From Thermomonas sp. S9 (lineage in GTDB: Bacteria; Pseudomonadota; Gammaproteobacteria; Xanthomonadales; Xanthomonadaceae), in NCBI RefSeq assembly GCF_024704365.1, contig NZ_JAJDFY010000001.1, forward strand, positions 2,461,001-2,525,000: DNA of 64,000 bases, in the 5' to 3' direction. Shown here one piece after another: positions 1 to 64,000 of this stretch. The notes below the pieces were generated by a model that was not told the DNA's origin, ran no database searches, and saw nothing but the letters and a program-made list of their open reading frames with translations. The first letter of the stretch is position 1. Each line of letters begins with the position of its first letter. Made by a program: the position numbers and the translations under genes.

Positions 1-139
1 CGTGCGCGACGCCCAGGGCCACTCCACCGCACCGGCACTGCCGGAAACGCCGAAGGAGCAGCGCAAGGCCAAGCCCACCCGCGAGATGCAGGATGCGGGC
101 GCCGCCGGCACCTTCATGCCGGGCAGCGGCACGCCCTGA
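1..139 (+). CDS. C-terminal fragment of an unidentified protein
   Basis: The frame is open from the window edge to TGA at 137-139, giving about 45 residues that are hydrophilic and rich in Pro, Lys and Ala (it reads ...KEQRKAKPTREMQDAG...). It ends 7 bases before pdxA, so it probably shares that transcript. In relatives surA often lies here, but this tail does not look like the SurA C-terminus, so no function is assigned. Confidence 0.4.
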   Translation, partial: VRDAQGHSTAPALPETPKEQRKAKPTREMQDAGAAGTFMPGSGTP

Positions 140-146
140 GGGCGCG

Positions 147-1118
147 ATGCGCCCGCGGCTGGCCCTGATCCCCGGCGAACCGGCAGGCGTCGGCCCCGAA
201 CTCGTCGTGCGCGCCGCCCAGCGCGACTGGGACGCGGAGCTGGTCGCCTACGGCGACGCCGCCACCCTGCAGCGCGCCGCCGCTGCGCTCGGCCTGCCGC
301 TGTACCTGCACCCCGCGGGCAGCCCGCCGGCGCAGGCGCGCAGCCTGGCGCTGGTGGACATCCCGCATCCGCGCGCCGCGCCCTGGGGACGACCGGACCC
401 CGCCAATGCCCGCAGCGTGGTCGCCGCGCTCACCCGCGCCGCGCGGGACTGCCTGGCCGGCTCCCTGCACGGCATGGTCACCGGCCCGGTGCACAAGGCG
501 GTGATCAACCAAAGCGGCCTCCCCTTCACCGGCACCACTGGCCTGCTGGCCGAACAGACCGGCTGCGAAGTGGTGATGATGCTGGCCAATCCGGCGATGC
601 GGGTGGCCCTGCAAACCGTGCATCTGCCGCTGCGGGCGGTGCCCGACGCGATCACGCCGGAGGCGCTGGCGCGCACGCTGCGCATCGTCGAGGGCGCGCT
701 GCGCACGCAGTTCGGGATTGCCGCGCCAGTGATCGCGGTGCTGGGCCTGAACCCGCACGCCGGCGAGGACGGCCACCTCGGCCGCGAAGAGCTGGACGTG
801 ATTGCACCCGCGCTGGAGGCGCTGCGCGGCGAAGGCCTGCGCCTGCTCGGCCCGCTGCCGGCCGATACCGCCTTCCTGCCGGAGAAACTGCACAACGTGG
901 ACGCGGTGCTGGCGATGTACCACGACCAGGGCCTGCCGGTGCTCAAGCACGCCGACTTCGCGCATGCGGTGAACATCACCTTGGGCCTGCCCTTCCCGCG
1001 GGTGGCGGTGGACCACGGCACCGCGCTCGACCTGGCCGGGCGCGGCCTCGCCGACCCGTCCAGCCTGTTCGCCGCGATCACCACCTGCGCGCGGCTGGCC
1101 ATCGGCAGGCGCGCGTGA
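147..1118 (+). CDS. pdxA: 4-hydroxythreonine-4-phosphate dehydrogenase PdxA
   Basis: Cytosolic enzyme of the DXP-dependent vitamin B6 pathway; it oxidises 4-phosphohydroxy-L-threonine ahead of condensation by PdxJ. The 323-residue product has the family's usual length and opens with a GEPAGVGPE phosphate/NAD loop. Other family motifs are VTGPVHKAVIN near residue 110, NPHAGEDGHLG near 210, the metal-binding MYHDQGLPVLKH near 255 and VDHGTALDLAGRG near 290. The ATG at 147 is preferred over an upstream in-frame ATG at 93, which would overlap the preceding gene and add a non-conserved tail. The stop overlaps the next ATG (TGATG). pdxH, the last step of B6 synthesis, lies at 58.6 kb. Confidence 0.95.
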   Translation: MRPRLALIPGEPAGVGPELVVRAAQRDWDAELVAYGDAATLQRAAAALGLPLYLHPAGSPPAQARSLALVDIPHPRAAPWGRPDPANARSVVAALTRAARDCLAGSLHGMVTGPVHKAVINQSGLPFTGTTGLLAEQTGCEVVMMLANPAMRVALQTVHLPLRAVPDAITPEALARTLRIVEGALRTQFGIAAPVIAVLGLNPHAGEDGHLGREELDVIAPALEALRGEGLRLLGPLPADTAFLPEKLHNVDAVLAMYHDQGLPVLKHADFAHAVNITLGLPFPRVAVDHGTALDLAGRGLADPSSLFAAITTCARLAIGRRA

Positions 1119-1456
1119 TGGAAACGGTTTCCTTCGACGACTTTTTGAAGGTCGAGCTGCGCGTCGGGCGCGTGCTCTCCGCGGAACCGTTCGCGCAGGC
1201 GCGCAAGCCTGCCTACGTCCTGCATATCGACTTCGGGCCGGAGCTTGGTGTCCGCAAGTCCAGCGCACAGATCACCGCCCACTACCAGCCCGAGGCGCTG
1301 GTCGGCCGACTGGTCGTCGCCGTGGTGAACTTCCCGAAGAAACAGATCGGCCCGCTGATGTCCGAATGCCTGGTGACCGGCTTCCACGATGCCGATGGCG
1401 CGGTGGTACTGTGCGTGCCGGACAAGGACGTCCCGTTGGGAACACGCCTGCTATGA
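1118..1456 (+). CDS. Small tRNA-binding-domain protein (CsaA-like)
   Basis: The 112-residue protein consists almost entirely of one OB-fold tRNA-binding domain of the type in CsaA and the C-terminus of methionyl-tRNA synthetase. It shows VELRVGRVLSAEPF near residue 10, RKSSAQITAHY near 48 and VVNFPKKQIGPLMSECL near 70. Such proteins bind tRNA and in Bacillus have been described as export chaperones; the role here is inferred only. It starts at the ATG overlapping the pdxA stop (a GTG lies one codon earlier) and its own stop overlaps the rsmA ATG, so it is translationally coupled between pdxA and rsmA. Confidence 0.85.
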   Translation: METVSFDDFLKVELRVGRVLSAEPFAQARKPAYVLHIDFGPELGVRKSSAQITAHYQPEALVGRLVVAVVNFPKKQIGPLMSECLVTGFHDADGAVVLCVPDKDVPLGTRLL

Positions 1457-2265
1457 CGACCGGCTTCACCGAACCGGCCAAGAAGCATCTCGGCCAGAAC
1501 TTCCTGCACGAGAAAGGCGTGATCGCGAAGATCGTGCAGGCGATCGACCCGCAGCCGGGCGACGTGCTGGTGGAGATCGGACCCGGCCAGGGCGCACTGA
1601 CCTTCCCGTTGCTGGAGCGCCACGGCGAGCTGACCGCGATCGAATTCGACCGCGACCTGCACGCGCCCCTGCAGGCTGCGGCGCGCGCGCACGGCACGCT
1701 GCACCTGATCGCAGGCGACGTGCTGGGCGTGGACTTCAGCGCGCTGGCCGCGCACGCCGGCGACGCCCGCGGGCAGATCCGGCTGGTCGGCAACCTGCCC
1801 TACAACCTGTCCTCGCCGATCCTGTTCCATGCGCTGGAGCACGCCGGCGCGATCCGTGACATGCACTTCATGCTGCAGAAGGAGGTGGTGGAGCGCATGG
1901 CCGCCGCGCCCGGCAGCAAGGTCTATGGCCGCCTGAGCGTGATGCTGCAGGCCTATTGCACCGTGACGCCGCTGTTCACGGTGCCGCCTGGCGCGTTCCG
2001 GCCGGCACCCAAGGTGGACTCGGCGGTGGTGCACCTGGTGCCGAAACCGGCCAGTGCGATCGCCGTGCGCGATCACGCTGCGTTTGCCGATGTCGTGCGC
2101 GCCGCGTTCGGCCAGCGCCGCAAGACCCTGCGCAACGCGCTGTCCGGCAGCGCGACACCGGAACAGATCACCGCCGCCGGGCTGCGACCCGACGCGCGCG
2201 CCGAGCAGATCGCCGTCGCCGGTTTCGTGCGGCTGGCCAATCTCGTCGCCGCCCGCGGCGGCTGA
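1453..2265 (+). CDS. rsmA: 16S rRNA (adenine1518-N6/1519-N6)-dimethyltransferase RsmA (KsgA)
   Basis: Dimethylates two adjacent adenines in the 3' terminal hairpin of 16S rRNA during late 30S assembly. The 270-residue protein carries KKHLGQNFL near the N-terminus, the SAM-binding motif VEIGPGQGALT near residue 40, an acidic ribose-binding loop (AIEFDRDL) and the catalytic NLPYNLSSPIL (the NLPY motif) near 116. The C-terminal helical domain contains PPGAFRPAPKVDSAVV. The ATG at 1453 overlaps the previous stop (ATGA); an upstream in-frame extension from 1366 is not conserved. Confidence 0.96.
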   Translation: MTTGFTEPAKKHLGQNFLHEKGVIAKIVQAIDPQPGDVLVEIGPGQGALTFPLLERHGELTAIEFDRDLHAPLQAAARAHGTLHLIAGDVLGVDFSALAAHAGDARGQIRLVGNLPYNLSSPILFHALEHAGAIRDMHFMLQKEVVERMAAAPGSKVYGRLSVMLQAYCTVTPLFTVPPGAFRPAPKVDSAVVHLVPKPASAIAVRDHAAFADVVRAAFGQRRKTLRNALSGSATPEQITAAGLRPDARAEQIAVAGFVRLANLVAARGG

Positions 2266-2324
2266 GCCCCACTATCCACGGTACGGCGGCCTGCGTCACC
2301 ACGCCGGGCACACGGCCATTCAGA

Positions 2325-4052
2325 TCAAGATGCCTCCGGCAGCCAGGCGGCCACCCAGTCCTCGATCGCGGCGCGCTGGCGGGCGCGCAACAGCGCCGGC
2401 GCGGCCGCGCGCAGGCGACCGAGATCGCACTGACGGATCGCCTGCCGCACCTCCAGCAGGGTTGCCGGGTGCAGGCTCAACTCGGTCAGCCCCAGCGCCA
2501 GCAGCAGCGGCACCAGCCGCGGATCGGCAACCATTTCGCCACAGACCGTGACCGGGCGGCCGCGGCGCTGGCCGATCCGGACCACGTCGCGCAGCACCCG
2601 CAGCACCGCCGGGTGCAGCGGGGTGTAGAGCTCGCCCAGTGCTTCGTGGGTGCGATCGGCCGCCAGCAGGTACTGCACCAGGTCGTTGGTGCCGATCGAC
2701 AGGAAATCGCACTGCGCCACGAAAGACACCAGCGCCAGGGCCGCGGCCGGGACTTCGATCATCGCGCCCAGTGGCACCTGCGGTGCGGTCTCCAGCCCCT
2801 GCGCGCGCAGCTCGCGCAGGACTTCGTCCAGCATCCGCCGCACCGCGCGCAGTTCCTCGCCGCCGCTGATCATCGGTACCAGCACCCGCACCGGGCCATA
2901 GCCGGAGGCGCGCGCGATCGCGCGCAGCTGGGTGCGCAGCAGCTCCTGCCGCGCGAGCGATAGCCGCACTCCGCGCAGGCCCAGCGCCGGGTTGGGCTCG
3001 TCGCGCAGGGCCAGGCCGGTCTTGTCGGCCTTGTCGGCACCGAGGTCCAGGGTGCGGATGGTGACGGTGCGCCCGGTCATCGCCAGCACCGCATCGCGGT
3101 AGGCGCGGAACTGCGCCTCCTCGTCGGGCAGCACGCTGCTGCCCAGGAACAGGAACTCGGTGCGGTACAGGCCGACACCCGCGGCGCCCAGCGCATGCGC
3201 CTCGGTGACGTCGTCGCGCGATTCCGCGTTCGCCCACAGCTTGATGTCGATGCCGTCCAGGGTGCGGGTGGGCTCGCGCCGCAGGCGGTTGAGCTGGCGC
3301 CGCTCGCGGCGCGCCTCGGTCATCCGGCGGTGGTGGGCGCGCAGGTCGGCGGCGTCCGGCTCCAGCACCACCAGCCCGCTGCCGCCGTCGATCGCCAGCA
3401 CGTCGCCGTCGTTGACCTTCTGCAGCGCCTGCGCGGCACCCACCACCAGCGGCAGGTGCAGGCTGCGCGCGAGGATCGCGCTGTGCGACAGCAGGCTGCC
3501 GCCGGCGGTGACCACCCCGACCACGCCCTGCGCCTGCAGCTGCGCCAGCTCCGCCGGCGCCACGTTGTCGGTCACCAGAATCTCGCCGGACACCCCCTGC
3601 AGCTCGGCGCGACCGCTGTGCAGGGCGGCGTGCAGGCGGCCGATCACCTGGTCGATATCGTCGATCCGGCTGCGCAGATAGGCATCGTCCATGCCCTCGA
3701 ACACCGCGGCGATGCGGTCGCGCTGCAGGCGCAGCGCGTAGTCGGCCGAATACAGCCCGGTGCGGATCAGTTCGTCGATCCCCGACAGCAGCTCGGGATC
3801 GTCCAGCAGCAGCGCGTGCAGGTCGAGGAACTCGCCGATCTCGTGCGCCAGCGCGCCGTGCAGGCGCTCGCGCAGCTGGCGCATCTCCGCACGCACGCTG
3901 TCCACCGCGGCATGGAAGCGCGCCCGTTCGGCGTCCACCTCGGCGGCGGTGATGCGCGCCTCGTCGATGTCCAGCGCGTGCGGCAACCGCACGCGGGCCC
4001 GTCCAAGCGCGCTACCGCGGGCGGCGGCGATGCCGGACAGAACCTGGCGCAT
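2325..4052 (-). CDS. ptsI: Phosphoenolpyruvate-protein phosphotransferase (PTS enzyme I)
   Basis: Autophosphorylates from PEP and passes the phosphate to HPr. At 575 residues it is full length. The N-terminal HPr-binding helices are followed by the phosphohistidine domain, where GGSLLSHSAILARS near residue 185 holds the active His. The C-terminal PEP-binding TIM barrel contains RTEFLFLG, the Mg/PEP motif FLSIGTNDLVQYLLAADR near 445 and the active Cys in VTVCGEM near 498. The start overlaps the ptsH stop by one base. No sugar permease (EIIBC) is encoded nearby, so with EIIA, HPr and HprK this appears to be a regulatory phosphorelay rather than a transporter. It faces rsmA convergently with no clear terminator between them. 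Confidence 0.96.
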   Translation of the reverse strand: MRQVLSGIAAARGSALGRARVRLPHALDIDEARITAAEVDAERARFHAAVDSVRAEMRQLRERLHGALAHEIGEFLDLHALLLDDPELLSGIDELIRTGLYSADYALRLQRDRIAAVFEGMDDAYLRSRIDDIDQVIGRLHAALHSGRAELQGVSGEILVTDNVAPAELAQLQAQGVVGVVTAGGSLLSHSAILARSLHLPLVVGAAQALQKVNDGDVLAIDGGSGLVVLEPDAADLRAHHRRMTEARRERRQLNRLRREPTRTLDGIDIKLWANAESRDDVTEAHALGAAGVGLYRTEFLFLGSSVLPDEEAQFRAYRDAVLAMTGRTVTIRTLDLGADKADKTGLALRDEPNPALGLRGVRLSLARQELLRTQLRAIARASGYGPVRVLVPMISGGEELRAVRRMLDEVLRELRAQGLETAPQVPLGAMIEVPAAALALVSFVAQCDFLSIGTNDLVQYLLAADRTHEALGELYTPLHPAVLRVLRDVVRIGQRRGRPVTVCGEMVADPRLVPLLLALGLTELSLHPATLLEVRQAIRQCDLGRLRAAAPALLRARQRAAIEDWVAAWLPEAS

Positions 4053-4321
4053 CAGCTGTCCTCGTCGAAGCGGCGCTCGAACAGCGCCGCCACCGCGTCG
4101 GCGGCGGCCTGCTCGTCCTCGCCGTCCACCCGCAGCACCACCTCCGAGCCCGGTCCGGCGGCCAGCAGCATCACGCCCATGATGCTCTTGGCGTTGACCT
4201 CGCGCCCGCGCGCCTCCAGCGTGGCCTGGCAGCGGAACGCGGACAGCAGCTGCACCAGCTTGGCGGTGGCGCGCGCATGCAGGCCGAGGCGGTTGCTGAC
4301 CTTGAGTTCGCGCCGGATCAT
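4052..4321 (-). CDS. ptsH: Phosphocarrier protein HPr
   Basis: 89-residue phosphocarrier that takes phosphate from enzyme I. It shows both phosphorylation sites: the catalytic His in NRLGLHARATAKLVQ near residue 16 and the regulatory Ser in REVNAKSIMGVM near 47. The latter is the substrate of HPr kinase/phosphorylase, whose gene is 1.4 kb upstream. Its stop overlaps the ptsI start, so the two are coupled. Confidence 0.95.
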   Translation of the reverse strand: MIRRELKVSNRLGLHARATAKLVQLLSAFRCQATLEARGREVNAKSIMGVMLLAAGPGSEVVLRVDGEDEQAAADAVAALFERRFDEDS

Positions 4322-4357
4322 GCGCCGCCTCCGCGGGTGCCGCGCGGGTGGATGGGG

Positions 4358-4750
4358 TCAGATGTCATCAATGATGGCTCCGCTGCGGGCACCGGCGGCG
4401 GCCACCGCCGGCAGGTCGGCCAGTTCCAGCTCCGCGTAGTTCATCACCCGCAGCAGCATCGGCAGGCTGAGCGCGGACACCCGGCGTGCCGGCGTGCCCA
4501 GGCGCGCCAGGCGCGCCGCGAGGTTGGCGGGCGTGGCGCCGTACAGGTCGGTCAGGATCAGCACGCCCTCGCCGCCATCCACCCGGCGCATCGCCGCGCT
4601 GGCCTGCGGCAGCAGGGCCTCCGGTTCGCCGTCGAACGGCACCTCGAACGCCTCGCACGCCAGCGGCAGCCTGCCCAGCAGGCGCGCGGCCACCGCCAGC
4701 AGGGGCTGGCCGATGCCTTCATGGGTGACGAGGAGGATCCCGACGCTCAT
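4358..4750 (-). CDS. PTS EIIA component, mannose (ManX) family
   Basis: 130-residue EIIA domain of the mannose/fructose-sorbose family. The expected phosphorylated His is in the N-terminal VTHEGIGQPLL motif near residue 10, and the fold signature LILTDLYGATPANLA lies near residue 64. No EIIB, IIC or IID domain is attached or adjacent, which is typical of the Xanthomonadaceae regulatory PTS. It lies between rapZ and ptsH on the same strand. Its target is unknown; control of other proteins is inferred from the missing permease. Confidence 0.92.
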   Translation of the reverse strand: MSVGILLVTHEGIGQPLLAVAARLLGRLPLACEAFEVPFDGEPEALLPQASAAMRRVDGGEGVLILTDLYGATPANLAARLARLGTPARRVSALSLPMLLRVMNYAELELADLPAVAAAGARSGAIIDDI

Positions 4751-4829
4751 CCGCGCAACTTAGCAGACCGCGATGACGGCGGGGAAGCGCATCCGTCCGT
4801 GGCGACGCGTGATCGCAACGGGCCGCGTG

Positions 4830-5699
4830 TCAATCCAGCTCGCGGTGGTGGGTGGCGACCTCGCGCCAGCCATGCTCGCGACTGTGCCGGGCCAGGCGCT
4901 CGGCCAGGTACACCGAGCGGTGGCGGCCGCCGCTGCAGCCGAACGCCACGGTGACATAGCTGCGGGTATCGGTGCTGAGCCTGGGCAGCCAGGTGTCCAG
5001 GAACGTCTGCACCTGCGCGACGTAGGTCGCCACCTCCGGCTGCGCGTCGAGGTAATCGCGCACGGCCTCGTCGCGTCCGGACAGCGGGCGCAACCGTGCG
5101 TCCCAGTGCGGGTTCGGCAGCACCCGCGCATCGAACACGAAATCGGCATCGCCCGGTACCCCGTGGCGGTAGGCGAACGACTCGAACAGCAGCGCCAGCC
5201 CCGCGCTCTCCAGCCCGAATTCGGAGAGGATGCGGCGACGCATCTGGTGGACGTTGAGCTCGCTGGTGTCGATCAGGATGTCCGCGATCTGGCGCAGCGG
5301 GCGCAGCGCCTGGCGGTCCAGCGAGATCGCGTCCGCCAGCGGCAGCCCCAGATGGCTGAGCGGGTGCCGGCGGCGGGTGTCGGCATAGCGGCGCAAGATG
5401 ACGTCGCTGCGCGCTTCGAGGAACAGCAGGCGCGGATTCACGCCCATCGCGCCCACCTGCGACAGGATGCCCGGCACCTCGGCCAGATCACCCAGGCTGC
5501 GCGCATCGATCACCACCGCCACCTTCTCCGGAGCAGAATCCCCGGCCCGCATGCGGCGCACGAACTCCGGCAGCAGTTCGGCAGGCAGGTTGTCCACGCA
5601 GTAGTAGCCGAGATCCTCCAGCGTATGCAGCGCCCCGGACTTGCCGGAGCCGGACATGCCGCTGACCACCACCAGCGCGGGAGCCACCGGTGTGCTCAT
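4830..5699 (-). CDS. rapZ: RNase adapter protein RapZ
   Basis: 289-residue P-loop protein. In Escherichia coli RapZ presents the GlmZ sRNA to RNase E and so controls glucosamine-6-phosphate synthase. The Walker A loop [17 protein letters not shown] is at residues 14-30, [11 protein letters not shown] follows near 37, and the C-terminal effector domain holds [17 protein letters not shown] near 255. The ATG at 5697-5699 is chosen because the conserved protein begins there. The same frame is open upstream into hprK sequence, which is not part of RapZ. Confidence 0.95.
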
Positions 5700-6654
5700 G
5701 GGCTGGCGTGCTCGATGGAAGTGGCTGTGCCGGGCCATGAACGCCGCGGCCGGGTCGATGCCCTTGCTGCGCAGGATGTGCATGCGGGTGGCGGCCTCGG
5801 TAAGCACCGCCAGATTGCGGCCGGGCATCACCGGGATGGTGATCATCGGCACGTCCAGGTCGAGCACGCGGCGGCTGCCGAGGTCGCCGGTCAGGCGCTC
5901 CATGCCGCTGGGGTCGGGCTCCAGCGACGGCCGCGACAGGTGCACGATCATGCGCAGGTACTTGTTCCGCTTGACCGCGGTATCGCCGAACATCTGGCGG
6001 ATGTTGAGCACGCCCAGCCCGCGCAGCTCCAGCATGTCCTGCAGCAGTTCCGGGCAGGTGCCGTCGAGCACGTCGGGGGGCGATCTGGGTGAACTCGGGC
6101 GCGTCGTCCGCCACCAGGCGGTGGCCGCGGGTGATGAGCTCCAGCGCCAGTTCGCTCTTGCCCGAGCCGGACTCCCCGGTGATAAGCACGCCGATCGAAT
6201 AGATCTCCATGAACACGCCGTGCAGGGTCACGCGCGGCGCCAGCTTGCGCGCCAGCACGTACTGCAGGTGATTGAGCAGTTCGTGTCCCCGCCGCGGCGA
6301 GACCCACAGCGGGGTATCGGATTCCTCGGCCGCCAGCCGCAGATCCTCGGGACACGCCTGATTCTTGCTCAGGACCAGCGCCAGCGGCCGGAACCCGATG
6401 ATTTTCTGGATGGTCTCCCAGCGCTGGCGGGCGTCCAGCCCGTCCAGCCATTCCAGCTCCTCGGTGCCGAGGATCTGCACCTTGTTGGGATAGATGGCAT
6501 TGAGGTAGCCCGCCAGCGACGGCCGGCGGGCCACGGTCTGCACCGCCTCCAGTACCCGCTCGCCGCCGCGCTCGCGGCCGGCCACCCAGCGCAGGCCCAG
6601 ACGCTCCTGCTGGAGCTCGAACAGCTCGGCGGCGGTGATGCGGGCGGTGGTCAC
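5696..6654 (-). CDS. hprK: HPr kinase/phosphorylase HprK, frameshifted as assembled
   Basis: Bifunctional enzyme that phosphorylates and dephosphorylates the regulatory serine of HPr. The N-terminal domain is followed by the Walker A loop [17 protein letters not shown] near residue 158 and [15 protein letters not shown] near 180. There the frame breaks in a run of six G (+ strand 6075-6080). Removing one base restores [19 protein letters not shown] and the HprK signature [18 protein letters not shown]. The start is GTG at 6652-6654, 10 bases after hpf's upstream neighbour position. No stop occurs before the rapZ ATG in the repaired frame; a TGA overlapping that ATG exists in the next frame, so a second indel near 5700-5740 is possible. 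Confidence 0.85.
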
Positions 6655-6664
6655 GGCGGGCAGG

Positions 6665-6988
6665 TCAGCCGGCGAGGTCGCGCGGCAGACTTTCGCCGCG
6701 ATGGTGATCGACCATCTTGTCCTTCTGCTTCAGCAGCAGGCGGTCGAGCTTGTCGGCCAGCAGGTCGATCGCCGCGTACATGTCGGCCGCGTTGGCATCG
6801 GCATGCAGGATCTTGCCGGGCAGGTTCACGGTGGCCTCGGCCCGGTGGTCGGGCTTCTCCAGCCCGAGCTGGACGCGGATCTGGCAGGGATGCTCGAAAT
6901 GCCGCCCCAACCGCTCGAAGCGGGTCTCCACGTACTTGCTCAGGGCGGGGGTGACGTCCATTTGCTGGCCGTAGGTTTCGATCTGCAT
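6665..6988 (-). CDS. hpf: Ribosome hibernation promoting factor (HPF/YfiA, short form)
   Basis: 107-residue short-form hibernation factor that binds the 30S subunit in stationary phase. It begins [16 protein letters not shown] and contains [22 protein letters not shown], the conserved strand-helix of the S30AE fold, then [13 protein letters not shown]. The start at 6988 is fixed by a very strong ribosome binding site, AAGGAGG, five bases upstream. It sits between hprK and lptB. rpoN usually lies between lptB and hpf, but the 201-bp gap at 6989-7189 contains no trace of it. Confidence 0.92.
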
Positions 6989-7189
6989 CTTGACCTCCTT
7001 CTGCACGATGGGCCGCGCGCGGGGGTGCTCGCGGCAAGGCGGCGGGCGTGGCCCCTGCGGCGGCGTGTTGCCGCCCGGCGAGCCCCCATCCGCGCCTCCG
7101 GCTCCCAACCTATCGGCCCGGTGGGCATCCGGCAAGGGCCACGCGCGATCACGTTGGCGGCGGTTCGTGCAGGCCGCGCCGGAGCAGCC

Positions 7190-7909
7190 TCACAGGCGGA
7201 AGTCGTCGCCCAGATACACCCGGCGCACGTCGGCGTTCTGCAGCACCGCTTCGGGCGTACCCTGCGCCAGCACCCCGCCGTCGGCCAGGATGTAGGCGCG
7301 GTCGCAGATGCCCAGCGTCTCGCGCACGTTGTGGTCGGTGATCAGCACGCCAATTCCGCGCGCCTTGAGGTGGCGCACGATGCGCTGGATCTCGTTGACC
7401 GAAATCGGATCGACGCCGGCGAACGGCTCGTCCAGCAGGATCATGCGCGGCTTGCCGGCGAGCGCACGCGCGATCTCCACCCGCCGCCGCTCGCCGCCGG
7501 ACAGGCTGGCGCCCTGCTGCTCGGCCACGTGGCCGATCTGCAGCTCGTCCAGCAGCGCATCCAGCTCGTGCTCGCGGCCGTCCTCGTCGAGGTCGGGCCG
7601 CAGCTCCAGCACCAGCCGCAGGTTGTCGGCCACGCTCAGCTTGCGGAAGATCGAGGGCTCCTGCGGCAGGTAACCCAGGCCCAGCCGCGCACGCCGGTAC
7701 ATCGGCTCGCCGGTGATGTCGGCGCCGTCCAGCACGATCCGCCCGGCATCGGCCGAGACCAGGCCCACGATCATGTAGAAGCAGGTGGTCTTGCCGGCGC
7801 CGTTCGGGCCCAGCAGGCCGACCACCTCCCCGGGGTTGAGCGTCAGCCCGAAATCGCGCACCACCTCGCGCGACCGGTAGCGTTTGCGCAGTTCCTCGGC
7901 GACCAGCAT
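7190..7909 (-). CDS. lptB: LPS export ABC transporter ATP-binding protein LptB
   Basis: Cytoplasmic ATPase that drives LPS extraction from the inner membrane with LptFG. The 239-residue protein has Walker [14 protein letters not shown] at about residues 35-47, the Q-loop in [14 protein letters not shown], the ABC signature [16 protein letters not shown] near 138, Walker [14 protein letters not shown] near 160 and the switch His in [11 protein letters not shown] near 190. The start overlaps the lptA stop by one base, and the order lptC-lptA-lptB is the conserved one. Confidence 0.97.
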
Positions 7910-8430
7910 CAGGGCGTGCCCTTGCCGGCGTCCGCCGGCGCGTCCTTGGGCAGGATGCGCATCTTGACCCGGCCGCCGTTGCCGCCGCTCTCCACCTGCC
8001 CGGTCTTGAGGTTGTAGACCACGCGCTGGCCGTTGAGGGTGCCGCGCTGCTGGCGGATCACCACGTTGCCGGTGAACACCATGACCTCGTTGCGCAGGTC
8101 GTAGTCGATGTTGTCGGAGGTGGCGTCGATGCGGTCGCCGTCATCCATTTCCTGCTGCAGACTGACCCCGCCGCTGAGCAGGGCGCGGCTGGGATTGCCG
8201 CCGGCCTGCTGGATCACCGCCTTTTCCGCCTTCACCCGCAGCGTGCCCTGCACCAGGGTGACGTTGCCGGTGAGGGTGCAGCTGGCGTTGTTGCCGGTGC
8301 CGCAGGTGCTGCGCGCGGACTCGATGTCCATCGGCTGGTTGCGGTCGGAGCTGCGCGCCGCCGCCGCGCCGCAGGCGACGGTCAGGGCCGCGGCCAGCAG
8401 GCCGGCCAGGAAGTCAGTGCTGCGGGACAT
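7909..8430 (-). CDS. lptA: Periplasmic LPS transport protein LptA
   Basis: 173-residue secreted protein forming the periplasmic LPS bridge. A signal peptide ([19 protein letters not shown]) is followed by an OstA/LptA beta-jellyroll with [16 protein letters not shown] near residue 55 and [20 protein letters not shown] near 120. The ATG at 8428-8430 is preferred because the signal peptide begins there and overlaps the lptC stop by 17 bases; the upstream extension is Arg-rich and not conserved. Confidence 0.92.
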
Positions 8431-8968
8431 AGCGGGTGCGAACCTGGGAAAGTAGCGAGACCTGCTGGCGGTCCAAATCCGCCTCCAGCCCCTTGCCCTG
8501 CATTGTAAGGCCGGGGCGGGTGATGGTGACATCGGCGCTGGTGCTGGCCAGATTGCGGTTCAGGTCCAGCGCCAGGCGGTCGGTTTCAATCCGGGTCGGC
8601 GGCGGTGCCTGCGGCGGGCTGGTCGCCAGCACCTCGTCGTGCAGCTCGATCCGGCTGCCGTCGGCCGGCACCCACCCGCGCCGGGCGCGCACGTCCCAGT
8701 AGCGCCCCTCGCGATCGGGCACCAGGAAGCGCGGGGTGGCCAGCGCCAGGGTACGGTCGGCGGGATTGCGTTGCAGCTCCGGGCCGAGCAGGGTGAACGC
8801 CTCCTTGCCCTGCCTGTCCAGCGAGACCACCTCGAAATCGCGCAGCACATAGTCCGGGCGCGCCAGCAGCACGCCGTCGTCGCCCGGATGCGCGCGCATC
8901 CAGATCGACCAGCCGCTGGCGATGGCGACTGCCAGCAGCACCAGGGTCAGCAGCCGGCGCAGCCTCAC
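8414..8968 (-). CDS. lptC: LPS export system protein LptC
   Basis: Bitopic inner-membrane protein of the LptBFGC complex, 184 residues. One N-terminal membrane helix (LLTLVLLAVAIASGWSIWM) is followed by a periplasmic LptC jellyroll with PDYVLRDFEVVSLD near residue 38 and LTMQGKGLEADLDRQQVSLL near the end. It starts at GTG 8966-8968, overlapping the kdsC stop as GTGA, a start-stop arrangement repeated along this operon. Confidence 0.88.
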   Translation of the reverse strand: MRLRRLLTLVLLAVAIASGWSIWMRAHPGDDGVLLARPDYVLRDFEVVSLDRQGKEAFTLLGPELQRNPADRTLALATPRFLVPDREGRYWDVRARRGWVPADGSRIELHDEVLATSPPQAPPPTRIETDRLALDLNRNLASTSADVTITRPGLTMQGKGLEADLDRQQVSLLSQVRTRYVPQH

Positions 8969-9510
8969 GGCGCGGGCTCCCGCGCCAGCAGCGCCTCCAC
9001 CTTGCCCTGCGCCTGCAGCAGCAGGTCGCAGGCCTGGCGCACCGCGCCCTCGCCGCCGGCCAGCGGCGTGGTCCAGTGCACGTCCGCGCGCAACCACGGG
9101 TGCAGATTGGCCGGGGCGATGGCCAGGCCGACCGCGCGCAGCACCGGCAGGTCAGGCAGGTCGTCGCCCATGAACGCCACCTCCTCCAGGCCCAGGCCGC
9201 GTTCCGCGGCGATCCGGCGCAGGCAGCCGAGCTTGTCTTGCTCGCCCAGGTGCAGATGGCCGATGCCGAGCTCGCGTCCGCGCGCCAGGGTGGCCTCGCT
9301 GCGGCGCGCGCTGACCAGCGCGGTGGCGATCCCGGCGCGCCGCAGCAGGACCAGGCCGAGCCCGTCCTGCACGTGGAAGCGCTTGCTCTCGCCGCCGTGG
9401 GCGTCATAGTGCAGGCCACCGTCGGTCAGGGTGCCGTCCACGTCGAAGCCGATCAGGCGGATGCGCGCCGCCCGCGCCAGCAGTTCCGCCGAGTGGTCGA
9501 GGCCCATCAT
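8965..9510 (-). CDS. kdsC: 3-deoxy-D-manno-octulosonate 8-phosphate phosphatase KdsC
   Basis: HAD-superfamily phosphatase that dephosphorylates Kdo-8-P to Kdo, the sugar joining lipid A and core LPS. At 181 residues it is typical of the family. Motif I IGFDVDGTLTDGG (the nucleophile is the first Asp of DVDGT) lies near residue 20, motif II Ser/Arg in ALVSARRSE near 65, the basic residue in EQDKLGCL near 90 and the metal-binding FMGDDLPDLPVL near 113. It is coupled to kdsD by TGATG. Confidence 0.95.
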   Translation of the reverse strand: MMGLDHSAELLARAARIRLIGFDVDGTLTDGGLHYDAHGGESKRFHVQDGLGLVLLRRAGIATALVSARRSEATLARGRELGIGHLHLGEQDKLGCLRRIAAERGLGLEEVAFMGDDLPDLPVLRAVGLAIAPANLHPWLRADVHWTTPLAGGEGAVRQACDLLLQAQGKVEALLAREPAP

Positions 9511-10496
9511 CACACCACCCGCGCGCGCAGCAGGTCGTGGATGTTCAGCGCGCCGACCAGGTGGCCGTCGCCATCGGTCACCAGCAGGCCCTGGATCTTG
9601 TGGGTTTCCATCAATTTGGCCGCCTCGGTTGCCAGCGCCTCGGGGCCGATGGTGCGCGGCGTGCGCGTCATCACCGCGTCGATGCGGGTGGCGCGCAGAT
9701 CGATGCCGGGATCGTTCAGGCTGCGCCGCAGGTCGCCGTCGGTGTACAGGCCCAGCAGGCGGTCGTCGGCGTCCACCACCGCGGTCATGCCCAGCCGCTT
9801 GCGGCCCATCTCCAGCACCGCCTCGCTCAGGCTGGCGTCCGGCGGCACCCGCGGCACCGCCTCGCCCACGTGCATCACGTCGGAAATATGCAGCAGCAGG
9901 CGGCGCCCGAGCGCGCCGGCCGGGTGCGAGCGCGCGAAATCGTCGGCGGTGAAGCCGCGCGCCTCCAGCAGCGCCACCGCCAGTGCATCGCCCAGCGCCA
10001 GCGCGGCGGTGGTGCTGGAGGTCGGCGCCAGCTGCAGCGGGCAGGCCTCGACCGGCACGCCCACGTCGAGGTGAATGTCGGCCTCGCGCGCCAGGCTGGA
10101 GCCGGCGCGGCCGGTCATCGCGATGATGGAGTTGCCCTGCCGGCGCAGGGCCGGCAGCAGCAGCAGGATCTCGTCGCTCTCGCCCGAGTACGACAGCGCC
10201 AGCAGCACGTCGGCATCGGTCACCATGCCAAGATCGCCGTGCGCCGCCTCGCCCGGGTGCATGAAGAACGCCGGGGTGCCGGTGGAGGCCAGGGTCGCCG
10301 CGATCTTGCGCGCCACGTGCCCGGACTTGCCCATCCCGGTACACACCACCCGTCCGCGGCAGGCCAGCATGGCCTGGCAGGCGGCCTCGAATTCGCTGCC
10401 GATGCGGGCGGCCACCGCACCCAGCGCCTCGGCCTCGATGGCCAGCACGCGCCGGCCGCTGGCGGCGAACTGGAAGCTGTCCGGGCGATCGGTCAT
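9510..10496 (-). CDS. kdsD: Arabinose-5-phosphate isomerase KdsD
   Basis: Interconverts ribulose-5-P and arabinose-5-P, the first step of Kdo synthesis. The 328 residues comprise an SIS domain (VVCTGMGKSGHVARKIA near residue 49, HPGEAAHGDLGM near 80, ALSYSGESDEIL near 102) followed by two CBS domains (DVMHVG near 208; IDAVMTRTPRTI near 275). It is the first gene of the kdsD-kdsC-lptCAB operon and diverges from ibaG across 68 bases, which must hold both promoters. Confidence 0.96.
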   Translation of the reverse strand: MTDRPDSFQFAASGRRVLAIEAEALGAVAARIGSEFEAACQAMLACRGRVVCTGMGKSGHVARKIAATLASTGTPAFFMHPGEAAHGDLGMVTDADVLLALSYSGESDEILLLLPALRRQGNSIIAMTGRAGSSLAREADIHLDVGVPVEACPLQLAPTSSTTAALALGDALAVALLEARGFTADDFARSHPAGALGRRLLLHISDVMHVGEAVPRVPPDASLSEAVLEMGRKRLGMTAVVDADDRLLGLYTDGDLRRSLNDPGIDLRATRIDAVMTRTPRTIGPEALATEAAKLMETHKIQGLLVTDGDGHLVGALNIHDLLRARVV

Positions 10497-10524
10497 GGCG
10501 GGGAACTCGGCGCGATTCCGCTAA

Positions 10525-12054
<1,530 letters not shown>

Positions 12055-12078
12055 AGGCCCGCCGGCCGCGCGCCTGCC

Positions 12079-12945
12079 TCAGCGCGGGCGCGGCCTGGCC
12101 GGGCGCGGCTTCGGCGCCGGTGCCGGCACGTCGCGGCCCGGTACCTGCACCACCCGCAGTTCGTCGGTATCCAGCTGCAGCGCGGTGAGCTTGCCGCTCC
12201 AGACCGCGCCGGTGTCGATCGCGTGCACGCCGTTGCCGATGAACAGCCCCAGCGTGCTCCAGTGCCCGCACACGATCTTGAGGTCGCGCGCGGCATGCCC
12301 CGGCACGCAGAACCACGGGTACAGGCCCGGCAGCTGGCTGCCCGGCGGGCCCTTCTGGTCGAACGCGATCCGCCCGCGCGGGCTGCAGTAGCGCATGCGG
12401 GTGAAGATGTTGATGATCGCGCGGTCGCGGTCGTTGCCCTTCAGGTGCGGCCCCCAGTCCGGGCCGTCGCCGTACATGTTGCGCAGCAGCCGCGGGTAGT
12501 GCTCGCCGCGCAGGCGCGCCTCCACCTCGCGCGCGTGCTTCTCGGCCATCTGGGTGGTCCACTTCGGGGCCAGCCCGGCATGCACCATCATCCAGCCCAG
12601 GCCGCGGTCCACGTGGCACAGTTCGCGCCCGCGCAGCCAGGCCAGCAGCTCAGGGGCGTCCGGCGCGGACAGCACGCCCTGCAGGTCGGGATTGACCCGG
12701 CGCTGCTCCTCGGGGGTGCGCTCGGACACCGCCAGCAGCGACAGGTCGTGATTGCCCAGCACCACCTCGCAGTGGTCGCGCAGCGAGTGCACCAGGCGCA
12801 GGGTCTCCACCGACTGCCCGCCGCGGTTCACCAGGTCGCCGCAGAACCACAGGCGGTCCACCGCCGGGTCGAAACGCAGCTTCTCCAGCAGGCGCTGGGT
12901 GACGTCGTAGCAACCCTGGAGGTCGCCGATTGCCCAGACGGCCAT
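12079..12945 (-). CDS. apaH: Symmetrical bis(5'-nucleosyl)-tetraphosphatase ApaH
   Basis: Metallophosphoesterase that hydrolyses Ap4A to two ADP. The 288-residue protein starts MAVWAIGDLQGCYD, the first metal motif; WFCGDLVNRGGQS near residue 38 and VVLGNHDLSLLAV near 65 complete the core, with MVHAGLAP and VCGHWSTLG further on. The tail is Pro/Arg-rich and poorly conserved. The ATG at 12945 matches the family start. It lies 10 bases after apaG. In many relatives apaG-apaH follow rsmA directly; here they are about 10 kb away in opposite orientation. Confidence 0.94.
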   Translation of the reverse strand: MAVWAIGDLQGCYDVTQRLLEKLRFDPAVDRLWFCGDLVNRGGQSVETLRLVHSLRDHCEVVLGNHDLSLLAVSERTPEEQRRVNPDLQGVLSAPDAPELLAWLRGRELCHVDRGLGWMMVHAGLAPKWTTQMAEKHAREVEARLRGEHYPRLLRNMYGDGPDWGPHLKGNDRDRAIINIFTRMRYCSPRGRIAFDQKGPPGSQLPGLYPWFCVPGHAARDLKIVCGHWSTLGLFIGNGVHAIDTGAVWSGKLTALQLDTDELRVVQVPGRDVPAPAPKPRPARPRPR

Positions 12946-12955
12946 GCGTGCGGCC

Positions 12956-13336
12956 TCAGTGCAGGGTGCGCGGGACGGACAGCGTGAACGCCGGGATCGG
13001 CGCCGCGAAGCGGGTGCCATCATCCGCCAGCATGTCGTAGCTGCCGCGCATGGTGCCGATGTCGGTCTCCAGCACCGCGCCGGAGGTGTACTCGAAGCCC
13101 TCGCCGGGGCGTAGCCACGGCTGCTCGCCCACCACGCCCTCGCCCGTCACCTCGCGCACCTTGCCGTTACCGTCGGTGATCAGCCAGTGGCGCCCCAGCA
13201 ACCGCGCCGGCACCTTGCCCTGGTTGCGGATGTGGATGGTGTAGGCGAACACGTAGCGCCCTTCCTCCGGGGCCGACTGGTCGTCCAGGAAGCGGGCGTC
13301 CACATCGATGTCGAACTGGTAATCGTTGCTGCTCAT
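12956..13336 (-). CDS. apaG: ApaG (Co2+/Mg2+ efflux-associated) protein
   Basis: 126-residue protein with a single fibronectin-III-like ApaG domain: [20 protein letters not shown] near residue 30, [24 protein letters not shown] near 50 and [20 protein letters not shown] near 82. Its biochemical role is unsettled. The ATG at 13336 is used; a GTG two codons upstream is possible. It precedes apaH on the same strand. Confidence 0.93.
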
Positions 13337-13530
13337 CGGCACATTCTAGCCGCGGCCGCCTGCACGCGGGGCGCGCGCGGCGGGCGCGCAGCCGCGCCGC
13401 ATGCGCAGGACGCGGGCGCAGGGTGGGCAAGCCGGGGGGCCGCGGGCGATAATCCGCCGCACGTGTCTCGCCCGACCCGGCCCGCGCCCATCGCCGCGCG
13501 CCCGGTCCTCCCCTCCGCCCGGAATCCCGC

Positions 13531-14893
13531 ATGGCCGAAGCCGTCCGCCACGACAAGACCGCGCGCCAGCTGCGCCTGCTCAGCGATGCGCTGGACAGCG
13601 GCCGCCTCGGGCCGGTGCGGCGGCTGGTCAACACGCTGTCGCCGGCGGAAATCGGCAACCTGCTGGAATCGCTGCCGCCGGGCAAGCGCTCGGTGGTGTG
13701 GGGGCTGGTGGACCCGGAGGATGACGGCGAGGTGCTGGTCCACGTCGGCGAAGAAGTCCGCGAGTCGCTGATCGCCGACATGGACGAGGACGAACTGGTG
13801 GCCGCAGCCTCCGACCTCGACATCGACGACCTCGCCGACCTGGTGGAAGACCTGCCGGACACGGTGATCGAGGAAGTCCTGAAGTCGATGGACCGCGAGA
13901 ACCGCGAGCGCCTGGAACAGGTGCTGTCCTACGAGGAGGACACCGCCGGGCGCCTGATGAACCCGGACGTGGTGACCGTGCGCGCCGACACCACGGTGGA
14001 CGTGGTGCTGCGCTACCTGCGCCTGCGCGGCGAGCTGCCCGACCACACCGACCACCTGTACGTGGTGAACCGCCGCCACCACCTGATCGGCTGGGTGGCG
14101 CTGCAGGACCTGGTGACCCACGATCCCGGCACCCCGATCAACCGCCTGATCGACGACGATCTCACCGCGATCCACGTCAACGAACCGGCCGACGCGGTGG
14201 CACGCAAGTTCTCCGACCACGACTGGATCTCCGCGCCGGTGGTGGACGAAAGCAACGTGCTGCTGGGCCGCATCACCATCGACGACGTGGTGGACATCAT
14301 CCGCGAGCAGGCCGAGCACCAGGCGCTGTCCGCCGCCGGCCTGGACGAGGACGAGGACCTGTTCAGCCCGGTCTGGCGCGCCACCCGCCGGCGCATGCTG
14401 TGAGCTGGGCATCAACCTCGCCACCGCGTTCCTGGCCGCCAGCGTGGTGGGCCAGTTCGAGAACACCATCCATGTCCTCACCGCGCTCGCGGTGCTGATG
14501 CCGATCGTGGCCGGCATGGGCGGCAACGCCGGCACCCAGGTGCTGGCGCTGATGGTGCGCGGCATCGCGCTGGGCCAGGTGGGCGCCTCCAACATCCGCA
14601 CCCTGCTGTGGAAGGAATCGCGGGTGGCGCTGCTCAACGGCCTCGGCCTCGGCCTGGTGCTGGCCCTGGTGGTGCTGCTGTGGTTCCACGACATCGGCCT
14701 GTCGCTGGTGATCGCCATCGCCCTCACCTGCAACCTGCTGTTCGCCGCCCTCGCCGGCGTGCTGGTGCCGGTGACCCTCAAGCGCATGGGCTACGACCCC
14801 GCGCTGGCCAGCAGCATCTTCCTCACCACCGTCACCGACGTGATGGGCTTCTTCACCTTCCTCGGTCTGGCCACACTGCTGCTGCTGCGCTGA
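13531..14893 (+). CDS. mgtE: Magnesium transporter MgtE, frameshifted as assembled
   Basis: Inner-membrane Mg2+ channel/transporter gated by cytoplasmic Mg2+. A helical MgtE_N domain (about residues 10-125) and a CBS pair (LMNPDVVTVRADTTV near 140; DDLTAIHVNEPADAV near 205) precede the C-terminal five-helix pore domain with the signature GMGGNAGTQVLALM. The reading frame hits TGA at 14401-14403. Dropping one A there gives ...RRMLWLGINLATAFLAASVV and an open frame to 14893, 453 residues in total, the normal length. The membrane part would be lost if the indel were real, so either the gene is dead or the base is an assembly error. Confidence 0.9.
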
Positions 14894-15164
14894 AGGCAGC
14901 GCGCCGGATGCCAGCAGGCATGTCAGACCCCGGTGGCTGGCGTTGCGCTGGCCCATGCGCTGGCCAGGGCACCGCTATGGCCCAGGGCACCGCGTTTGAT
15001 AGCGTTCGTTGCGGCGGACATCTGGTCTCTCCAGCGGCTTGGAACGGTGTGGTAAGCACCAAGTCTACCGAAGGCCAGGTGTCCACCCCTCTCAGGGGCT
15101 ACTGAAGGGGCGGACTGTCGGGGAAATACTCAACGCAAACGATCCAGGGTTCCGCGCCGGCCTG
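14894..15164. other. Intergenic region between mgtE and pyrB, no gene recognised
   Basis: About 270 bases between the convergent ends of mgtE and pyrB, less GC-rich than the neighbours. It holds two near-identical copies of a GGCCCAGGGCACCGC-like 15-mer around 14960-14995 and a small hairpin (CCCCT CTC AGGGG) near 15087-15099 that could slow transcription. No RNA gene or conserved protein is visible. It may be a degenerate insertion element, but no transposase or clear terminal repeats can be shown. Confidence 0.35.
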
Positions 15165-16090
15165 TCAACCGAGCAGGGCCTCCAGCGCCGCCATGCGCAC
15201 GGCGACGCCGTTGGCGACCTGGGCGAGGACGCGCGACTGCGGGCCGTCGGCGACGGCGTCGGTGATTTCCACGCCGCGGTTCATCGGGCCGGGGTGCATG
15301 ACGATGGCGTCCGGCGCGGCGCGGCGCAGGCGGGCTTCGGTCAGGCCGTAGGCGCGGTGGTAGTCGTCCAGCGAGACGACGAGGCCTTCGGCCATGCGTT
15401 CGCGCTGCAGGCGCAGCATCATCACCGCGTCCACGCCGTCCAGCGCGGCGTCGAGGTCGTGGCGATGGCGCAGCCGGCCAGGGTGTCGTCGTCCGGCAGC
15501 AGGGCCGCCGGGCCGCATATGCGGATCTCGCCGCAGCCGAGGGCGCGCAGGGCGTGCAGGTCGCTGCGCGCGACCCGCGAGTGCCTCACGTCGCCGACGA
15601 TCACCACTTTCAACTTGGAGAAATCCTCGCCCTTGGCCTGGCGCAGGGTGAGCATGTCCAGCAGGCCCTGGGTGGGATGGTGGCTGCGGCCGTCGCCGGC
15701 GTTGAGCACGGCCACCCCTGGCTGCGCCGCCTCGGCCAGCGCCGCCACCGCGCCGTCGGTCTTGTGGCGCACCACGAAGCCGCGCACGCCCATCGCCTGG
15801 ATGGTGCGGAAGGTATCGAGGTCGGTCTCGCCCTTGGTAGTGGACGCGGTGGAGGCGTCGAAATTGAGCACGTGCGCGCCCAGCCGCTGCGCGGCGAGCT
15901 GGAAGCTGAGGCGGGTGCGGGTGGAGGGCTCGAAGAACAGCGTGCACACCGCCGCCCCGGCCAGCGCGGCGGGCGCCTGCGCGCCCTCGGCGAACATCTG
16001 CGCGCGGCGCAGCAGGGTGTCGATGCGCGCGGCCGGCAGGCGGGCGAGGTCGAGCAGGTGGCGGGGGCGGTCGGCGGCGGGCGAATGCAT
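15165..16090 (-). CDS. pyrB: Aspartate carbamoyltransferase catalytic subunit, frameshifted as assembled
   Basis: Condenses carbamoyl phosphate with aspartate in pyrimidine synthesis. The N-terminal half has the carbamoyl phosphate motif [15 protein letters not shown] near residue 52, [16 protein letters not shown] near 130 and [15 protein letters not shown] near 160. The C-terminal half has [10 protein letters not shown] and [13 protein letters not shown], the HPGPxNRG aspartate-binding loop. The two halves are in different frames. The break is at about 15460, where one missing C in GCC(C)AC restores [16 protein letters not shown]. The ATG at 16090 gives about 308 residues. No pyrI or pseudo-dihydroorotase gene follows within the window. 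Confidence 0.9.
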
Positions 16091-16127
16091 GCGGGCGCGT
16101 GGTCGGGGCTGCGGGGAGACGGAAAAA

Positions 16128-16607
16128 TCAGGAAAGCGGGCGGGCATCGCGCGGGGCAGCCAGCCAGCGCTCGACGATCACCGCCGCGGCCACCGCGTCC
16201 AGCACCTCGGCATCGCGCCGCTTGCGGCGGCCATCGGCGCGGGCGGCGGCGAACCGGCGCGCGGCCTCCTGCGAGCTGTTGCGTTCATCGACCATCACCA
16301 CCGGCAGCCCGCTGCGGCGCTGCAGCTCCTGCGCGAAGGCGCGCGCGGCCTTGCGGATCGGCTGGTCGCCGCCGTCCAGGGTCATCGGATCGCCGACCAC
16401 CAGGCCGTCCGGGCGCCACTGCCGCAGCAGGCGTTCGGCCTGCGCCCAGTCCGGGCCGGCGGCATGCACGTCGATCACCGCGACCGCGCTGGCGTTACCG
16501 GTGAGGGCGTTGCCCACCGCCACGCCGATCCGGCGCATGCCGACGTCGAACCCCAGCACGGTGCCGTCGGCGCGGATGGCGGGCGCGGCGGTGGGCGGCG
16601 TGCTCAT
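16128..16607 (-). CDS. ruvX: Holliday junction resolvase-like protein RuvX (YqgF)
   Basis: 159-residue RNase H-fold protein of the YqgF/RuvX family, implicated in 16S rRNA 5' maturation and/or DNA junction cleavage. VLGFDVGMRRIGVAVGN near residue 18 holds the first catalytic Asp, GLVVGDPMTLDGGDQPI near 70 the second acidic motif, and VVMVDERNSSQEAARR near 103 the Glu/Ser motif; DAVAAAVIVERWL closes the fold. The start overlaps the yqgE stop (ATGA), a conserved pairing. Confidence 0.92.
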   Translation of the reverse strand: MSTPPTAAPAIRADGTVLGFDVGMRRIGVAVGNALTGNASAVAVIDVHAAGPDWAQAERLLRQWRPDGLVVGDPMTLDGGDQPIRKAARAFAQELQRRSGLPVVMVDERNSSQEAARRFAAARADGRRKRRDAEVLDAVAAAVIVERWLAAPRDARPLS

Positions 16608-17170
16608 GCGTGCCCGCTGTGGCTGGCGTGGTTCAGCAGGTCGATGCCGATGCCGCCCGCGGCGGCCTGCCAGCGCTGCGCCAGCGGCAGCTGGAACAGC
16701 ACGTCGGCGCGGTTGGGTGCCAGCAGCCAGCTGTCGTCCAGCAATTCCTGCTCCAGCTGGCCGGCACCCCAGCCGGCGCAGCCCAGGGCCAGCAGCGCCT
16801 GCGGCGGGCCTTCGCCGCGCGCCATCGCCTCCAGCACGTCGCGCGAGGTGGTCAGGTACAGGCCATCGCCCACCGCCAGGCTGGAATCGTAGGGCTGCCC
16901 GCCGTCGTGCAGGACGAAGCCACGCTCCGGGTGCACCGGGCCGCCGGCCAGCACCGCCTGCGCCTGCAGCGCGGAATCCTCGCTGGCGATGCCCATCTGC
17001 CGCAGCACCTCGCCCACGGTGTATTCGGAGGCGCGATTCACGACGATGCCCATCGCCCCGTCGGCATCGTGCTGGCAGATCAGGGTGACGCTGCGCTCGA
17101 AGTAGCGGTCGCGCAGCGAGGGCAGCGCGATCAGCAGGTGGTTGCCGAAGTTCTGGCGGGGCGGTTCCAT
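16604..17170 (-). CDS. YqgE/AlgH family protein (UPF0301, DUF179)
   Basis: 188-residue conserved protein of unknown biochemical activity. Family signatures: NHLLIALPSLRDRYFERSVTLICQHDADGAMGIVVNR split across residues 9-45, VLAGGPVHPERGFVLHD near 68 and ALLALGCAGWGAGQLEQEL near 125. It precedes ruvX with a 4-base overlap, and the yqgE-ruvX(-pyrB) order is typical of Xanthomonadaceae and Pseudomonas. Confidence 0.92.
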   Translation of the reverse strand: MEPPRQNFGNHLLIALPSLRDRYFERSVTLICQHDADGAMGIVVNRASEYTVGEVLRQMGIASEDSALQAQAVLAGGPVHPERGFVLHDGGQPYDSSLAVGDGLYLTTSRDVLEAMARGEGPPQALLALGCAGWGAGQLEQELLDDSWLLAPNRADVLFQLPLAQRWQAAAGGIGIDLLNHASHSGHA

Positions 17171-17220
17171 GCGCGCATTCTAGCGCGCAGCTGGCGCCCG
17201 CCCGCGCCCGCGGGCCGCCT

Positions 17221-18354
17221 TCAGCGCCCGACTTCAGCCACCTCCACCCCGTCCAGACCCTGCGCCAGGGTGCGCACGTCGCCGCCCTGCGCCAGCTTGA
17301 TGCGCAGGCGCACCTCGTTGGCGGAGTCGGCGTAGCGCAGCGCATCCTCGTAGCTGATCTCGCCGGCCTGGTACAGCTCGAACAGGCTCTGGTCGAAGGT
17401 CTTCATGCCCAGCTGCACGGATTCCTTCATCACTTCCTTCAGCTTGTGCACCTCGCCGTCGCGGATGTAGTCCTGCACCAGCGGGGTGCCGAGCAGGATC
17501 TCCATCGCCACCCGGCGCCCCTTGCCATCCGGGGTAGGAATCAGTTGTTGCGCGATCACGCCCTTGAGATTGAGCGAAAGATCCATCAGTAGCTGACTGC
17601 GACGGTCTTCCGGGAAGAAGTTGATGATGCGGTCCATCGCCTGGTTGGCGTTGTTGGCATGCAGGGTCGCCAGCACCAGGTGGCCGGTCTCGGCGAACGC
17701 GATCGCATGGTCCATGCCCTCGCGGGTGCGGATCTCGCCGATCATGATCACGTCGGGGGCCTGGCGCAGGGTGTTCTTCAGCGCGTTCTCCCAGTTGTCG
17801 GTGTCGATCCCGACCTCGCGCTGGGTGATGATGCAGCCGTCGTGCTTGTGCACGAACTCGATCGGATCCTCGATGGTGATGATGTGGCCGGTCGAGTTCT
17901 GGTTGCGGTAGCCGATCATCGCCGCCAGCGAAGTGGACTTGCCGGTGCCGGTGGCGCCCACGAACAGGATGATCCCGCGCTTGGTCATCGCCAGGGTCTT
18001 GATGATCGGCGGCAGGCTCAGTTCCTCCACCGTCGGGATGCGGGTCTCGATCCGGCGCAGCACCATGCCCACCTGGTTGCGCTGGTAGAAGCAGCTCACG
18101 CGGAAGCGGCCGACCCCGGCCACGCCGATCGCGAAGTTGCATTCGTGGGTCTTCTCGAACTCCTCGCGCTGCTGCGGCGTCATCACGTTGAGCACGAGGT
18201 CGCGGCTCTGCTGCGAGGTCAGCGGGTTCTGGGTGATCGGGCTGATCTTGCCGTTCACCTTCATCGACGGCGGCATGCCGGCGGTGATGAACAGGTCCGA
18301 CGCCTTCTGGTGCGCCATCAGCTTGAGGAACGAGGTGAAATCGATGCTGCTCAT
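17221..18354 (-). CDS. pilU: Type IV pilus retraction ATPase PilU
   Basis: Accessory retraction motor of type IV pili, a hexameric cytoplasmic ATPase acting with PilT. The 377-residue protein has Walker A FVGATGTGKSTSLAAMIG near residue 131, the Asp box ITIEDPIEFVH, Walker B APDVIMIGEIRTREGMD and the His box TGHLVLATLHANNANQAMDR. The N-terminal PAS-like domain starts SSIDFTSFLKLMAHQKASD. It lies 24 bases downstream of pilT in the same operon. Type IV pili are the receptor of several D3112/B3-like phages, which is relevant to the prophage here. Confidence 0.95.
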   Translation of the reverse strand: MSSIDFTSFLKLMAHQKASDLFITAGMPPSMKVNGKISPITQNPLTSQQSRDLVLNVMTPQQREEFEKTHECNFAIGVAGVGRFRVSCFYQRNQVGMVLRRIETRIPTVEELSLPPIIKTLAMTKRGIILFVGATGTGKSTSLAAMIGYRNQNSTGHIITIEDPIEFVHKHDGCIITQREVGIDTDNWENALKNTLRQAPDVIMIGEIRTREGMDHAIAFAETGHLVLATLHANNANQAMDRIINFFPEDRRSQLLMDLSLNLKGVIAQQLIPTPDGKGRRVAMEILLGTPLVQDYIRDGEVHKLKEVMKESVQLGMKTFDQSLFELYQAGEISYEDALRYADSANEVRLRIKLAQGGDVRTLAQGLDGVEVAEVGR

Positions 18355-18378
18355 CGGAATGCTCCTGCGCGGGGGCGC

Positions 18379-19416
18379 TTATTCGAACAACCGCTTGTCC
18401 TTGGCGTATTCGCGGGCCTGCTGGCGGCTGACCACGCTGCGCTTCACCAGCTCCTGCAGGTGCTGGTCCAGGGTCTGCATGCCCTGACCCTGGCCGGTCT
18501 GGATGGCCGAGTACATCTGCGCCACCTTGTCCTCGCGGATCAGGTTGCGGATCGCCGGGGTGCCAACCATGATCTCCCACGCCGCCGTGCGGCCGCCACC
18601 GATCTTCTTCAGCAGCGCCTGGCTGATGACCGCGCGCAGCGACTCCGACAGCATCGAGCGCACCATCGGCTTCTCGCCGGCCGGGAACACGTCGATGATG
18701 CGGTCGATGGTCTTGGCCGCCGAGCTGGTGTGCAGGGTGGCGAACACCAGGTGGCCGGTCTCGGCCGCGGTCAGCGCCAGGCGGATGGTCTCGAGGTCGC
18801 GCAGCTCGCCGACCAGGATGTAGTCCGGGTCCTCGCGCAGCGCCGAGCGCAGGGCCTCGTTGAAGCCGTGAGTGTCGCGGTGCACCTCGCGCTGGTTGAT
18901 CAGGCACTTCTGCGAGGTGTGCACGAACTCGATCGGGTCCTCGACCGAGAGGATGTGCGCATATTCGTTCTTGTTGATGTGGTCGATCATCGCCGCCAGC
19001 GTGGTCGACTTGCCCGAGCCGGTCGGCCCGGTCACCAGGATCAGGCCCTGCGGCTGCTCGATCAGCTCCTTGAACACGCGCGGACAGCCAAGATCTTCGA
19101 GCGTCAGCACCTCGGAGGGAATGGTGCGGAACACCGCGCCGGCGCCGCGGTTCTGGTTGAAGGCGTTGACGCGGAAGCGCGCCAGCGAGGGGATCTCGAA
19201 CGAGAAGTCCACCTCGAGGAATTCCTCGTAGTCGCGGCGCTGCTTGTCCGACATGATGTCGTAGATCAGCGCGTGCACCTGCTTGTGGTCCAGTGCGGGG
19301 ATGTTGATCCGGCGCACGTCGCCGTCGACGCGGATCATCGGCGGCAGGCCTGCGGAAAGATGCAGGTCAGAAGCCTTGTTCTTGACCGAAAATGCCAGAA
19401 GTTCGGCGATATCCAT
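18379..19416 (-). CDS. pilT: Type IV pilus retraction ATPase PilT
   Basis: Main retraction motor driving twitching motility, 345 residues. MDIAELLAFSVKNKASDLHL starts the N-terminal domain. Walker A is VTGPTGSGKSTTLAAMIDH near residue 130, the Asp box SVEDPIEFVH, Walker B DPDYILVGELRDLETI and the His box TGHLVFATLHTSSAAKTIDR. The C-terminal AIRNLIRE motif, needed for retraction in PilT, is present near 290. The frame is open far upstream, but the conserved protein and the divergent yggS gene fix the ATG at 19416. Confidence 0.96.
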   Translation of the reverse strand: MDIAELLAFSVKNKASDLHLSAGLPPMIRVDGDVRRINIPALDHKQVHALIYDIMSDKQRRDYEEFLEVDFSFEIPSLARFRVNAFNQNRGAGAVFRTIPSEVLTLEDLGCPRVFKELIEQPQGLILVTGPTGSGKSTTLAAMIDHINKNEYAHILSVEDPIEFVHTSQKCLINQREVHRDTHGFNEALRSALREDPDYILVGELRDLETIRLALTAAETGHLVFATLHTSSAAKTIDRIIDVFPAGEKPMVRSMLSESLRAVISQALLKKIGGGRTAAWEIMVGTPAIRNLIREDKVAQMYSAIQTGQGQGMQTLDQHLQELVKRSVVSRQQAREYAKDKRLFE

Positions 19417-19532
19417 GCGTAGCTCCCCAACGCGTCCTGATCGGTAGTCGCCGCCGTGCGGCCCAGCGCACGGTAGCATCGGTGGCACCCCGCAGGCAGT
19501 ATGAGCACCATCCGCGCCCGCATTCAACCTCC

Positions 19533-20237
19533 GTGAGCACTTCCGCCGCCGTCCCGCCGCTGCAGGCGATCCTGTCTGCGATCGCCAACGCAAAACCCCG
19601 CCCTGGCAGGCCAGCCGCCCGCCTGCTGGCGGTGTCCAAGACCCGCGGTGCCGAGGCGGTGGCGGCGCTGGCGGCACAGGGCCAGCGCGCGTTCGGCGAG
19701 AACTACGTGCAGGAGGCCCTGCCCAAGATCGCCGCCCTGCGCGGGCAAGGGCTGGAATGGCATCTGATCGGCCACCTGCAGTCGAACAAGGCGCGCGAGG
19801 CCGCGCAGGCGTTCGACTGGGTGCAAAGCGTCGACCGCGCCAAGCTGGTCGAGGCACTGGCGCGCCACCGCCCGCCGGAGGCCGGTCCGCTGAACGTGCT
19901 GATCCAGGTGAACATCGACGATGAAGCCAGCAAATCCGGCTGCCGGCCACAGGACGTATCCGCGTTGGCGGAGGCGGTCGCTGCCCAGCCCCGGCTACGC
20001 CTGCGCGGGCTGATGGCGATCCCCGCCCCGGACCCCGACATCGCGCGCCGGCGCGCGGCGTTCCGCGCGATGTCCAGCCTGTTCGACGCCCTCGCCGCGC
20101 GCCACGCCGGGGTGGATACCCTGTCGATGGGGATGAGCGAGGACTACCTGGACGCGATCGCGGAAGGTGCGACCATGGTGCGCATCGGCAGCGCCCTGTT
20201 CGGGCCGCGCGCCCCCAAGAAGGAAACGAACGCATGA
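19533..20237 (+). CDS. YggS/PLPBP family pyridoxal phosphate homeostasis protein
   Basis: 234-residue PLP-binding TIM-barrel protein of the YggS/PROSC family, involved in PLP and amino-acid homeostasis. The PLP lysine is in RLLAVSKTRGAEAV near residue 34. FGENYVQEALPKI near 57, EWHLIGHLQSNKAREA near 78 and TLSMGMSEDYLDAI near 190 with the phosphate-binding VRIGSALFG end are the family signatures. The start is GTG at 19533, overlapping the stop of an 11-codon upstream ORF (19501-19536). It is coupled to proC by ATGA, the common yggS-proC arrangement. Confidence 0.93.
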   Translation: MSTSAAVPPLQAILSAIANAKPRPGRPAARLLAVSKTRGAEAVAALAAQGQRAFGENYVQEALPKIAALRGQGLEWHLIGHLQSNKAREAAQAFDWVQSVDRAKLVEALARHRPPEAGPLNVLIQVNIDDEASKSGCRPQDVSALAEAVAAQPRLRLRGLMAIPAPDPDIARRRAAFRAMSSLFDALAARHAGVDTLSMGMSEDYLDAIAEGATMVRIGSALFGPRAPKKETNA

Positions 20238-21052
20238 CTTCGACGATCGCTTTCATCGGCGGCGGCAACATGGCGCGCAGCCTGATCGGCGGGCTGGTCG
20301 CACGCGGGCACGCGCCCGCCGCGATCCGCGTGGCCGAACCCGTGGCGGCGCTGCGCGAGGCGCTGCAGGCCGATTTCGGCGTGACGGCCTGCGAACATGG
20401 CGCGCAGGCGGTGGCCGGAGCGCGGACCTGGGTGCTGGCGGTCAAGCCGCAGGTGATGCGCGCGGTGTGCGAGGCACTGGCGCCGCAGGCGCAGGCGCAG
20501 CGGCCGCTGGTGGTGTCGATCGCCGCCGGCATCACCACCACGCAGTTGGAACGCTGGCTGGGCGGCGCCCTGCCGGTGGTGCGCGCGATGCCGAACACGC
20601 CCGCCCTGCTCGGCGCCGGCGTCACCGGCCTGTTCGCCAGCCCCCGCGTGGACGCCGCCGGCCGCACCTCGGCGCAGTCCCTGCTCGACGCCGTGGGCAA
20701 GACCGTGTGGATCGACAGTGAGGCGCTGATGGATGCCGTCACCGCGGTCTCCGGCAGCGGCCCGGCCTACGTCTTCCTGCTGGCCGAGGCGATGATCGAC
20801 GCCGGCCTGCGCGAAGGCCTGCCACCCGACGCCGCGCGCGCCCTGGTGCTGCAGACCGTGCTGGGCGCGGCGCGCATGCTGACCGAATCGGATGCCGACG
20901 CCGCCGAACTGCGCCGCCGTGTCACCTCGCCCGGCGGCACCACCCAGGCCGCGGTCGAGACGTTCGAGGCCGGCGGCCTGCGGGCGCTGGTTGCCGATGC
21001 CATCCACGCCGCGCGCATGCGCGGCGCCGAGCTGTCCGCCGCCAACGATTGA
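20234..21052 (+). CDS. proC: Pyrroline-5-carboxylate reductase ProC
   Basis: Last step of proline synthesis. The 272-residue protein has an N-terminal Rossmann motif FIGGGNMARSLIGGLVARG, then MPNTPALLGAGVTGLFAS near residue 118 and the C-terminal helical signature SGSGPAYVFLLAEAMIDAG near 165. TSPGGTTQAAVETFE near 230 is the conserved substrate-site loop. It starts four bases inside yggS. Confidence 0.96.
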   Translation: MTSTIAFIGGGNMARSLIGGLVARGHAPAAIRVAEPVAALREALQADFGVTACEHGAQAVAGARTWVLAVKPQVMRAVCEALAPQAQAQRPLVVSIAAGITTTQLERWLGGALPVVRAMPNTPALLGAGVTGLFASPRVDAAGRTSAQSLLDAVGKTVWIDSEALMDAVTAVSGSGPAYVFLLAEAMIDAGLREGLPPDAARALVLQTVLGAARMLTESDADAAELRRRVTSPGGTTQAAVETFEAGGLRALVADAIHAARMRGAELSAAND

Positions 21053-21063
21053 CAGGGGGTGCC

Positions 21064-21546
21064 ATGCCGCGGTCGTGCCTCGTCCTCCTGATGCTGAGCC
21101 TGCTCATGACGACCGGCGGCTGCAGCCGCCCGGCCACGCCCGCACCTGCCGATGGGGTACTGGCCACCAGTGCCAATCTGGTGCGCGCCCGTGCGGACGA
21201 TGCCGTGTTCCAGGCCTCCGCCATGGATGTCTCCCGCCTCGATCCGGCCATCGCCGCCCGCTACGGCCTGAATCCGGGCCGCGGCGGCGCCCTGCTGCTG
21301 GTGACTTTGCGCGACGCCAACGGCGATGCGCTGGCGCCCGACGACCTGGTCCTGACCGCCACCGCCAGCGTGCTGCCGGATCCGCCGCGGGCGCTGACGC
21401 TGCAGCCGATCCGGGTGGACGGCCTGACCGACTACATCGGGGTGTTCGCCGCGCGCGCCCCGGCCAGCGTGCAGTTCCACGTGAGCGCCACAAGCCACGG
21501 CCGCCGCGCGGAGCTGGACACCAGCGCGCAGCTGTATCCGCCCTGA
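21064..21546 (+). CDS. DUF4426 family putative lipoprotein
   Basis: 160-residue exported protein: an N-terminal hydrophobic stretch (CLVLLMLSLLMTTGGC) with a loose lipobox TGGC suggests an outer-membrane or periplasmic lipoprotein. The body (VFQASAMDVSRLDPAIAARYGL, GALLLVTLRDANGDAL) has the repeated beta-strand pattern of DUF4426 proteins, which commonly follow proC. The ATG at 21064 has a GGGGG stretch upstream; a GTG/ATG cluster slightly earlier would delay the signal sequence. Function unknown. Confidence 0.75.
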   Translation: MPRSCLVLLMLSLLMTTGGCSRPATPAPADGVLATSANLVRARADDAVFQASAMDVSRLDPAIAARYGLNPGRGGALLLVTLRDANGDALAPDDLVLTATASVLPDPPRALTLQPIRVDGLTDYIGVFAARAPASVQFHVSATSHGRRAELDTSAQLYPP

Positions 21547-21639
21547 TCCGCACCCGGCCTTCCGCCTCCGTTTGCGGAATCGGCGTGGCGGGTCGGCTAG
21601 GATGAAAGGCCGGGGAGATCGACGACCGGGAGGAAACGC

Positions 21640-22236
21640 ATGGGGCCGCGCCCGGCATCCATGACAGCGCCAGATTCCGATGCCGCGCTGCTGGCGCAGC
21701 TCGTCGCGGGCGATCAGCAGGCGCTGCGGCAGGTTCTGCACGCACACGGCCAGGCGATTTTCGCCTATGCGCTGCGGCGTCTTGGCTCCCCCGAAGAGGC
21801 CCAGGACGTGGTCAACGACACCCTGCTGGCGCTGTGGCGGCAGGCGGTGCGCGCGCAGGCGCAGGCGTCCTCGCTGCGCGCCTGGCTGCTGGGCATCGCA
21901 CGGCACAAGATCGTGGATGTCCTGCGCACGCGCGGGCAGGCATGGCGGGAAGTCGCGGACGAGGAAGGCACGCTGCTTGCCAACGCGGCCGACCCGGACC
22001 CATCGCCCCTGGAACGGCTGTGCCTGGAATGCGACGAGGCTCGACTGGCCGCCGCGCTGGACCAGCTTCCGGAAGTGCAGCGCGAAGCGCTGTATCTGTT
22101 CACCTATGAGGGCCTGTCATTGGCCGAGATCGCGTCCATCCAGCAGACGCCGCTGGCTACCGCCGGCACCCGCGTGCATCAGGCGCGGCAGCGGTTGCGC
22201 CGCCATCTGAGCGCCACCGGACAGGCCCTGCGCTGA
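21640..22236 (+). CDS. ECF-family RNA polymerase sigma factor
   Basis: 198-residue group IV sigma factor. Region 2 includes IFAYALRRLGSPEEAQDVVNDTL near residue 47 and WLLGIARHKIVDVLR; region 4 is LPEVQREALYLFTYEGLSLAEIA near 145 with the helix-turn-helix TPLATAGTRVHQARQRLRRHL. The start at 21640 is backed by GGGAGG seven bases upstream. It lies 33 bases before an anti-sigma-like membrane protein gene and a secreted protease gene, so it is expected to be released by an envelope signal. A possible -10-like TAGGAT sits near 21597. Confidence 0.9.
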   Translation: MGPRPASMTAPDSDAALLAQLVAGDQQALRQVLHAHGQAIFAYALRRLGSPEEAQDVVNDTLLALWRQAVRAQAQASSLRAWLLGIARHKIVDVLRTRGQAWREVADEEGTLLANAADPDPSPLERLCLECDEARLAAALDQLPEVQREALYLFTYEGLSLAEIASIQQTPLATAGTRVHQARQRLRRHLSATGQALR

Positions 22237-22268
22237 AAATCCCTCCTTCCCTCTCCGATTCGGATCAC

Positions 22269-22826
22269 ATGAACTCCCACGACTCCCCGCCTTTGCCCTC
22301 TGACGATGCGCTGGCGCAGCGCTTGCAGACGCATTGGCAGGCCAATACCCCGCCGCTGAATCAGGACGCTGCCTGGCATCGCTTGCAGGCGCAGCTCGCA
22401 CCCGCGCCAGCGCACGCGCCTGTGCGGCACGGACTGCGGCTGATGACCCGACTGGCCGAATGGCGATCCTGGTGGATGCCAACCCTCACCTTCGCCACCG
22501 GTGGCGCCTGCGCAGCACTGGTGATGGCACTGCTCGCGCCGATGACATTGGCTCCGTCGCCCCCTTCCACGCCTTTCGTGGCCCTGTCCGGCCCGGCCAC
22601 GCCGGTTCCGACGGCGGGCGCCCGCCTGCAGGTCGCCTTCGCCGCAGATGCGCGCCTGGCCGACATCAACGCCCTGCTACTGCAGCTCGACGCCAGCGTG
22701 GTGGCCGGGCCGAGCGCCCTGGGGCTGTACACCCTGCAAGTCGCGCCGGACACCGCCGCGCAGGCGCTGCAGAGACTGCAGAGCAGCCCGCTGGTGGACA
22801 GCGCGGCCCAGGCCCCGGCGATGTGA
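22269..22826 (+). CDS. Membrane anti-sigma factor with periplasmic propeptide-like domain
   Basis: 185 residues: a short cytoplasmic N-terminus with no obvious zinc-binding HxxxCxxC motif, one membrane helix near residues 73-95 (TLTFATGGACAALVMALLAP), then a periplasmic domain. Its last 70 residues (RLQVAFAADARLADINALLL, ALGLYTLQVAP, ALQRLQSSPLVDSA) have the spacing of small subtilisin-propeptide/I9-like domains. Position and topology make it the likely partner of the ECF factor just upstream; this is inference. It ends four bases before the protease gene. Confidence 0.75.
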   Translation: MNSHDSPPLPSDDALAQRLQTHWQANTPPLNQDAAWHRLQAQLAPAPAHAPVRHGLRLMTRLAEWRSWWMPTLTFATGGACAALVMALLAPMTLAPSPPSTPFVALSGPATPVPTAGARLQVAFAADARLADINALLLQLDASVVAGPSALGLYTLQVAPDTAAQALQRLQSSPLVDSAAQAPAM

Positions 22827-22830
22827 TCGC

Positions 22831-24166
22831 ATGCCGCGCGCCCGCCGTCTACGCATGCTGCATCGTCCCCTGGCCCTGCTGCTGACGCTGGCCAGCCTGC
22901 CGGCGCTGGCGCAGACCACGCCCGGCGCGCCTCCCAAGCCACCCGCGCACCCCCGACCTTCCCCAGGGCGGGCATCGCGGCAGCGCCGTGGGCGTCGGCG
23001 TCGGCGTCCAGGTCGACCTGACCCAACTGTTCCGCGCGGGGCGTCGCCTGCTGCAATCGGAACCGCCCCCTGCCTATGCGCCTGGCCGCGCGCTCGTCAG
23101 TTTCGAAACCGGCAGCGGGCTGTCGGCGCAGGCGCTGGCCGCGGAATCCGGCCTGCGGCTGATCGAGAGCACCACGCTGGACGCGCTGGGCCTGACCGTG
23201 GCAGAGCTGGAAGGCGCGCCCGCGCAGCTGCCGGACGCACTGCAGCGCCTGCGCACGGCGCATCCCGAACTCACCGCCGATCTCGCGCCGGTCTGGCGCG
23301 CGCAGGACGCTGCGCCGGCGCTGGCTTCATCCTGGCCCGGCGCGCGCGTCGGCCGTCTGTACGCCACCGACCTGCTGGGCATCCGCCAGCCGTTGCCGTT
23401 GCCACTGCCGGTGCGGGTGGCGATGCTGGATGGCGCGGTCGATCCGGCAATCGGGCTGGATCTGGCCGGCTTCGAGCAAGTCGAAATCGCCAGCAACGGG
23501 GATCCCGATCCCGGCCAGCACGGCACCGCCGTCGCCTGCCTGCTGGCCTGCCGGCCGCGCGGCCCGGCGAACGCCGCGTTCTTCGGCCCCAGCCCGGGGC
23601 TGGTCCTGCTCAATGCCGCCGTGCTCGGACGCGACGCTCAGGGCCGCCCGCAGGCGCGCGCGCTGGACGTGCTGCGCGGACTGGACTGGTCGCTGCGCCA
23701 GGGCGCGCAGATCCTCAACGTCAGCCTGGGCGCGGCGCCGGATGCGGTCACCGCGCGCGCCTTCGCGCTGGCCCGGCCCAGGCTGGGTGCGATCATCGCC
23801 GCCGCCGGCAATGGCGGCGCGGACGGCGGCCTGGTGTATCCGGCGGCGCTGCCGGGCGTGATCGCAGTGACCGCGGTGGACGCACGCCTGCGCCCCTACC
23901 GCGACGGTACCCGCGGCAGCTGGATCGCCCTGGCGGCGCCTGGTGTCGATGTGTGGACGCCGATGCGCAACGACGCCCACGGGCGCTACCTGACCGGCAC
24001 CTCGTTCGCCGCCCCGTTCGTCACCGCCTGGGCCGCGCAGCGCCTGGCGCGTGGCCTGCCGGTCGATGCCCCTGCGCTGTGCGCCGGCGCGCGCGACGTT
24101 CCGCCCGCCGGACGTGATGTCCAGACCGGTTGCGGGCTGCTGCAGTGGGGCGATCTTCCGCGTTGA
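22831..24166 (+). CDS. Secreted subtilisin-like (S8) serine protease, frameshifted as assembled
   Basis: A signal peptide (MLHRPLALLLTLASLPALAQ) is followed by a propeptide-like region (ALVSFETGSGLSAQALAAES; LPDALQRLRTAHPEL) and an S8 catalytic domain. The catalytic Asp is in VRVAMLDGAVD, His in GQHGTAVACLL, the oxyanion Asn in IIAAAGNGGADGG and Ser in TGTSFAAPFVTAW. The signal peptide and body are in different frames. Removing one C from the five-C run near 22949-22954 joins them (...AHPDLPQGGHRGSAVGVGV...) and gives 444 residues. It forms a cassette with the sigma and anti-sigma genes. Confidence 0.88.
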
Positions 24167-24352
24167 CCTGGGCCATCCCGGCGCACCGGTCACTGGCAGC
24201 TGCCGCGCATCCTGAACGAAACGCCACCTGGAGGGCCGTGTGCAGCAGGCGCGAAAAAAACACCCGCCCTGCCCACGATCTTTCCCATCGTCGGTAGCGC
24301 GATCCGGCCTGCCGGCAGAGGCCATCGACCCACACTTTCCCTGGATATCGCC

Positions 24353-24934
24353 ATGCGTCAGTCCACCCTCGTTACGCTGTTGCTCGGCGCCAGCTTCACG
24401 CTGACCGGCAACCTCGCCCTCGCACAATCCGCGTCCACACAGGACGAAGGCAGCGCATCCGCGCAGCGCATCACCATCAAGCAGAAGAGCAGCAACGTCA
24501 AAGGCGCCACCGATCCCCGGAGCCGCGAAAACGGCGCGTGTGATCGTCCGTATGTCTGGAGCACCCTGCAGCGCAAGTGCGTCCTGCCGATCAAGCACCA
24601 GGAGATGGGCATCGATGCTGCCGCCAGCACACGCGAGGCCGCACCGGGCAATCGGGATCGTGGCTCAGGCCTGCCAACTGGCAAGCGCGCCTACCCTGAC
24701 CCTCTGCAGGCTCCGGCCGCGGATGGCCGCAGTCGCCCCGGCGCCAGTGGCGGCACCGAGCCGGGCGGGATCATGGGGCCGGCGGGTTCGCCGGTGCCCC
24801 CGATGGGCGGCATCAAGCCGCCGCCTGGCAGCGCATTGCCTTCCCGCTGCCCGGTGGGGTCGCACTGGGTCGGGCCCGACCCGCGCAGCAACAAGCAAGG
24901 CCATTGCGAGCGCGACAAGGTTCCGACTGAGTGA
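24353..24934 (+). CDS. Secreted protein of unknown function with two cysteine motifs
   Basis: 193 residues with a clear signal peptide (STLVTLLLGASFTLTGNLAL, cleavage near AQS). Two cysteine-bounded segments resemble each other in layout: CDRPYVWSTLQRKC in the N-terminal half and CPVGSHWVGPDPRSNKQGHC at the end, each with a hydrophobic/aromatic pair followed by basic residues. The middle is Pro/Gly-rich and probably disordered. It follows the protease gene after 186 bases and is the last host gene before the prophage. Not recognised as a named family. Confidence 0.6.
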   Translation: MRQSTLVTLLLGASFTLTGNLALAQSASTQDEGSASAQRITIKQKSSNVKGATDPRSRENGACDRPYVWSTLQRKCVLPIKHQEMGIDAAASTREAAPGNRDRGSGLPTGKRAYPDPLQAPAADGRSRPGASGGTEPGGIMGPAGSPVPPMGGIKPPPGSALPSRCPVGSHWVGPDPRSNKQGHCERDKVPTE

Positions 24935-25135
24935 GCTTCGGGGAGGGGTGTGATGCCGGCGCCGGCCGTCATCGCACGCCACAACGGCGCCGGAACCGCG
25001 TCGTTCGGGGGCAGGGACGCCCCACCTTCTTCGGCGATGGCCGCTGTTGCAGCGGCCGGATGCCTGCCGCGATGGACCATCCCTGCGCCGAACGCGCAGG
25101 CCGGGCAGGGACGCCCACGCTTGCCCACCCCTGTT

Positions 25136-25140
25136 CCGGG
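25136..25140 (+). repeat. Left copy of the 5-bp target site duplication (CCGGG)
   Basis: CCGGG directly precedes the prophage TGT terminus. The same five bases follow the right terminus at 57438-57442. It fits the Mu target consensus N-Y-(G/C)-R-N. Confidence 0.93.
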
Positions 25141-25304
25141 TGTGCGCGATCACTTGATTTGAGACAGATGGGAAGACGCGGGATAAGGCGGGAAATTTCA
25201 ATCGTGACAGTGAGTTAGGGAGTTTCACCTGTCTCAAATCAATGGAAGCGATCGGACGCTGAATGGGCGCTTCCGTGGTCGATTTCTCACCTGATTTGAG
25301 ACAA
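25141..25304 (+). promoter_or_regulatory. Prophage left end with three transposase-binding sites (L1, L2, L3)
   Basis: L1 TGATTTGAGACAG at 25155-25167, L2 the same 13-mer inverted at 25229-25241, and L3 TGATTTGAGACAA (12 of 13) at 25292-25304. L1 starts 14 bases inside the terminus, exactly as R1 does at the right end. Three left sites with uneven spacing is also the Mu plan. The assignment to MuA-like transposase binding is by analogy. Confidence 0.88.
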
Positions 25305-25545
25305 CTACAGCCGGCGAGGCGCGCGTTCGAACAGCATTGAAGGCTGTGCAATCGGAGCCGACGTGATCTTCTGAAATCCGCACAGCAGTTAGCTTTTATG
25401 AGGGTGCATGGCTTCCTTGTCGGTGCCTGAGGACGGAAGATGAATGGCCGTTCAGGGCGACCAAGCGCGTGAAACTTCCGCATCCGAAGCTTCACGTCGA
25501 AGTTTCACTCACCGCCGAAGTTTCACTCGGGGTGCCTCGCCCGAA
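25305..25545. other. Noncoding left-end region between L3 and the repressor gene
   Basis: About 240 bases with lower GC than the phage genes. No gene is supported. Its 3' half carries the GAAGTTTCAC repeat cluster listed separately; the rest shows nothing recognisable. Confidence 0.5.
25469..25526. repeat. Cluster of four GAAG(T/C)TTCAC 10-mers beside the repressor 3' end
   Basis: One inverted copy GTGAAACTTC at 25469-25478, a variant GAAGCTTCAC at 25486-25495, and two direct copies GAAGTTTCAC at 25499-25508 and 25517-25526. Spacing is 17, 13 and 18 bases. It lies just beyond the stop of the leftward repressor gene. It could be a protein-binding array (enhancer or operator-like) or part of a termination region; the function is unknown. 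Confidence 0.6.
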
Positions 25546-26331
25546 TCAGCCCTTCTGCCGCTTCCTGGCCACCGCCTGGTAGACCTGGTTGAGCTGGTCG
25601 TCGGTCAGCTCGGTCAGGCTGCTGGCCTTGAAGGCCCGATTCAGGTAGCCGGCCAGCCAGTCATCCAGGCCGCCCGCCTGGGTGTTGATCTTGATGTAGG
25701 CGTACTTGCGCTTGCGCCAGGTCTCGTTGTCGGAGATGGCCGCCGTCGGCATGGCGTTAAGCCGGCCCAGCCACTTCAGCAGGTAGGTTTCGGCCTTCTC
25801 GAATGTTGCCGCCGGGATCAGGCGGTAGCGGGTGACGCCGCAGTGACGGTTCAAGCTGCTCCAGACGGCCCGGTGGCCCTTGGGGCGCTGCTTCAGGCGC
25901 TGCTCGTGCTCCACGATGTCGTTGACAAGGGCCGTCAGCCGGGCGGCCTGCTGCTCGGTGATGTGCTCGTCGCCAGGTTTCACCTCGGCCTTGGTGGTAG
26001 TGACGTGCCGCTGGGTGGTGATCTGGGTGATGTTCGACCCCGCCTGCGGGAACTGGACGATGTTGGCCGCGCCGGAGACCGAGATCGCCGGGGACGCGGC
26101 TGCTTCCGCCTTCGCGGAATTCGTGGAGCGCACTCCGGTGAGGACGTACTGCACGTCGATGCCGTAGCCCGCGGCGACGGCCAGGAACTCGCCATTGATG
26201 CTGCGCTGGCCGGTCTCATAGAGGCGCAGGCCCTCGCGGGACATGCCCGTCTTCTGGGCAAGGTCGGCTTGCGTGTAGCCAATTCGTGCCCGCTCTTCCA
26301 CCAGGCGTAGGGCGATATCTGCGCGATCCAT
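25546..26331 (-). CDS. Phage repressor, XRE family (Mu c / D3112 c analogue)
   Basis: 261 residues. The N-terminal XRE helix-turn-helix spans about residues 8-60 (EERARIGYTQADLAQKTGMS, LRLYETGQRSINGEFLAVAA, GIDVQYVLTGV). The linker is Ser/Ala-rich. A C-terminal domain with EQQAARLTALVNDIVEHEQRL and RAVWSSLNRHCGVTRYRLIP resembles ORF6C-type phage domains, probably for oligomerisation. It is the only leftward gene of the early region and diverges from the lytic operon, so it is expected to hold the lysogenic state by binding the palindrome at 26350-26365. The ATG at 26331 is chosen because the HTH begins just after it; longer in-frame starts read through the operator. Confidence 0.88.
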   Translation of the reverse strand: MDRADIALRLVEERARIGYTQADLAQKTGMSREGLRLYETGQRSINGEFLAVAAGYGIDVQYVLTGVRSTNSAKAEAAASPAISVSGAANIVQFPQAGSNITQITTQRHVTTTKAEVKPGDEHITEQQAARLTALVNDIVEHEQRLKQRPKGHRAVWSSLNRHCGVTRYRLIPAATFEKAETYLLKWLGRLNAMPTAAISDNETWRKRKYAYIKINTQAGGLDDWLAGYLNRAFKASSLTELTDDQLNQVYQAVARKRQKG

Positions 26332-26342
26332 AGCAACACCTG

Positions 26343-26370
26343 TTGACAGGCCAACAATCGTTGGCATAAT
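26343..26370 (+). promoter_or_regulatory. Early lytic promoter (TTGACA - 16 - CATAAT)
   Basis: A perfect -35 TTGACA at 26343-26348 and a good -10 CATAAT at 26365-26370, separated by 16 bases and pointing rightward at the ner-transposase operon. It is the strongest sigma-70-like promoter noticed in the prophage and lies between the divergent repressor and lytic genes. Confidence 0.8.
26350..26365. promoter_or_regulatory. Operator palindrome GCCAAC-AATC-GTTGGC inside the early promoter
   Basis: A perfect 6-bp inverted repeat with a 4-base spacer fills the space between the -35 and -10 boxes, where a bound dimer would block RNA polymerase. It is the natural target of the XRE repressor or of the Ner-like protein; which one cannot be told from sequence. 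Confidence 0.72.
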
Positions 26371-26404
26371 CAACCTGACTAATCGGATTGCAGAGGGTAG
26401 CGCA

Positions 26405-26620
26405 ATGGCGATCGTCCCGCCTCCCGGACGTGATTTGCTGCAGCAGGTCCGCGCCGGCTTCGTGATGCAGGGCACCAGCTACAGCCGCTGGTGCAGCGAG
26501 CGCGGCATCCTCCGCTCTAGCGCTACCCAGGCCCTGCTCGGGTCATGGAATGGTCCCAAGGCACAGCGCCTGCGCGCGGAGATCGTCCGCGCCAGCGGGC
26601 TGCAGTCGGAGGCAGCATGA
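26405..26620 (+). CDS. Ner/Cro-like small DNA-binding regulator
   Basis: 71 residues, first gene of the lytic operon. The pattern VRAGFVMQGTSYSRWCSERG, ILRSSATQALLGSWNG, AQRLRAEIVRASGL matches small Nlp/Ner-like helix-turn-helix proteins of transposable phages, with two helices around a turn and a basic third helix. Expected role: turning down the early and repressor promoters after induction. Its stop overlaps the transposase ATG (ATGA). Confidence 0.7.
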   Translation: MAIVPPPGRDLLQQVRAGFVMQGTSYSRWCSERGILRSSATQALLGSWNGPKAQRLRAEIVRASGLQSEAA

Positions 26621-28773
26621 CTTCCGGGCATTGGGTGACGGCTGCGGCTCTCGTGGAAATCCCCGGCATGCCGCGCACGCTGCCTGCGTTGCGCAACATG
26701 GCAGTTCGGAAGGGCTGGATCTGCAGGCGGCGCGCCGGCCGCGGTGGCGGGTACGAGTACGCACTCGAAAGTCTCCCAGCGGACGTGCAGGCCCGCCTGA
26801 TCCTCCACCTCACCCAGGAGTCCACCCATGCAAGCCATCTCCCATATCCTGGCCGGCCCGGTGCTGGTGGCCACGGTCCTGCGGACGGGCAACGGCCGGC
26901 CGGCGAGTCCGGTGCGCTTCCGCGTGTATTGGTCGCAGGTGGCGGAGCGGATGGGGGCGCCGATGCCGCCGCCACAGTTCGCAAGCCGCTACGAGGCCGA
27001 GGCGATGGCGGTGGGCTGGGCCACGCAGCGGACGGGGTACGCCCCGCGCGTGGAGCGCGCCCGGCGCTGACCGAGGAGGCCCGCGCGGCGCTATGGCGCT
27101 GGTTCGACGGCCGCCCGGAGCCGGTGAAGGCCGAGGCGCGGCGCCGTCTGCTGCCGGTGCAGACGGTGCGCCGCCTGATCGACAGCGGCCTGCGGGCGCG
27201 CCAGGCCATCCGCGAGGCGGCGGCGGCGCACGGCGTGGCGGAGGCCACCCTGCGCCGCTGGTGGTACGGCGGCGGCAGCTGCCCCGGCGTGGACCACGCC
27301 GCGCCGGCCGACTACCTGCCGCTGCTGGCGCCGCGCCACCAGGGCAGCGGGCATGAGGCCGAGATGAGCCCCGAGGCCTGGGAGGTCATCAAATCCGACT
27401 ACCTGCGGCCCGAGCAGCCGGCGCTGTGGGCCTGCTATCGCCGTCTGCGCGAGGTGGCCCCGAACCACGGCTGGGTGGTGCCCAGCTACGCCACCATCGC
27501 GCGCCGGATCGAGGCGCTGCCGTGGCAGGTGCGGGTGCTGGCGCGCGAGGGGCGCGAGGCGCTGGCGCGGCGGCTGCCGCACATCACCCGCACGAAAGAC
27601 CACCTGCACGCGCTGGAGGCGGTGAACGCCGACGGCCACGTGTTCGACCTGCGCGTGCAGCTGCCCAGCGGCGGCATCGGCCGCCCGGTGCTGGTGGCCT
27701 GGCAGGACATCTACAGCGGCAAGATTCTGGCCTGGCGGGTGGCGGAGACGCTCTCCGCTCACCTGGTGCAGACCACCTTCGGCGACCTGGTGGAACGCTA
27801 CGGGATCCCCGCGCACGCCTATCTGGACAATGGCCGGGAGTTCGCCGCCAAGCTGCTGACCGGCGGCAGCAAGACCCGCTACCGCTTCCGCATCCGCGAG
27901 GAAGACCCGCTGGGGCTGTTCCCGCAGCTGGGCGTGCAGGTGCACTGGACCACACCGTACCACGGGCAGGCCAAGCCGATCGAACGCGCCTTCCGCGACC
28001 TGTGCGAGGGCATCAGCAAGCACCCGGCCGCCGCCGGCGCCTACACCGGCAACAGCCCGCTGGCCAAGCCGGCCAACTACGGCAGCCGCGCGCTGCGCTG
28101 GGAGGAGTTCACGGCGCTGGTGGAGGCCGGCATCGCCGCACACAACGCGCGCGGCGACCGCCGCACGGCCACCGCGCGCGGGCGCAGCTTCGATGCCACC
28201 TTCGCTGAGAGCTTCGCCGCCAGCGTGATCCGCCGCGCCAGCCCGGAGCAGCGCCGGCTGTGGCTGCTGGCGGCCGAGGGGCTGAAGGTGCGCCGCGAGG
28301 GGTATGTGGTGCTCGCCGGCAATGCCTACTTCGGCGAGGCGGTCAGCGCCCTGGCCGGCCAGCACGTGGTGGTGCGCTTCGACCCGGACCGGCTGGACCA
28401 GCCGGTGCACGTGTACACCCTGGACGGCGCCTACGTCGGCGCGGCCGAGCGCACCACAGCGCGGTTCGACGACATCGACACCGCGCGCGAGCACGCCCGC
28501 GCGCACCGGCAGCGCCAGCGCGCCGCGCGCGAGCTGCGCGACGCCACGGTGCGGATGGAGGCGCTGGAGGCCGTGGCCCGCCTGCCGGTGCCGGACAGCC
28601 CGCCTGGCGCGCCGCCGGCGCCGGCGGCCGTGCAGCTGGTGCACGGGCCGCGGCGTGGCCGCAGGGCGGCCGCGGCAGCGGCGCTGGACACGGCGGAGTA
28701 CGTGGCCGCCGCCGACCGCGCGGTGCTGGCGGCGCTGGCCGCACGGCCGCGGCCACTGAAGGCGATCGACTGA
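26617..28773 (+). CDS. MuA-type DDE transposase
   Basis: 718 residues. The N-terminal Mu-type DNA-binding domain (WVTAAALVEIPGMPRTLPAL, AGRGGGYEYALESLPADVQA) recognises the 13-mers at the ends. A second helical region (LTEEARAALWRWF to AEATLRRWWYGGG) precedes the RNase H-like catalytic core with the triad Asp in VNADGHVFDLRV, Asp in AYLDNGREFAAKLL and Glu in GQAKPIERAFRDL. The C-terminal beta barrel and an Arg/Ala-rich tail follow. Residues about 70-150 are oddly Gly/Arg/Pro-rich; in that stretch another frame looks like the true coding frame (see 26828-27070). Confidence 0.93.
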   Translation: MTSGHWVTAAALVEIPGMPRTLPALRNMAVRKGWICRRRAGRGGGYEYALESLPADVQARLILHLTQESTHASHLPYPGRPGAGGHGPADGQRPAGESGALPRVLVAGGGADGGADAAATVRKPLRGRGDGGGLGHAADGVRPARGARPALTEEARAALWRWFDGRPEPVKAEARRRLLPVQTVRRLIDSGLRARQAIREAAAAHGVAEATLRRWWYGGGSCPGVDHAAPADYLPLLAPRHQGSGHEAEMSPEAWEVIKSDYLRPEQPALWACYRRLREVAPNHGWVVPSYATIARRIEALPWQVRVLAREGREALARRLPHITRTKDHLHALEAVNADGHVFDLRVQLPSGGIGRPVLVAWQDIYSGKILAWRVAETLSAHLVQTTFGDLVERYGIPAHAYLDNGREFAAKLLTGGSKTRYRFRIREEDPLGLFPQLGVQVHWTTPYHGQAKPIERAFRDLCEGISKHPAAAGAYTGNSPLAKPANYGSRALRWEEFTALVEAGIAAHNARGDRRTATARGRSFDATFAESFAASVIRRASPEQRRLWLLAAEGLKVRREGYVVLAGNAYFGEAVSALAGQHVVVRFDPDRLDQPVHVYTLDGAYVGAAERTTARFDDIDTAREHARAHRQRQRAARELRDATVRMEALEAVARLPVPDSPPGAPPAPAAVQLVHGPRRGRRAAAAAALDTAEYVAAADRAVLAALAARPRPLKAID
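26828..27070 (+). CDS. Out-of-frame ORF nested in the transposase gene
   Basis: 80 codons in the +1 frame relative to the transposase, preceded by CAGGAG seven bases before its ATG and ending in TGA where the transposase frame again becomes protein-like. Nearly all its third codon positions are G or C, the signature of the true frame in this genome, whereas the transposase frame reads as Gly/Arg/Pro-rich sequence here. The product (VLRTGNGRPASPVRFRVYW, RYEAEAMAVGWATQ) is not a known family. It is either a nested gene or the result of two compensating indels within one protein. Confidence 0.5.
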   Translation: MQAISHILAGPVLVATVLRTGNGRPASPVRFRVYWSQVAERMGAPMPPPQFASRYEAEAMAVGWATQRTGYAPRVERARR

Positions 28774-28782
28774 CGAAAAACA

Positions 28783-28807
28783 CCCGCCCCGCAGCTCACG
28801 GGGCGGG
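28783..28807. terminator. Strong hairpin after the transposase gene
   Basis: Nine-base-pair perfect stem CCCGCCCCG / CGGGGCGGG with a 7-base loop. Five A precede it on the + strand, so the classic stem plus U-run reads leftward; rightward transcription has the stem but no U-run and may only be attenuated between genes A and B. Confidence 0.6.
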
Positions 28808-28854
28808 CGGTGCAAACGGGCCTTGCAGGCCCCTCAAACCAGGAGAAAGGGTAC

Positions 28855-29814
28855 ATGAACGACAACGTGATTGCGATGCAGGTGGATGCGGACCCGGCCG
28901 AGGTGCTGGTCCGGGTGCGCGAGGAGAGATCGCGCGCCGCGGGCTGACCCAGGCACAGGTGGCGCGCGAGGCGGGCATCAGCGCCTCCAGCCTGACGCAG
29001 GTGCTGGGCGGCCATTACGCCGCCGACCCGCGCAAGCTCGTCACGCGGCTGGCGCAGTGGCTGGCGCGGCTGGCGCAGCAGCAGGCCATGCCGGCGATGC
29101 CGGCGGCGCCGGCCTGGGTGGCCACGCCCACCGCAGAGCGCATCCTGGCCGCGCTGGCCTATGCGCACATGGCCGGCGATATCGCGGTGATCTATGGCGG
29201 CGCCGGCGTGGGCAAGACCACCGCCGCGCGCGAGTATGCGCGGCGCTACCCGAACGTCTGGATCGCCACCATGACCCGGCCACCGCCGGGGTGACGACGG
29301 CGCTGGAGGAGGTGTGCCTGGCGCTGGGCTTCCGCGAGCTGCCCGGCGGCGGCGCGCGCATGCAGCGCGAGCTGATCGCCCGGCTGCAGGGCAGCGAGGG
29401 GCTGCTGGTGATCGACGAGGCGCAGCACCTGGGCGTGGCCGCGCTGGACGCCCTGCGCGCGCTGCACGACGCCACCGGCATCGGGCTGGCGCTGATGGGC
29501 AACGAATTGATCTACGCGCGGATGACCGGCGGCACCCGCGCGGTCTGGCTGGACCGGCTGTTTTCCCGCATCGGCCGCCGCCTGCGGGTGCAGCGGGTGG
29601 CGCGCGAGGATGTGGCGCGGCTGGCCGCGGCGCACGGGGTGGAGGATGCCGGCGCGGTGCGCCGGCTGGTGGAGATCGGTGCCCAGGCCGGCGCCCTGCG
29701 CGGCGTGGGCAAGGTGCTGCGGCTGGCGCGGATGATGGCCGCCGGTCAGGGCAGCGTGCTCGGCACTGCCCACATCGAGGCCGCCTGGACCGACCTCACC
29801 GGGGGGCGGCATGA
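28855..29814 (+). CDS. MuB-like transposition ATPase, frameshifted as assembled
   Basis: AAA+ ATPase that should activate the transposase and choose targets. The N-terminal helix-turn-helix is ARRGLTQAQVAREAGISASS, Walker A YGGAGVGKTTAAREYA, Walker B GLLVIDEAQHLGVAALD, and a C-terminal domain ends HIEAAWTDLTGG. The coding frame changes three times: near 28925-28930 (REE/EIARRG join), near 29277-29283 (MTR/ATAGVTTALEEV join) and in the G run near 29798-29803. One more G there makes the gene end at a TGA overlapping the next ATG. Repaired length is about 320 residues, normal for MuB relatives. Confidence 0.85.
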
Positions 29815-30008
29815 ACGCGGCCATCCACGTCGACCCCGCCCGCCTGTTCGTGACCCTGCGCGCCGCCGAGCTGTTCGCCGACCGCCACGGCCTCAGCCGC
29901 CCGCATGCCCGCGCGGTGGTCGCGCTGGCGCTGCTGCGCCAGGTCAGCCCGGCGCGCGCCCTCATGGAACTGCGACAGGAGGCGCGTCATGCACGCCTGG
30001 CTCGCTGA
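29811..30008 (+). CDS. Small early phage protein, unknown
   Basis: 65 residues, basic C-terminus, predicted helical (LFVTLRAAELFADRHGLSRP, ARAVVALALLRQVSPARALM). It starts at the ATG overlapping the repaired MuB stop and overlaps the next gene by 20 bases. No family recognised; the position in the early operon of B3-like phages suggests a replication or regulatory accessory. Confidence 0.6.
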   Translation: MNAAIHVDPARLFVTLRAAELFADRHGLSRPHARAVVALALLRQVSPARALMELRQEARHARLAR

Positions 30009-30291
30009 CCTCACCCCGCCGACCGCCGCCGAACGGCTGGCCGACTACTACCGCCGCGCCATCGCCGCCGGCGCCTGGCAGCCGCTGGAGGCGCACGCGC
30101 GCGGCCAGCTGGCCGTGCGCCACCTGCGCCGCTGGTGCGGCACCGCCATGCCCGCCGACCAGGACGACGACGAACTGTCGCCGTGGCTGGGCGAGCGCTA
30201 CCTCGATCTGCTGCACGACATGCACCGCCGGCTGTTCCCCGCCTACCCCTACCCGACACCACAGGAGCCCGACCATGAGCGCCCCCGCTGA
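29989..30291 (+). CDS. Small early phage protein, unknown
   Basis: 100 residues: MHAWLADLTPPTAAERLADYY, then RHLRRWCGTAMPADQDDDEL and a C-terminal helix (YLDLLHDMHRRLFPAYPYP). The start at 29989 has AGGAGG seven bases upstream; longer in-frame starts lack a ribosome binding site and are Arg-rich. It ends inside the first codons of the Gam gene. Function unknown. Confidence 0.62.
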   Translation: MHAWLADLTPPTAAERLADYYRRAIAAGAWQPLEAHARGQLAVRHLRRWCGTAMPADQDDDELSPWLGERYLDLLHDMHRRLFPAYPYPTPQEPDHERPR

Positions 30292-30832
30292 ATCCCTGAC
30301 CCCGCTGGCCGAGAGCATGGCCCTGGAGGCGCAGGCCGCGTCCCTGCGCGCCGCACGCGACCGTCTGCGCGACGTGGCCAATGCCATCCAGCAGGACATC
30401 GAGACCATCAAGCGCGCGCACCTGCCGGCGCTGCGCGATGCGCTGGCCGCCTGCGCGCAGGCGGAGACCGACCTGCGCCAGACGGTGGAGGCCAGCCCCG
30501 CCGAGCTGTGGCGGCGCACCCGCACGCGCCTGGTGCACGGCATCCGCGTCGGCTGGACCAAGAGCCGCGGCAAGGTCGAGTGGGACGATGAAGCCAAGGT
30601 GATCGAGCGCATCCGCCGCCTGCTGCCCGCCGAGCAGGCCGCCCTGCTGATCCGCGTGCGCGAGGCCGTGCACAAGCCGGCGGTCTACGACCTCACCGCC
30701 GGCGACCTCAAGCGCCTGGGCATCCGCATCGAGGACGACTGCGACGTGGTGGTGGTCAAGGACGTGGCGGGTGAACTGGACCGCATGCTGGAGCGGCTGC
30801 TGGCCGACCTGAGCGAGGAGGCCGCGGCATGA
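30275..30832 (+). CDS. Host-nuclease inhibitor Gam (Mu Gam-like)
   Basis: 185-residue coiled-coil protein resembling Mu Gam, which binds double-stranded DNA ends and shields them from RecBCD. A long N-terminal helix (SLRAARDRLRDVANAIQQDI) is followed by VGWTKSRGKVEWDDEAKVIE near residue 95 and AALLIRVREAVHKPAVYDL, the conserved Gam core. ACAGGAG precedes the ATG. Confidence 0.82.
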   Translation: MSAPAESLTPLAESMALEAQAASLRAARDRLRDVANAIQQDIETIKRAHLPALRDALAACAQAETDLRQTVEASPAELWRRTRTRLVHGIRVGWTKSRGKVEWDDEAKVIERIRRLLPAEQAALLIRVREAVHKPAVYDLTAGDLKRLGIRIEDDCDVVVVKDVAGELDRMLERLLADLSEEAAA

Positions 30833-31071
30833 ACGGCATCTGGCACACCGTGAGCGCCACCGAGCCGACACCGCTGGACGACGTGCTGGTGGTGGTCGAG
30901 GACGACCTTGGCACGTGCGTCTGGATGGCCTGGCGCCGGCACACCGAGCCGGGCCGCTGGTGCTACAGCGGAGGTGACGACGAGATCAGCGGGCGGGTCA
31001 CGCACTGGATGCCGGTGCCGGAGCCGCCCGAGGAGGTGCGCCATGCATGCGGCGCGGATCGCCGCGAGTGA
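30829..31071 (+). CDS. DUF551-like small phage protein
   Basis: 80 residues with the DUF551 layout: IWHTVSATEPTPLDDVLVVV at the N-terminus, a central aromatic stretch (WRRHTEPGRWCYSG) and the typical end VTHWMPVPEPPEE. Such proteins are common in phage early regions; the role is unknown. The start overlaps the gam stop (ATGA). Confidence 0.75.
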   Translation: MNGIWHTVSATEPTPLDDVLVVVEDDLGTCVWMAWRRHTEPGRWCYSGGDDEISGRVTHWMPVPEPPEEVRHACGADRRE

Positions 31072-31258
31072 GCGGCTGCAGCGGGTGGCGCGGCTGCTGG
31101 CCGACGGCCGCCCGCGCACCACGCTGGACATCGTGCGCGAGGCCAACGTCTGCGCGGTGAACAGCATCGTCGCCGAGCTGCGCGCCAACGGCCTGCGCAT
31201 CGCCTGCCAGCGGCAGGGGGATACCTGGTGGTACTGGGTGGAACGGGAGGGGGCATGA
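31043..31258 (+). CDS. Winged-helix-like small DNA-binding protein
   Basis: 71 residues: ERLQRVARLLADGRPRTTLD, IVREANVCAVNSIVAELRAN and GDTWWYWVEREG have the helix-turn-helix plus wing pattern of small phage regulators. AGGAGG lies seven bases before the ATG at 31043. It overlaps the DUF551 gene by 29 bases in another frame. Confidence 0.65.
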   Translation: MHAARIAASERLQRVARLLADGRPRTTLDIVREANVCAVNSIVAELRANGLRIACQRQGDTWWYWVEREGA

Positions 31259-31485
31259 ACGTGATCGGGAAAATGGAGCGCGGCCTCGCGGATATGGACG
31301 ACGCCGCGCGCGTACAGCAGCTGCTGGCAGAGGTAGCCATCGTGCTGAGCCTGCCGGATGAGTGCTGGGAGCAGTCGCCGGGCGGTCCATCGTGCCGCAT
31401 CCGCCTGGCGCGCGCGCTCGCGCGCGTGCTGGAGGACACCTGGCGCGCGGATGCGCAGGAGGGGGACGATGCCAGTGCGCCCTGA
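31255..31485 (+). CDS. Small phage protein, unknown
   Basis: 76 residues, acidic, helical (MERGLADMDDAARVQQLLAE, RIRLARALARVLEDTWRA). GGGAGGGGGC precedes the ATG at 31255, which overlaps the previous stop. No family recognised. Confidence 0.6.
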   Translation: MNVIGKMERGLADMDDAARVQQLLAEVAIVLSLPDECWEQSPGGPSCRIRLARALARVLEDTWRADAQEGDDASAP

Positions 31486-31894
31486 CCGCCGCCGCCTGCT
31501 GGCCGCCATCCACGCCGAGGCCAAGGCGCTGGGCCTGGACGAGGACACCCGCCGCGCCCTGCAGCAGCGGGTCGGCGGGCATGCCAGCTGCGCGGCGATG
31601 TCCGACCGCCAGCTGCGCGACGTGCTGGCCGAGCTGCGCCGGCTGGCCGGCAAGCCGGCGCAGCCGCCGCGCCACGCCGACGACCGCGCGCGCCTGCTGT
31701 GGCGGATCGAGCGCGACTGCGCCGCCGCCGGCTATCCGCATCCGGCCTATCCGCTGGGGATCAGCCGCAAGATGTTCGGCGCGCTCAGCCCGGCGCGCCT
31801 GGAGTGGCACGCCCCGCGCCAGCTGCGGGCGCTGATCGCCGCGCTCGCCTACGATGCCAAGCGCAGGCCGCGCCCGGCAGGCGGTGCCGCATGA
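31469..31894 (+). CDS. GemA-like regulatory protein (DUF1018)
   Basis: 141 residues. LLAAIHAEAKALGLDEDTRR, MSDRQLRDVLAELRRLAG and the C-terminal KMFGALSPARLEWHAPRQLR follow the GemA/DUF1018 pattern of Mu-like phages; Mu GemA alters host gene expression and DNA supercoiling. The ATG at 31469 has CAGGAGGGGG upstream. It lies directly before mor, the usual order. Confidence 0.8.
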   Translation: MPVRPDRRRLLAAIHAEAKALGLDEDTRRALQQRVGGHASCAAMSDRQLRDVLAELRRLAGKPAQPPRHADDRARLLWRIERDCAAAGYPHPAYPLGISRKMFGALSPARLEWHAPRQLRALIAALAYDAKRRPRPAGGAA

Positions 31895-32256
31895 GCCAGG
31901 TCATCGAGGACCTGCTCGCCGCCGGGGTCAGCGCCGACCAGGTGGAGCGGCTGGTGCGGCAGATGGGCGGGCTGTCCGTCTATCTGCCGCGCCAGTACGA
32001 CCCCGACCGCAGCGCGGTCTGCCGCGAGCTGGCCGAGACCGCTGGCGATCTGGCCGCACGCACCCTGGTGCAGCTGTACGCCGGCTGCCGAATCGTGATC
32101 CCGATGGGGCGGCAGTTCATGCGCCAGCGGCTGGCCGCCCGCATCCACGCCCTGCGCGCCGCCGGGCAGTCGGTGCCGCAGATCGCGCGGGCGCTGCATG
32201 TGCACGTGCGCCAGGTGCAGCGCCTGCTGAGCGGCGGCGCGCCAGACGCGCCATGA
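31891..32256 (+). CDS. Mor-family transcriptional activator
   Basis: 121 residues. The N-terminal dimerisation region (EDLLAAGVSADQVERLVRQM; GGLSVYLPRQYDPDR) and C-terminal helix-turn-helix (AAGQSVPQIARALHVHVRQV) are those of Mu Mor/C activators. Last gene of the early operon, followed by a strong terminator. It is expected to switch on the lysis and head/tail operons, probably at the 22-bp dyad element found before each (32327 and 40681). Confidence 0.85.
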   Translation: MSQVIEDLLAAGVSADQVERLVRQMGGLSVYLPRQYDPDRSAVCRELAETAGDLAARTLVQLYAGCRIVIPMGRQFMRQRLAARIHALRAAGQSVPQIARALHVHVRQVQRLLSGGAPDAP

Positions 32257-32293
32257 CCAGGACGCCCAGGGCGCCTGGATGAGACGATGACAC

Positions 32294-32317
32294 CCCCGGC
32301 CATGCGCCGGGGTTTTT
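32294..32317 (+). terminator. Intrinsic terminator after mor
   Basis: Stem CCCCGGC / GCCGGGG with loop CATGC followed by five T. It closes the early operon immediately before the late control element at 32327. Confidence 0.9.
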
Positions 32318-32326
32318 CGTGCGTGC

Positions 32327-32348
32327 CCGACCCGGGTCGGCCTGTTGC
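32327..32348 (+). promoter_or_regulatory. 22-bp late control element, copy 1 (before the lysis genes)
   Basis: The sequence is the 14-bp perfect palindrome CCGACCCGGGTCGG followed by CCTGTTGC. An identical 22-mer lies at 40681-40702. The dyad centre is 44.5 bases upstream of the endolysin ATG, and the same distance separates the second copy from its ATG. Mor/C of Mu bind dyads centred roughly 43 bases before the transcription start, so this is a good candidate activator site if transcription begins at or near the ATG. Confidence 0.7.
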
Positions 32349-32377
32349 CGCGCGCCGCAGCGCACCACGCTTGCGGC

Positions 32378-32878
32378 ATGTCGCTCCGCCCACGCCTGCT
32401 GCCGGCGTTCCTCACACTGTCCGCCGCCGCGCTGATCGGCGTGGCGGTACACGAGGGCTATCGTGAGGCCGCCTATCGCGATCCGGTGGGCATCCCCACC
32501 GCTGGATTCGGCTCCACCGTGCATGCGGATGGCGCCACTCCGGTGCAGCTGGGCGACCGCCTGCCGCCGGTGCGCGCCCTGATCACCCTGGGCGCGCATG
32601 TCGGGCGCACCGAGGCGGCGCTGCGGCAGTGCATCGGCCCGGTACCGCTCGCCCAGCACGAGTGGGATGCCTACGTGAGCCTGGCCTACAACGTGGGCGC
32701 AAACCGCATTTGCAGCAGCAACATCGTGCGTTTGCTGCACCAGACGCCGCCCGACTACGCCGGCGCCTGCCGCCAGATCGGGCGCTGGGTCTATGCCGGC
32801 GGGCGCCGGCTGCCGGGGCTGGAGGCGCGCCGCGCCGCCGAGATGCGCCTGTGCCTGGGCGAGGAGGCCGCACCGTGA
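32378..32878 (+). CDS. Phage endolysin, SAR-type lysozyme (T4 lysozyme-like)
   Basis: 166 residues. The N-terminal membrane segment (LPAFLTLSAAALIGVAV) looks like a signal-arrest-release helix, so export could use the host Sec system. Directly after it is the lysozyme triad in the E-8-D-5-T spacing (HEGYREAAYRDPVGIPTAGFG region). WDAYVSLAYNVG and GRRLPGLEARRAAEMRLC are conserved later motifs. There is no Shine-Dalgarno sequence; the ATG lies 29 bases after the 22-bp control element. First gene of the lysis operon. Confidence 0.9.
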   Translation: MSLRPRLLPAFLTLSAAALIGVAVHEGYREAAYRDPVGIPTAGFGSTVHADGATPVQLGDRLPPVRALITLGAHVGRTEAALRQCIGPVPLAQHEWDAYVSLAYNVGANRICSSNIVRLLHQTPPDYAGACRQIGRWVYAGGRRLPGLEARRAAEMRLCLGEEAAP

Positions 32879-33438
32879 GCCTGCCGCGCCTGCTCCCCGC
32901 CTGGCCGCTGGCCACCTATGCCGAGATCGCCGTTCTCGCCGCCGGGATCGGCGGCGGCCTGCTCGGCTGGACCGTGCGCGGCTGGCGCGATGCCGGGCAG
33001 CTCGCCGGCCTGCGCACGGAGCTGGCCCGCACCCAGGCAGGCGCCGAGCGCGTCCGCGCCGAGGCCATCGCCCGCGCCCGCGCGGCCGATGCCGCCGCCA
33101 TCACTGACCTGCAGCAGCGGCTCACCCGTGCCGCTGCCACCACCGAGGACCTGCGCCATGCCCTTGCCACTGCTACGACTGGCCGCGTGTGCCTGTCTGC
33201 CGATGCTCGCCGCGTGCTCCACCGTGCGCCCGCCTTCGCCGCCGTGCCCGCGCCTGCCGCCGGCCCTGCTGCAACCGGCCCCGCCACTGCCGCCGATCCC
33301 GGCGAGCGCGCCAGCACCGATGCCGACATCGCCGGCTGGGCGCTCGATGCCGCCGCGCTCTACGAGCAGTGCCGCGCCCGCATCGACGCCATCCGCCAGT
33401 GGGACGAGCAAGTGAACGGGGGAGCGCATGGAAGGTGA
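32875..33438 (+). CDS. Rz-like inner-membrane spanin
   Basis: 187 residues. One N-terminal membrane helix (ATYAEIAVLAAGIGGGLLGW) is followed by a long charged, Ala-rich helical segment (LAGLRTELARTQAGAERVRA; DAAAITDLQQRLTRAAATTE) typical of i-spanins, then a Pro/Ala linker. It starts at GTG overlapping the endolysin stop (GTGA). A lipoprotein gene, the expected Rz1 partner, is nested in its 3' half in another frame. Confidence 0.82.
   Translation: MSLPRLLPAWPLATYAEIAVLAAGIGGGLLGWTVRGWRDAGQLAGLRTELARTQAGAERVRAEAIARARAADAAAITDLQQRLTRAAATTEDLRHALATATTGRVCLSADARRVLHRAPAFAAVPAPAAGPAATGPATAADPGERASTDADIAGWALDAAALYEQCRARIDAIRQWDEQVNGGAHGR
33158..33415 (+). CDS. Rz1-like outer-membrane spanin lipoprotein, nested in Rz
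   Basis: 85 residues in the +1 frame of the Rz gene, entirely inside it. MPLPLLRLAACACLPMLAAC ends in a perfect lipobox LAAC at Cys20. The mature part is very Pro-rich (PPSPPCPRLPPALLQPAPPL), the hallmark of Rz1 proteins that bridge to Rz and fuse the membranes at lysis. Confidence 0.85.
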   Translation: MPLPLLRLAACACLPMLAACSTVRPPSPPCPRLPPALLQPAPPLPPIPASAPAPMPTSPAGRSMPPRSTSSAAPASTPSASGTSK

Positions 33439-33718
33439 TGTGCTGATCGGCGCGATCAACTGGCCGGCCATGCTGGCCATCGGCGGCGCGCTGCTGGGCG
33501 GCATCTTCGCGCTGCTCAAGTGGTTCGCCGGGCGGCTGCTTGCCGACATCGAGGCGCGGCTGACCCGCATCGACGACCTCGAAAACCGCTTCGAGCGGCT
33601 GATGGCCGAACTGCCGCTGCACTACCAGCGCCGCGAAGACGCCATCCGCGAATTCACCGCCATCAACACCAAGCTCGACCGCCTGTACGAGCTGCTCGCC
33701 CGAGGGGGGAACAAATGA
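33428..33718 (+). CDS. DUF2730-like membrane protein of the lysis/packaging region
   Basis: 96 residues. One membrane helix (WPAMLAIGGALLGGIFALL) is followed by an amphipathic helix (EARLTRIDDLENRFERLMAE) and a charged tail. Mu-like phages carry a DUF2730 (gp25-like) gene at this point; a holin-type role is possible but unproven. GGGGGAG precedes the ATG. Confidence 0.65.
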   Translation: MEGDVLIGAINWPAMLAIGGALLGGIFALLKWFAGRLLADIEARLTRIDDLENRFERLMAELPLHYQRREDAIREFTAINTKLDRLYELLARGGNK

Positions 33719-34041
33719 CCGAACGCCGCATCGACGCCGCCATCGACATCGCCCGCGCCGAGCGCGAGGCGCTGCGCTGGATCATGCTCACCGCGCTGTG
33801 GCACGCGCGGCCCTACGGCACCACGGAGACGGTGCTGCTGTCCTGCGCGCATGAGATCCCCATCTACGCCACTTCCGACCTTGTACGCAGGGAGCTGGGG
33901 TGGCTTGCAAGCCACAGCCTCGCAGAAATCGAGCGCGACAAATCGCCGGTGTGGGCGGCGCGGCTGACCGCCCACGGCGAAGACGTGTACGACTACCGCG
34001 CCGACGCCCCGGCGGGGCTGGCGCGCCCGCCGAGGTGGTGA
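33715..34041 (+). CDS. Mu gp26-like phage protein
   Basis: 108 residues: RAEREALRWIMLTALWHARP, TSDLVRRELGWLASHSLAEI and a C-terminal WAARLTAHGEDVYDYRADAP. The pattern suggests a winged-helix fold, as in the gp26-like proteins between DUF2730 and the small terminase in Mu-like phages. It overlaps the previous stop (ATGA). Function unknown. Confidence 0.65.
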   Translation: MTERRIDAAIDIARAEREALRWIMLTALWHARPYGTTETVLLSCAHEIPIYATSDLVRRELGWLASHSLAEIERDKSPVWAARLTAHGEDVYDYRADAPAGLARPPRW

Positions 34042-34042
34042 G

Positions 34043-34573
34043 ATGGCCCGGCGCAGCAAGGTGGACAGGCTCCCGCAAGGCCTCAAGGCGCAGCTGGAAC
34101 GGCTGCTGGCCGACCGTAGCCACGGCGGCTACGAGGCGCTGGCCGCCTGGCTCAAGGAACAGGGCTACGAGATCGGCAAGAGCAGCCTGCACCGCTACGA
34201 CCGGCGCGTGCAGGCCGTGATGCTGCGCATCAAGGCCAGCACCGAGGCGGCGCGGCTGATCGCCCAGTCCAGCCCGGACGAGGCCGACGAGCACTCGGCC
34301 GCCGTGCTGCGCATGGTGCAGTCGGCGCTGTTCGACGCCATGAGCCGGGTGGCCGAGGCGTCGGAGGAATCCGACCCTGCCGAGCAGGTCAAGGTGCTCT
34401 CGCTCGCGGCGCGGGCGATCGCCGAGGCGAGCCGCGCATCCATCGGCCAGAAGAAATGGGCCGACGAGGTGCGGTTGAGGCTCGACGAGGTGGAGCGCGT
34501 CGCGCAGAAATCGGGCAAGCGGCTCGATGCCGAGACGTTCAAGACGATCCGGGAGTGGTTGTATGGGGGGTGA
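34043..34573 (+). CDS. Small terminase subunit-like protein (DUF3486, Mu gp27-like)
   Basis: 176 residues. A helix-turn-helix N-terminus (SKVDRLPQGLKAQLERLLAD, YEALAAWLKEQGYEIGKSSL, HRYDRR) is followed by a long helical part (KVLSLAARAIAEASRASIGQ, LRLDEVERVAQKSGKRLDAE). This is the DUF3486 layout seen directly upstream of the large terminase in Mu-like phages; it is expected to recognise the pac end. Confidence 0.85.
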   Translation: MARRSKVDRLPQGLKAQLERLLADRSHGGYEALAAWLKEQGYEIGKSSLHRYDRRVQAVMLRIKASTEAARLIAQSSPDEADEHSAAVLRMVQSALFDAMSRVAEASEESDPAEQVKVLSLAARAIAEASRASIGQKKWADEVRLRLDEVERVAQKSGKRLDAETFKTIREWLYGG

Positions 34574-35323
34574 TCGCGTCGTGCCGTTTTTGAAATACGC
34601 AGGCGGCAAGCGCTGGCTGGCGCGGCGGATCATCGAGCGTCTGCCGCCGCACGTGTTACGTGGAGCCCTTTGGCGGCATGGGCGCGGTGCTGCTGGCAAA
34701 GCCCAAGAGCAAGGTCGAGGTGTGGAACGACATCGACGGCGGCCTGGCCAACGTCATGCGCTGCGTTAAATACCACCCGGACGCGCTGGCCGATGAGCTG
34801 GGGATGATGCTCGTGCACCGCACAGAGAGGCTGCGGTGGTTGCACGAACATCCGGGCGAGACGGACATCCAGCGCGCCGCGCGCTGGATCATGGTGCGAC
34901 ATTCCGGGTTTCAGGGGGGCTGGCAAAGGGTTCTTTGTCGGCCGCGCGACTGGCATTAAACCGGTCGGCACGCTCATCGAGCAGATGCGGGCGGTGGCCC
35001 GCCGTCTGTCTGGTGTGACCATCGAGCATCTGCCGTGGCAGCGCGTGTTCGACCTCTACGACGTCCCGGAGACGACGTTTTTCTGCGACCCGCCCTATGC
35101 CGATGGCGACCAGTCGATCTACGACCATGCGTTTGCGGAGGTCGACCACCGCGCCCTGCGCGAGCGGCTGCGCGCCGTCAAGGGGGGATGGATCGCAACT
35201 TATGGCGATCACCCGCTGATCCGCGATCTGTATGCCGACTGCCGCATCGAGGAGGTGCGCCGTGTGCGCGCCATCAACCAGGCGGCGCGGCGCGAATACG
35301 TGGAGCTGATCATCACGCCATGA
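34563..35323 (+). CDS. Dam-like DNA adenine methyltransferase, frameshifted as assembled
   Basis: A D12-class N6-adenine methylase. SAM-binding VPFLKYAGGKRWLARRI and VEPFGGMGAVLL (FxGxG), catalytic DPPY in TFFCDPPYADGDQSIYD. Two frame changes: an extra T near 34656 (repair gives HVYVEPFGG) and one extra G in the six-G run at 34914-34919 (repair gives GAGKGFFVGRATGIKPV). Repaired length is about 252 residues. It separates the small and large terminase genes. No restriction enzyme accompanies it, so protection of phage DNA from host nucleases is the simplest reading. Confidence 0.88.
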
Positions 35324-36669
35324 CCGCCCCCATCCTCTACCCCTACCAGCGCCGCTATCTCGCGGACAAAAGCCGCTGGAAGGCGGCGTGCTGGAGCCGC
35401 CAGACCGGCAAGACCTTCACCACCACCCTGGAGGCGGTGCTGGACGTGCTCGAGTGCCGAGGCCGAGGGCCGTATTGCCCGCTGGACGATCCTGTCCATC
35501 TCGCGCGATCGGGCGCTGGATGCCATCCGCAACGGCGCGGCGCTGCACATGCGGGCGATTGGTGCGGCCTACAAGATGATCGAGGCTGAGGACATGGGCG
35601 CCGAGGAACAGGCCGCCAGCGTGCGCCTGCCGGGCGGCAGCTACATCCGGGCGATTGCCGCCCGGCCCGAGACGGCGCGCGGCATGAGCGACAACCTGAT
35701 CCTCGACGAATTCGCCCACCACAAGGACAACCGCGCGCTGTGGCGCGCGCTGGTGCCGGTGGTGAGCCGACCCGACCTCAAGCTGCGGGTGATTTCCACA
35801 CCCAACGGCGTGGGCGACATGTTCCACGAGATCATGACGGCAGACGACGGGCTGTTTTCCCGCCACATCGTGACCATCCATGACGCGGTGGCCGACGGCC
35901 TGCCGCGCAACATCGACGAGCTGAAAAAGGCCGCCCGCGACCCGGACACCTGGGCGCAGGAATACGAGTGCACCTTCCTGGATACCGCCGGGCGCGAGTG
36001 GCTCACCTACGAGGAGATCCTTGCCACCCTGGAAGCGCCGCCCCTGCCGCCCTACGACGGGCGGCCGGTGTATGTGGGCATGGACATCGCCGCGCGGGGC
36101 GACCTCTCCGTGATCGCCGTGCTCGGAGGACGTGGGCGGCGGGGTGCTCGCCCTGCGCGAGATGCAGGTCATGCGCGGGGAGAGCTTCGCCGCGCAGCTG
36201 GCGCGCCTGGACGCCGTGATGCGGCAATACCGCGTGGCGCGGGTGGCCATCGACCAGACCGGCATGGGCGAGATGCCGGTGCAGGAGGCGCAGCGGCGGC
36301 ATGGGCAATACCGCGTTTCCGGTGTGATCTTCACGCAGGCTTCCAAGCTGGACATGGCCGTGGCGCTCAAAGACCGGATGCAGGCCAGGCGGCTGCTCAT
36401 GCCTGATGTGCATGGCAATGCACGTGATGCATTGATCGACGACCTGCGCGCCGTGCGCATGGAGCCGGGCGCGGGCGGGGTGCCCAAGCTCATGGCCGAG
36501 CGCGACGGACGGGGCCATGCCGACCGTTTTGGCGCTGGCGCTGGCCGTGGCCGCCGCCGGCGAAGGCGTGCCGGTGTATCGGTATGAGAGCGTGGCGCGC
36601 AGGAGCTTCGCGCCGCGATTCGATGATCTTGACGGGCGCGGACGCGCCCAGGAGTGGGCCGGATGGTGA
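35320..36669 (+). CDS. Large terminase subunit (Mu gp28-like), frameshifted as assembled
   Basis: DNA-packaging motor. The ATPase domain has ACWSRQTGKTFTTTLEA (Walker A) and SDNLILDEFAHHKD (Walker B); KLRVISTPNGVGDMFHE is the coupling motif. The RuvC-like nuclease starts VYVGMDIAARGDLSVIAV, and VAIDQTGMGEMP follows. Three breaks: an extra T at 35455 (repair LEAEAEGRIARW), an extra G at 36125-36126 (repair VLEDVGGGVLALRE) and one near 36505-36531 (ERDG...ALALAVAAAGEG). The start overlaps dam, and the stop at 36667 overlaps the portal start. Repaired length is about 449 residues. Confidence 0.88.
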
Positions 36670-38264
36670 CCGTGAGAAAACAGGATTTGACCGGCGAAAT
36701 CGCCCGCCCGTCGCAGACGGGGCTGCGCTCTGTCTGGCAATGGCGGCCGCTGGCCAGCATGACCCCGGCCATGGTGGCAGACGTGCTGCGCCGGGCGGCG
36801 ATGGGCGATGCGCATGACTTCCTGATCGCCGCCGACGACATCCGCGAAAAAGACTTGCACTACCGCGCCGTGCTGCAGACCCGCGCGCTGGCGGTGGCGG
36901 GCCTGCCGGTGGACATCCAGCCCTGGGACGACTCGGCCAAGGCCAAGCGCGCCGCAGATCTGGTGCAGGATGTGCTGCGAGATGGCGACTACAGCCGGAT
37001 CATCGCGCACCTCATGGACGCGGTGGCCAAGGGCTATGCCGTGGCCGAGATCATCTGGGAGACCGCTGGCGGCGTGTGGTACCCGCGCGAGATCGTGCCG
37101 CGCGAGGCGCACTGGTTCGCCTTCGACCGCGATACCGGGCGGCTGTTGCGCCTGGTGGATGGCAGCGCGGAAGGGGCCGGGATCCCGCCCTACCGCATGA
37201 TCGTCCATGCCCCGCCGCTTTCCGCCGGCATTCCGCTGCTGGGCGGGGTGGCGCGCAGCGCGCTGTGGGCCTGGGTGTTCAAATCGTATGCAATGCGCGA
37301 TTGGGCCCGGTTCTGCGAGCTGTTCGGCCAGCCCATCCGGGTGGGCAAATACCACCAGGGCGCCAGCCCCGACGACGTGGCCGTGCTCAAACAGGCGGCC
37401 TTCAGCCTCGGCAGTGATGCCGCCGCCGTGATCCCGCAGGAGATGGCGCTGGAACTCATCGAGAGCGGCAGCAAGTCCGCCAGCGCCGACCTCTACCACA
37501 CGCTGATCGACTACCTCGACCGTCAGGTCAGCAAGGCCGTGCTCGGCCAGACCATGACCACCGACGATGGATCGAGCCTGGCCCAGGCCAGGGTGCACGC
37601 CGAGGTGCGCGCCGACATCCTGCGGGCGGATGCGCGGGCCATGGCCGCCACGCTCACCCGCGACCTGATCGCGCCCATCGTGCGGCTTAACGTTGGCGAG
37701 GACGCGCCGCTGCCCATCCTCACCCTGCGCGTGGACGAGCCGGAGGACATGGCGGCGCTGGCCGATCAGGTCGTCAAGCTCACCCAGGCCGGGCTGCCGG
37801 TGCCGCAGTGGTGGGTGCGGGAGAAGTTCGGCATCCCGGCGGCGGCGGCGGGCGAGGCGGTGCTCGTTCCGGCTCAATCCGGTCAAACCGGGTTAAACCC
37901 GACTGGCGAACCATTGGCGAACCGAATGGCGAACCGCGCCGCAACTTCGGGCTCGCCAATGGCCGTGTCCGCATTCGAGGCGACGAAACACAGTGCCGAC
38001 GGCGCGCCGGACGCGCTGGACGAGCTGGCGGGCGAAGCGCTCGCGGACTGGGAGGCGCAACTTGCGCCGGCCGCCGACAGCCTGCAAGCGCTGCTCGATG
38101 AGGCGGCTGCGCGCGGAGCAAGCGCCGCCGAGCTCATCGACATCCTGGCGCAGCATCTGCCCGAGATGAATATCGACGCACTGGCCGAGCGGCTGACGCG
38201 CGCGCAGTTCGCGGCGCGGCTGGCCGGTGTGCATGGCCTGCAAGCCGCGCGGGAGAGTGAGTGA
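36663..38264 (+). CDS. Portal protein (DUF935, Mu gp29-like)
   Basis: 533 residues, intact. LTGEIARPSQTGLRSVWQWR at the N-terminus, EIVPREAHWFAFDRDTGRLL, WARFCELFGQPIRVGKYHQG, YLDRQVSKAVLGQTMTTDDG and ILRADARAMAATLTRDLIAP are DUF935 signatures. It should form the dodecameric portal through which terminase pumps DNA. The C-terminal 150 residues are Ala-rich and helical. Confidence 0.92.
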   Translation: MVTVRKQDLTGEIARPSQTGLRSVWQWRPLASMTPAMVADVLRRAAMGDAHDFLIAADDIREKDLHYRAVLQTRALAVAGLPVDIQPWDDSAKAKRAADLVQDVLRDGDYSRIIAHLMDAVAKGYAVAEIIWETAGGVWYPREIVPREAHWFAFDRDTGRLLRLVDGSAEGAGIPPYRMIVHAPPLSAGIPLLGGVARSALWAWVFKSYAMRDWARFCELFGQPIRVGKYHQGASPDDVAVLKQAAFSLGSDAAAVIPQEMALELIESGSKSASADLYHTLIDYLDRQVSKAVLGQTMTTDDGSSLAQARVHAEVRADILRADARAMAATLTRDLIAPIVRLNVGEDAPLPILTLRVDEPEDMAALADQVVKLTQAGLPVPQWWVREKFGIPAAAAGEAVLVPAQSGQTGLNPTGEPLANRMANRAATSGSPMAVSAFEATKHSADGAPDALDELAGEALADWEAQLAPAADSLQALLDEAAARGASAAELIDILAQHLPEMNIDALAERLTRAQFAARLAGVHGLQAARESE

Positions 38265-38461
38265 TGGACGAGGCCGACATCGCCGCCGAGCGCATCGAAC
38301 GCGAGATGGCGAGCCTGCTCGCTCTGCGTCGCCACACCGGCCCTGCGCCTACCGGCGCATGCCTGTGGTGCGGCGAGCCGCTCGCGCCCAGCCTGAGATG
38401 GTGCAGCGCCGAATGCCGCGACGACTGGGAGCGCAAGCATGCCCGTGCGCATCGCCGCTGA
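38264..38461 (+). CDS. Small zinc-ribbon protein
   Basis: 65 residues with a likely four-cysteine zinc site: CLWCGEPLAPSLRWCSAEC, followed by basic RDDWERKHARAHRR. It resembles small phage zinc ribbons (DksA/TraR-like or FCS-type). A GTG precedes the ATG by one codon. It overlaps the portal stop and the next gene. Function unknown. Confidence 0.65.
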   Translation: MDEADIAAERIEREMASLLALRRHTGPAPTGACLWCGEPLAPSLRWCSAECRDDWERKHARAHRR

Positions 38462-39857
38462 TCCGATTGACGCGCCCATCATGGCGCCTGCTGCGCCGGA
38501 CGAGTTCGCGCGCGCATTCCTGCTGCCGCCAGAGGAGGCGGTGCGCTACATGCAAGGGCGCGACGCGGTGCGCATCACCTACGACTGGCACGAGCTGTGG
38601 CATGACGAGCATGCGCGCGCCTTCACGGTGAGCCGCCTGGCGCGCGCCGACCTGTTGCAGTCGCTCCATGAGCAGCTCGCCCGCTCGGTGGCGGGCGACC
38701 TGACCCGCCGCGACTGGATGCGCGACGCGCGCGCTGCTCGACAGGCGGGATGGTGGGGTGAGAAGACCGTCGTCGGGCCAGAAGGCGAGGCGCGCAAGAC
38801 GCGCTTCAATCCCCGCCGCCTGCAACTCATCTACGACGTCAACACCCGCATGGCGCACGCCGCCGGGCGCTGGGAGCGCATCCAGGCGGCCAAGGCGAGC
38901 CACCCATATCTGCGCTATGTCACGCGCGCCGACGAGCGCGTGCGCCAGTCCCACCGCCCGTGGCACGGCGTGACGCTGCCGGTGGACGATCCGTGGTGGC
39001 GGACGCACTACCCGCCCTGCGGCTGGCGCTGCCGCTGCGTGGCGGTGCCGATGCGGCGCGAGGAGTATGAGGCGCGCGACGATCTGAAGAAGTCCGCGCC
39101 GCAGGAGCCGGATGTGCAATGGACCAACCCGCGCACCGGCGAAGTCCGGCGCGTTCCCTGGGCCATCGACCCAGGCTTCGGCTACAACGTGGGCGACGCC
39201 AGCCTGCGCTGGCGGGGACTGATCGATGCCGCGCGCGATAAGGTGGCAGGCTACGCCGCCGCCATCGGGGCGCATATGGCCGAGGACCTTGCGCCGCTCA
39301 TCGAGCGCGACTGGCAAGCCTGGGTGGATGCGGCGCTGGCCGGCACGGAGCGCAACCGTCTGGGGTGGCTCGGGGTGATCTCCGCGCGCGATCTGGCGCA
39401 TCTGGCGGCCGCCGGAATCGCACCGCAAAGCGCCGAGGTCATGGTGCGCCCCGGCCTGCTCTACGGACCGAAGGCCGGCCGTCATCGCGACGACGGCAAC
39501 GCGCTCGCCGATGCGCAATGGCGCGAACTGCCCAGCCTGTGGCGGCAGGCCGTGGCGCTCGTGCTCGATCTCAAGAGCGGCAAGCCATTGTGGCTGCTGC
39601 CCGGCGCGGATGCACGCACGCCGCAGTTAGCGGTGGAGGTGGATTTCGTGACAGGCCGCCCCAAGCGCGTGACCAATGCGGCCAAGTCGGCCTACCTGCA
39701 ATCGGTGGATGTGCTCAACCGGCGCCTGAAGGCCGGGGAGCTGCGCGTGTTGTGGGGGGCTGGTGATGCGCGGTGGGACTCGAACCCACACATTCTCCGC
39801 TGGCGCGGTCCCGTTACCTGTCAGGGCGCAACGCACCACCACCACGGCTCAGTATAG
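38439..39857 (+). CDS. Head morphogenesis protein (Mu gp30/F-like, SPP1 gp7 family)
   Basis: Minor head protein. LLPPEEAVRYMQGRDAVRIT at the N-terminus, LIYDVNTRMAHAAGRWERIQ, and the SPP1-gp7 core with His and Cys residues: RQSHRPWHGVTLPVDDPWW, THYPPCGWRCRCVAVPM. The C-terminal half includes LAVEVDFVTGRPKRVTNAAK. As assembled it runs to 39857, but the last 30 residues are not phage-like. One more G in the G run at 39754-39759 would end it as RVLWGGW at TGA 39764-39766, which I prefer. Confidence 0.85.
   Translation: MPVRIAADPIDAPIMAPAAPDEFARAFLLPPEEAVRYMQGRDAVRITYDWHELWHDEHARAFTVSRLARADLLQSLHEQLARSVAGDLTRRDWMRDARAARQAGWWGEKTVVGPEGEARKTRFNPRRLQLIYDVNTRMAHAAGRWERIQAAKASHPYLRYVTRADERVRQSHRPWHGVTLPVDDPWWRTHYPPCGWRCRCVAVPMRREEYEARDDLKKSAPQEPDVQWTNPRTGEVRRVPWAIDPGFGYNVGDASLRWRGLIDAARDKVAGYAAAIGAHMAEDLAPLIERDWQAWVDAALAGTERNRLGWLGVISARDLAHLAAAGIAPQSAEVMVRPGLLYGPKAGRHRDDGNALADAQWRELPSLWRQAVALVLDLKSGKPLWLLPGADARTPQLAVEVDFVTGRPKRVTNAAKSAYLQSVDVLNRRLKAGELRVLWGAGDARWDSNPHILRWRGPVTCQGATHHHHGSV
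39767..39855 (-). other. tRNA-like element (degenerate, no usable anticodon)
   Basis: The - strand contains a canonical T arm, GTGGG TTCGAGT CCCAC, followed by GCGCATC ACCA (one extra C intervenes). A 5' GGTGCGT can pair with GCGCATC, then TG and a D-loop-like CAGGTAAC with a three-pair CCC/GGG stem. The expected anticodon arm is only CCGC GCCA GCGG, a four-base loop. It is therefore a tRNA relic, a tRNA mimic, or a tRNA with assembly errors. It lies in the gap between two head genes, antisense to them. Confidence 0.4.
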
Positions 39858-39910
39858 CCTACCCGCCCGCGCGTCAAAGCGCGCCGTCTGGCTGGCATGA
39901 TGGAGGCGCC

Positions 39911-40459
39911 ATGATCAGGATCGACATCGACGACCGCGAGGTGCGCCAGGCGCTCGAGCCGCCTCCAGCAGCGCGTCTCCGACCTGACGCCCGCGATGCG
40001 GGAGATCGCCATGGAGCTCGAGGCACGGGCGCTCAACCGCTTCGAGACCGAGCGCGACCCGGCGGGCCGCCCGTGGCAGCCCCTGTCGCCCGTGACGCTG
40101 GCCAGGAAAAAAGGGCGCGGCGGCATCCTCTACCAGACCGGCGACCTGCTGGACAGCGCAACGAGCCGCGCCGGGCGCGACGTCGCCGAGGTAGGCTTCG
40201 GCCTGCGCTATGCCGTCTTCCACGAGTACGGTACGAAGAAGATGCCAAGGCGTGGCCTGCTCATGGCCGACCCCGAGGCGCGCACCCTGGGCGAGGATGA
40301 CAAGCGCGCCATCCTGAGATCATCGGCGAGCACCTTTCCGGCGGCTGAGACGCAAACCCGGCGCGGCGCTATCTGCCTATCACCGAGGCTGGCCGGATGG
40401 ACGAGCAGGCGCGCGCGCTGGTGCTGGAGGCCGTCCGGGCATTCCTGGCCGACGCCTGA
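39911..40459 (+). CDS. Virion morphogenesis protein (Mu gpG-like), frameshifted as assembled
   Basis: Starts MIRIDIDDREVRQALE; an extra C near 39960 must be removed to reach RLQQRVSDLTPAMREIAMEL. The core (AGRPWQPLSPVTLARKKGRG, LYQTGDLLDSATSRAGRDVA, GFGLRYAVFHEYGTKKMPRR) is the gpG/tail-completion family. A missing G near 40316 restores ILEIIGEHLSGG, which then meets TGA at 40346. The same frame continues after the TGA with PARRYLPITEAGRMDEQARA to 40459, which also looks like a gpG C-terminus, so either the TGA is an error or two alternative ends lie in tandem. Confidence 0.75.
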
Positions 40460-40647
40460 CCGCCAACCGCGTAGAACGCGCTGTGCGCGCATTTCATGCG
40501 CCGCCGCTACCAACGTACCACCCGGATCGACTAAAACGCGCCAGCGCCCGTTTAAACGCACTTCAAACGCGGTCACGGGGTGGCGCCATGGCCGGCCGTT
40601 GCCCATGGCGCACGTGGCCTGACCGCAACCCCCGTTGGCGCCCCTTC

Positions 40648-40669
40648 AAAGGCCGCGCCTGCGGCCTTT
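40648..40669 (+). terminator. Intrinsic terminator before the head operon
   Basis: Stem AAAGGCCGC / GCGGCCTTT with loop GCCT followed by GTCTTT. It sits 12 bases before the second copy of the 22-bp control element, mirroring the terminator-element arrangement at 32294-32348. Confidence 0.8.
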
Positions 40670-40680
40670 GTCTTTGCGGG

Positions 40681-40702
40681 CCGACCCGGGTCGGCCTGTT
40701 GC
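40681..40702 (+). promoter_or_regulatory. 22-bp late control element, copy 2 (before the head genes)
   Basis: Identical in all 22 positions to 32327-32348 and again 29 bases before an ATG without a ribosome binding site. A candidate Mor-type activator site for the structural operon. Confidence 0.7.
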
Positions 40703-40731
40703 AGGTCGCGGCGGCACCGGATTCTGGGCGC

Positions 40732-41770
40732 ATGGCCACGCCGTCCCACGTCCGTCCCCGATCCCCTGCCCGTCTGCTGGCGCGGGACGTGCTGGCCATG
40801 TCGCTGCATGCAGACCCTGATCCCCAGGGTGGGGCGGTATCCCCGCCGGAGTGGGTGCATCTCATCCCGGCGGGGGTGTTTTCCGGGCGCGACGGCCGCG
40901 GCCCCTACACCCTCGACGCCGCCGCCGTGCTGGAGGCCTTCGCCCGCCACGGCGCCGACCTGCCGATCGACTACGAGCACCAGAGCCTGACGGCCACCGA
41001 CAAGGCCGGCCCGGTGCCGGCCGCGGGCTGGATCACGGCGCTGGACATGCGCGAGGACGGCCTGTGGGCGCGCGTCACCTGGACGCCGCAGGCGGCCGCC
41101 CTGCTGGCCGCGCGCGAGTACCGCTACCTCTCGCCGGTGTTCATGCATCGCCAGGACGGCGCCATCGTCGAGCTGGTCGGCGCCGGCCTGACCCATACCC
41201 CCCAACCTGCACCTGCGCGCGGCCGCCGCGCGCCAACTGGAGGCTCATGCCGTGGATGAACTGCTGGAACGCCTGATCTACATGCTCAACCTGCCGGTCA
41301 CGGCGACCGCCGACGAGGTGGCCGCCGAGCTGCAGAAGCTGATCGACCGCCTCACTGCCGCCGAGGCCGCCGCGCAGGCGGCGCAGTCCGCGCAGCCGGC
41401 CGCGCCGGACCCGGCGCAGTGGGTGCCCATGAGCCAGCACAAAAGGGTGGCCGAGGAGCTTTCGAAGCTCCAGATGGATGTCGCCGCGGAGAAGGCCGAG
41501 GCCGCAGTGAGCGCCGCCATGAGCGCGGGCAAGCTCGCCCCGGCACTGAAAGACTGGGCCATCGCCTACGCCAGCCGCGACCCGCAGGGCTTCGCCGCCT
41601 GGGCCAAGGCCGCGCCGGTGATCGTCGCCGCCGACAAGGATGCGCATTCCGTCGCCTCGGCTGCGAGCACGGATGCCGGGCTCACCGAGGAGGATCGCAT
41701 CGCCTGCCAGCTGCTCGGCATGAGCGAGGCCGAGTTCGCCGCGCACAAGCAGGAGATCGCCCGTGCGTGA
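40732..41770 (+). CDS. Head protease/scaffold protein (Mu gpI-like), frameshifted as assembled
   Basis: The N-terminal protease domain contains WVHLIPAGVFSGRDGRGPYT and the conserved LPIDYEHQSL, then ITALDMREDGLWARVTWTP and YRYLSPVFMHRQDG. The C-terminal half is helical scaffold (ADEVAAELQKLIDRLTAAEA, KRVAEELSKLQMDVAAEKAE). The two halves are joined by removing one C from the six-C run near 41198-41203 (THTPNLHLRAAA). In Mu a separate scaffold protein is made from an internal start; LLERLIYMLNLP near 41265 could serve here. About 345 residues after repair. Confidence 0.85.
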
Positions 41771-42014
41771 AATTCTGCGCGACAACGACGCAGGCCGCCG
41801 CCTGATTCTAGAGCGGCTCTACGTCGAGCGCATGGCCGCCAGCCAGCAGGAGGTGGGCGGCTTCATCCCGCGCCGCGCGCTGGCCGATCTGGCCGCGCAT
41901 GTGGACTTCCTGCTCGCCACCCTGGCCGAGCAGGGGCTCGTGCGCCGCGACGGCGACCGCTACCGCATCACCGGCGCAGGCTGCGCCCATCTCGAATCCA
42001 CCGCAAAGGAGTAA
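41763..42014 (+). CDS. Small winged-helix-like phage protein
   Basis: 83 residues with a GTG start overlapping the protease/scaffold stop. GRRLILERLYVERMAASQQE, ADLAAHVDFLLATLAEQGLV and RRDGDRYRITGAGCAHLES give a winged-helix pattern. It lies between the I- and T-like genes. Unknown role. Confidence 0.6.
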   Translation: MREILRDNDAGRRLILERLYVERMAASQQEVGGFIPRRALADLAAHVDFLLATLAEQGLVRRDGDRYRITGAGCAHLESTAKE

Positions 42015-42020
42015 ACAGGC

Positions 42021-42926
42021 ATGGCCATCATCACCCCCGCGCTGATCACCAGTCTGCGCACCGGCTTCTCGAAAGCCTTCCAGGACGCGCTGGCCGCGAC
42101 CCCCACCGATTGGGAGAAGATCGCAACCCGCGTTCCGTCTTCAAACACCTCGAACACCTACGGCTGGCTCAACCAGTTCCCGAAGCTGCGCGAATGGGTG
42201 GGCGACCGGGTGGCCAAGGACATGGCCTCCAGCGCCTACCAGGTGCAGAACAAGCTCTACGAGGGCACCGTCGCGGTCAAGCGCACCGACATCGAGGATG
42301 ACAACGTCGGCGTCTATACGCCACTGTTCGCCGAGATGGGGCGCGCGGCGAAGGCGCACGCCGATGAACTGGTCTTCGCCCTGCTGGCCGCCGGCGAGAC
42401 GACGCTGTGCTTCGATGGCCAGAACTTCTTCGACACCGACCACCCGGTCTATCCGAACGTGGACGGCACCGGCACGGCGGCGCTGGTTGCCAACCTGCAA
42501 GCCGGCACCGATCCTGCCTGGTATCTGCTCGACGCCAGCCGGGCGCTGAAGCCGCTGATCTTCCAGGAGCGCACCACGCCGGAGCTCGAGGCCATGACCA
42601 GCTCCCAGGACGAGGGCGTGTTCATGCGCGACGAGTACCGCTACGGCATCCGCTATCGCTGCAACGCCGGCTTTGGCTTCTGGCAGCTGGCCTACAAGAG
42701 CAAGGCCGCGCTCGATGCCGCCAACTTCAACGCCGCGATGGCCGCGATGATGGGCATCAAGGCCGACGGCGGCCGGCCGATGGGCGTCAAGCCCACGCAT
42801 CTAGTGGTGCCGTCCACCCTGCGCGCGCAGGCGCTCTCGCTCATCGAGGCGCAGCAGATCACCGGCGGCGAGAGCAACCCGAATTACCGCGCGGTCGAGG
42901 TCATCGTCTCGCCGTGGCTGAGCTAA
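42021..42926 (+). CDS. Major head subunit (Mu gpT-like)
   Basis: 301 residues, intact. MAIITPALITSLRTGFSKAF, NTYGWLNQFPKLREWVGDRV, DIEDDNVGVYTPLFAEMGRA, CFDGQNFFDTDHPVYPNVDG and PTHLVVPSTLRAQALSLIEA are typical of the Mu T family capsid protein. AAAGGAG lies upstream of the ATG. Confidence 0.93.
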   Translation: MAIITPALITSLRTGFSKAFQDALAATPTDWEKIATRVPSSNTSNTYGWLNQFPKLREWVGDRVAKDMASSAYQVQNKLYEGTVAVKRTDIEDDNVGVYTPLFAEMGRAAKAHADELVFALLAAGETTLCFDGQNFFDTDHPVYPNVDGTGTAALVANLQAGTDPAWYLLDASRALKPLIFQERTTPELEAMTSSQDEGVFMRDEYRYGIRYRCNAGFGFWQLAYKSKAALDAANFNAAMAAMMGIKADGGRPMGVKPTHLVVPSTLRAQALSLIEAQQITGGESNPNYRAVEVIVSPWLS

Positions 42927-42936
42927 GGGGTGACGC

Positions 42937-43146
42937 ATGGCCCGCGCCGATAAAACCGCCGCCCAGCCCGCCGCCTCCACCGTGCGCCTGATGGTGCGCA
43001 CCGTGGCGGCGCTGGGCGATATGCCGCGCTACCGCGCCAATCTCGGCCCCTTCGGCCGCGAGCCGAAGCTCATCGAGGCCGAGCCCTGGCAGGCCGAGGC
43101 GCTGCGCGCAGATCCGATGCTGGCCGTGGCCGAGGTCAAGGATTAA
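42937..43146 (+). CDS. Mu gp35-like (HI1506-type) small protein
   Basis: 69 residues. TVAALGDMPRYRANLGPFGR, EAEPWQAEALRADPMLAVAE match the small protein that follows the capsid gene in Mu-like phages. Unknown role in head completion. Confidence 0.65.
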   Translation: MARADKTAAQPAASTVRLMVRTVAALGDMPRYRANLGPFGREPKLIEAEPWQAEALRADPMLAVAEVKD

Positions 43147-43149
43147 GGC

Positions 43150-43578
43150 ATGGCCTACGCCACGCTCGCCGACCTCATCACCCGCTACGGTGAGGATGAG
43201 ATCGCCCAGCGCACCGACCGCACCGGCTCGGGCGTGGTCGATGCCGCCGTGGCCCAGCGTGCGCTCGACGACGCGCAGGCCGAGATCGACGGCTATATCG
43301 CCAGCCGCTACAAGCTGCCGCTGCCGACCGTGCCGGCAGCGCTCGCGCGCATTGCCTGCGACATCGCGCGCTACCGGCTGTGGGAGGACGTCGCCTCCGA
43401 CGAGGTGCGCCGCCGCTACGAGGATGCGCGCAAGCTGCTGGAGGCGATCGCCAAGGGCATCGTGAGTCTGGGCCTGCCGGCCGTTCTTCCGCCCGCGAGC
43501 CAGCCGGCGCTGTCGCTCGCCGCCGCCAAGAGCGGGCCGGCGCCGGTGTTCGGACGCGACGGCATGGAGGGCTGGTGA
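43150..43578 (+). CDS. DUF1320 head-tail connector protein (Mu gp36-like)
   Basis: 142 residues: MAYATLADLITRYGEDEIAQ, AQAEIDGYIASRYKLPLPTV, LARIACDIARYRLWEDVASD. The DUF1320 family probably forms part of the head-tail connector. Its stop overlaps the next ATG (TGATG). Confidence 0.88.
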   Translation: MAYATLADLITRYGEDEIAQRTDRTGSGVVDAAVAQRALDDAQAEIDGYIASRYKLPLPTVPAALARIACDIARYRLWEDVASDEVRRRYEDARKLLEAIAKGIVSLGLPAVLPPASQPALSLAAAKSGPAPVFGRDGMEGW

Positions 43579-44000
43579 TGCTGGCCATCGAGCGCCTGAT
43601 CCGCGACCGCCTGGCCGCCATCCCGGACGTGCCGGGCGGCGTGTCATCGGTCGCCGAGCTGTCCATGGAGGCCGTGGCAGGGCGGCGCTTCCCGGCCCTG
43701 TTCGTCGGTGCCGACGGCTACCGCGTCGAGGACGACAAATCGCCCGGCGCCATCGCCGTGGCCAGCCGCTGGCTGGTCATCGTGGCCGTGCGCCATGTGG
43801 GCGACGCCAGGGGCGGCTCGGCCGCGCGCGATGCGGCCTCCGATCTGGCGACCGAGGTCATGGCGCGCCTGTACCGCTGGCAGCCGCCAGGCCACAAGCC
43901 GCTGATGGCAGCCGCTCCACCGAAGCCGGACTACGCCACCGGCGTGCTGCTCTACCCGCTGGCATTCGAGGCCATCCACATCATCAACCGCAAGGAGTAA
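43578..44000 (+). CDS. Gp37-like protein (DUF1834)
   Basis: 140 residues. MLAIERLIRDRLAAIPDVPG, GRRFPALFVGADGYRVEDDK, ASDLATEVMARLYRWQPPGH and TGVLLYPLAFEAIHIINRKE have the layout of Mu gp37/DUF1834 tail-completion proteins. Located between the connector and tail tube genes. Confidence 0.75.
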   Translation: MLAIERLIRDRLAAIPDVPGGVSSVAELSMEAVAGRRFPALFVGADGYRVEDDKSPGAIAVASRWLVIVAVRHVGDARGGSAARDAASDLATEVMARLYRWQPPGHKPLMAAAPPKPDYATGVLLYPLAFEAIHIINRKE

Positions 44001-44003
44001 GTC

Positions 44004-44755
44004 ATGAGCTACTTTTCCGGACAGGGGCGCGTCTATCTCGCCGCCCGCGATACCAACGGCAACCCGCTCGCCTTGCGCTGGGTGGGCAACGTGCCGGATC
44101 TGAAGGTCTCGCTCAACGTGGAGACCATCGAGCACAAGGAGTCCCACTCCGGCCAGCGGCTCACCGACTTGCAGCTGATCAAGAGCAAGGACGGGGAGTT
44201 TTCCTGCACGCTCGGAGGAGATTTCCACCGAGAACCTGGAGCTCTCGCTCTTCGGCCAGACCTCCAGCGTGACCGCCGGCACGGTGACCGACGAGACGCT
44301 GCCGACCGGCATCGTGGCGGGCGATGGTGCGGCTGCTGGCCAATCAGTTCGTGTCGGCGGTACTGGTCACGGATTCGGCGAGTACGCCGGCGACCCTCGC
44401 GGCCGGCACCGACTACAAGGTGCATGCCGCGCAGGGCGCGATCGAGTTCCTCAACGTCACCGGCTTCACCCAGCCGTTCAAGGTCGATTACAGCTTTGGT
44501 GCGGCCAAGCGCACGGCGATGTTCAAGTCGCCGCAGCCGGAGGTGTGGCTGCGCTTCGACGGCATCAACACGGCGGACGGCAACAAGCCTGTCGTCCTCG
44601 ATCTCTACCGCGTGGCGCTCAACCCGACCAAGGACCTGTCGCTGATCTCGGATGAACTTCAGCGCTTCGAGCTCTCCGGCCGGGTGCTGGCGGATGTGAG
44701 CAAGGATGCCGCAGGCCCGCTCGGCCAGTTTGGCCGGTTGATCATGCAGGGATAA
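44004..44755 (+). CDS. Major tail (tube) protein, frameshifted as assembled
   Basis: Starts SYFSGQGRVYLAARDTNGNP, then VPDLKVSLNVETIEHKESHS, a tail-tube-like N-terminus. An extra G at 44214 (repair CTLEEISTENLELSLFG) and an extra T near 44325 (repair VAGEVRLLANQFVSAVLV) interrupt it. The rest (WLRFDGINTADGNKPVVLDL; FELSGRVLADVSKDAAGPLG) is beta-rich and intact. About 250 residues. Position and fold pattern suggest the non-contractile tube; no sheath gene is present. Confidence 0.75.
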
Positions 44756-44758
44756 GCG

Positions 44759-45020
44759 ATGGCGACGCTCAACGTCCCGCTGCCGGATAGCGGCTGGGTG
44801 CAGGTGGCGGCGGATACCGATGCGGGGTTCCTGGCGCAGGGCGGCGGATCGTATGCGCTCGAGGGCCACCACCGATGCGCCGACGCCGCCGTCCGTGCGC
44901 GGGTTCGTGCTGCCCGCCGCGCAGCTGGTCGGCCGTGGGCTGCTGGGGCCTGGGTATGTCTGGGTGCGGCAGTACCCCACCGACACCGGCTATGCGGTGA
45001 CCCTGACGGTATCGAGGTGA
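44759..45020 (+). CDS. Small tail-region protein, frameshifted as assembled
   Basis: About 86 residues: VPLPDSGWVQVAADTDAGFL, then after removing one G near 44861 ALEATTDAPTPPSVRGFVLP and LGPGYVWVRQYPTDTGYAVT. It lies between the tube gene and the beta-propeller gene; unknown role. Confidence 0.55.
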
Positions 45021-45023
45021 CCC

Positions 45024-46105
45024 ATGGCCCTCTACGATCTGGCAGGCAGCCTGTACGGCCCCGGCAGCGCAGGCGGCGCCACCGGAGTCGGCGTGCCCGT
45101 GGGCGGCGTGATCGCCCATCCTGGTCCACAGCCATCGGGGTATGCGCCGATGGCCGGCCAGTATCTGGACCTTGCGCAGTATCCGGCGCTGACCGGGTGA
45201 ACGATCCGCCCCTTGGCGCGGTGTTCACTACCCGCAGCGTGGGCGCGTCGATTTATTCCGTGATCAAGGCAGGGGCGCTATATGTGGCGACCGGGGGTGC
45301 CGGCGTCGTGCGCACCAGCGCGGACGTCGTGACCTGGACGACCCGCACATCGGGGACCAGCTATAACCTCTACGCCACGGCATGGTCGGGTGCGCTGCTG
45401 GTGGCGGTGGGCAACAATGGAACGCTCGTCACCAGCGCCGACGGCATCACCTGGACGGCGCGCAGCAGCGGCACGACACAGACGCTCTACAGCGTGACGT
45501 GGTCGTCGGCGCGTGGGCTGTTCGTGGCCGTGGGCAGCGCAGGAACGCTCATCACCAGCCCCGATGGCATCACCTGGACGGCGCGCAGCAGCGGCACGAC
45601 GCAGACGCTCAACAGCGTGGTGTGGGTGGCGGGCCTGGGGCTGTTCGTGGCCGTGGGCAGCGCAGGAACGCTCATCACCAGCCCCGATGGCATCACCTGG
45701 ACGGCGCGTAGCAGCGGCACGACGCAGACGCTGCAGGCCATCGCCTGGTCGGGGAGCGAGCTGATGGCGGTGGGGCAAAACGTGGCGTGTGTCAGCCCCG
45801 ACGGCATCACCTGGACGGCGCGCAGTCATACGCTGGGGTACATGACCCTGCTGACCTATGCGGACGGGCGCTGGGTGGCTGGCGTCAGCATGGCGTACAC
45901 CGCCAGCAGCGACAGCGGTATCACATGGTCACTGCCGATGTCGGTGGGCGGCACCGTCGCCTACCAGCCTCTCGTGGAGGAGGCGATGGTCTGGCTGCCG
46001 TCAGGCACATCGCTGATTGGACTGCCGCGCTCGCGGCCGGGCTACAGGTATCTGCCGGCGCTGTCTGCAGCGCCAGGCACCACGTATTACATGCGGGTGG
46101 CGTGA
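45024..46105 (+). CDS. Tail-associated beta-propeller protein, frameshifted as assembled
   Basis: About 360 residues. A collar-like N-terminus (VGVPVGGVIAHPGPQPSGYA, GQYLDLAQYPALTG) is joined to the body by restoring one base at about 45196. The body has four or more tandem blades of about 41 residues, each reading SPDGITWTARSSGTTQTL followed by a hydrophobic strand and GLFVAVGSAGTLIT. This is the pattern of BNR/YCF48-like beta-propellers, often used for carbohydrate or surface binding. Receptor binding or tail decoration is inferred. Confidence 0.72.
45443..45811 (+). repeat. Tandem DNA repeats of 123 bp encoding propeller blades
   Basis: The GGCATCACCTGGACGGCGCG motif recurs at 45443, 45566, 45689 and 45803, spaced 123, 123 and 114 bases. 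The second and third full units are nearly identical at DNA level, including GTGGGCAGCGCAGGAACGCT, so they were duplicated recently and could change copy number by recombination. Confidence 0.88.
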
Positions 46106-46503
46106 TGGCTGTGTACAGCTACGATGATTATGGATTCCTGTCCGACCAGCCGATCGCGGGCCGCCAGACGCCCATCGCCCCACCACCGGCCCCGTGGCCG
46201 GACGGACAGCGCCCCAATTGGACCGGCGTGGAATGGACCATGCTCGCCTACCCGCCGCCGCCAGCGCCCGTCCCGGTGCCGGATGCCGTCACGCCGCGCC
46301 AGATCCGGCAGGCGCTGAACCGTGCTGGGCTGCGGGATGCGGTGGAGGCGGCGGTCGCCGCGGCAGGCCGCGACGTGCAGGACTGGTGGGAGTTCGCACT
46401 GACCATCGAGCGCGCGCACCCCATGGTGGAGGCTATGCTGCCAGCGCTCGGGCTGACGCCGGCGCAGGCGGATGACATCTTCAGGCTTGCGGGGACGCTA
46501 TGA
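46105..46503 (+). CDS. Phage tail-region protein, unknown
   Basis: 132 residues: a Pro-rich N-terminal half (IAPPPAPWPDGQRPNWTGVE) and a helical C-terminal domain (VTPRQIRQALNRAGLRDAVE, AGRDVQDWWEFALTIERAHP). The C-terminal pattern is frequent in phage tail-fibre-adjacent proteins. The start overlaps the propeller stop (TGATG), so it probably acts with that protein. Confidence 0.68.
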   Translation: MAVYSYDDYGFLSDQPIAGRQTPIAPPPAPWPDGQRPNWTGVEWTMLAYPPPPAPVPVPDAVTPRQIRQALNRAGLRDAVEAAVAAAGRDVQDWWEFALTIERAHPMVEAMLPALGLTPAQADDIFRLAGTL

Positions 46504-46784
46504 GCACACCCTTTGCAACGCGCGTCCAGCACCTGCTCATCGCGATGGATCAGCTGCTGTGGGTGGCGCTCACGCTGGGCGATGGTCTGCCGGACGAAAC
46601 AGTCAGCGCGGCTGCCTGGCGGATGGAGCGCCAAAGGAAGCTCGCCGGCCGCATCCTGCGCCCGCTGATCGACATGATCTTCCGGCCGATCGAGCGTGAC
46701 CATTGCCGCGCCAGCTTCGAGGCCGAGTGCCGGCGCAGCCAGCCACCACACATCTACGACACGGAGAGCACATTGCATGACTGA
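46500..46784 (+). CDS. Phage protein, unknown
   Basis: 94 residues: VQHLLIAMDQLLWVALTLGD, GLPDETVSAAAWRMERQRK, then LRPLIDMIFRPIERDHCRAS. Two hydrophobic patches and a Cys/His/Arg-rich tail. The GMPDET-like motif recurs in unannotated phage proteins. Coupled to its neighbours by short overlaps. Confidence 0.6.
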   Translation: MSTPFATRVQHLLIAMDQLLWVALTLGDGLPDETVSAAAWRMERQRKLAGRILRPLIDMIFRPIERDHCRASFEAECRRSQPPHIYDTESTLHD

Positions 46785-47133
46785 CATCGCCCCCGTCACC
46801 GTCCGTGACCTGCCCGCGTTCCTGGCGGCCATCGAGCCGATCGCGCGCGAGCTTGCCAGCGGCGATATCGCTGGCGCGCTGCTGCGCCATGCCGATGCGG
46901 TGATCGAGGCCACCGCCATCGGCGCGGGCGTCGATCGTGCCTGGCTGGAGGCGCAGCAGACCGATGTGCTGGTGGAACTCGCGGCGAAGGTGCTGGAGGT
47001 GAACGCGGATTTTTTCGCGCACCGCGTGCTGCCGGCGCTCCATCAGGCCGCCGATCGCCTGGCGCTGATCGCCTCTGGTGGCACGTATGGATCGCCCGGC
47101 TCGTCGGAGCAGGCTTCGGCTACCGCGACGTAA
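46777..47133 (+). CDS. Tail assembly chaperone-like protein (zero-frame product)
   Basis: 118 residues: TVRDLPAFLAAIEPIARELA, DIAGALLRHADAVIEATAIG, VLVELAAKVLEVNADFFAHR. This is the pattern of DUF6631-type proteins just upstream of the tape measure in Mu-like siphophages. A TTTTTTC heptamer at 47010-47016 is in phase for -1 slippage, and the -1 frame stays open to 47288. A G/GT-like pair (short and frameshift-extended form) is therefore likely. The zero-frame end is Ser/Thr/Ala-rich. Confidence 0.68.
   Translation: MTDIAPVTVRDLPAFLAAIEPIARELASGDIAGALLRHADAVIEATAIGAGVDRAWLEAQQTDVLVELAAKVLEVNADFFAHRVLPALHQAADRLALIASGGTYGSPGSSEQASATAT
47010..47016 (+). promoter_or_regulatory. Candidate -1 ribosomal slippery site T TTT TTC
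   Basis: Heptamer of the X-XXY-YYZ type, in the correct phase (zero-frame codons TTT TTC) within the chaperone gene. After a -1 slip the frame has no stop for 270 bases and ends at 47288. Confidence 0.5.
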
Positions 47134-47288
47134 TGGCCATGCCGTGGCCGCAGGCGCGGGACTTTCTCGACGCGGCGGCCCGGCTGGAGCGCGAACGGCT
47201 GATGCAGTCGGCGGTGGCCGCCCGCGCGGCGCAGGCCGACGAGAAGGGGTGGAAGGCGTGGGTGAAGGAGATGTGCCGTGGCGAGTGA
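47133..47288 (+). CDS. Tail chaperone extension / small tail protein
   Basis: 51 codons from the ATG overlapping the preceding TAA (TAATG): MAMPWPQARDFLDAAARLER, WKAWVKEMCRGE. The same frame is open upstream and protein-like from about 47073 (LWWHVWIARLVGAGFGYRDV), a sequence style typical of the T part of tail chaperone fusions. It is therefore probably made mainly as the C-terminal part of a -1 frameshift product, possibly also on its own. Confidence 0.55.
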   Translation: MAMPWPQARDFLDAAARLERERLMQSAVAARAAQADEKGWKAWVKEMCRGE

Positions 47289-47294
47289 GCGCCT

Positions 47295-47507
47295 TCAGCG
47301 CGAGTTCGGCCAGAACAGCACGGTGCGAACGCGCTTGGCCCATCGCGCACCAAGCCCTTCGGCCACGCCCAGCACCACGCACAGCACCAGAAAGGCCGCC
47401 ATCAGCACCAGCCACCACCGCGGCATGAGGAACACTGCCAGCACGGCAGTGAACGCCAGGCCGAGATAAAAGAAGTACCGCACGAAGAGCGCCAGGACGT
47501 CCGCCAT
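47295..47507 (-). CDS. Small two-helix membrane protein, reverse-oriented
   Basis: 70 residues with two strong membrane helices (FFYLGLAFTAVLAVFLM; WWLVLMAAFLVLCVVLGVA) and a basic C-terminus (ARWAKRVRTVLFWPNSR). Third codon positions are nearly all G or C, so it looks like a real gene. It is the only - strand gene in the late region, lies between the tail chaperone and tape measure genes, and its ATG overlaps the tape-measure ATG on the other strand. It could be a lysogenic-conversion gene such as a superinfection-exclusion protein; this is a guess from topology and orientation. Confidence 0.65.
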   Translation of the reverse strand: MADVLALFVRYFFYLGLAFTAVLAVFLMPRWWLVLMAAFLVLCVVLGVAEGLGARWAKRVRTVLFWPNSR

Positions 47508-50500
47508 GACCAGAGACCTCAAAGTCGCGCTGCGGATCACGGCCAGGCGATAGCACCCAGGGGGTGCTCGGCAAGACGCGCGCCGGTCTGGAGTCGATCT
47601 CGCGCCAGCTGGAGGTGGCGCGTAATGCGTTCGTGGCATTCCAGGGTGCACTGCAGCTCAGGGCCGGCATTGCCGGCCTGGCGGCGCTGGCCGACCAAGT
47701 GCAACAGGCCAATGCGCGGCTCAGACTTGCGACCAGTTCCGTGCAGGAGTTTGCCGCCGCGCAGGCGCTGGCCTATCGCGTGGCGGCCCAGACGGGCGCA
47801 GGCTATGAGGCGGTATCGACGCTCTATACCCGTCTGGCGCAGGCCGCCGGCGGCCTGGGCATCACCCAGGCGCAGGTGGCCAGGACCACGGAAGCCACGG
47901 CGCTGGCGCTCAAGGTGTCCGGGGCGTCGGCCGGGGAGTCCGCCGCGGTCATCACGCAGCTGTCGCAGGCCTTGGGCTCCGGCGTGCTGCGCGGCGATGA
48001 GTTCAACTCCATCATGGAGAACGGCGGGCGCCTGGCGCAAGCGCTGGCCGACGGTCTAGCCTGCCGGTGGGCCGGATGCGTGAACTCGCCGAAGCTGGCT
48101 TGCTGACCACGGATGTGGTCGTGCGCGCTCTGGAGTCTCAGTCCGGCAGGCTCAAGGCAGAGGCTGCCACGATGCCTGTGACCATCGGCCAGGCGCTCTC
48201 GCAGGTGCGCGATGAGTTCGGGCGGACGATCGACAGGATCAACCAGTCGGTGGGCGCGACGTCGGCTGTGTCCAGCGCGTTTACGGCGCTGGCCCGCCAC
48301 ATGAAGGACGTGATCGGGGGTGTCGCCGTTGCGGCGGTGGGTGCACTGACCGTGGCGACGTTTCGCGGCGGGCAGGAGGCCGTGGCGTATGTGCAGAAGC
48401 AGCTGGCCAAAATTGCCGCAGACCGGCAGGCGGCGATTGCGGCACAGGCGGTGGCCGCGAATGAAGTCGCCAAGGCGCAGGCCATGCTGGCCGCGGCGCA
48501 GGCGGCGGTGGCCTCATCCAGCGGCATGGCGCGTCTGACGGTCGTGCAGACGCAGTTGGTGCCGGCCCAGCAGAAGCTGGCGGCCGCGCAGAATGCCTTG
48601 AACGCGGCGCAGGCGGCCGGAACCGTGACCGCCCGCGCGCTCTCGGCGGCGATGGCGGCGATCGGCGGCCCTATCGGGTTGATCCTGACGCTGCTGACCG
48701 CCGGCGCCACCGCCTGGGTAATCTGGGGCGACAAGGCGGCCGAGGCTGGCGACAAGGCCAAGGCGGCCGCCGACAAGGCCCGCGATGCCATCGAGCAGGC
48801 CAATGCGGCGCGCGACCGCCTGGCGCGCGAGCAGCGCTTCGGCAGTGGCGATGCAGGCGCGCTGCGCGAGGGGATCGCGGCCGCTGGCGCGGAGATCGCC
48901 GCCAAGACCCAGGCGCTGATCGCCGCCCAACGCGACGCCGAGAGCGCACGACAGAGAATCCTCTACGCGCAAGAGCGGGACGGGCTGGCCGCCGTGGCGG
49001 CGTATCAGCGCCAGATCGACAAGATCAAGGCGCTACGCGCGGAGATCGCGGGCCTGCAGCGCGACCGCGAGGCCAACATCCAGGCGCTGGCCAGACTACC
49101 CGCCAGTGGGGAATCTGGGGGTATGACGGCGCTGGGCCGGGAGGTGATGGGCAAGCAATTCGACGCATTCCTCGAGCAGTACCGCGCCAAGATCGACCCG
49201 CTGGCCGCCGCGCTCAAGGACCTGCGCGAGCAGGCGCAGCGCGCCGGGGTCGCGCTCGACTCTCCGAAGTTCAAGGACGCCGAAGCGCTGGTCCGGAAGG
49301 CGTTTGCCAGGAAAAGCGCGGCCGATGGTGCCTCGCCTATGGCCGCGCGCGAGCAGTTCGATGCCGAACTGACGCTGCTCAAAGACGCATTGCAGCGCCA
49401 GCAACGCGCGCTCGACGCGGCGCTGCAAGACCGCCTGATCTCGCTGCGCGACTACTATGCGCGCAAGACGGCGCTGGAGCAGCAGGAAGTCGATGCCGAG
49501 ATCGCCCGCAAGCAGCAGGAACTCGCCCGCAGCCGGCAGGTCGCCGCAGGCGCCGGCAACGAGAACGAGCGCCTGCGCGCACGCGGCGAGGTCGCGCGGA
49601 TCGAGGCCGAGCTGATCGTCCTCAACAACAAGCGCGCCGACATCGAGCAGGCCAACGCTAGAGCCGCCGCCCAGGCCGAGCGCGAATTGGCCGATGCGCT
49701 GGCACAGGCACGCGAGGAACTCGCCCAGCTCACCGGCACCGACACGGCGGAAGACCTGCGCGCCGCGATCGAGCGCAGCTACCGGGATCTTCGCGCACGC
49801 CTGGCGGCCGAGAACGACGCCGCGGGCGTGGCGCTGATCGACCGGCTCATCGACGTCAAGGCCGCACAGGCCAACCTCGAGGCGATCGAAGCCCAGTGGC
49901 GGCAGGTCACGGAGCGGCTGCGCAACGCCCAGGAGGCGATCCAGATCCAGACCCAGGCCGGCTTGCTCACCGAAGCCCAGGCCCGGAAGCAGATCGTGGC
50001 CCTGCAGCAGCAATCGGCGGCCGAGATGCAGCGCCTGCTGCCCGCGATGCAGCAGGCCGCGCAGGCGATCGGCCCGGAGGCGGTGATCCGCGTGGCGGCC
50101 TTCCGCAACGAGCTGGAACGCACGCGGCTGGTCACCGATGAACTCGCGCCGGTGTGGAACCGCATCGGCGAGGCGTTCGGGCAGGCGGTGCAGGGGATCG
50201 TCAGCGGCGCGCAAAGCATGCGCGAGGCGCTCTCCAACATCTTCCGCGCCATTTCCGATGCGTTCTTGCAGGAGATGGTCATCAAGCCGTTCCAGGCGTG
50301 GGTGGCGGGGCAGGCGCGGATGCTGGCGGTCAAGCTTGGCTTGCTCCAGCAGGAGCAGGCCGCCGAGACCGCCGCGGCCGCGCAGTCGGTGGCCACCAAG
50401 CAGGCCGAGACGGCGGCCAAGGTCAGCGCCAGCGCCGCCGAAGCCGGCGCCGGGGCGGCCGCCTCGCAGGCGTCGATTCCGGTCGTGGGCCCGGGGCTGG

Positions 50501-50937
50501 CGATTGCCGCGATGGCGGCGATGGTCGCGGCCGTCATGGCGCTGCTGGGCAACATCAAGAAGTTCGCCGCCGGCGGCTATGTCACCGGCCCGGGGACCGG
50601 CACCTCCGATTCCATCCCCGCGCGGCTGTCGGCCGGCGAGTACGTGGTGCGGGCCGCGGCCGTGCAGCGCGTGGGCGTGGCGTTTCTGGACGCCATCAAT
50701 GGCATGCAGGCTCCGCCCGCCTGGGACGGCCAGCGTTTGGCCTTCGCTGCCGGTGGACTGGTGCCATCCGTGCAGCCGCCGCCGGCCGCACCGCAGGTCA
50801 ACACCGCCGTGCGCATCGTCAACGCCATCGACCCGGGCGTCACCCACGACCACCTGCAAACGCCCGCCGGCGAGCGGGTGATCCTCAACATCATCGGGCG
50901 CAACGCACGCGCGGTGCGCGCCGCCCTCCAGGGATAA
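47506..50937 (+). CDS. Tail tape measure protein, frameshifted as assembled
   Basis: About 1143 residues. It begins [13 protein letters not shown]; an extra G near 47550 must be removed to continue [20 protein letters not shown]. The N-terminal domain has [20 protein letters not shown] and [21 protein letters not shown] missing base near 48057 interrupts [20 protein letters not shown]. Long Ala/Gln/Glu/Arg coiled coils follow (AAAREQ to about residue 900), hydrophobic segments near residues 390 and 1010, and the typical end [29 protein letters not shown]. It sets tail length: about 1140 residues predicts roughly 170 nm at 0.15 nm per residue. Confidence 0.92.
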
Positions 50938-50940
50938 GCC

Positions 50941-51995
50941 ATGGCCTTGCTCTTCATCGACGGTTTCGACCACTACGACCCGCAGACGCTGGACCCCTTC
51001 GGCCAGCCGTGGCCGGCGCGCGGCAAGGCGGCGTATCTGTCGCCGCAGGCCACGCGCATCCCAGGCCGGCGACCCTCGTCCTATGCCTTGCGCCTGCCGG
51101 CCGGTGGCGGCGGCGGGTATGTGAAGAACCTGGAGACCGGGCGCACCAGCCTCATCGTGGGTGCGGCGCTGCGCGTGGCGCCGTTCGAGAACACCGGTGA
51201 GGAGCCGGTGCTGCTCGGCGTGCGCGACGCCTCCGCGCAGGTCGCCCACCTCGTCAAAATCGGCGAGGACGGGCGGCTGAAGCTCTACCGTCGGCAATCC
51301 GGCTATGACCAGTGGATCGCGACCTCGGTCGCGACCGCCCCGCGCGCGGCTGGCACTACGTCGAGCTGCAGGTCGTGCAGGGCACCAGCGACGGCGTGCT
51401 GTCGGTGCACCTCAACGGGATACTTGCCATCCAGCTCACCGCGCAGAACACGCTGCAAGGCGGCGGCCAGCTGCTCACCGCCTTCGTGGGTGCCGTGCCG
51501 GGGCAACCCTGTCCGATCACGGTCGATGTGGACGACCTGTACCTGGCCGACACCTCTGGCACGCTCAACACCACCTTCCTGGGCGATGTGCGGGTCGATG
51601 CGCTCGAGGCGCAGGCCGATGGGGTACTGAACCAGTGGACCGTCGAAGGGGCGGCCAGCGCCTGGCAGGCGGTCAGCGACGGCGATGAGGCCAGCGGCAT
51701 CCGCGCGAACACCGCCGGCCTGCGCCAGACCTTCGACGTCGAAGCGCTGCCGGTGATGGCCACGCCCGCCCTCCACGGCGTGCAGGTGACGATGCTGGCG
51801 CGCAAGACCGATGCCGGCGCGGGGGCGGTCAAGGGGCTGGTGGACAGCGCTGGGCAGACCGCCGTGAGCACCGATGTCGTCCTGCAAGAGCAGCTGGCCT
51901 GGCACACGGCGCTGTTCGAACGCGATCCGAACGGCGATGTCCCCTGGACCGAAGCCGCCTTCAACGCGGCCGAGTTCGGCGTGGAGTCGGTATGA
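50941..51995 (+). CDS. Tail protein with lectin-like fold, frameshifted as assembled
   Basis: About 352 residues: MALLFIDGFDHYDPQTLDPF, LLGVRDASAQVAHLVKIGED, then a break near 51343-51350 (repair ...TAPR-RGWHYVELQVVQG), and SDGVLSVHLNGILAIQLTAQ, a concanavalin/LamG-like strand pattern. The C-terminus ends PWTEAAFNAAEFGVESV. It is found directly after the tape measure in B3-like phages and is probably a distal tail component. Confidence 0.65.
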
Positions 51996-53501
51996 CGGAT
52001 CGGCGTCTCGCCACCGGACTGACCGAGACCGCCGCCGGCCCGCAGCCGGGCGCGGCGCTGGCCCTGCTGCGCGCCGAGGCGCTGGCGCGGCCGGATTCCG
52101 GGAGCGGCGTGACCCATCTGGCGCCGGAGACGCTCGCCCGGCCGGCGCCCGGGGTGGGGCTGGCCCGGGCCGTGATCGAGGTGCTGCGCCGCGACACCGC
52201 CGCCGCGGCGATGGTCGCCGGTGCGCTGGAGGCCTTCGGCGAAGCGCCGTGGCCGCAGGCTCCGCGCGGGGTCTTCGCCTTCCGCCACGACTGGGCCGAA
52301 CCCCTGGTGGAACGGCTGGAGTGGCAGACGGCCGTCACCCGGCTGGCCAGCGGCAACGAGGCGCGGCAGGCGCTGCGCCTGGTGCCGCGGCGACTGCTGA
52401 CCTACCACGTCGGCCACGGACGCGCCAGCGATGCGCTGGTCGCCGACTGGCTCGCCGACCACCTCGGGCACATGGCGCTGTGGCCGCTGCCGCATCGGGC
52501 GCTGACGCTCAGCCGCCCTGCAGCGCAGGGCGATGATGCACTCGCAGTCGCATCCGTCTCCATCGTCGCCTGGGAGCGCCCGGCGGCCGATCTGCACCTG
52601 ACCTATGCCGGCGTGGAGGATTGGGGAGACGATGCATGGCGGGCGCTCGTGCTCGCGCCTGACGGCTGGCAGCTGGCTCCGCTCGACTCGGTCGAGGCTG
52701 GCACGCTCTGGCTCGCCGCCCCGCTGGCACGCGCGGTGCCGGTAGGCGCGGCCGTCATGCCGCTGGTGTGGGGCATGGCCAGCGAGGCGGCCGATCTGGC
52801 GCAATGGGTGCCCGGCGTGGCCGGCGGCCGCGTGACCGCCTCCCTCACGCCCGCGCCCCTGCCGGACATGGACCTGCCGGGCGACCCGCTGCTCGACGGA
52901 CTGCCGGTGTGGCCCGAAGGCAACTGGCGCGACGACCCTTCCGTCACGGCGCAGGGCATGGTCACCCGGCAGGACCTCTCACCCGCCGACCCCTGGGTGC
53001 GGCGTGACGACCCGTGGCCGACGACGACCTTCCAGCGCCGCTATTTGGCCACAGGCCCGCAGAACATCGAGCGCTGGCGGGCGCGGCTGTACCGCGCCCA
53101 GGGGCGGCTCGGTGCCTGCTGGCTGCCCGATGGGCTGGCGCCGGTGCTGCGGGTGACGGCGGAGGCCGATCCCGGCGACGGCTTCCTGCGGGTGACGGGC
53201 GAGGACATTTCTGCGTTCTGGCACCGCCCGGCGGGCGCGCTGATCCTGCACCCGGACGGCAGCCGGCAGCATGTGCTGACCGCGACCTGCCACCGCGACC
53301 AGGGCGGCGTGCTGGTATTGCGCTCGGGCCTCGATGCCGCGGTGCCTGCCGGCAGCCGCGTGGTGCGCCTGGCGCGCTGCCGGCTCGACCACGACGCCGT
53401 CGATCTGTACTGGCACACCCCCGCGCTGGTCGAGATCCCCTGACCCTGCGCCAGCTGCCCGAGCCGCGCGGCCAGCAGCGGCCCCCCGCGAGGAATACTG
53501 A
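51992..53501 (+). CDS. Distal tail protein, unknown family, frameshifted as assembled
   Basis: About 503 residues after repair. GVFAFRHDWAEPLVERLEWQ, LVPRRLLTYHVGHGRASDAL, TFQRRYLATGPQNIERWRAR and GACWLPDGLAPVLRVTAEAD suggest a tail hub-like beta-rich protein. The apparent stop at 53441 follows a four-C run; one more C continues it as LTLRQLPEPRGQQRP, and one more C in the run at 53482-53487 gives PREEY and a TGA overlapping the next ATG. The repairs agree with the ATGA/TGATG gene junctions seen throughout. Confidence 0.7.
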
Positions 53502-54265
53502 TGGAGATCGACCTGTACGACGTCACCCTCGGCACGCGCGTGTTGCACCTGACGCCGCACGAGACGGTGGTGCAGCTGGACGGCCCGCGCTACCTGCCGC
53601 TGCCGATCCGGCGCAATGCGCTGGCGCTCGGGGCCGAGGCGGCCAAGGCGGCGCTGGAGCTGGACGTGCCGCCGGACTGCGAGCTGGTGCGCCAGCTGCT
53701 GGCCGCCGCCGTGACCGGCGAGACCTCCATGCTCCGGCTGCGGACCGCACAGCCGGATGCCTATGGTGGCTGGACATTCCTGACGCGCTGGATGGGCCGC
53801 GTGCTCGGGGTGGAGGTGGCCGACGACTCTGCGCGCATCCGCGGCGAGTCGGCGCAGGTGAGCCTGAAGCGCATCGGCTTGCGGCGCCTGTACAGCCGCG
53901 CCTGCGCGCACGTGCTGTACTCGGCCGCGTGCGGGGCGACGCCGATCGTGGCCAGCGCCGTGGTGAGCAACAGCGCAGGCCGCACCGTCGATCTCGCCGG
54001 CGGTGTCCCCGCGGCGGTGGCCGGCATGCTCTCCGGCGGCTGGCTGGAGACGGCCAGCGGCGTGCGCCACATGATCGTGAGCGAATCGACCGCGGGCGTG
54101 GAACTGCTGTATCCGGCACCGCTGGCGCCCGGCGACGGCATCACGCTGACGGCCGGTTGCGACCACAGCACGGCCACCTGCGCCGCGCGCTTTTCCAACC
54201 TCGACAACTACGGCGGCTTCCCCTTCATCCCGACCAAGAACCCGTTTGCGACCGGAGTGTTTTAA
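53501..54265 (+). CDS. Phage BR0599 / DUF2163-like tail protein
   Basis: 254 residues, intact. VTLGTRVLHLTPHETVVQLD, LPLPIRRNALALGAEAAKAA, LKRIGLRRLYSRACAHVLYS and the conserved end TAGCDHSTATCAARFSNLDN YGGFPFIPTKNPF with two Cys define the BR0599 C-terminal domain. Related proteins in gene transfer agents and siphophages lie in the tail hub. Confidence 0.88.
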   Translation: MEIDLYDVTLGTRVLHLTPHETVVQLDGPRYLPLPIRRNALALGAEAAKAALELDVPPDCELVRQLLAAAVTGETSMLRLRTAQPDAYGGWTFLTRWMGRVLGVEVADDSARIRGESAQVSLKRIGLRRLYSRACAHVLYSAACGATPIVASAVVSNSAGRTVDLAGGVPAAVAGMLSGGWLETASGVRHMIVSESTAGVELLYPAPLAPGDGITLTAGCDHSTATCAARFSNLDNYGGFPFIPTKNPFATGVF

Positions 54266-54267
54266 CC

Positions 54268-54495
54268 ATGTGGTACGTCGTCGCGATCGTCGTCACCGCA
54301 CTGCTGTCGGTGGCCCTGATGCCCAAGCCGCCGGCCCCGAAGCCGGCCGCCCTGGAGGATTTCGAGGCGCCCACGGCCGAGGAGGGCCGGCCGATCCCGG
54401 TCGTCTTCGGCGCGGTGCTCATCCGTGGTGCCAACGTCGTCTGGTACGGGGACCTTGCGGCCGAACCGATCAAGAAGAAGAGCGGCAAGAAGTGA
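54268..54495 (+). CDS. Small membrane-anchored tail-region protein
   Basis: 75 residues: one N-terminal hydrophobic helix (MWYVVAIVVTALLSVALMP), a Pro/Ala linker, then RPIPVVFGAVLIRGANVVWY and a Lys-rich end. It is conserved between the BR0599 and tip genes in B3-like phages; possibly an assembly factor. The GTG of the next gene overlaps its stop. Confidence 0.68.
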   Translation: MWYVVAIVVTALLSVALMPKPPAPKPAALEDFEAPTAEEGRPIPVVFGAVLIRGANVVWYGDLAAEPIKKKSGKK

Positions 54496-54701
54496 GCCAG
54501 GACGTGACCGTCACCATCGCCCACGTGCGCGCCGCCGGGATGTGCGTGCACGGCGCGCGCACCTGGTTCGCGCGTCACGGCCTGGACTTCCGCGCCTTCC
54601 TGCGCGAGGGCATCCCGGCACAGGTCATGCTGGCCACCGGCGATGCGATGGCACTGCGCGTGGTCGAAGTCGCCCGGCAGGGGCATGAGGAGCCGCACTG
54701 A
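54492..54701 (+). CDS. Small tail-region protein, unknown
   Basis: 69 residues from GTG 54492 (GTGA overlap): VTVTIAHVRAAGMCVHGART, FARHGLDFRAFLREGIPAQV, ATGDAMALRVVEVARQ. This compact protein recurs just before the large tip protein in Mu-like siphophages; role unknown. Confidence 0.68.
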   Translation: MSQDVTVTIAHVRAAGMCVHGARTWFARHGLDFRAFLREGIPAQVMLATGDAMALRVVEVARQGHEEPH

Positions 54702-56974
54702 TGGGCGGCAAGAGCAAAAAGCAGACCGTCGGCTACCGCTACCGGATGGGCCTGCACCTGGTGCTGTGCCAGGGGCCGGTGGACGCGGTGCAGGAGATCC
54801 AGGTGGGCGACCGCACCGCCTGGGGCGATGCCAGCCGCGCACCGCTGCCGTCCGGCCACGGGCTCGGGCGCATCCGGATCGATGCGCCCAGGCTCTTCGG
54901 CGGCGACGAACGCGAAGGCGGGGTGGTGGGTGATGTGGACGTGATGGGCGGCGCGCCCACCCAGGGCCGCAACGACTACCTGATGGGCCGCCTCGGCGCG
55001 GCCATCCCGGCCTTCCGCGGCGTGCTGTCGCTGGTGGCGCGCAAGATCCTGCTGGCCACCAACAACCCGTATCTGAAGCCCTGGGCGGTGCGGGTGCGGC
55101 GCTTCACGGCGGGCTGGCACGATACGGGATGGGGGCTCACCGAGGCCGAGGTGAGAGCCTGGGATGCCGACACCGGGGCCTTTGTCACCGTCGGCATGAA
55201 CCCGGCGCACATCCTGGTACAGTGCCTGACCGACCCGCACTGGGGCATGGGCTATCCGCTGAGTGCCATCGGCAATGGCTTTGGCCAGGCCGCATCGGTG
55301 CTGGCCAGTGAGCAGTTCGGGCTGAACCTGATCTGGACGCGCCAGCAGCCCATCGAGAGCTTCATCGCCCAGGTGCTCGACCACATCGGCGGCATCCTCT
55401 ACGTCGATCCGGAGCGGGGCACGTTCGAACTGAAGCTGCTGCGCGACGATTACTGGATCGATGACCTGCCGCTGCTGGGCCCCGACGAGATCGTGCGCAT
55501 GGAGCGCTTCGAGCGCGCGCAGTGGGGGGAGTTGCCCAACGAGATCACCGTGGTCTACACCGACTGGGCCACCGGCGGCGAGGCCACCGTCTCGGTGCAG
55601 AACCTCGCGGCCATCCAGCTGCAAGGCGGGGTGATCAACCAGCGCCGTGACTATCCGGGCGTCAACTTTGGTCCGCTGGCCGCGCGGTTGGCGCTGCGCG
55701 ATCTGCGCACCCTCGGCTCGCCTTTGGCGCGCATGACGTTCACCATCGCCCCTTCCGCCCTGGAGCGCCCGCCCCTGCCGGGGGACGTGTTCCTGCTGCA
55801 TTGGCCGCGTCTTGGCATCGAGCGCATGGTGGTGCGCGTGACCGGCATCGACACCGGCGCGCTGGGCGCCATCGAGTGGCGCATCGAGGCGGTGGAGGAC
55901 GTCTTCGGCATGACCGACACCGTTCTGTCGCCCCCGCCGCCGCCGATCGAGGAGCCGCCGCTCGCGCCGCTGCCGCCCGCCCTGGTGCTGGCGGTCGAGG
56001 TGCCGTACTGGGAACTGGCGCGCAACCTGAGCCGGGCTGACCTGGCCCAGATCACCGACACCGACACCTATGTCGGCGCGCTGGCCGCTGCGGGCGGCCA
56101 AGGGCAACTCAACTGGCGGCTGGCCACCGGCCCCGGCAGCGCAAGCCTGGAGGCGGTGGCCACCGAGGATTACGCGCCGCTGCTGCGGCTGGAGGCCGCC
56201 TTGCCGGCGAGCGAGGCCGATGCGCTCACCGTGCCGGTGACGGCCCTGGCAAGCCCCGAGCGCCTGAGCATCGGCGACTACGCCTACCTGGTCGATGCCG
56301 CAGGCCAGATCCGCGAAGCCGTGGCGATCCTCGCCTTCGATGCCACCGCGGGCACAGTGGATCTCGCCCGCGGGGTGCTCGACACCACGCCGCAGATGCA
56401 TCCGGCCGGCACGCGGCTGGTGGGCGTGGGCGAGTGGCTGGCCGCCGAGACCGCCGAGCGCGCGCCGGGCGAGTCGGTGTTCGTGGCCGCCATCCCGCGC
56501 ACGACCGGCGCCGAAGGGGATGCGGTGCTGGCTGCCAACGGTGCGCCCCTCGTGCTCGCCGGCCGCCAGGCGCGGCCGTACCCGCCGGGGCGCGTCCGGC
56601 TCAACGGTCAGCAGGAACCCGCCGTGATCGCCGGCGACCTGATCCTGACCTGGGCGCACCGCGACCGCACCCAGCAGACCGCCTACCTCGTGCGGCAGGA
56701 CGAGGGTGACATCGGCCCCGAGCCCGGCACCTCCTACACCGTGCGCCTGCGTGACCGCAACGGCACTCTGGTGCGCACGCAGAGCGGCCTCACCGGCAAC
56801 ACCTGGACCTGGGACGTGGCCAGCGCCGCCGTGGACGCGGGTGCCGAAGGAGACCTCATCACCATCGAGATCGAAGCCGAGCGCGAGGGGCTTGTGAGCT
56901 GGCAGGCGCAGGTGCGCAGCGTCGAGCGCGCCGGCTACGGCCTGCGCTGGGGCCAGTACTGGGGCGGTGGATAA
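54701..56974 (+). CDS. Large tail tip / host-specificity protein
   Basis: 757 residues, intact. MGGKSKKQTVGYRYRMGLHL and IQVGDRTAWGD start a phage tail-tip domain; LVARKILLATNNPYLKPWAV, NPAHILVQCLTDPHWGMGYP and LVWTRQ-like LIWTRQQPIESFIAQVLDHI GG are signatures of the J-like/GTA ORF15-like family. A Pro-rich hinge (SPPPPPIEEPPLAPLPP) near residue 415 leads to a C-terminal beta-rich part with a fibronectin-like end. It should form the central fibre/baseplate hub contacting the receptor. Confidence 0.87.
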   Translation: MGGKSKKQTVGYRYRMGLHLVLCQGPVDAVQEIQVGDRTAWGDASRAPLPSGHGLGRIRIDAPRLFGGDEREGGVVGDVDVMGGAPTQGRNDYLMGRLGAAIPAFRGVLSLVARKILLATNNPYLKPWAVRVRRFTAGWHDTGWGLTEAEVRAWDADTGAFVTVGMNPAHILVQCLTDPHWGMGYPLSAIGNGFGQAASVLASEQFGLNLIWTRQQPIESFIAQVLDHIGGILYVDPERGTFELKLLRDDYWIDDLPLLGPDEIVRMERFERAQWGELPNEITVVYTDWATGGEATVSVQNLAAIQLQGGVINQRRDYPGVNFGPLAARLALRDLRTLGSPLARMTFTIAPSALERPPLPGDVFLLHWPRLGIERMVVRVTGIDTGALGAIEWRIEAVEDVFGMTDTVLSPPPPPIEEPPLAPLPPALVLAVEVPYWELARNLSRADLAQITDTDTYVGALAAAGGQGQLNWRLATGPGSASLEAVATEDYAPLLRLEAALPASEADALTVPVTALASPERLSIGDYAYLVDAAGQIREAVAILAFDATAGTVDLARGVLDTTPQMHPAGTRLVGVGEWLAAETAERAPGESVFVAAIPRTTGAEGDAVLAANGAPLVLAGRQARPYPPGRVRLNGQQEPAVIAGDLILTWAHRDRTQQTAYLVRQDEGDIGPEPGTSYTVRLRDRNGTLVRTQSGLTGNTWTWDVASAAVDAGAEGDLITIEIEAEREGLVSWQAQVRSVERAGYGLRWGQYWGGG

Positions 56975-57018
56975 CCCCACCGCGAATCCGGTTTGAACGC
57001 ACCGCAAGGAGACATGTC

Positions 57019-57369
57019 ATGGCATTGACCGATCCGAATCTTGGCCTCGCCTACGGATGGACCCTGGGCGAATCCGGCTGGCACACCGGGATGGACGCCA
57101 ACCTCAAGCGCCTGGGGGCCATCGTCGGCCTGTCCGTCAAAGACCGCGACCTGACCGCGCCGCCCGCCAGTCCGGCCGATGGCGACCGCTACATCATCCC
57201 TGCCGGCGCGACCGGCGCCTGGAGCGGCAAGGCCGACCAGATCGCGCTGTGGATCGACGGCGCCTGGGAGTACCACGCGCCCAAGGTCGGGTGGCTCGCC
57301 TACATCGAGGACGAGGCTGTGCTCTCGGTCTGTAAGGCGACCGGATGGAGCATAGGGGCCGCAATCTGA
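57019..57369 (+). CDS. DUF2793 protein, last gene of the prophage
   Basis: 116 residues. LTDPNLGLAYGWTLGESGWH, GMDANLKRLGAIVGLSVKDR, PADGDRYIIPAGATGAWSGK, IALWIDGAWEYHAPKVGWLA are DUF2793 signatures, a domain attached to phage and gene-transfer-agent tail fibres. AAGGAG lies upstream of the ATG. It ends 68 bases before the right terminus. There is no separate long tail fibre or fibre-assembly gene after it. Confidence 0.85.
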   Translation: MALTDPNLGLAYGWTLGESGWHTGMDANLKRLGAIVGLSVKDRDLTAPPASPADGDRYIIPAGATGAWSGKADQIALWIDGAWEYHAPKVGWLAYIEDEAVLSVCKATGWSIGAAI

Positions 57370-57388
57370 CCAAAATGCGGGTGTACCC

Positions 57389-57437
57389 CTGTCTCAAATC
57401 AGGTGCAAAACTGTCTCAAATCAGGTGCGCAATTACA
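57389..57437 (-). promoter_or_regulatory. Prophage right end with two transposase-binding sites (R1, R2)
   Basis: The 13-mer CTGTCTCAAATCA occurs at 57389-57401 (R2) and 57411-57423 (R1) in the same orientation, 22 bases apart. The 18-base block CTGTCTCAAATCAGGTGC is identical in both. R1 lies 14 bases from the terminus (...AATTACA). This is the reverse complement of L1 with identical spacing to the end. Confidence 0.92.
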
Positions 57438-57442
57438 CCGGG
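57438..57442 (+). repeat. Right copy of the 5-bp target site duplication (CCGGG)
   Basis: CCGGG directly follows the right terminus and equals 25136-25140. Confidence 0.93.
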
Positions 57443-57470
57443 ACGAGGCGCCGCCGGCGGACGCTCCCCC

Positions 57471-58274
57471 TCATGCCGGCACCGGCCGCCGCGCCCAGTC
57501 GCGCACGATGCGGGCGATATCCGCCACGCCATCGGTCAGCGCGGCCGGGCCCGGCTGCAGGATGCGGGGCGACTTGATCTCGAACAGCTGCCCGTCCCGC
57601 ACGGCCGGGATCTCCGCCCAGCCGGGACGGGCAGCGACCTTTTCCGGACGGAAGCGCTTGCCGCACCAGCTGCCGAGGATGATGTCCGGCGCGCGCCGCA
57701 CCACTTCGCCCGGATCCTCCAGGATGCGCGCCTTCGCCAGCGATTCCTGCGCGCGCTCCGGGAAGACGTCGTCGCCGCCGGCGATGCGGATCAGCTCGGC
57801 CACCCACTGGATGCCGGTGATCGGCGGCGCGTCCCATTCCTCGAAATACACCTTCGGCCGCCGCGGCAGCGCGGTGGCCTGCGCGGCGATCGCCTCCAGC
57901 CCGCGCTGCAGTTCGACTGCATAGGCATCGGCACGCGCCGCGGCACCGACCAGCGCGCCCAGCCGGCGCACGTAGTCGAGGATGCCGTCCACGCTGCGGT
58001 GGTTGCTGATCCACACCTCCACGCCGCGGCGGATCAGCGCCTGCGCGATGTCGGCCTGGATGTCGGAAAAGCCGATCGCAAAATCCGGGCGCAGCGCCAG
58101 GATCGCCTTGATCTTCGCACTGGTGAACGCGCTCACCTTCGGCTTCTCGCGGCGCGCGCGCGGCGGCCGCACGGTGAAGCCGCTGATGCCGACGATGCGG
58201 TTCTGCTCGCCCAGCGCGTACAGGACTTCGGTGGGCTCTTCGGTCAGGCAGACGATCCGGCGCGGCCCGCTCAC
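57471..58274 (-). CDS. BtuF-like helical-backbone metal/cobalamin-binding protein
   Basis: 267 residues of the periplasmic-binding family that binds cobalamin or siderophores: RRIVCLTEEPTEVLYALGEQ, IGFSDIQADIAQALIRRGVE, VEVWISNHRSVDGILDYVRR, YFEEWDAPPITGIQWVAELI, DIILGSWCGKRF. No signal peptide is visible from the GTG at 58274, which overlaps the preceding stop (GTGA), so it may be a cytoplasmic variant or its export signal is missing. No ABC permease or ATPase gene is adjacent. The prophage is inserted 28 bases beyond its stop. Confidence 0.82.
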   Translation of the reverse strand: MSGPRRIVCLTEEPTEVLYALGEQNRIVGISGFTVRPPRARREKPKVSAFTSAKIKAILALRPDFAIGFSDIQADIAQALIRRGVEVWISNHRSVDGILDYVRRLGALVGAAARADAYAVELQRGLEAIAAQATALPRRPKVYFEEWDAPPITGIQWVAELIRIAGGDDVFPERAQESLAKARILEDPGEVVRRAPDIILGSWCGKRFRPEKVAARPGWAEIPAVRDGQLFEIKSPRILQPGPAALTDGVADIARIVRDWARRPVPA

Positions 58275-58615
58275 GGCAGCGCCATCCAGCACTCGTCCAC
58301 GAAGATCGCCGGCACCTCCCACGGATGATGGGGGCGGATACCCAGTTCGATCACCCGCGCCAGCCGCTGCGGATCGCGCGGCAGGGCGAACACCAGGCGC
58401 ACGCTCGCCACCTTCGCCACTTCGCCAATGCTCCCGTATGCCGGATTGGCGCCCGGCAGCGGGCGGAACTGCTCCTCGCCCACGGCATCGATCCACAGCA
58501 CGCGGTCGTAGTGGCCGGCCTGCAGCGGCTCCACCGCGCAAATTCCCTCCTGCACCGCCTGCACGTGCTCCGGCGGCACCTGCACGCTCACCCGGTAAGC
58601 CGGCTGCAGGGTCAC
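58271..58615 (-). CDS. YqfO/CutA1-like small protein
   Basis: 114 residues with a ferredoxin-like fold pattern: [60 protein letters not shown] and the end [17 protein letters not shown]. The [13 protein letters not shown] and HPWEVP motifs are those of the YqfO (NIF3 insert) family rather than classical CutA. Probably a metal or nucleotide sensor; function unknown. Coupled to the BtuF-like gene. Confidence 0.78.
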
Positions 58616-59208
58616 GGGTAGAGCATCCGCTCGGACCAGGCACCGTCCGCACCGCGCGCGTGCAGATGGCGCTCGTGCAGGCGGTATTGCGCGCCGTACC
58701 AGAACTCCACCGCGTGCGGCACCACCCGGAAGCCCGTCCAGCGCGGCGGACGCGGCACCTCGCGACCCTCGAATTCGGCCTCGAACTTCGCCAACCGCGC
58801 CTCGAAGGTCTCACGTGCCTCCAGCGTCTCGGACTGCTTCGAGGCCCAGGCGCCCAGCTGGCTGCCGCGCGGCCGGGTGGCGAAATACGCATCGGCCTCG
58901 GCGTCCGACACCTGCTCCACCGCGCCCTCGATCCGCACCTGCACGCCATTGCGCACGCGCGGCCAGTGGAACAGCAGCGCCGCGCGCGGGTTGGCCTGCA
59001 GCTCGCGGCCCTTGCGGCCGTCGAGGTGGCTGTAGAACACGAACCCGCGCGTGTCGTGCGCCTTCAGCAGCACGACCCGCGCCGACGGCGCGCCGTCGGG
59101 CGTGGCGGTGGCCAGGGTCATTGCGGTGGGGTCGGGCTCCCCGGCCGCCGCGGCTTCGGCGAACAGGGCATCGAAGGTGTGCAGGATGGCGTCGGGCAGC
59201 GTGCTCAT
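58612..59208 (-). CDS. pdxH: Pyridoxine/pyridoxamine 5'-phosphate oxidase PdxH
   Basis: FMN enzyme making pyridoxal 5'-phosphate, the last step of the pathway that includes PdxA. 198 residues: [40 protein letters not shown] (FMN phosphate binding), [16 protein letters not shown] and the C-terminal signature [14 protein letters not shown]. The ATG at 59208 begins [16 protein letters not shown]; longer in-frame starts would cross into the divergent aroK gene. Confidence 0.95.
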
Positions 59209-59263
59209 GCGCCCATTGTCGCGCAGCCGAACGCGCGCCGCACGGCTGCTAGCATGTGCAGCC

Positions 59264-59798
59264 ATGCGCGCGCGTCCACACATTCTGCTGATCGGCCCGA
59301 TGGGCGCCGGCAAGACCACCATCGGGCGCCTGCTCGCGGCGCGCCTGGCGCGCCCGTTTCTGGACCTGGATGCCGATATCGAAGCCGCGGCGGGCCGCTC
59401 GATCGCGGCCCTCTTCGCCGCCGAAGGCGAAGCCGGCTTCCGCCGCCGCGAGGCGCAGGCGCTGGCCACCGCGCTGACCGGAACGCCGGCGGTCATCGCC
59501 ACCGGCGGCGGCGCGGTGCTCGACGCCGGCAACCGGGCGGCGATGCGCGCAGCCGGCACGGTGGTGTACCTGACCGTCGATCCGGTGATCCAGCTGGCGC
59601 GGCTCGGCGGCGACACCGGCCGGCCGCTGCTGCAGACCGCCGATCCGGCCGGCACGCTGGCCGCGCTGCAGGCGCAGCGCGAGCCGCTGTACCGCGACGC
59701 GGCGCACCTCGTGTTCGACGCCGGCGCCCCTCGCACCGGACGCGGCCGCCGCCGCGCTCGCCGCGCGCCTGGCACAATGCGAGGCGATGCCGGCATGA
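59264..59798 (+). CDS. aroK: Shikimate kinase AroK, frameshifted as assembled
   Basis: Phosphorylates shikimate in aromatic amino acid synthesis. Walker [21 protein letters not shown] near residue 9, shikimate-binding [26 protein letters not shown], and [16 protein letters not shown]. The LID region [13 protein letters not shown] near 120 is intact. The frame slips near 59718-59728: dropping one base after FDA gives [20 protein letters not shown] and a TGA at 59796-59798 overlapping the aroB ATG. Repaired length is 177 residues. As assembled, it reads straight into aroB. Confidence 0.9.
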
Positions 59799-60892
59799 GC
59801 GCGCCGATGCGCACGGTCGAGGTCGGCGGCGCCGCGCCCTACCGCATCCACATCGGCGCCGGCCTGCTCGCCGACGGCGCACTGCTGGCGGACACGCTGC
59901 GCGGCCGCCACGCGCTCGTGGTCAGCGACAGCCACGTGGCGCCGCTGTATGCGCAGGCGGTGGAGGACGCGCTGCGCGCGGCGCGGCCGGACCTCAGGAT
60001 CGGCCACCACGTGCTGCCCGCCGGCGAGGCGGAAAAGACGCTGGCCAACTTCGCCGCGGCGATCGACGCCCTGGCCGCGCTCGGCGCCACCCGCGACGCC
60101 TGCGTGTTCGCACTCGGCGGTGGGGTGGTCGGCGACCTGGCCGGCTTCGCCGCCGCCTGCTGGATGCGCGGGATCGACTGCGTACAGCTGCCCACCACGT
60201 TGCTGGCGATGGTGGATTCCTCGGTCGGCGGCAAGACCGCGGTGGACATCCCGCAGGGCAAGAACCTGGTCGGCGCCTTCCATCCGCCGCGCGCGGTGGT
60301 GGCCGATACCGCCACGCTGCGCACGCTGCCGCCGCGCGAACTGCGCGCGGGGCTGGCCGAGGTCATCAAGTACGGCGCGATCGTGGATGCGCCCTTCCTC
60401 GCCTGGCTCGACGCGCACGCCGGGGCGCTGCTGGACGGCGACGACATCGCGCTGGCCGAGGCCATCGCCCGCAGCTGCGCGCACAAGGCCGCGATCACCG
60501 AACGCGATCCGCACGAGCGCGGCGAACGCGCGCTGCTCAACTTCGGCCACACCTTCGCCCACGCCATCGAGGCCGAGCAGGGCTACGGGCGCGGCCTCAA
60601 TCATGGCGAAGCGGTGGCGGTGGGGATGCTGCTGGCGGCGCGGCTGGCGGCCACGCTGGGGCTGGCCTCATGGGCCGATGCGGAGGCGCTGCGCATGCTG
60701 CTGCTGCGCTTCGACCTGCCGGTGGCGCTGCCTGCCGGGCTGGCGCCCGACGCGCTGCTGGCGCGCATGCGACTGGACAAGAAGGCGCAGGCCGACGGCC
60801 TGCGCTTCATCCTCTGGAACGGCCCCGGACTGGCGCACGTGGTATCCGGCGTGGATGAAGCCGCAGTACGGTCGGTGCTGGGTGAGGACTGA
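59795..60892 (+). CDS. aroB: 3-dehydroquinate synthase AroB
   Basis: NAD- and metal-dependent cyclisation of DAHP to dehydroquinate. 365 residues. [60 protein letters not shown] near residue 108, [20 protein letters not shown], and metal-binding residues in [13 protein letters not shown] and [17 protein letters not shown] overlap with aroK is the standard arrangement. Confidence 0.96.
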
Positions 60893-60949
60893 AGACCGCG
60901 CCGGCCGGGGACGCGCGGGTGCCGGTCCCGCACCTTACAATGCCGCCCC

Positions 60950-61204
60950 ATGCGCCTGCTGCTGCAACAACGCCCCGACGGCCGCGAAGCCCCACGCTTC
61001 GTCCAGCTCCAGCTCCAGTCCGACCTGCTGGGCGGCTGGGAGCTGCTGCGCGAAAGCGGCCAGACCGGCGGCCGCAGCACCCTGCGGCGCACGCTCTATC
61101 CCGACCAGGCCAGCGCGCTGGCGGCGCTGGAGAAGGAGCGCGACGCCCAGCTGCGCAAGGGCTTCCAGCTGATGTTCGCGCAGGGCGCCGATGCACCGAA
61201 ATGA
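60950..61204 (+). CDS. WGR-like small protein
   Basis: 84 residues: MRLLLQQRPDGREAPRFVQL, LLGGWELLRESGQTGGRSTL and a helical end (DQASALAALEKERDAQLRKG). The central strand-turn pattern with W-x-L-x-x-x-x-G-x-x-G-G-R resembles a WGR domain, which binds nucleic-acid ends in PARPs. Between aroB and hemE; role unknown. Confidence 0.65.
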   Translation: MRLLLQQRPDGREAPRFVQLQLQSDLLGGWELLRESGQTGGRSTLRRTLYPDQASALAALEKERDAQLRKGFQLMFAQGADAPK

Positions 61205-61288
61205 CCGCTGCGCGGTGGCGGCTGCCCGCCGTCCCACGCACCACCGGCCTGCGCCCGCGGGCCTGCCATTCCTTCCGGAGACCCATCC

Positions 61289-62350
61289 GTGTCCACGCCC
61301 CTGAAGAACGATCGTTTCCTGCGCGCGCTGCGGCGTGAGCCGGTGGACTGCACGCCGGTCTGGCTGATGCGCCAGGCCGGCCGCTACCTGCCGGAATACC
61401 GCGCCACCCGCAAGGCCGCCGGCAGCTTCCTGGCGATGGCCAAGACCCCGGAGCTGGCCTGCGAAGTGACCCTGCAGCCGCTGCGCCGGTTCCCGCTGGA
61501 CGCGGCGATCCTGTTCTCCGACATCCTCACCGTGCCCGACGCGATGGGGTTGGGGCTGCATTTCGTCGAGGGCGAAGGCCCGAAGTTCGAGCGCCCGCTG
61601 CGCAGCGTCGCCGCGATCGACGCACTCGCGGTGCCCGACATGGAAACCGAACTGCGCTACGTGATGGACGCGGTGCGCCTGATCCGCCGCGAACTGGACG
61701 GCGCGGTGCCGCTGATCGGCTTCTCCGGCAGCCCGTGGACGCTGGCCTGCTACATGGTGGAAGGCGGCGGCAGCAAGGAGTGGGGCAAGGTCAAGGCGCT
61801 GGCGCTCAACGAACCCGCGGCGATGCACACGCTGCTGGGCACGATCACCGACGCGGTGATCGCCTACCTCACCGCGCAGCACGCCGCGGGCGCGCAAGCG
61901 CTGCAGGTGTTCGACACCTGGGGCGGCACCCTGGGCCCGGCGATGTACCGCGAGTTCTCGTTGCCCTACCTCACCCGCATCGCGGCGGCGCTGAAGGCGC
62001 TTGGGGTGCCGGTGATCCTGTTCGGCAAGGGCAACGCCCCGCACCTCGACGCGCTGTTCGCCAGCGGCGCGGATGCGATCGGCGTGGACTGGACGGTGAC
62101 GCTGGAAGATGCCGCGCGCCGCAACGGTGGCCGGGTGGCGCTGCAGGGCAACATGGACCCGGCGATGCTGTACGGCAGCCCCGACGCGGTGCGCGCGCAG
62201 GCGCGCGCGGTGCTGGACAGCTACCGCGACGGCAACGGCGGCAGCCGCGAGGGCCACGTCTTCAACCTCGGCCACGGCATGGCGCCGGACATGAACCCCG
62301 ACCACGTCGCCGCGCTGGTGGACGAGGTGCACGCCTACAGCGCGCGCTGA
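61289..62350 (+). CDS. hemE: Uroporphyrinogen decarboxylase HemE
   Basis: Removes four acetate carboxyls from uroporphyrinogen III in haem synthesis. 353 residues from a GTG start. [20 protein letters not shown] is the N-terminal signature with the active-site Arg residues, [20 protein letters not shown] holds the catalytic Asp, and [20 protein letters not shown] is the second signature. [20 protein letters not shown] closes the protein. CGGAG lies about 11 bases before the GTG. Confidence 0.96.
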
Positions 62351-62523
62351 CCTGCCCCAACACAGCCCTGCGTCGCGACGAGCGCGCGGCGCGACCAGGG
62401 CAGTGCAACCGAGCGAGTATCGGGGAGCGGCTTGCGCTGCCCCGGCCGCACCGCGTGCGCGGCCGCAACCAAGCCCGCTTGCCAGCGCAGGTGCACGCAT
62501 CGCGTGCCCGACACCACGAAGCG
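62351..62523. other. Intergenic region between hemE and the sensor kinase
   Basis: 173 bases between convergent genes. No gene, tandem repeat or clear terminator hairpin with a T-run is seen. Confidence 0.4.
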
Positions 62524-64000
62524 CTATGACGCCTCCGCCATCAGCGCCGACAGCGCCCGCCCCAGCATCGCGCCGGTCACCGGCTTGCGCAGGAAGCCGT
62601 CGAACCCGGCGGCGCGCGCTTCCGCCTCGGCCTGCGCATCGGAGCGCGCGGTGACCGCCAGCAGCGGCGCACTGAAGCCCTGCGTGCGCAGCATCCGCGC
62701 CAGTGCCAGGCCGTCCATCCCTGGCAGGTCGAGATCCAGCAGCGCGGCATCGAAGCGGCAGGCCGCCGCCTCCGCCAGCGCGCCCAGCCCGTGCCCGACG
62801 TGTGCGACCGCATGCCCCTGCGCCTGCAGCAGGCCGGCGATCGCCTGCGCCACGATCGGGTCGTCCTCCACCAGCAGCAGTTGCAGATCGCGTACCGGCA
62901 CCACGGGTTCCGCCGGCATTTCCTCCGCTGGCGCGGCGACCGCCGGTGCCAGCGGCAGTTCCACCACGAACCGCGTGCCCTGCCCGGGCGTGCTGTCCAC
63001 GGTGATGCGGCCACCCATCGCCGCCGCCAGTTCCTGCGAGATCGCCAGCCCCAGCCCGCTGCCGCCGTAGCGCGCCGCGGTGCGCGCACCCTCGGCCTGC
63101 TCGAAACGGCGAAACAGGCGCTCGCGCTGCTCCGGGTTCAATCCCGGCCCGGTATCCGCCACCACGCAACGGATGCCCTGCGGCTGCAGCGCGGCCACCT
63201 CCAGCGTCACCTGCCCGGCCTCGGTGAACTTCACCGCGTTGCCGAGCAGATTGAGCAGGATCTGCTGCACGCGGGTGCGGTCGCCGCGCAGGCCCGCAGG
63301 CACGTCATCGCCGACATGCTCGATGAACGCCAGGCCCTTGCGCGCGGCCAGCGGCGCCATCAGCGCGCCGATTTCCTCCAGCAGCGGCCGCAGGGCGAAA
63401 TCGGCGGGCGCCAGTTCCAGCTTGCCGGCCTCGATCCGCGCCAGGTCCAGGGCATCGTTGACCAGCCGCAGCAGATGCTCGCCGGCGCGCCGGATCGCCT
63501 GCACGTAGCCGCGCTGCAGTTCGTCCAGCGGCCCCTCCTGCAGCAGTTCGGCCATCCCCAGCACGCCGGTCATCGGCGTGCGCACCTCGTGGCCGAGGGT
63601 GGCCAGGAAACGCGACTTCGCCTGCGAAGCCTGCTCGGCCAGCATCCGCTTTTCCTCGGCCAGCTGCCAGGCATGCCGGCGCTTCAGACGCAGACGATAG
63701 GCGCGCGCGGCCAGCACCAGCACGATCAGTCCGGACAGTACGTACGCCGCCAGCGCCCAGCCAGTGCGCCACCACGGCGGCGGGATCTCGAAGGTCAGCC
63801 TCTGCTCGGCCGCCGGATTGCCGGCGGCGTCCTGCGCGCGCATGCGCAGCACGTAGCGGCCCGGCGTCAGCCCGGCGAATACCCGCTCGCCGCTGGCACC
63901 CAGCGCGACCCAGCCGCGGTCGAAGCCCTCCAGATGCGCCCAGTAGCGGTTCGCGGCCGAATCGTCGAAATCCAGCAGGCGCGCACGGATGCGCAGCTCA
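62524..64000 (-). CDS. Hybrid sensor histidine kinase/response regulator, C-terminal part
   Basis: Open from the window edge (the 5' end lies outside) to TAG at 62524-62526, about 491 residues visible. In order: a periplasmic Y_Y_Y-type sensor segment (YWAHLEGFDRGWVALGASGE, FAGLTPGRYVLRMRAQD), one membrane helix (GWALAAYVLSGLIVLVLAA), HisKA with the phospho-His in LATLGHEVRTPMTGVLGMAE, HATPase with NLLGNAVKFT, DTGPGL and YGGSGLGLAIS, and a receiver domain with the phospho-Asp in ALLDLDLPGMDGLALA and Lys in GFLRKPV. Y_Y_Y domains normally follow a two-component propeller, so the missing N-terminus is probably a beta-propeller sensor. Confidence 0.9.
   Translation of the reverse strand, partial: ELRIRARLLDFDDSAANRYWAHLEGFDRGWVALGASGERVFAGLTPGRYVLRMRAQDAAGNPAAEQRLTFEIPPPWWRTGWALAAYVLSGLIVLVLAARAYRLRLKRRHAWQLAEEKRMLAEQASQAKSRFLATLGHEVRTPMTGVLGMAELLQEGPLDELQRGYVQAIRRAGEHLLRLVNDALDLARIEAGKLELAPADFALRPLLEEIGALMAPLAARKGLAFIEHVGDDVPAGLRGDRTRVQQILLNLLGNAVKFTEAGQVTLEVAALQPQGIRCVVADTGPGLNPEQRERLFRRFEQAEGARTAARYGGSGLGLAISQELAAAMGGRITVDSTPGQGTRFVVELPLAPAVAAPAEEMPAEPVVPVRDLQLLLVEDDPIVAQAIAGLLQAQGHAVAHVGHGLGALAEAAACRFDAALLDLDLPGMDGLALARMLRTQGFSAPLLAVTARSDAQAEAEARAAGFDGFLRKPVTGAMLGRALSALMAEAS

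Follow-up and report, generated by a model that had tools for sequence, protein, structure and literature searches.

Late transcription of bacteriophage Mu is a classic activator system, which has been worked out in detail for one phage. The lambda cI mRNA is leaderless, i.e. it starts at the AUG and has no Shine-Dalgarno (SD) sequence, and the term leaderless is reportedly in use for other phages as well, e.g. AR9 (PMC5312081). At the Mu promoter Pm, the Mor site is centred at -43.5 and consists of a G/C-rich hexamer between two 5-bp repeats; a -10 element is present, and there is no -35 (PMC4390567 and PMC4287176, accessible parts). Sites for the Mu C protein are located in Plys, PI, PP and Pmom (PMC4287176, accessible part). 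For the D3112 group, promoters were predicted by a program in a paper whose accessible part makes no use of the word 'leader' (PMC4378225).

We analysed a stretch of 64,000 nucleotides from Thermomonas sp. S9, subsequently referred to as the window, which carries a Mu-like phage. The features around its two late operons are the following.

31358..31894, + strand: gemA-like ORF adjoining the activator gene on its 5' side (PF06252 GemA, E 5.8e-13); the coordinates are those of the ORF, and the actual start may fall inside.
31891..32256, + strand: predicted Mor/C-family activator gene (PF08765, E 6.4e-10), with the HTH Arg in HVRQVQRLL.
32294..32312, + strand: intrinsic terminator between activator gene and first late promoter, a 7-pair GC stem followed by TTTTT.
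32326..32341, + strand: putative activator site 1, 16 bp, CCCGA-CCCGGG-TCGGC, centred at -44.5 from the A of the lys ATG.
32327..32348, + strand: 22-mer copy 1, the dyad plus CCTGTTGC.
32366..32371, + strand: -10-like hexamer CACGCT, providing A-11 and T-7 when counted from the A of the lys ATG.
32378..32878, + strand: endolysin (phage lysozyme; PF00959, E 3.2e-31), heading the first late operon; no SD; predicted leaderless start at A32378.
40647..40670, + strand: terminator-like stem-loop (fold -21.3 kcal/mol, z -3.07) preceding the second late promoter; its T tract is weak.
40680..40695, + strand: putative activator site 2, 16 bp, GCCGA-CCCGGG-TCGGC, centred at -44.5 from the A of the I ATG.
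40681..40702, + strand: 22-mer copy 2, an exact match to CCGACCCGGGTCGGCCTGTTGC.
40720..40725, + strand: -10-like hexamer GATTCT, likewise providing A-11 and T-7, here counted from the A of the I ATG.
40732..41259, + strand: Mu-like I protease/scaffold (PF10123, E 3.1e-45), heading the second late operon; no SD; predicted leaderless start at A40732.

The 22-mer CCGACCCGGGTCGGCCTGTTGC occurs on the + strand at 32327-32348 and 40681-40702, and no further match was found in the window when up to 3 mismatches were allowed. A chance repeat was rejected, with 0 occurrences in 100 shuffles. The spacer to the ATG is exactly 29 bases in both copies (32349-32377 before the ATG at 32378, and 40703-40731 before the ATG at 40732), so that the dyad centre lies 44.5 bases from each A. 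Sequence matching and coordinates thus bear out the original prediction of an identical 22-mer with this geometry before two late operons. Its remark that the centre is close to the position of Mor in Mu also holds, given the -43.5 reported for Pm (PMC4390567, accessible part). In each site a G/C-rich hexamer is flanked by 5-bp inverted repeats, which pair at 5/5 positions in the I site and at 4/5 in the lys site; the palindrome is perfect over 14 bp and has neither a loop nor a T-run. The 14-bp core of site 1 is also present in L014/L020 and L015.

The protein encoded at 31891..32256 scores 39.4 bits against PF08765 (curated cut-off 24.9) and matches phrog_836, late transcriptional activator, with an E-value of 1.5e-19, confirming that a Mor-family gene lies directly upstream. 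It is the sole Mor-family ORF detected within the window and, judged by its position, the counterpart of Mu C. A tblastn query with this protein against phage records gave no match, and a PDB sequence search returned only two (E 0.36 and 0.73). Neither ATG has a 4-base SD match, as had been claimed. The claim of a terminator before each copy stands for the first, where the stem is clear and followed by a T-run (the sole + strand terminator among the 6 from our scan, 2.6 being expected). It stands only in part for the second, whose stem is strong and whose T tract is poor, and which is not among the terminators of the consensus scan; its counterpart in Thermomonas haemolytica is a stem plus T7. 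The -10 hexamers are poor (2/6 for CACGCT, 3/6 for GATTCT), and no sigma-70 promoter with a -35 was found in 31800-41300. The reading frame of the I protease ends early in this copy, and its N-terminus MATPS begins at the same ATG as in T. haemolytica.

The best reading of the window sites, which we consider quite likely to be correct, is that they are Mor/C-type activated late promoters with an mRNA starting at the AUG. The Mor/C-family protein (31891-32256) would occupy each 16-bp dyad, centred 44.5 bp upstream of the start point, in dimeric form. The bound dimer would recruit sigma-70 RNA polymerase to a promoter whose -10 hexamer is weak and in which no -35 can be recognised, and it would take the place of the -35 contact as published for Pm. 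Transcription would begin at the A of the ATG of the endolysin and I protease genes, so that the endolysin and protease/head mRNAs would be leaderless and would not need an SD sequence, and the terminators just upstream would keep the activator transcript apart from the late operons. Binding by this Mor protein, activation, the exact start point and leaderless translation are steps that we infer from the sequence.

The original prediction had expected the 22-mer before the same two operons in related prophages. This is the case in a prophage of T. haemolytica DSM 13605 (L024), the sole close relative showing both: the 22-mer is exact before both genes, and the 29-base spacing is kept. In this prophage gemA precedes mor, and about 0.8 kb of other sequence separates mor from lys. 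The same sites are found in G051 and in the viral contig L020. Two further viral contigs come from one metagenome, and one operon is visible on each. L015 has a single site at lys with 2 changes and 29 bases, and L017 has a single site at I with 1 change and 30 bases, where the -10 bases have moved by the same one base. On scanning, a 19-base core was present in three viral-contig records (L020, L015 and L017), and the scan of genome contigs gave 4 loci. The element occurs in 2 of 25 Thermomonas genomes; in a listing of 8 genomes of this genus, the same two were those with a Mor match. The host's own genome gave 6 matches, which correspond to two prophages and 4 sites because contig ends overlap; a third prophage copy was rejected for this reason.

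We then considered where transcription would start. The I gene was found in 42 loci, of which L034, L088, L093, L018, L078 and L017 were omitted (no ATG candidate, near duplicates, contig edge), and the start was chosen by a blind rule, namely as the ATG lying furthest 5' in the frame near the domain. The resulting 36 starts include the related window phage and L020, both counted; L066 and the near copies L014, L024, L027, L029 and L031 stand outside the counts. With the A of the ATG as +1, A is found at -11 in 64% and T at -7 in 64%, while G occupies -6 in 67% and -5 in 69%. Both A-11 and T-7 are present at the two window sites. A sigma-70 -10 element has these as its two key bases, and they are where a transcription start at the A of the ATG would require them. 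Dyad symmetry around the same 36 starts peaked at -44.5 among 119 centres (z 3.9). A later set, of 29 loci with 5 omitted for want of an ATG candidate, peaked at -43.5 among 76 centres (z 3.0, 24 starts). Among 14 hand-picked first-late starts, -23.0 came first and -44.5 was tied second (z 2.5).

These features were combined into a leaderless signature, defined as A/T at -11/-7 or -12/-8, C at -1 and no SD. It is present at 24 of the 36 blind I starts. None of 213 other genes, taken as controls from 7 named phages, has it, and among the other ATGs of the same loci it is found at 133 of 10,159; signature and dyad together occur at 17/36 I starts and 19/10,159 other ATGs. In the later set, 8 of 24 starts have the signature, all 8 with a dyad. 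The first late genes show it in 10 of 11 cases, a count that is not blind because the starts were chosen by eye after the dyads were known. The signature is missing at 12/36 and 16/24 of the blind starts. Perhaps the 5'-most ATG is not the true start in some of these; the failures of Mu, martha 12B12 and MuM16-2 are genuine.

It is possible that the late promoters are activated by Mor/C but start elsewhere, giving short leaders as in Mu, and that the lack of an SD merely means weak translation. Mu itself, which lacks the signature at I and, by reading, at lys, would fit such an arrangement, as would L055 and L057, whose first late gene has a leader and an SD. However, two rulers, the dyad centre (-44.5, with -43.5 for Mu Pm) and the -11/-7 bases, agree in placing the predicted +1 at the A of the ATG, although this rule is not universal. 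In addition, C precedes the ATG at -1 in 83% of the 36 I starts, and a 4-base SD is absent from 32 of them, compared with its presence in 169 of the 213 other genes. We therefore regard a start point elsewhere as rather unlikely. For the preferred reading, the 'near-leaderless' transcripts of the original prediction can be sharpened to a predicted start at the A or 1 nt before it.

We also gathered distant Mu-like phages from many hosts by portal and protease searches and added named phages. Ten Mor-like proteins from distant phages, Mu C among them, all scored above the Pfam Mor cut-off. Several of the Mu-like phages (ten or more, but not all) have other Mor-family activators and a dyad of their own that is common to both late operons. 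In L032 the dyad TGAAGCGCTTCA and in JBD30 the dyad TTGAACCCCTTCC are each found twice, while pairs of dyads head the two operons in L019 (TAAACGGGTTTA/TAAACCCGTTTA), L016 (TGAACTGATTCA/TGAACCCGTTCA), L028 (TAACGTGAGTTA/TAACGGGTGTTA) and B23 (CCTGAAGGGCTTCAGG/CCTGAACTCCTTCAGG). A layout unique to the phage in the window was accordingly rejected, and we predict it for JBD30 and DMS3 too.

In a permutation test, in which every start codon after mor competes with every in-frame I start, the similarity of own lys/I pairs averaged 15.5 of 25 positions versus 13.3 for crossed pairs (26 phages), and 0 of 100,000 permutations reached the summed score of the own pairs. The excess is carried by about ten phages and is absent from the others, among them Mu. 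Row by row, the own pair was equalled or surpassed by one or more crossed pairs in 19 of the 26 phages, and the top own pair of L016, L028 and L075 is not a dyad pair. In L055 and L057 the first dyad runs into the mor stop codon and for this reason escaped the test; the next gene there has a leader and an SD, therefore only I looks leaderless in these two.

Sites and activators were compared in 15 phages, picked because a dyad could be read at both operons and with centres placed by eye. Phages with higher identity in the Mor HTH tend to have more similar I sites (r 0.50, P 0.0004; partial Mantel r 0.52, P 1e-4), and identity of the adjoining protease shows no such relation (r -0.03). Where one aligned residue of the recognition helix is Arg, position 5 of the half-site, counted from the centre, is G in 12/12 phages, and where it is Gln, Ile or Met, the base is A in 3/3; the rule was noticed in these same data, in which the pairs window/L020 and L055/L057 are not independent. 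The window phage belongs to the Arg/G group (HVRQVQRLL; CCGACC). Outside this set, inspection by eye showed agreement in L036 and L056 (Arg, G) and in L053, L054, L075 and L091 (not Arg, not G), while L085 was ambiguous and no clear dyad was seen at I in L051, L083, L086, L090 and Mu.

These data bear on the idea that another DNA-binding protein, such as a phage repressor or host factor, uses the dyads as operators, or that they are an RNA-level element, for instance part of a terminator or attenuator. Either role could be filled by a perfect 14-bp palindrome that immediately follows a terminator. However, the palindrome lacks a loop and a T-run, site similarity goes with the Mor HTH rather than with the adjacent protease, and within the window the element is confined to the fronts of the two late operons; we consider this explanation very improbable. 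That the repeat is a functionless scar of a recent duplication or recombination is suggested by the exact identity of the two copies, but their flanks differ, T. haemolytica has both without any change despite a Mor that has diverged to 77% identity with that of the window, and different dyads occupy the same two places in other phages, leaving this idea with next to no chance of being correct.

The original reading, a Mor-driven late regulon with near-leaderless transcripts, is thus supported on sequence grounds by the sites in relatives, the tracking of the HTH and the position of the -10 bases. More generally, a large share of the Mu-like phages of Pseudomonadota, including the laboratory phages JBD30 and DMS3, probably express their head and often their lysis operons from Mor/C-activated promoters whose start point is the start codon. 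Recognition would have diversified, Arg or not Arg corresponding to G or not-G at position 5, while the geometry of dyad, -10 and AUG would have stayed fixed. If this is true, these phages have a common late-gene switch, each with its own version of the site. The rule predicts the positions of late promoters in many unstudied Mu-like phages, together with the protein that reads them and the base that is read, and, for the first late mRNAs, a frequent lack of a leader. Some annotated gene starts may need correction on this basis (in DMS3, I appears to exceed its annotated length by about 42 codons), and the phages offer a natural set of activator-site pairs with different specificity. Leaderless late operons, if they exist, would pose the question of why SD-driven initiation was dropped for head genes.

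The promoter logic and the activator family are those of Mu and were already known, so the earlier claim that the arrangement is apparently undescribed holds only for the leaderless placement. No description of leaderless Mu-like late promoters turned up in our searches of open-access literature, including the accessible parts of PMC4390567, PMC4287176, PMC4378225 and PMC9239132. The leaderless placement and its breadth are apparently what is new.

The window sites resemble Mu Pm, as far as the accessible parts of the Pm papers describe it, in having a Mor-family activator, a 16-bp element centred at about -44 and a -10 without a -35. They differ from it in preceding late, not middle, operons, in their half-site and in the predicted +1 at the start codon. 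With the C-dependent Plys and PI of Mu they share an activator gene directly 5' of the lysis gene and promoters before lys and I; however, the Mu starts lack the leaderless signature, and only two sites were found in the window. The members of Casadabanvirus (JBD30, DMS3 and D3112) are like the window in that a common TTGAACCCCTTC dyad, with GGCGGC right before the ATG, is found at both operons, but they have another half-site and HTH. In D3112 as deposited, the ATG that has the signature lies in another frame than the I ORF. Unlike in lambda cI, the predicted leaderless gene is here the first of activator-dependent late operons, and it is predicted to be so in many phages.

Window region 26797-57437 was compared with the second prophage of the same genome. 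Across 12 kb of the late region (window 45351-57437), the two copies are 99.9% identical, whereas about 1.6 kb at window 26797-28366 displays only 89% identity; this contrast may reflect recent exchange. An apparent third copy proved to be an artefact, because the first 24.9 kb of contig 1 (from base 1) and its last 24.9 kb represent one and the same locus. These ends are 96–98.5% identical with many indels, and the duplication is an untrimmed circular overlap.

In the window copy, the reading frames around tail gene S and gene I, the protease/scaffold gene, are broken in the region 39773-41770. Since the prophage copies differ around these genes by single bases in homopolymers, sequencing noise is suggested as the cause of the interruptions.

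We also examined the start of gene I in related phages. In DMS3, the ATG adjacent to the dyad, the predicted activator site, lies at 11926 and is in frame with the I ORF, and the annotated gene start is located 42 codons 3' of it. The counterpart ATG of D3112, at 11927, and the I ORF stand in different reading frames in the deposited record. In martha 12B12 (L086), MuM16-2 (L090) and the Mu-like locus L128 alike, ATG-TAA comes after a strong Shine-Dalgarno sequence a short distance before gene I; here a stop codon stands immediately after the start codon.

A C-terminal Qxx(L/M)F, at most 14 residues from the end, was found in 18 of the 31 ORFs of the Mor/C family of transcription activators in the compared loci, including near copies in D3112 (L088) and DMS3 (L093), and near the C-terminus of just 3 of 5381 other ORFs from the same loci. 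The carriers are:

L016, L019, L032, L036, L050 (the C protein of Mu), L054, L056, L057, L075
L076, L080, L084, L086, L089, L090, L091, and the near copies L088 and L093

Among the ORF C-termini checked, that of the window's own Mor lacks the motif. A literature search, confined to open-access papers, turned up no clamp link for Mu C. Qxx(L/M)F resembles the binding motif for the beta sliding clamp, a likeness that would hint at clamp-coupled late transcription.
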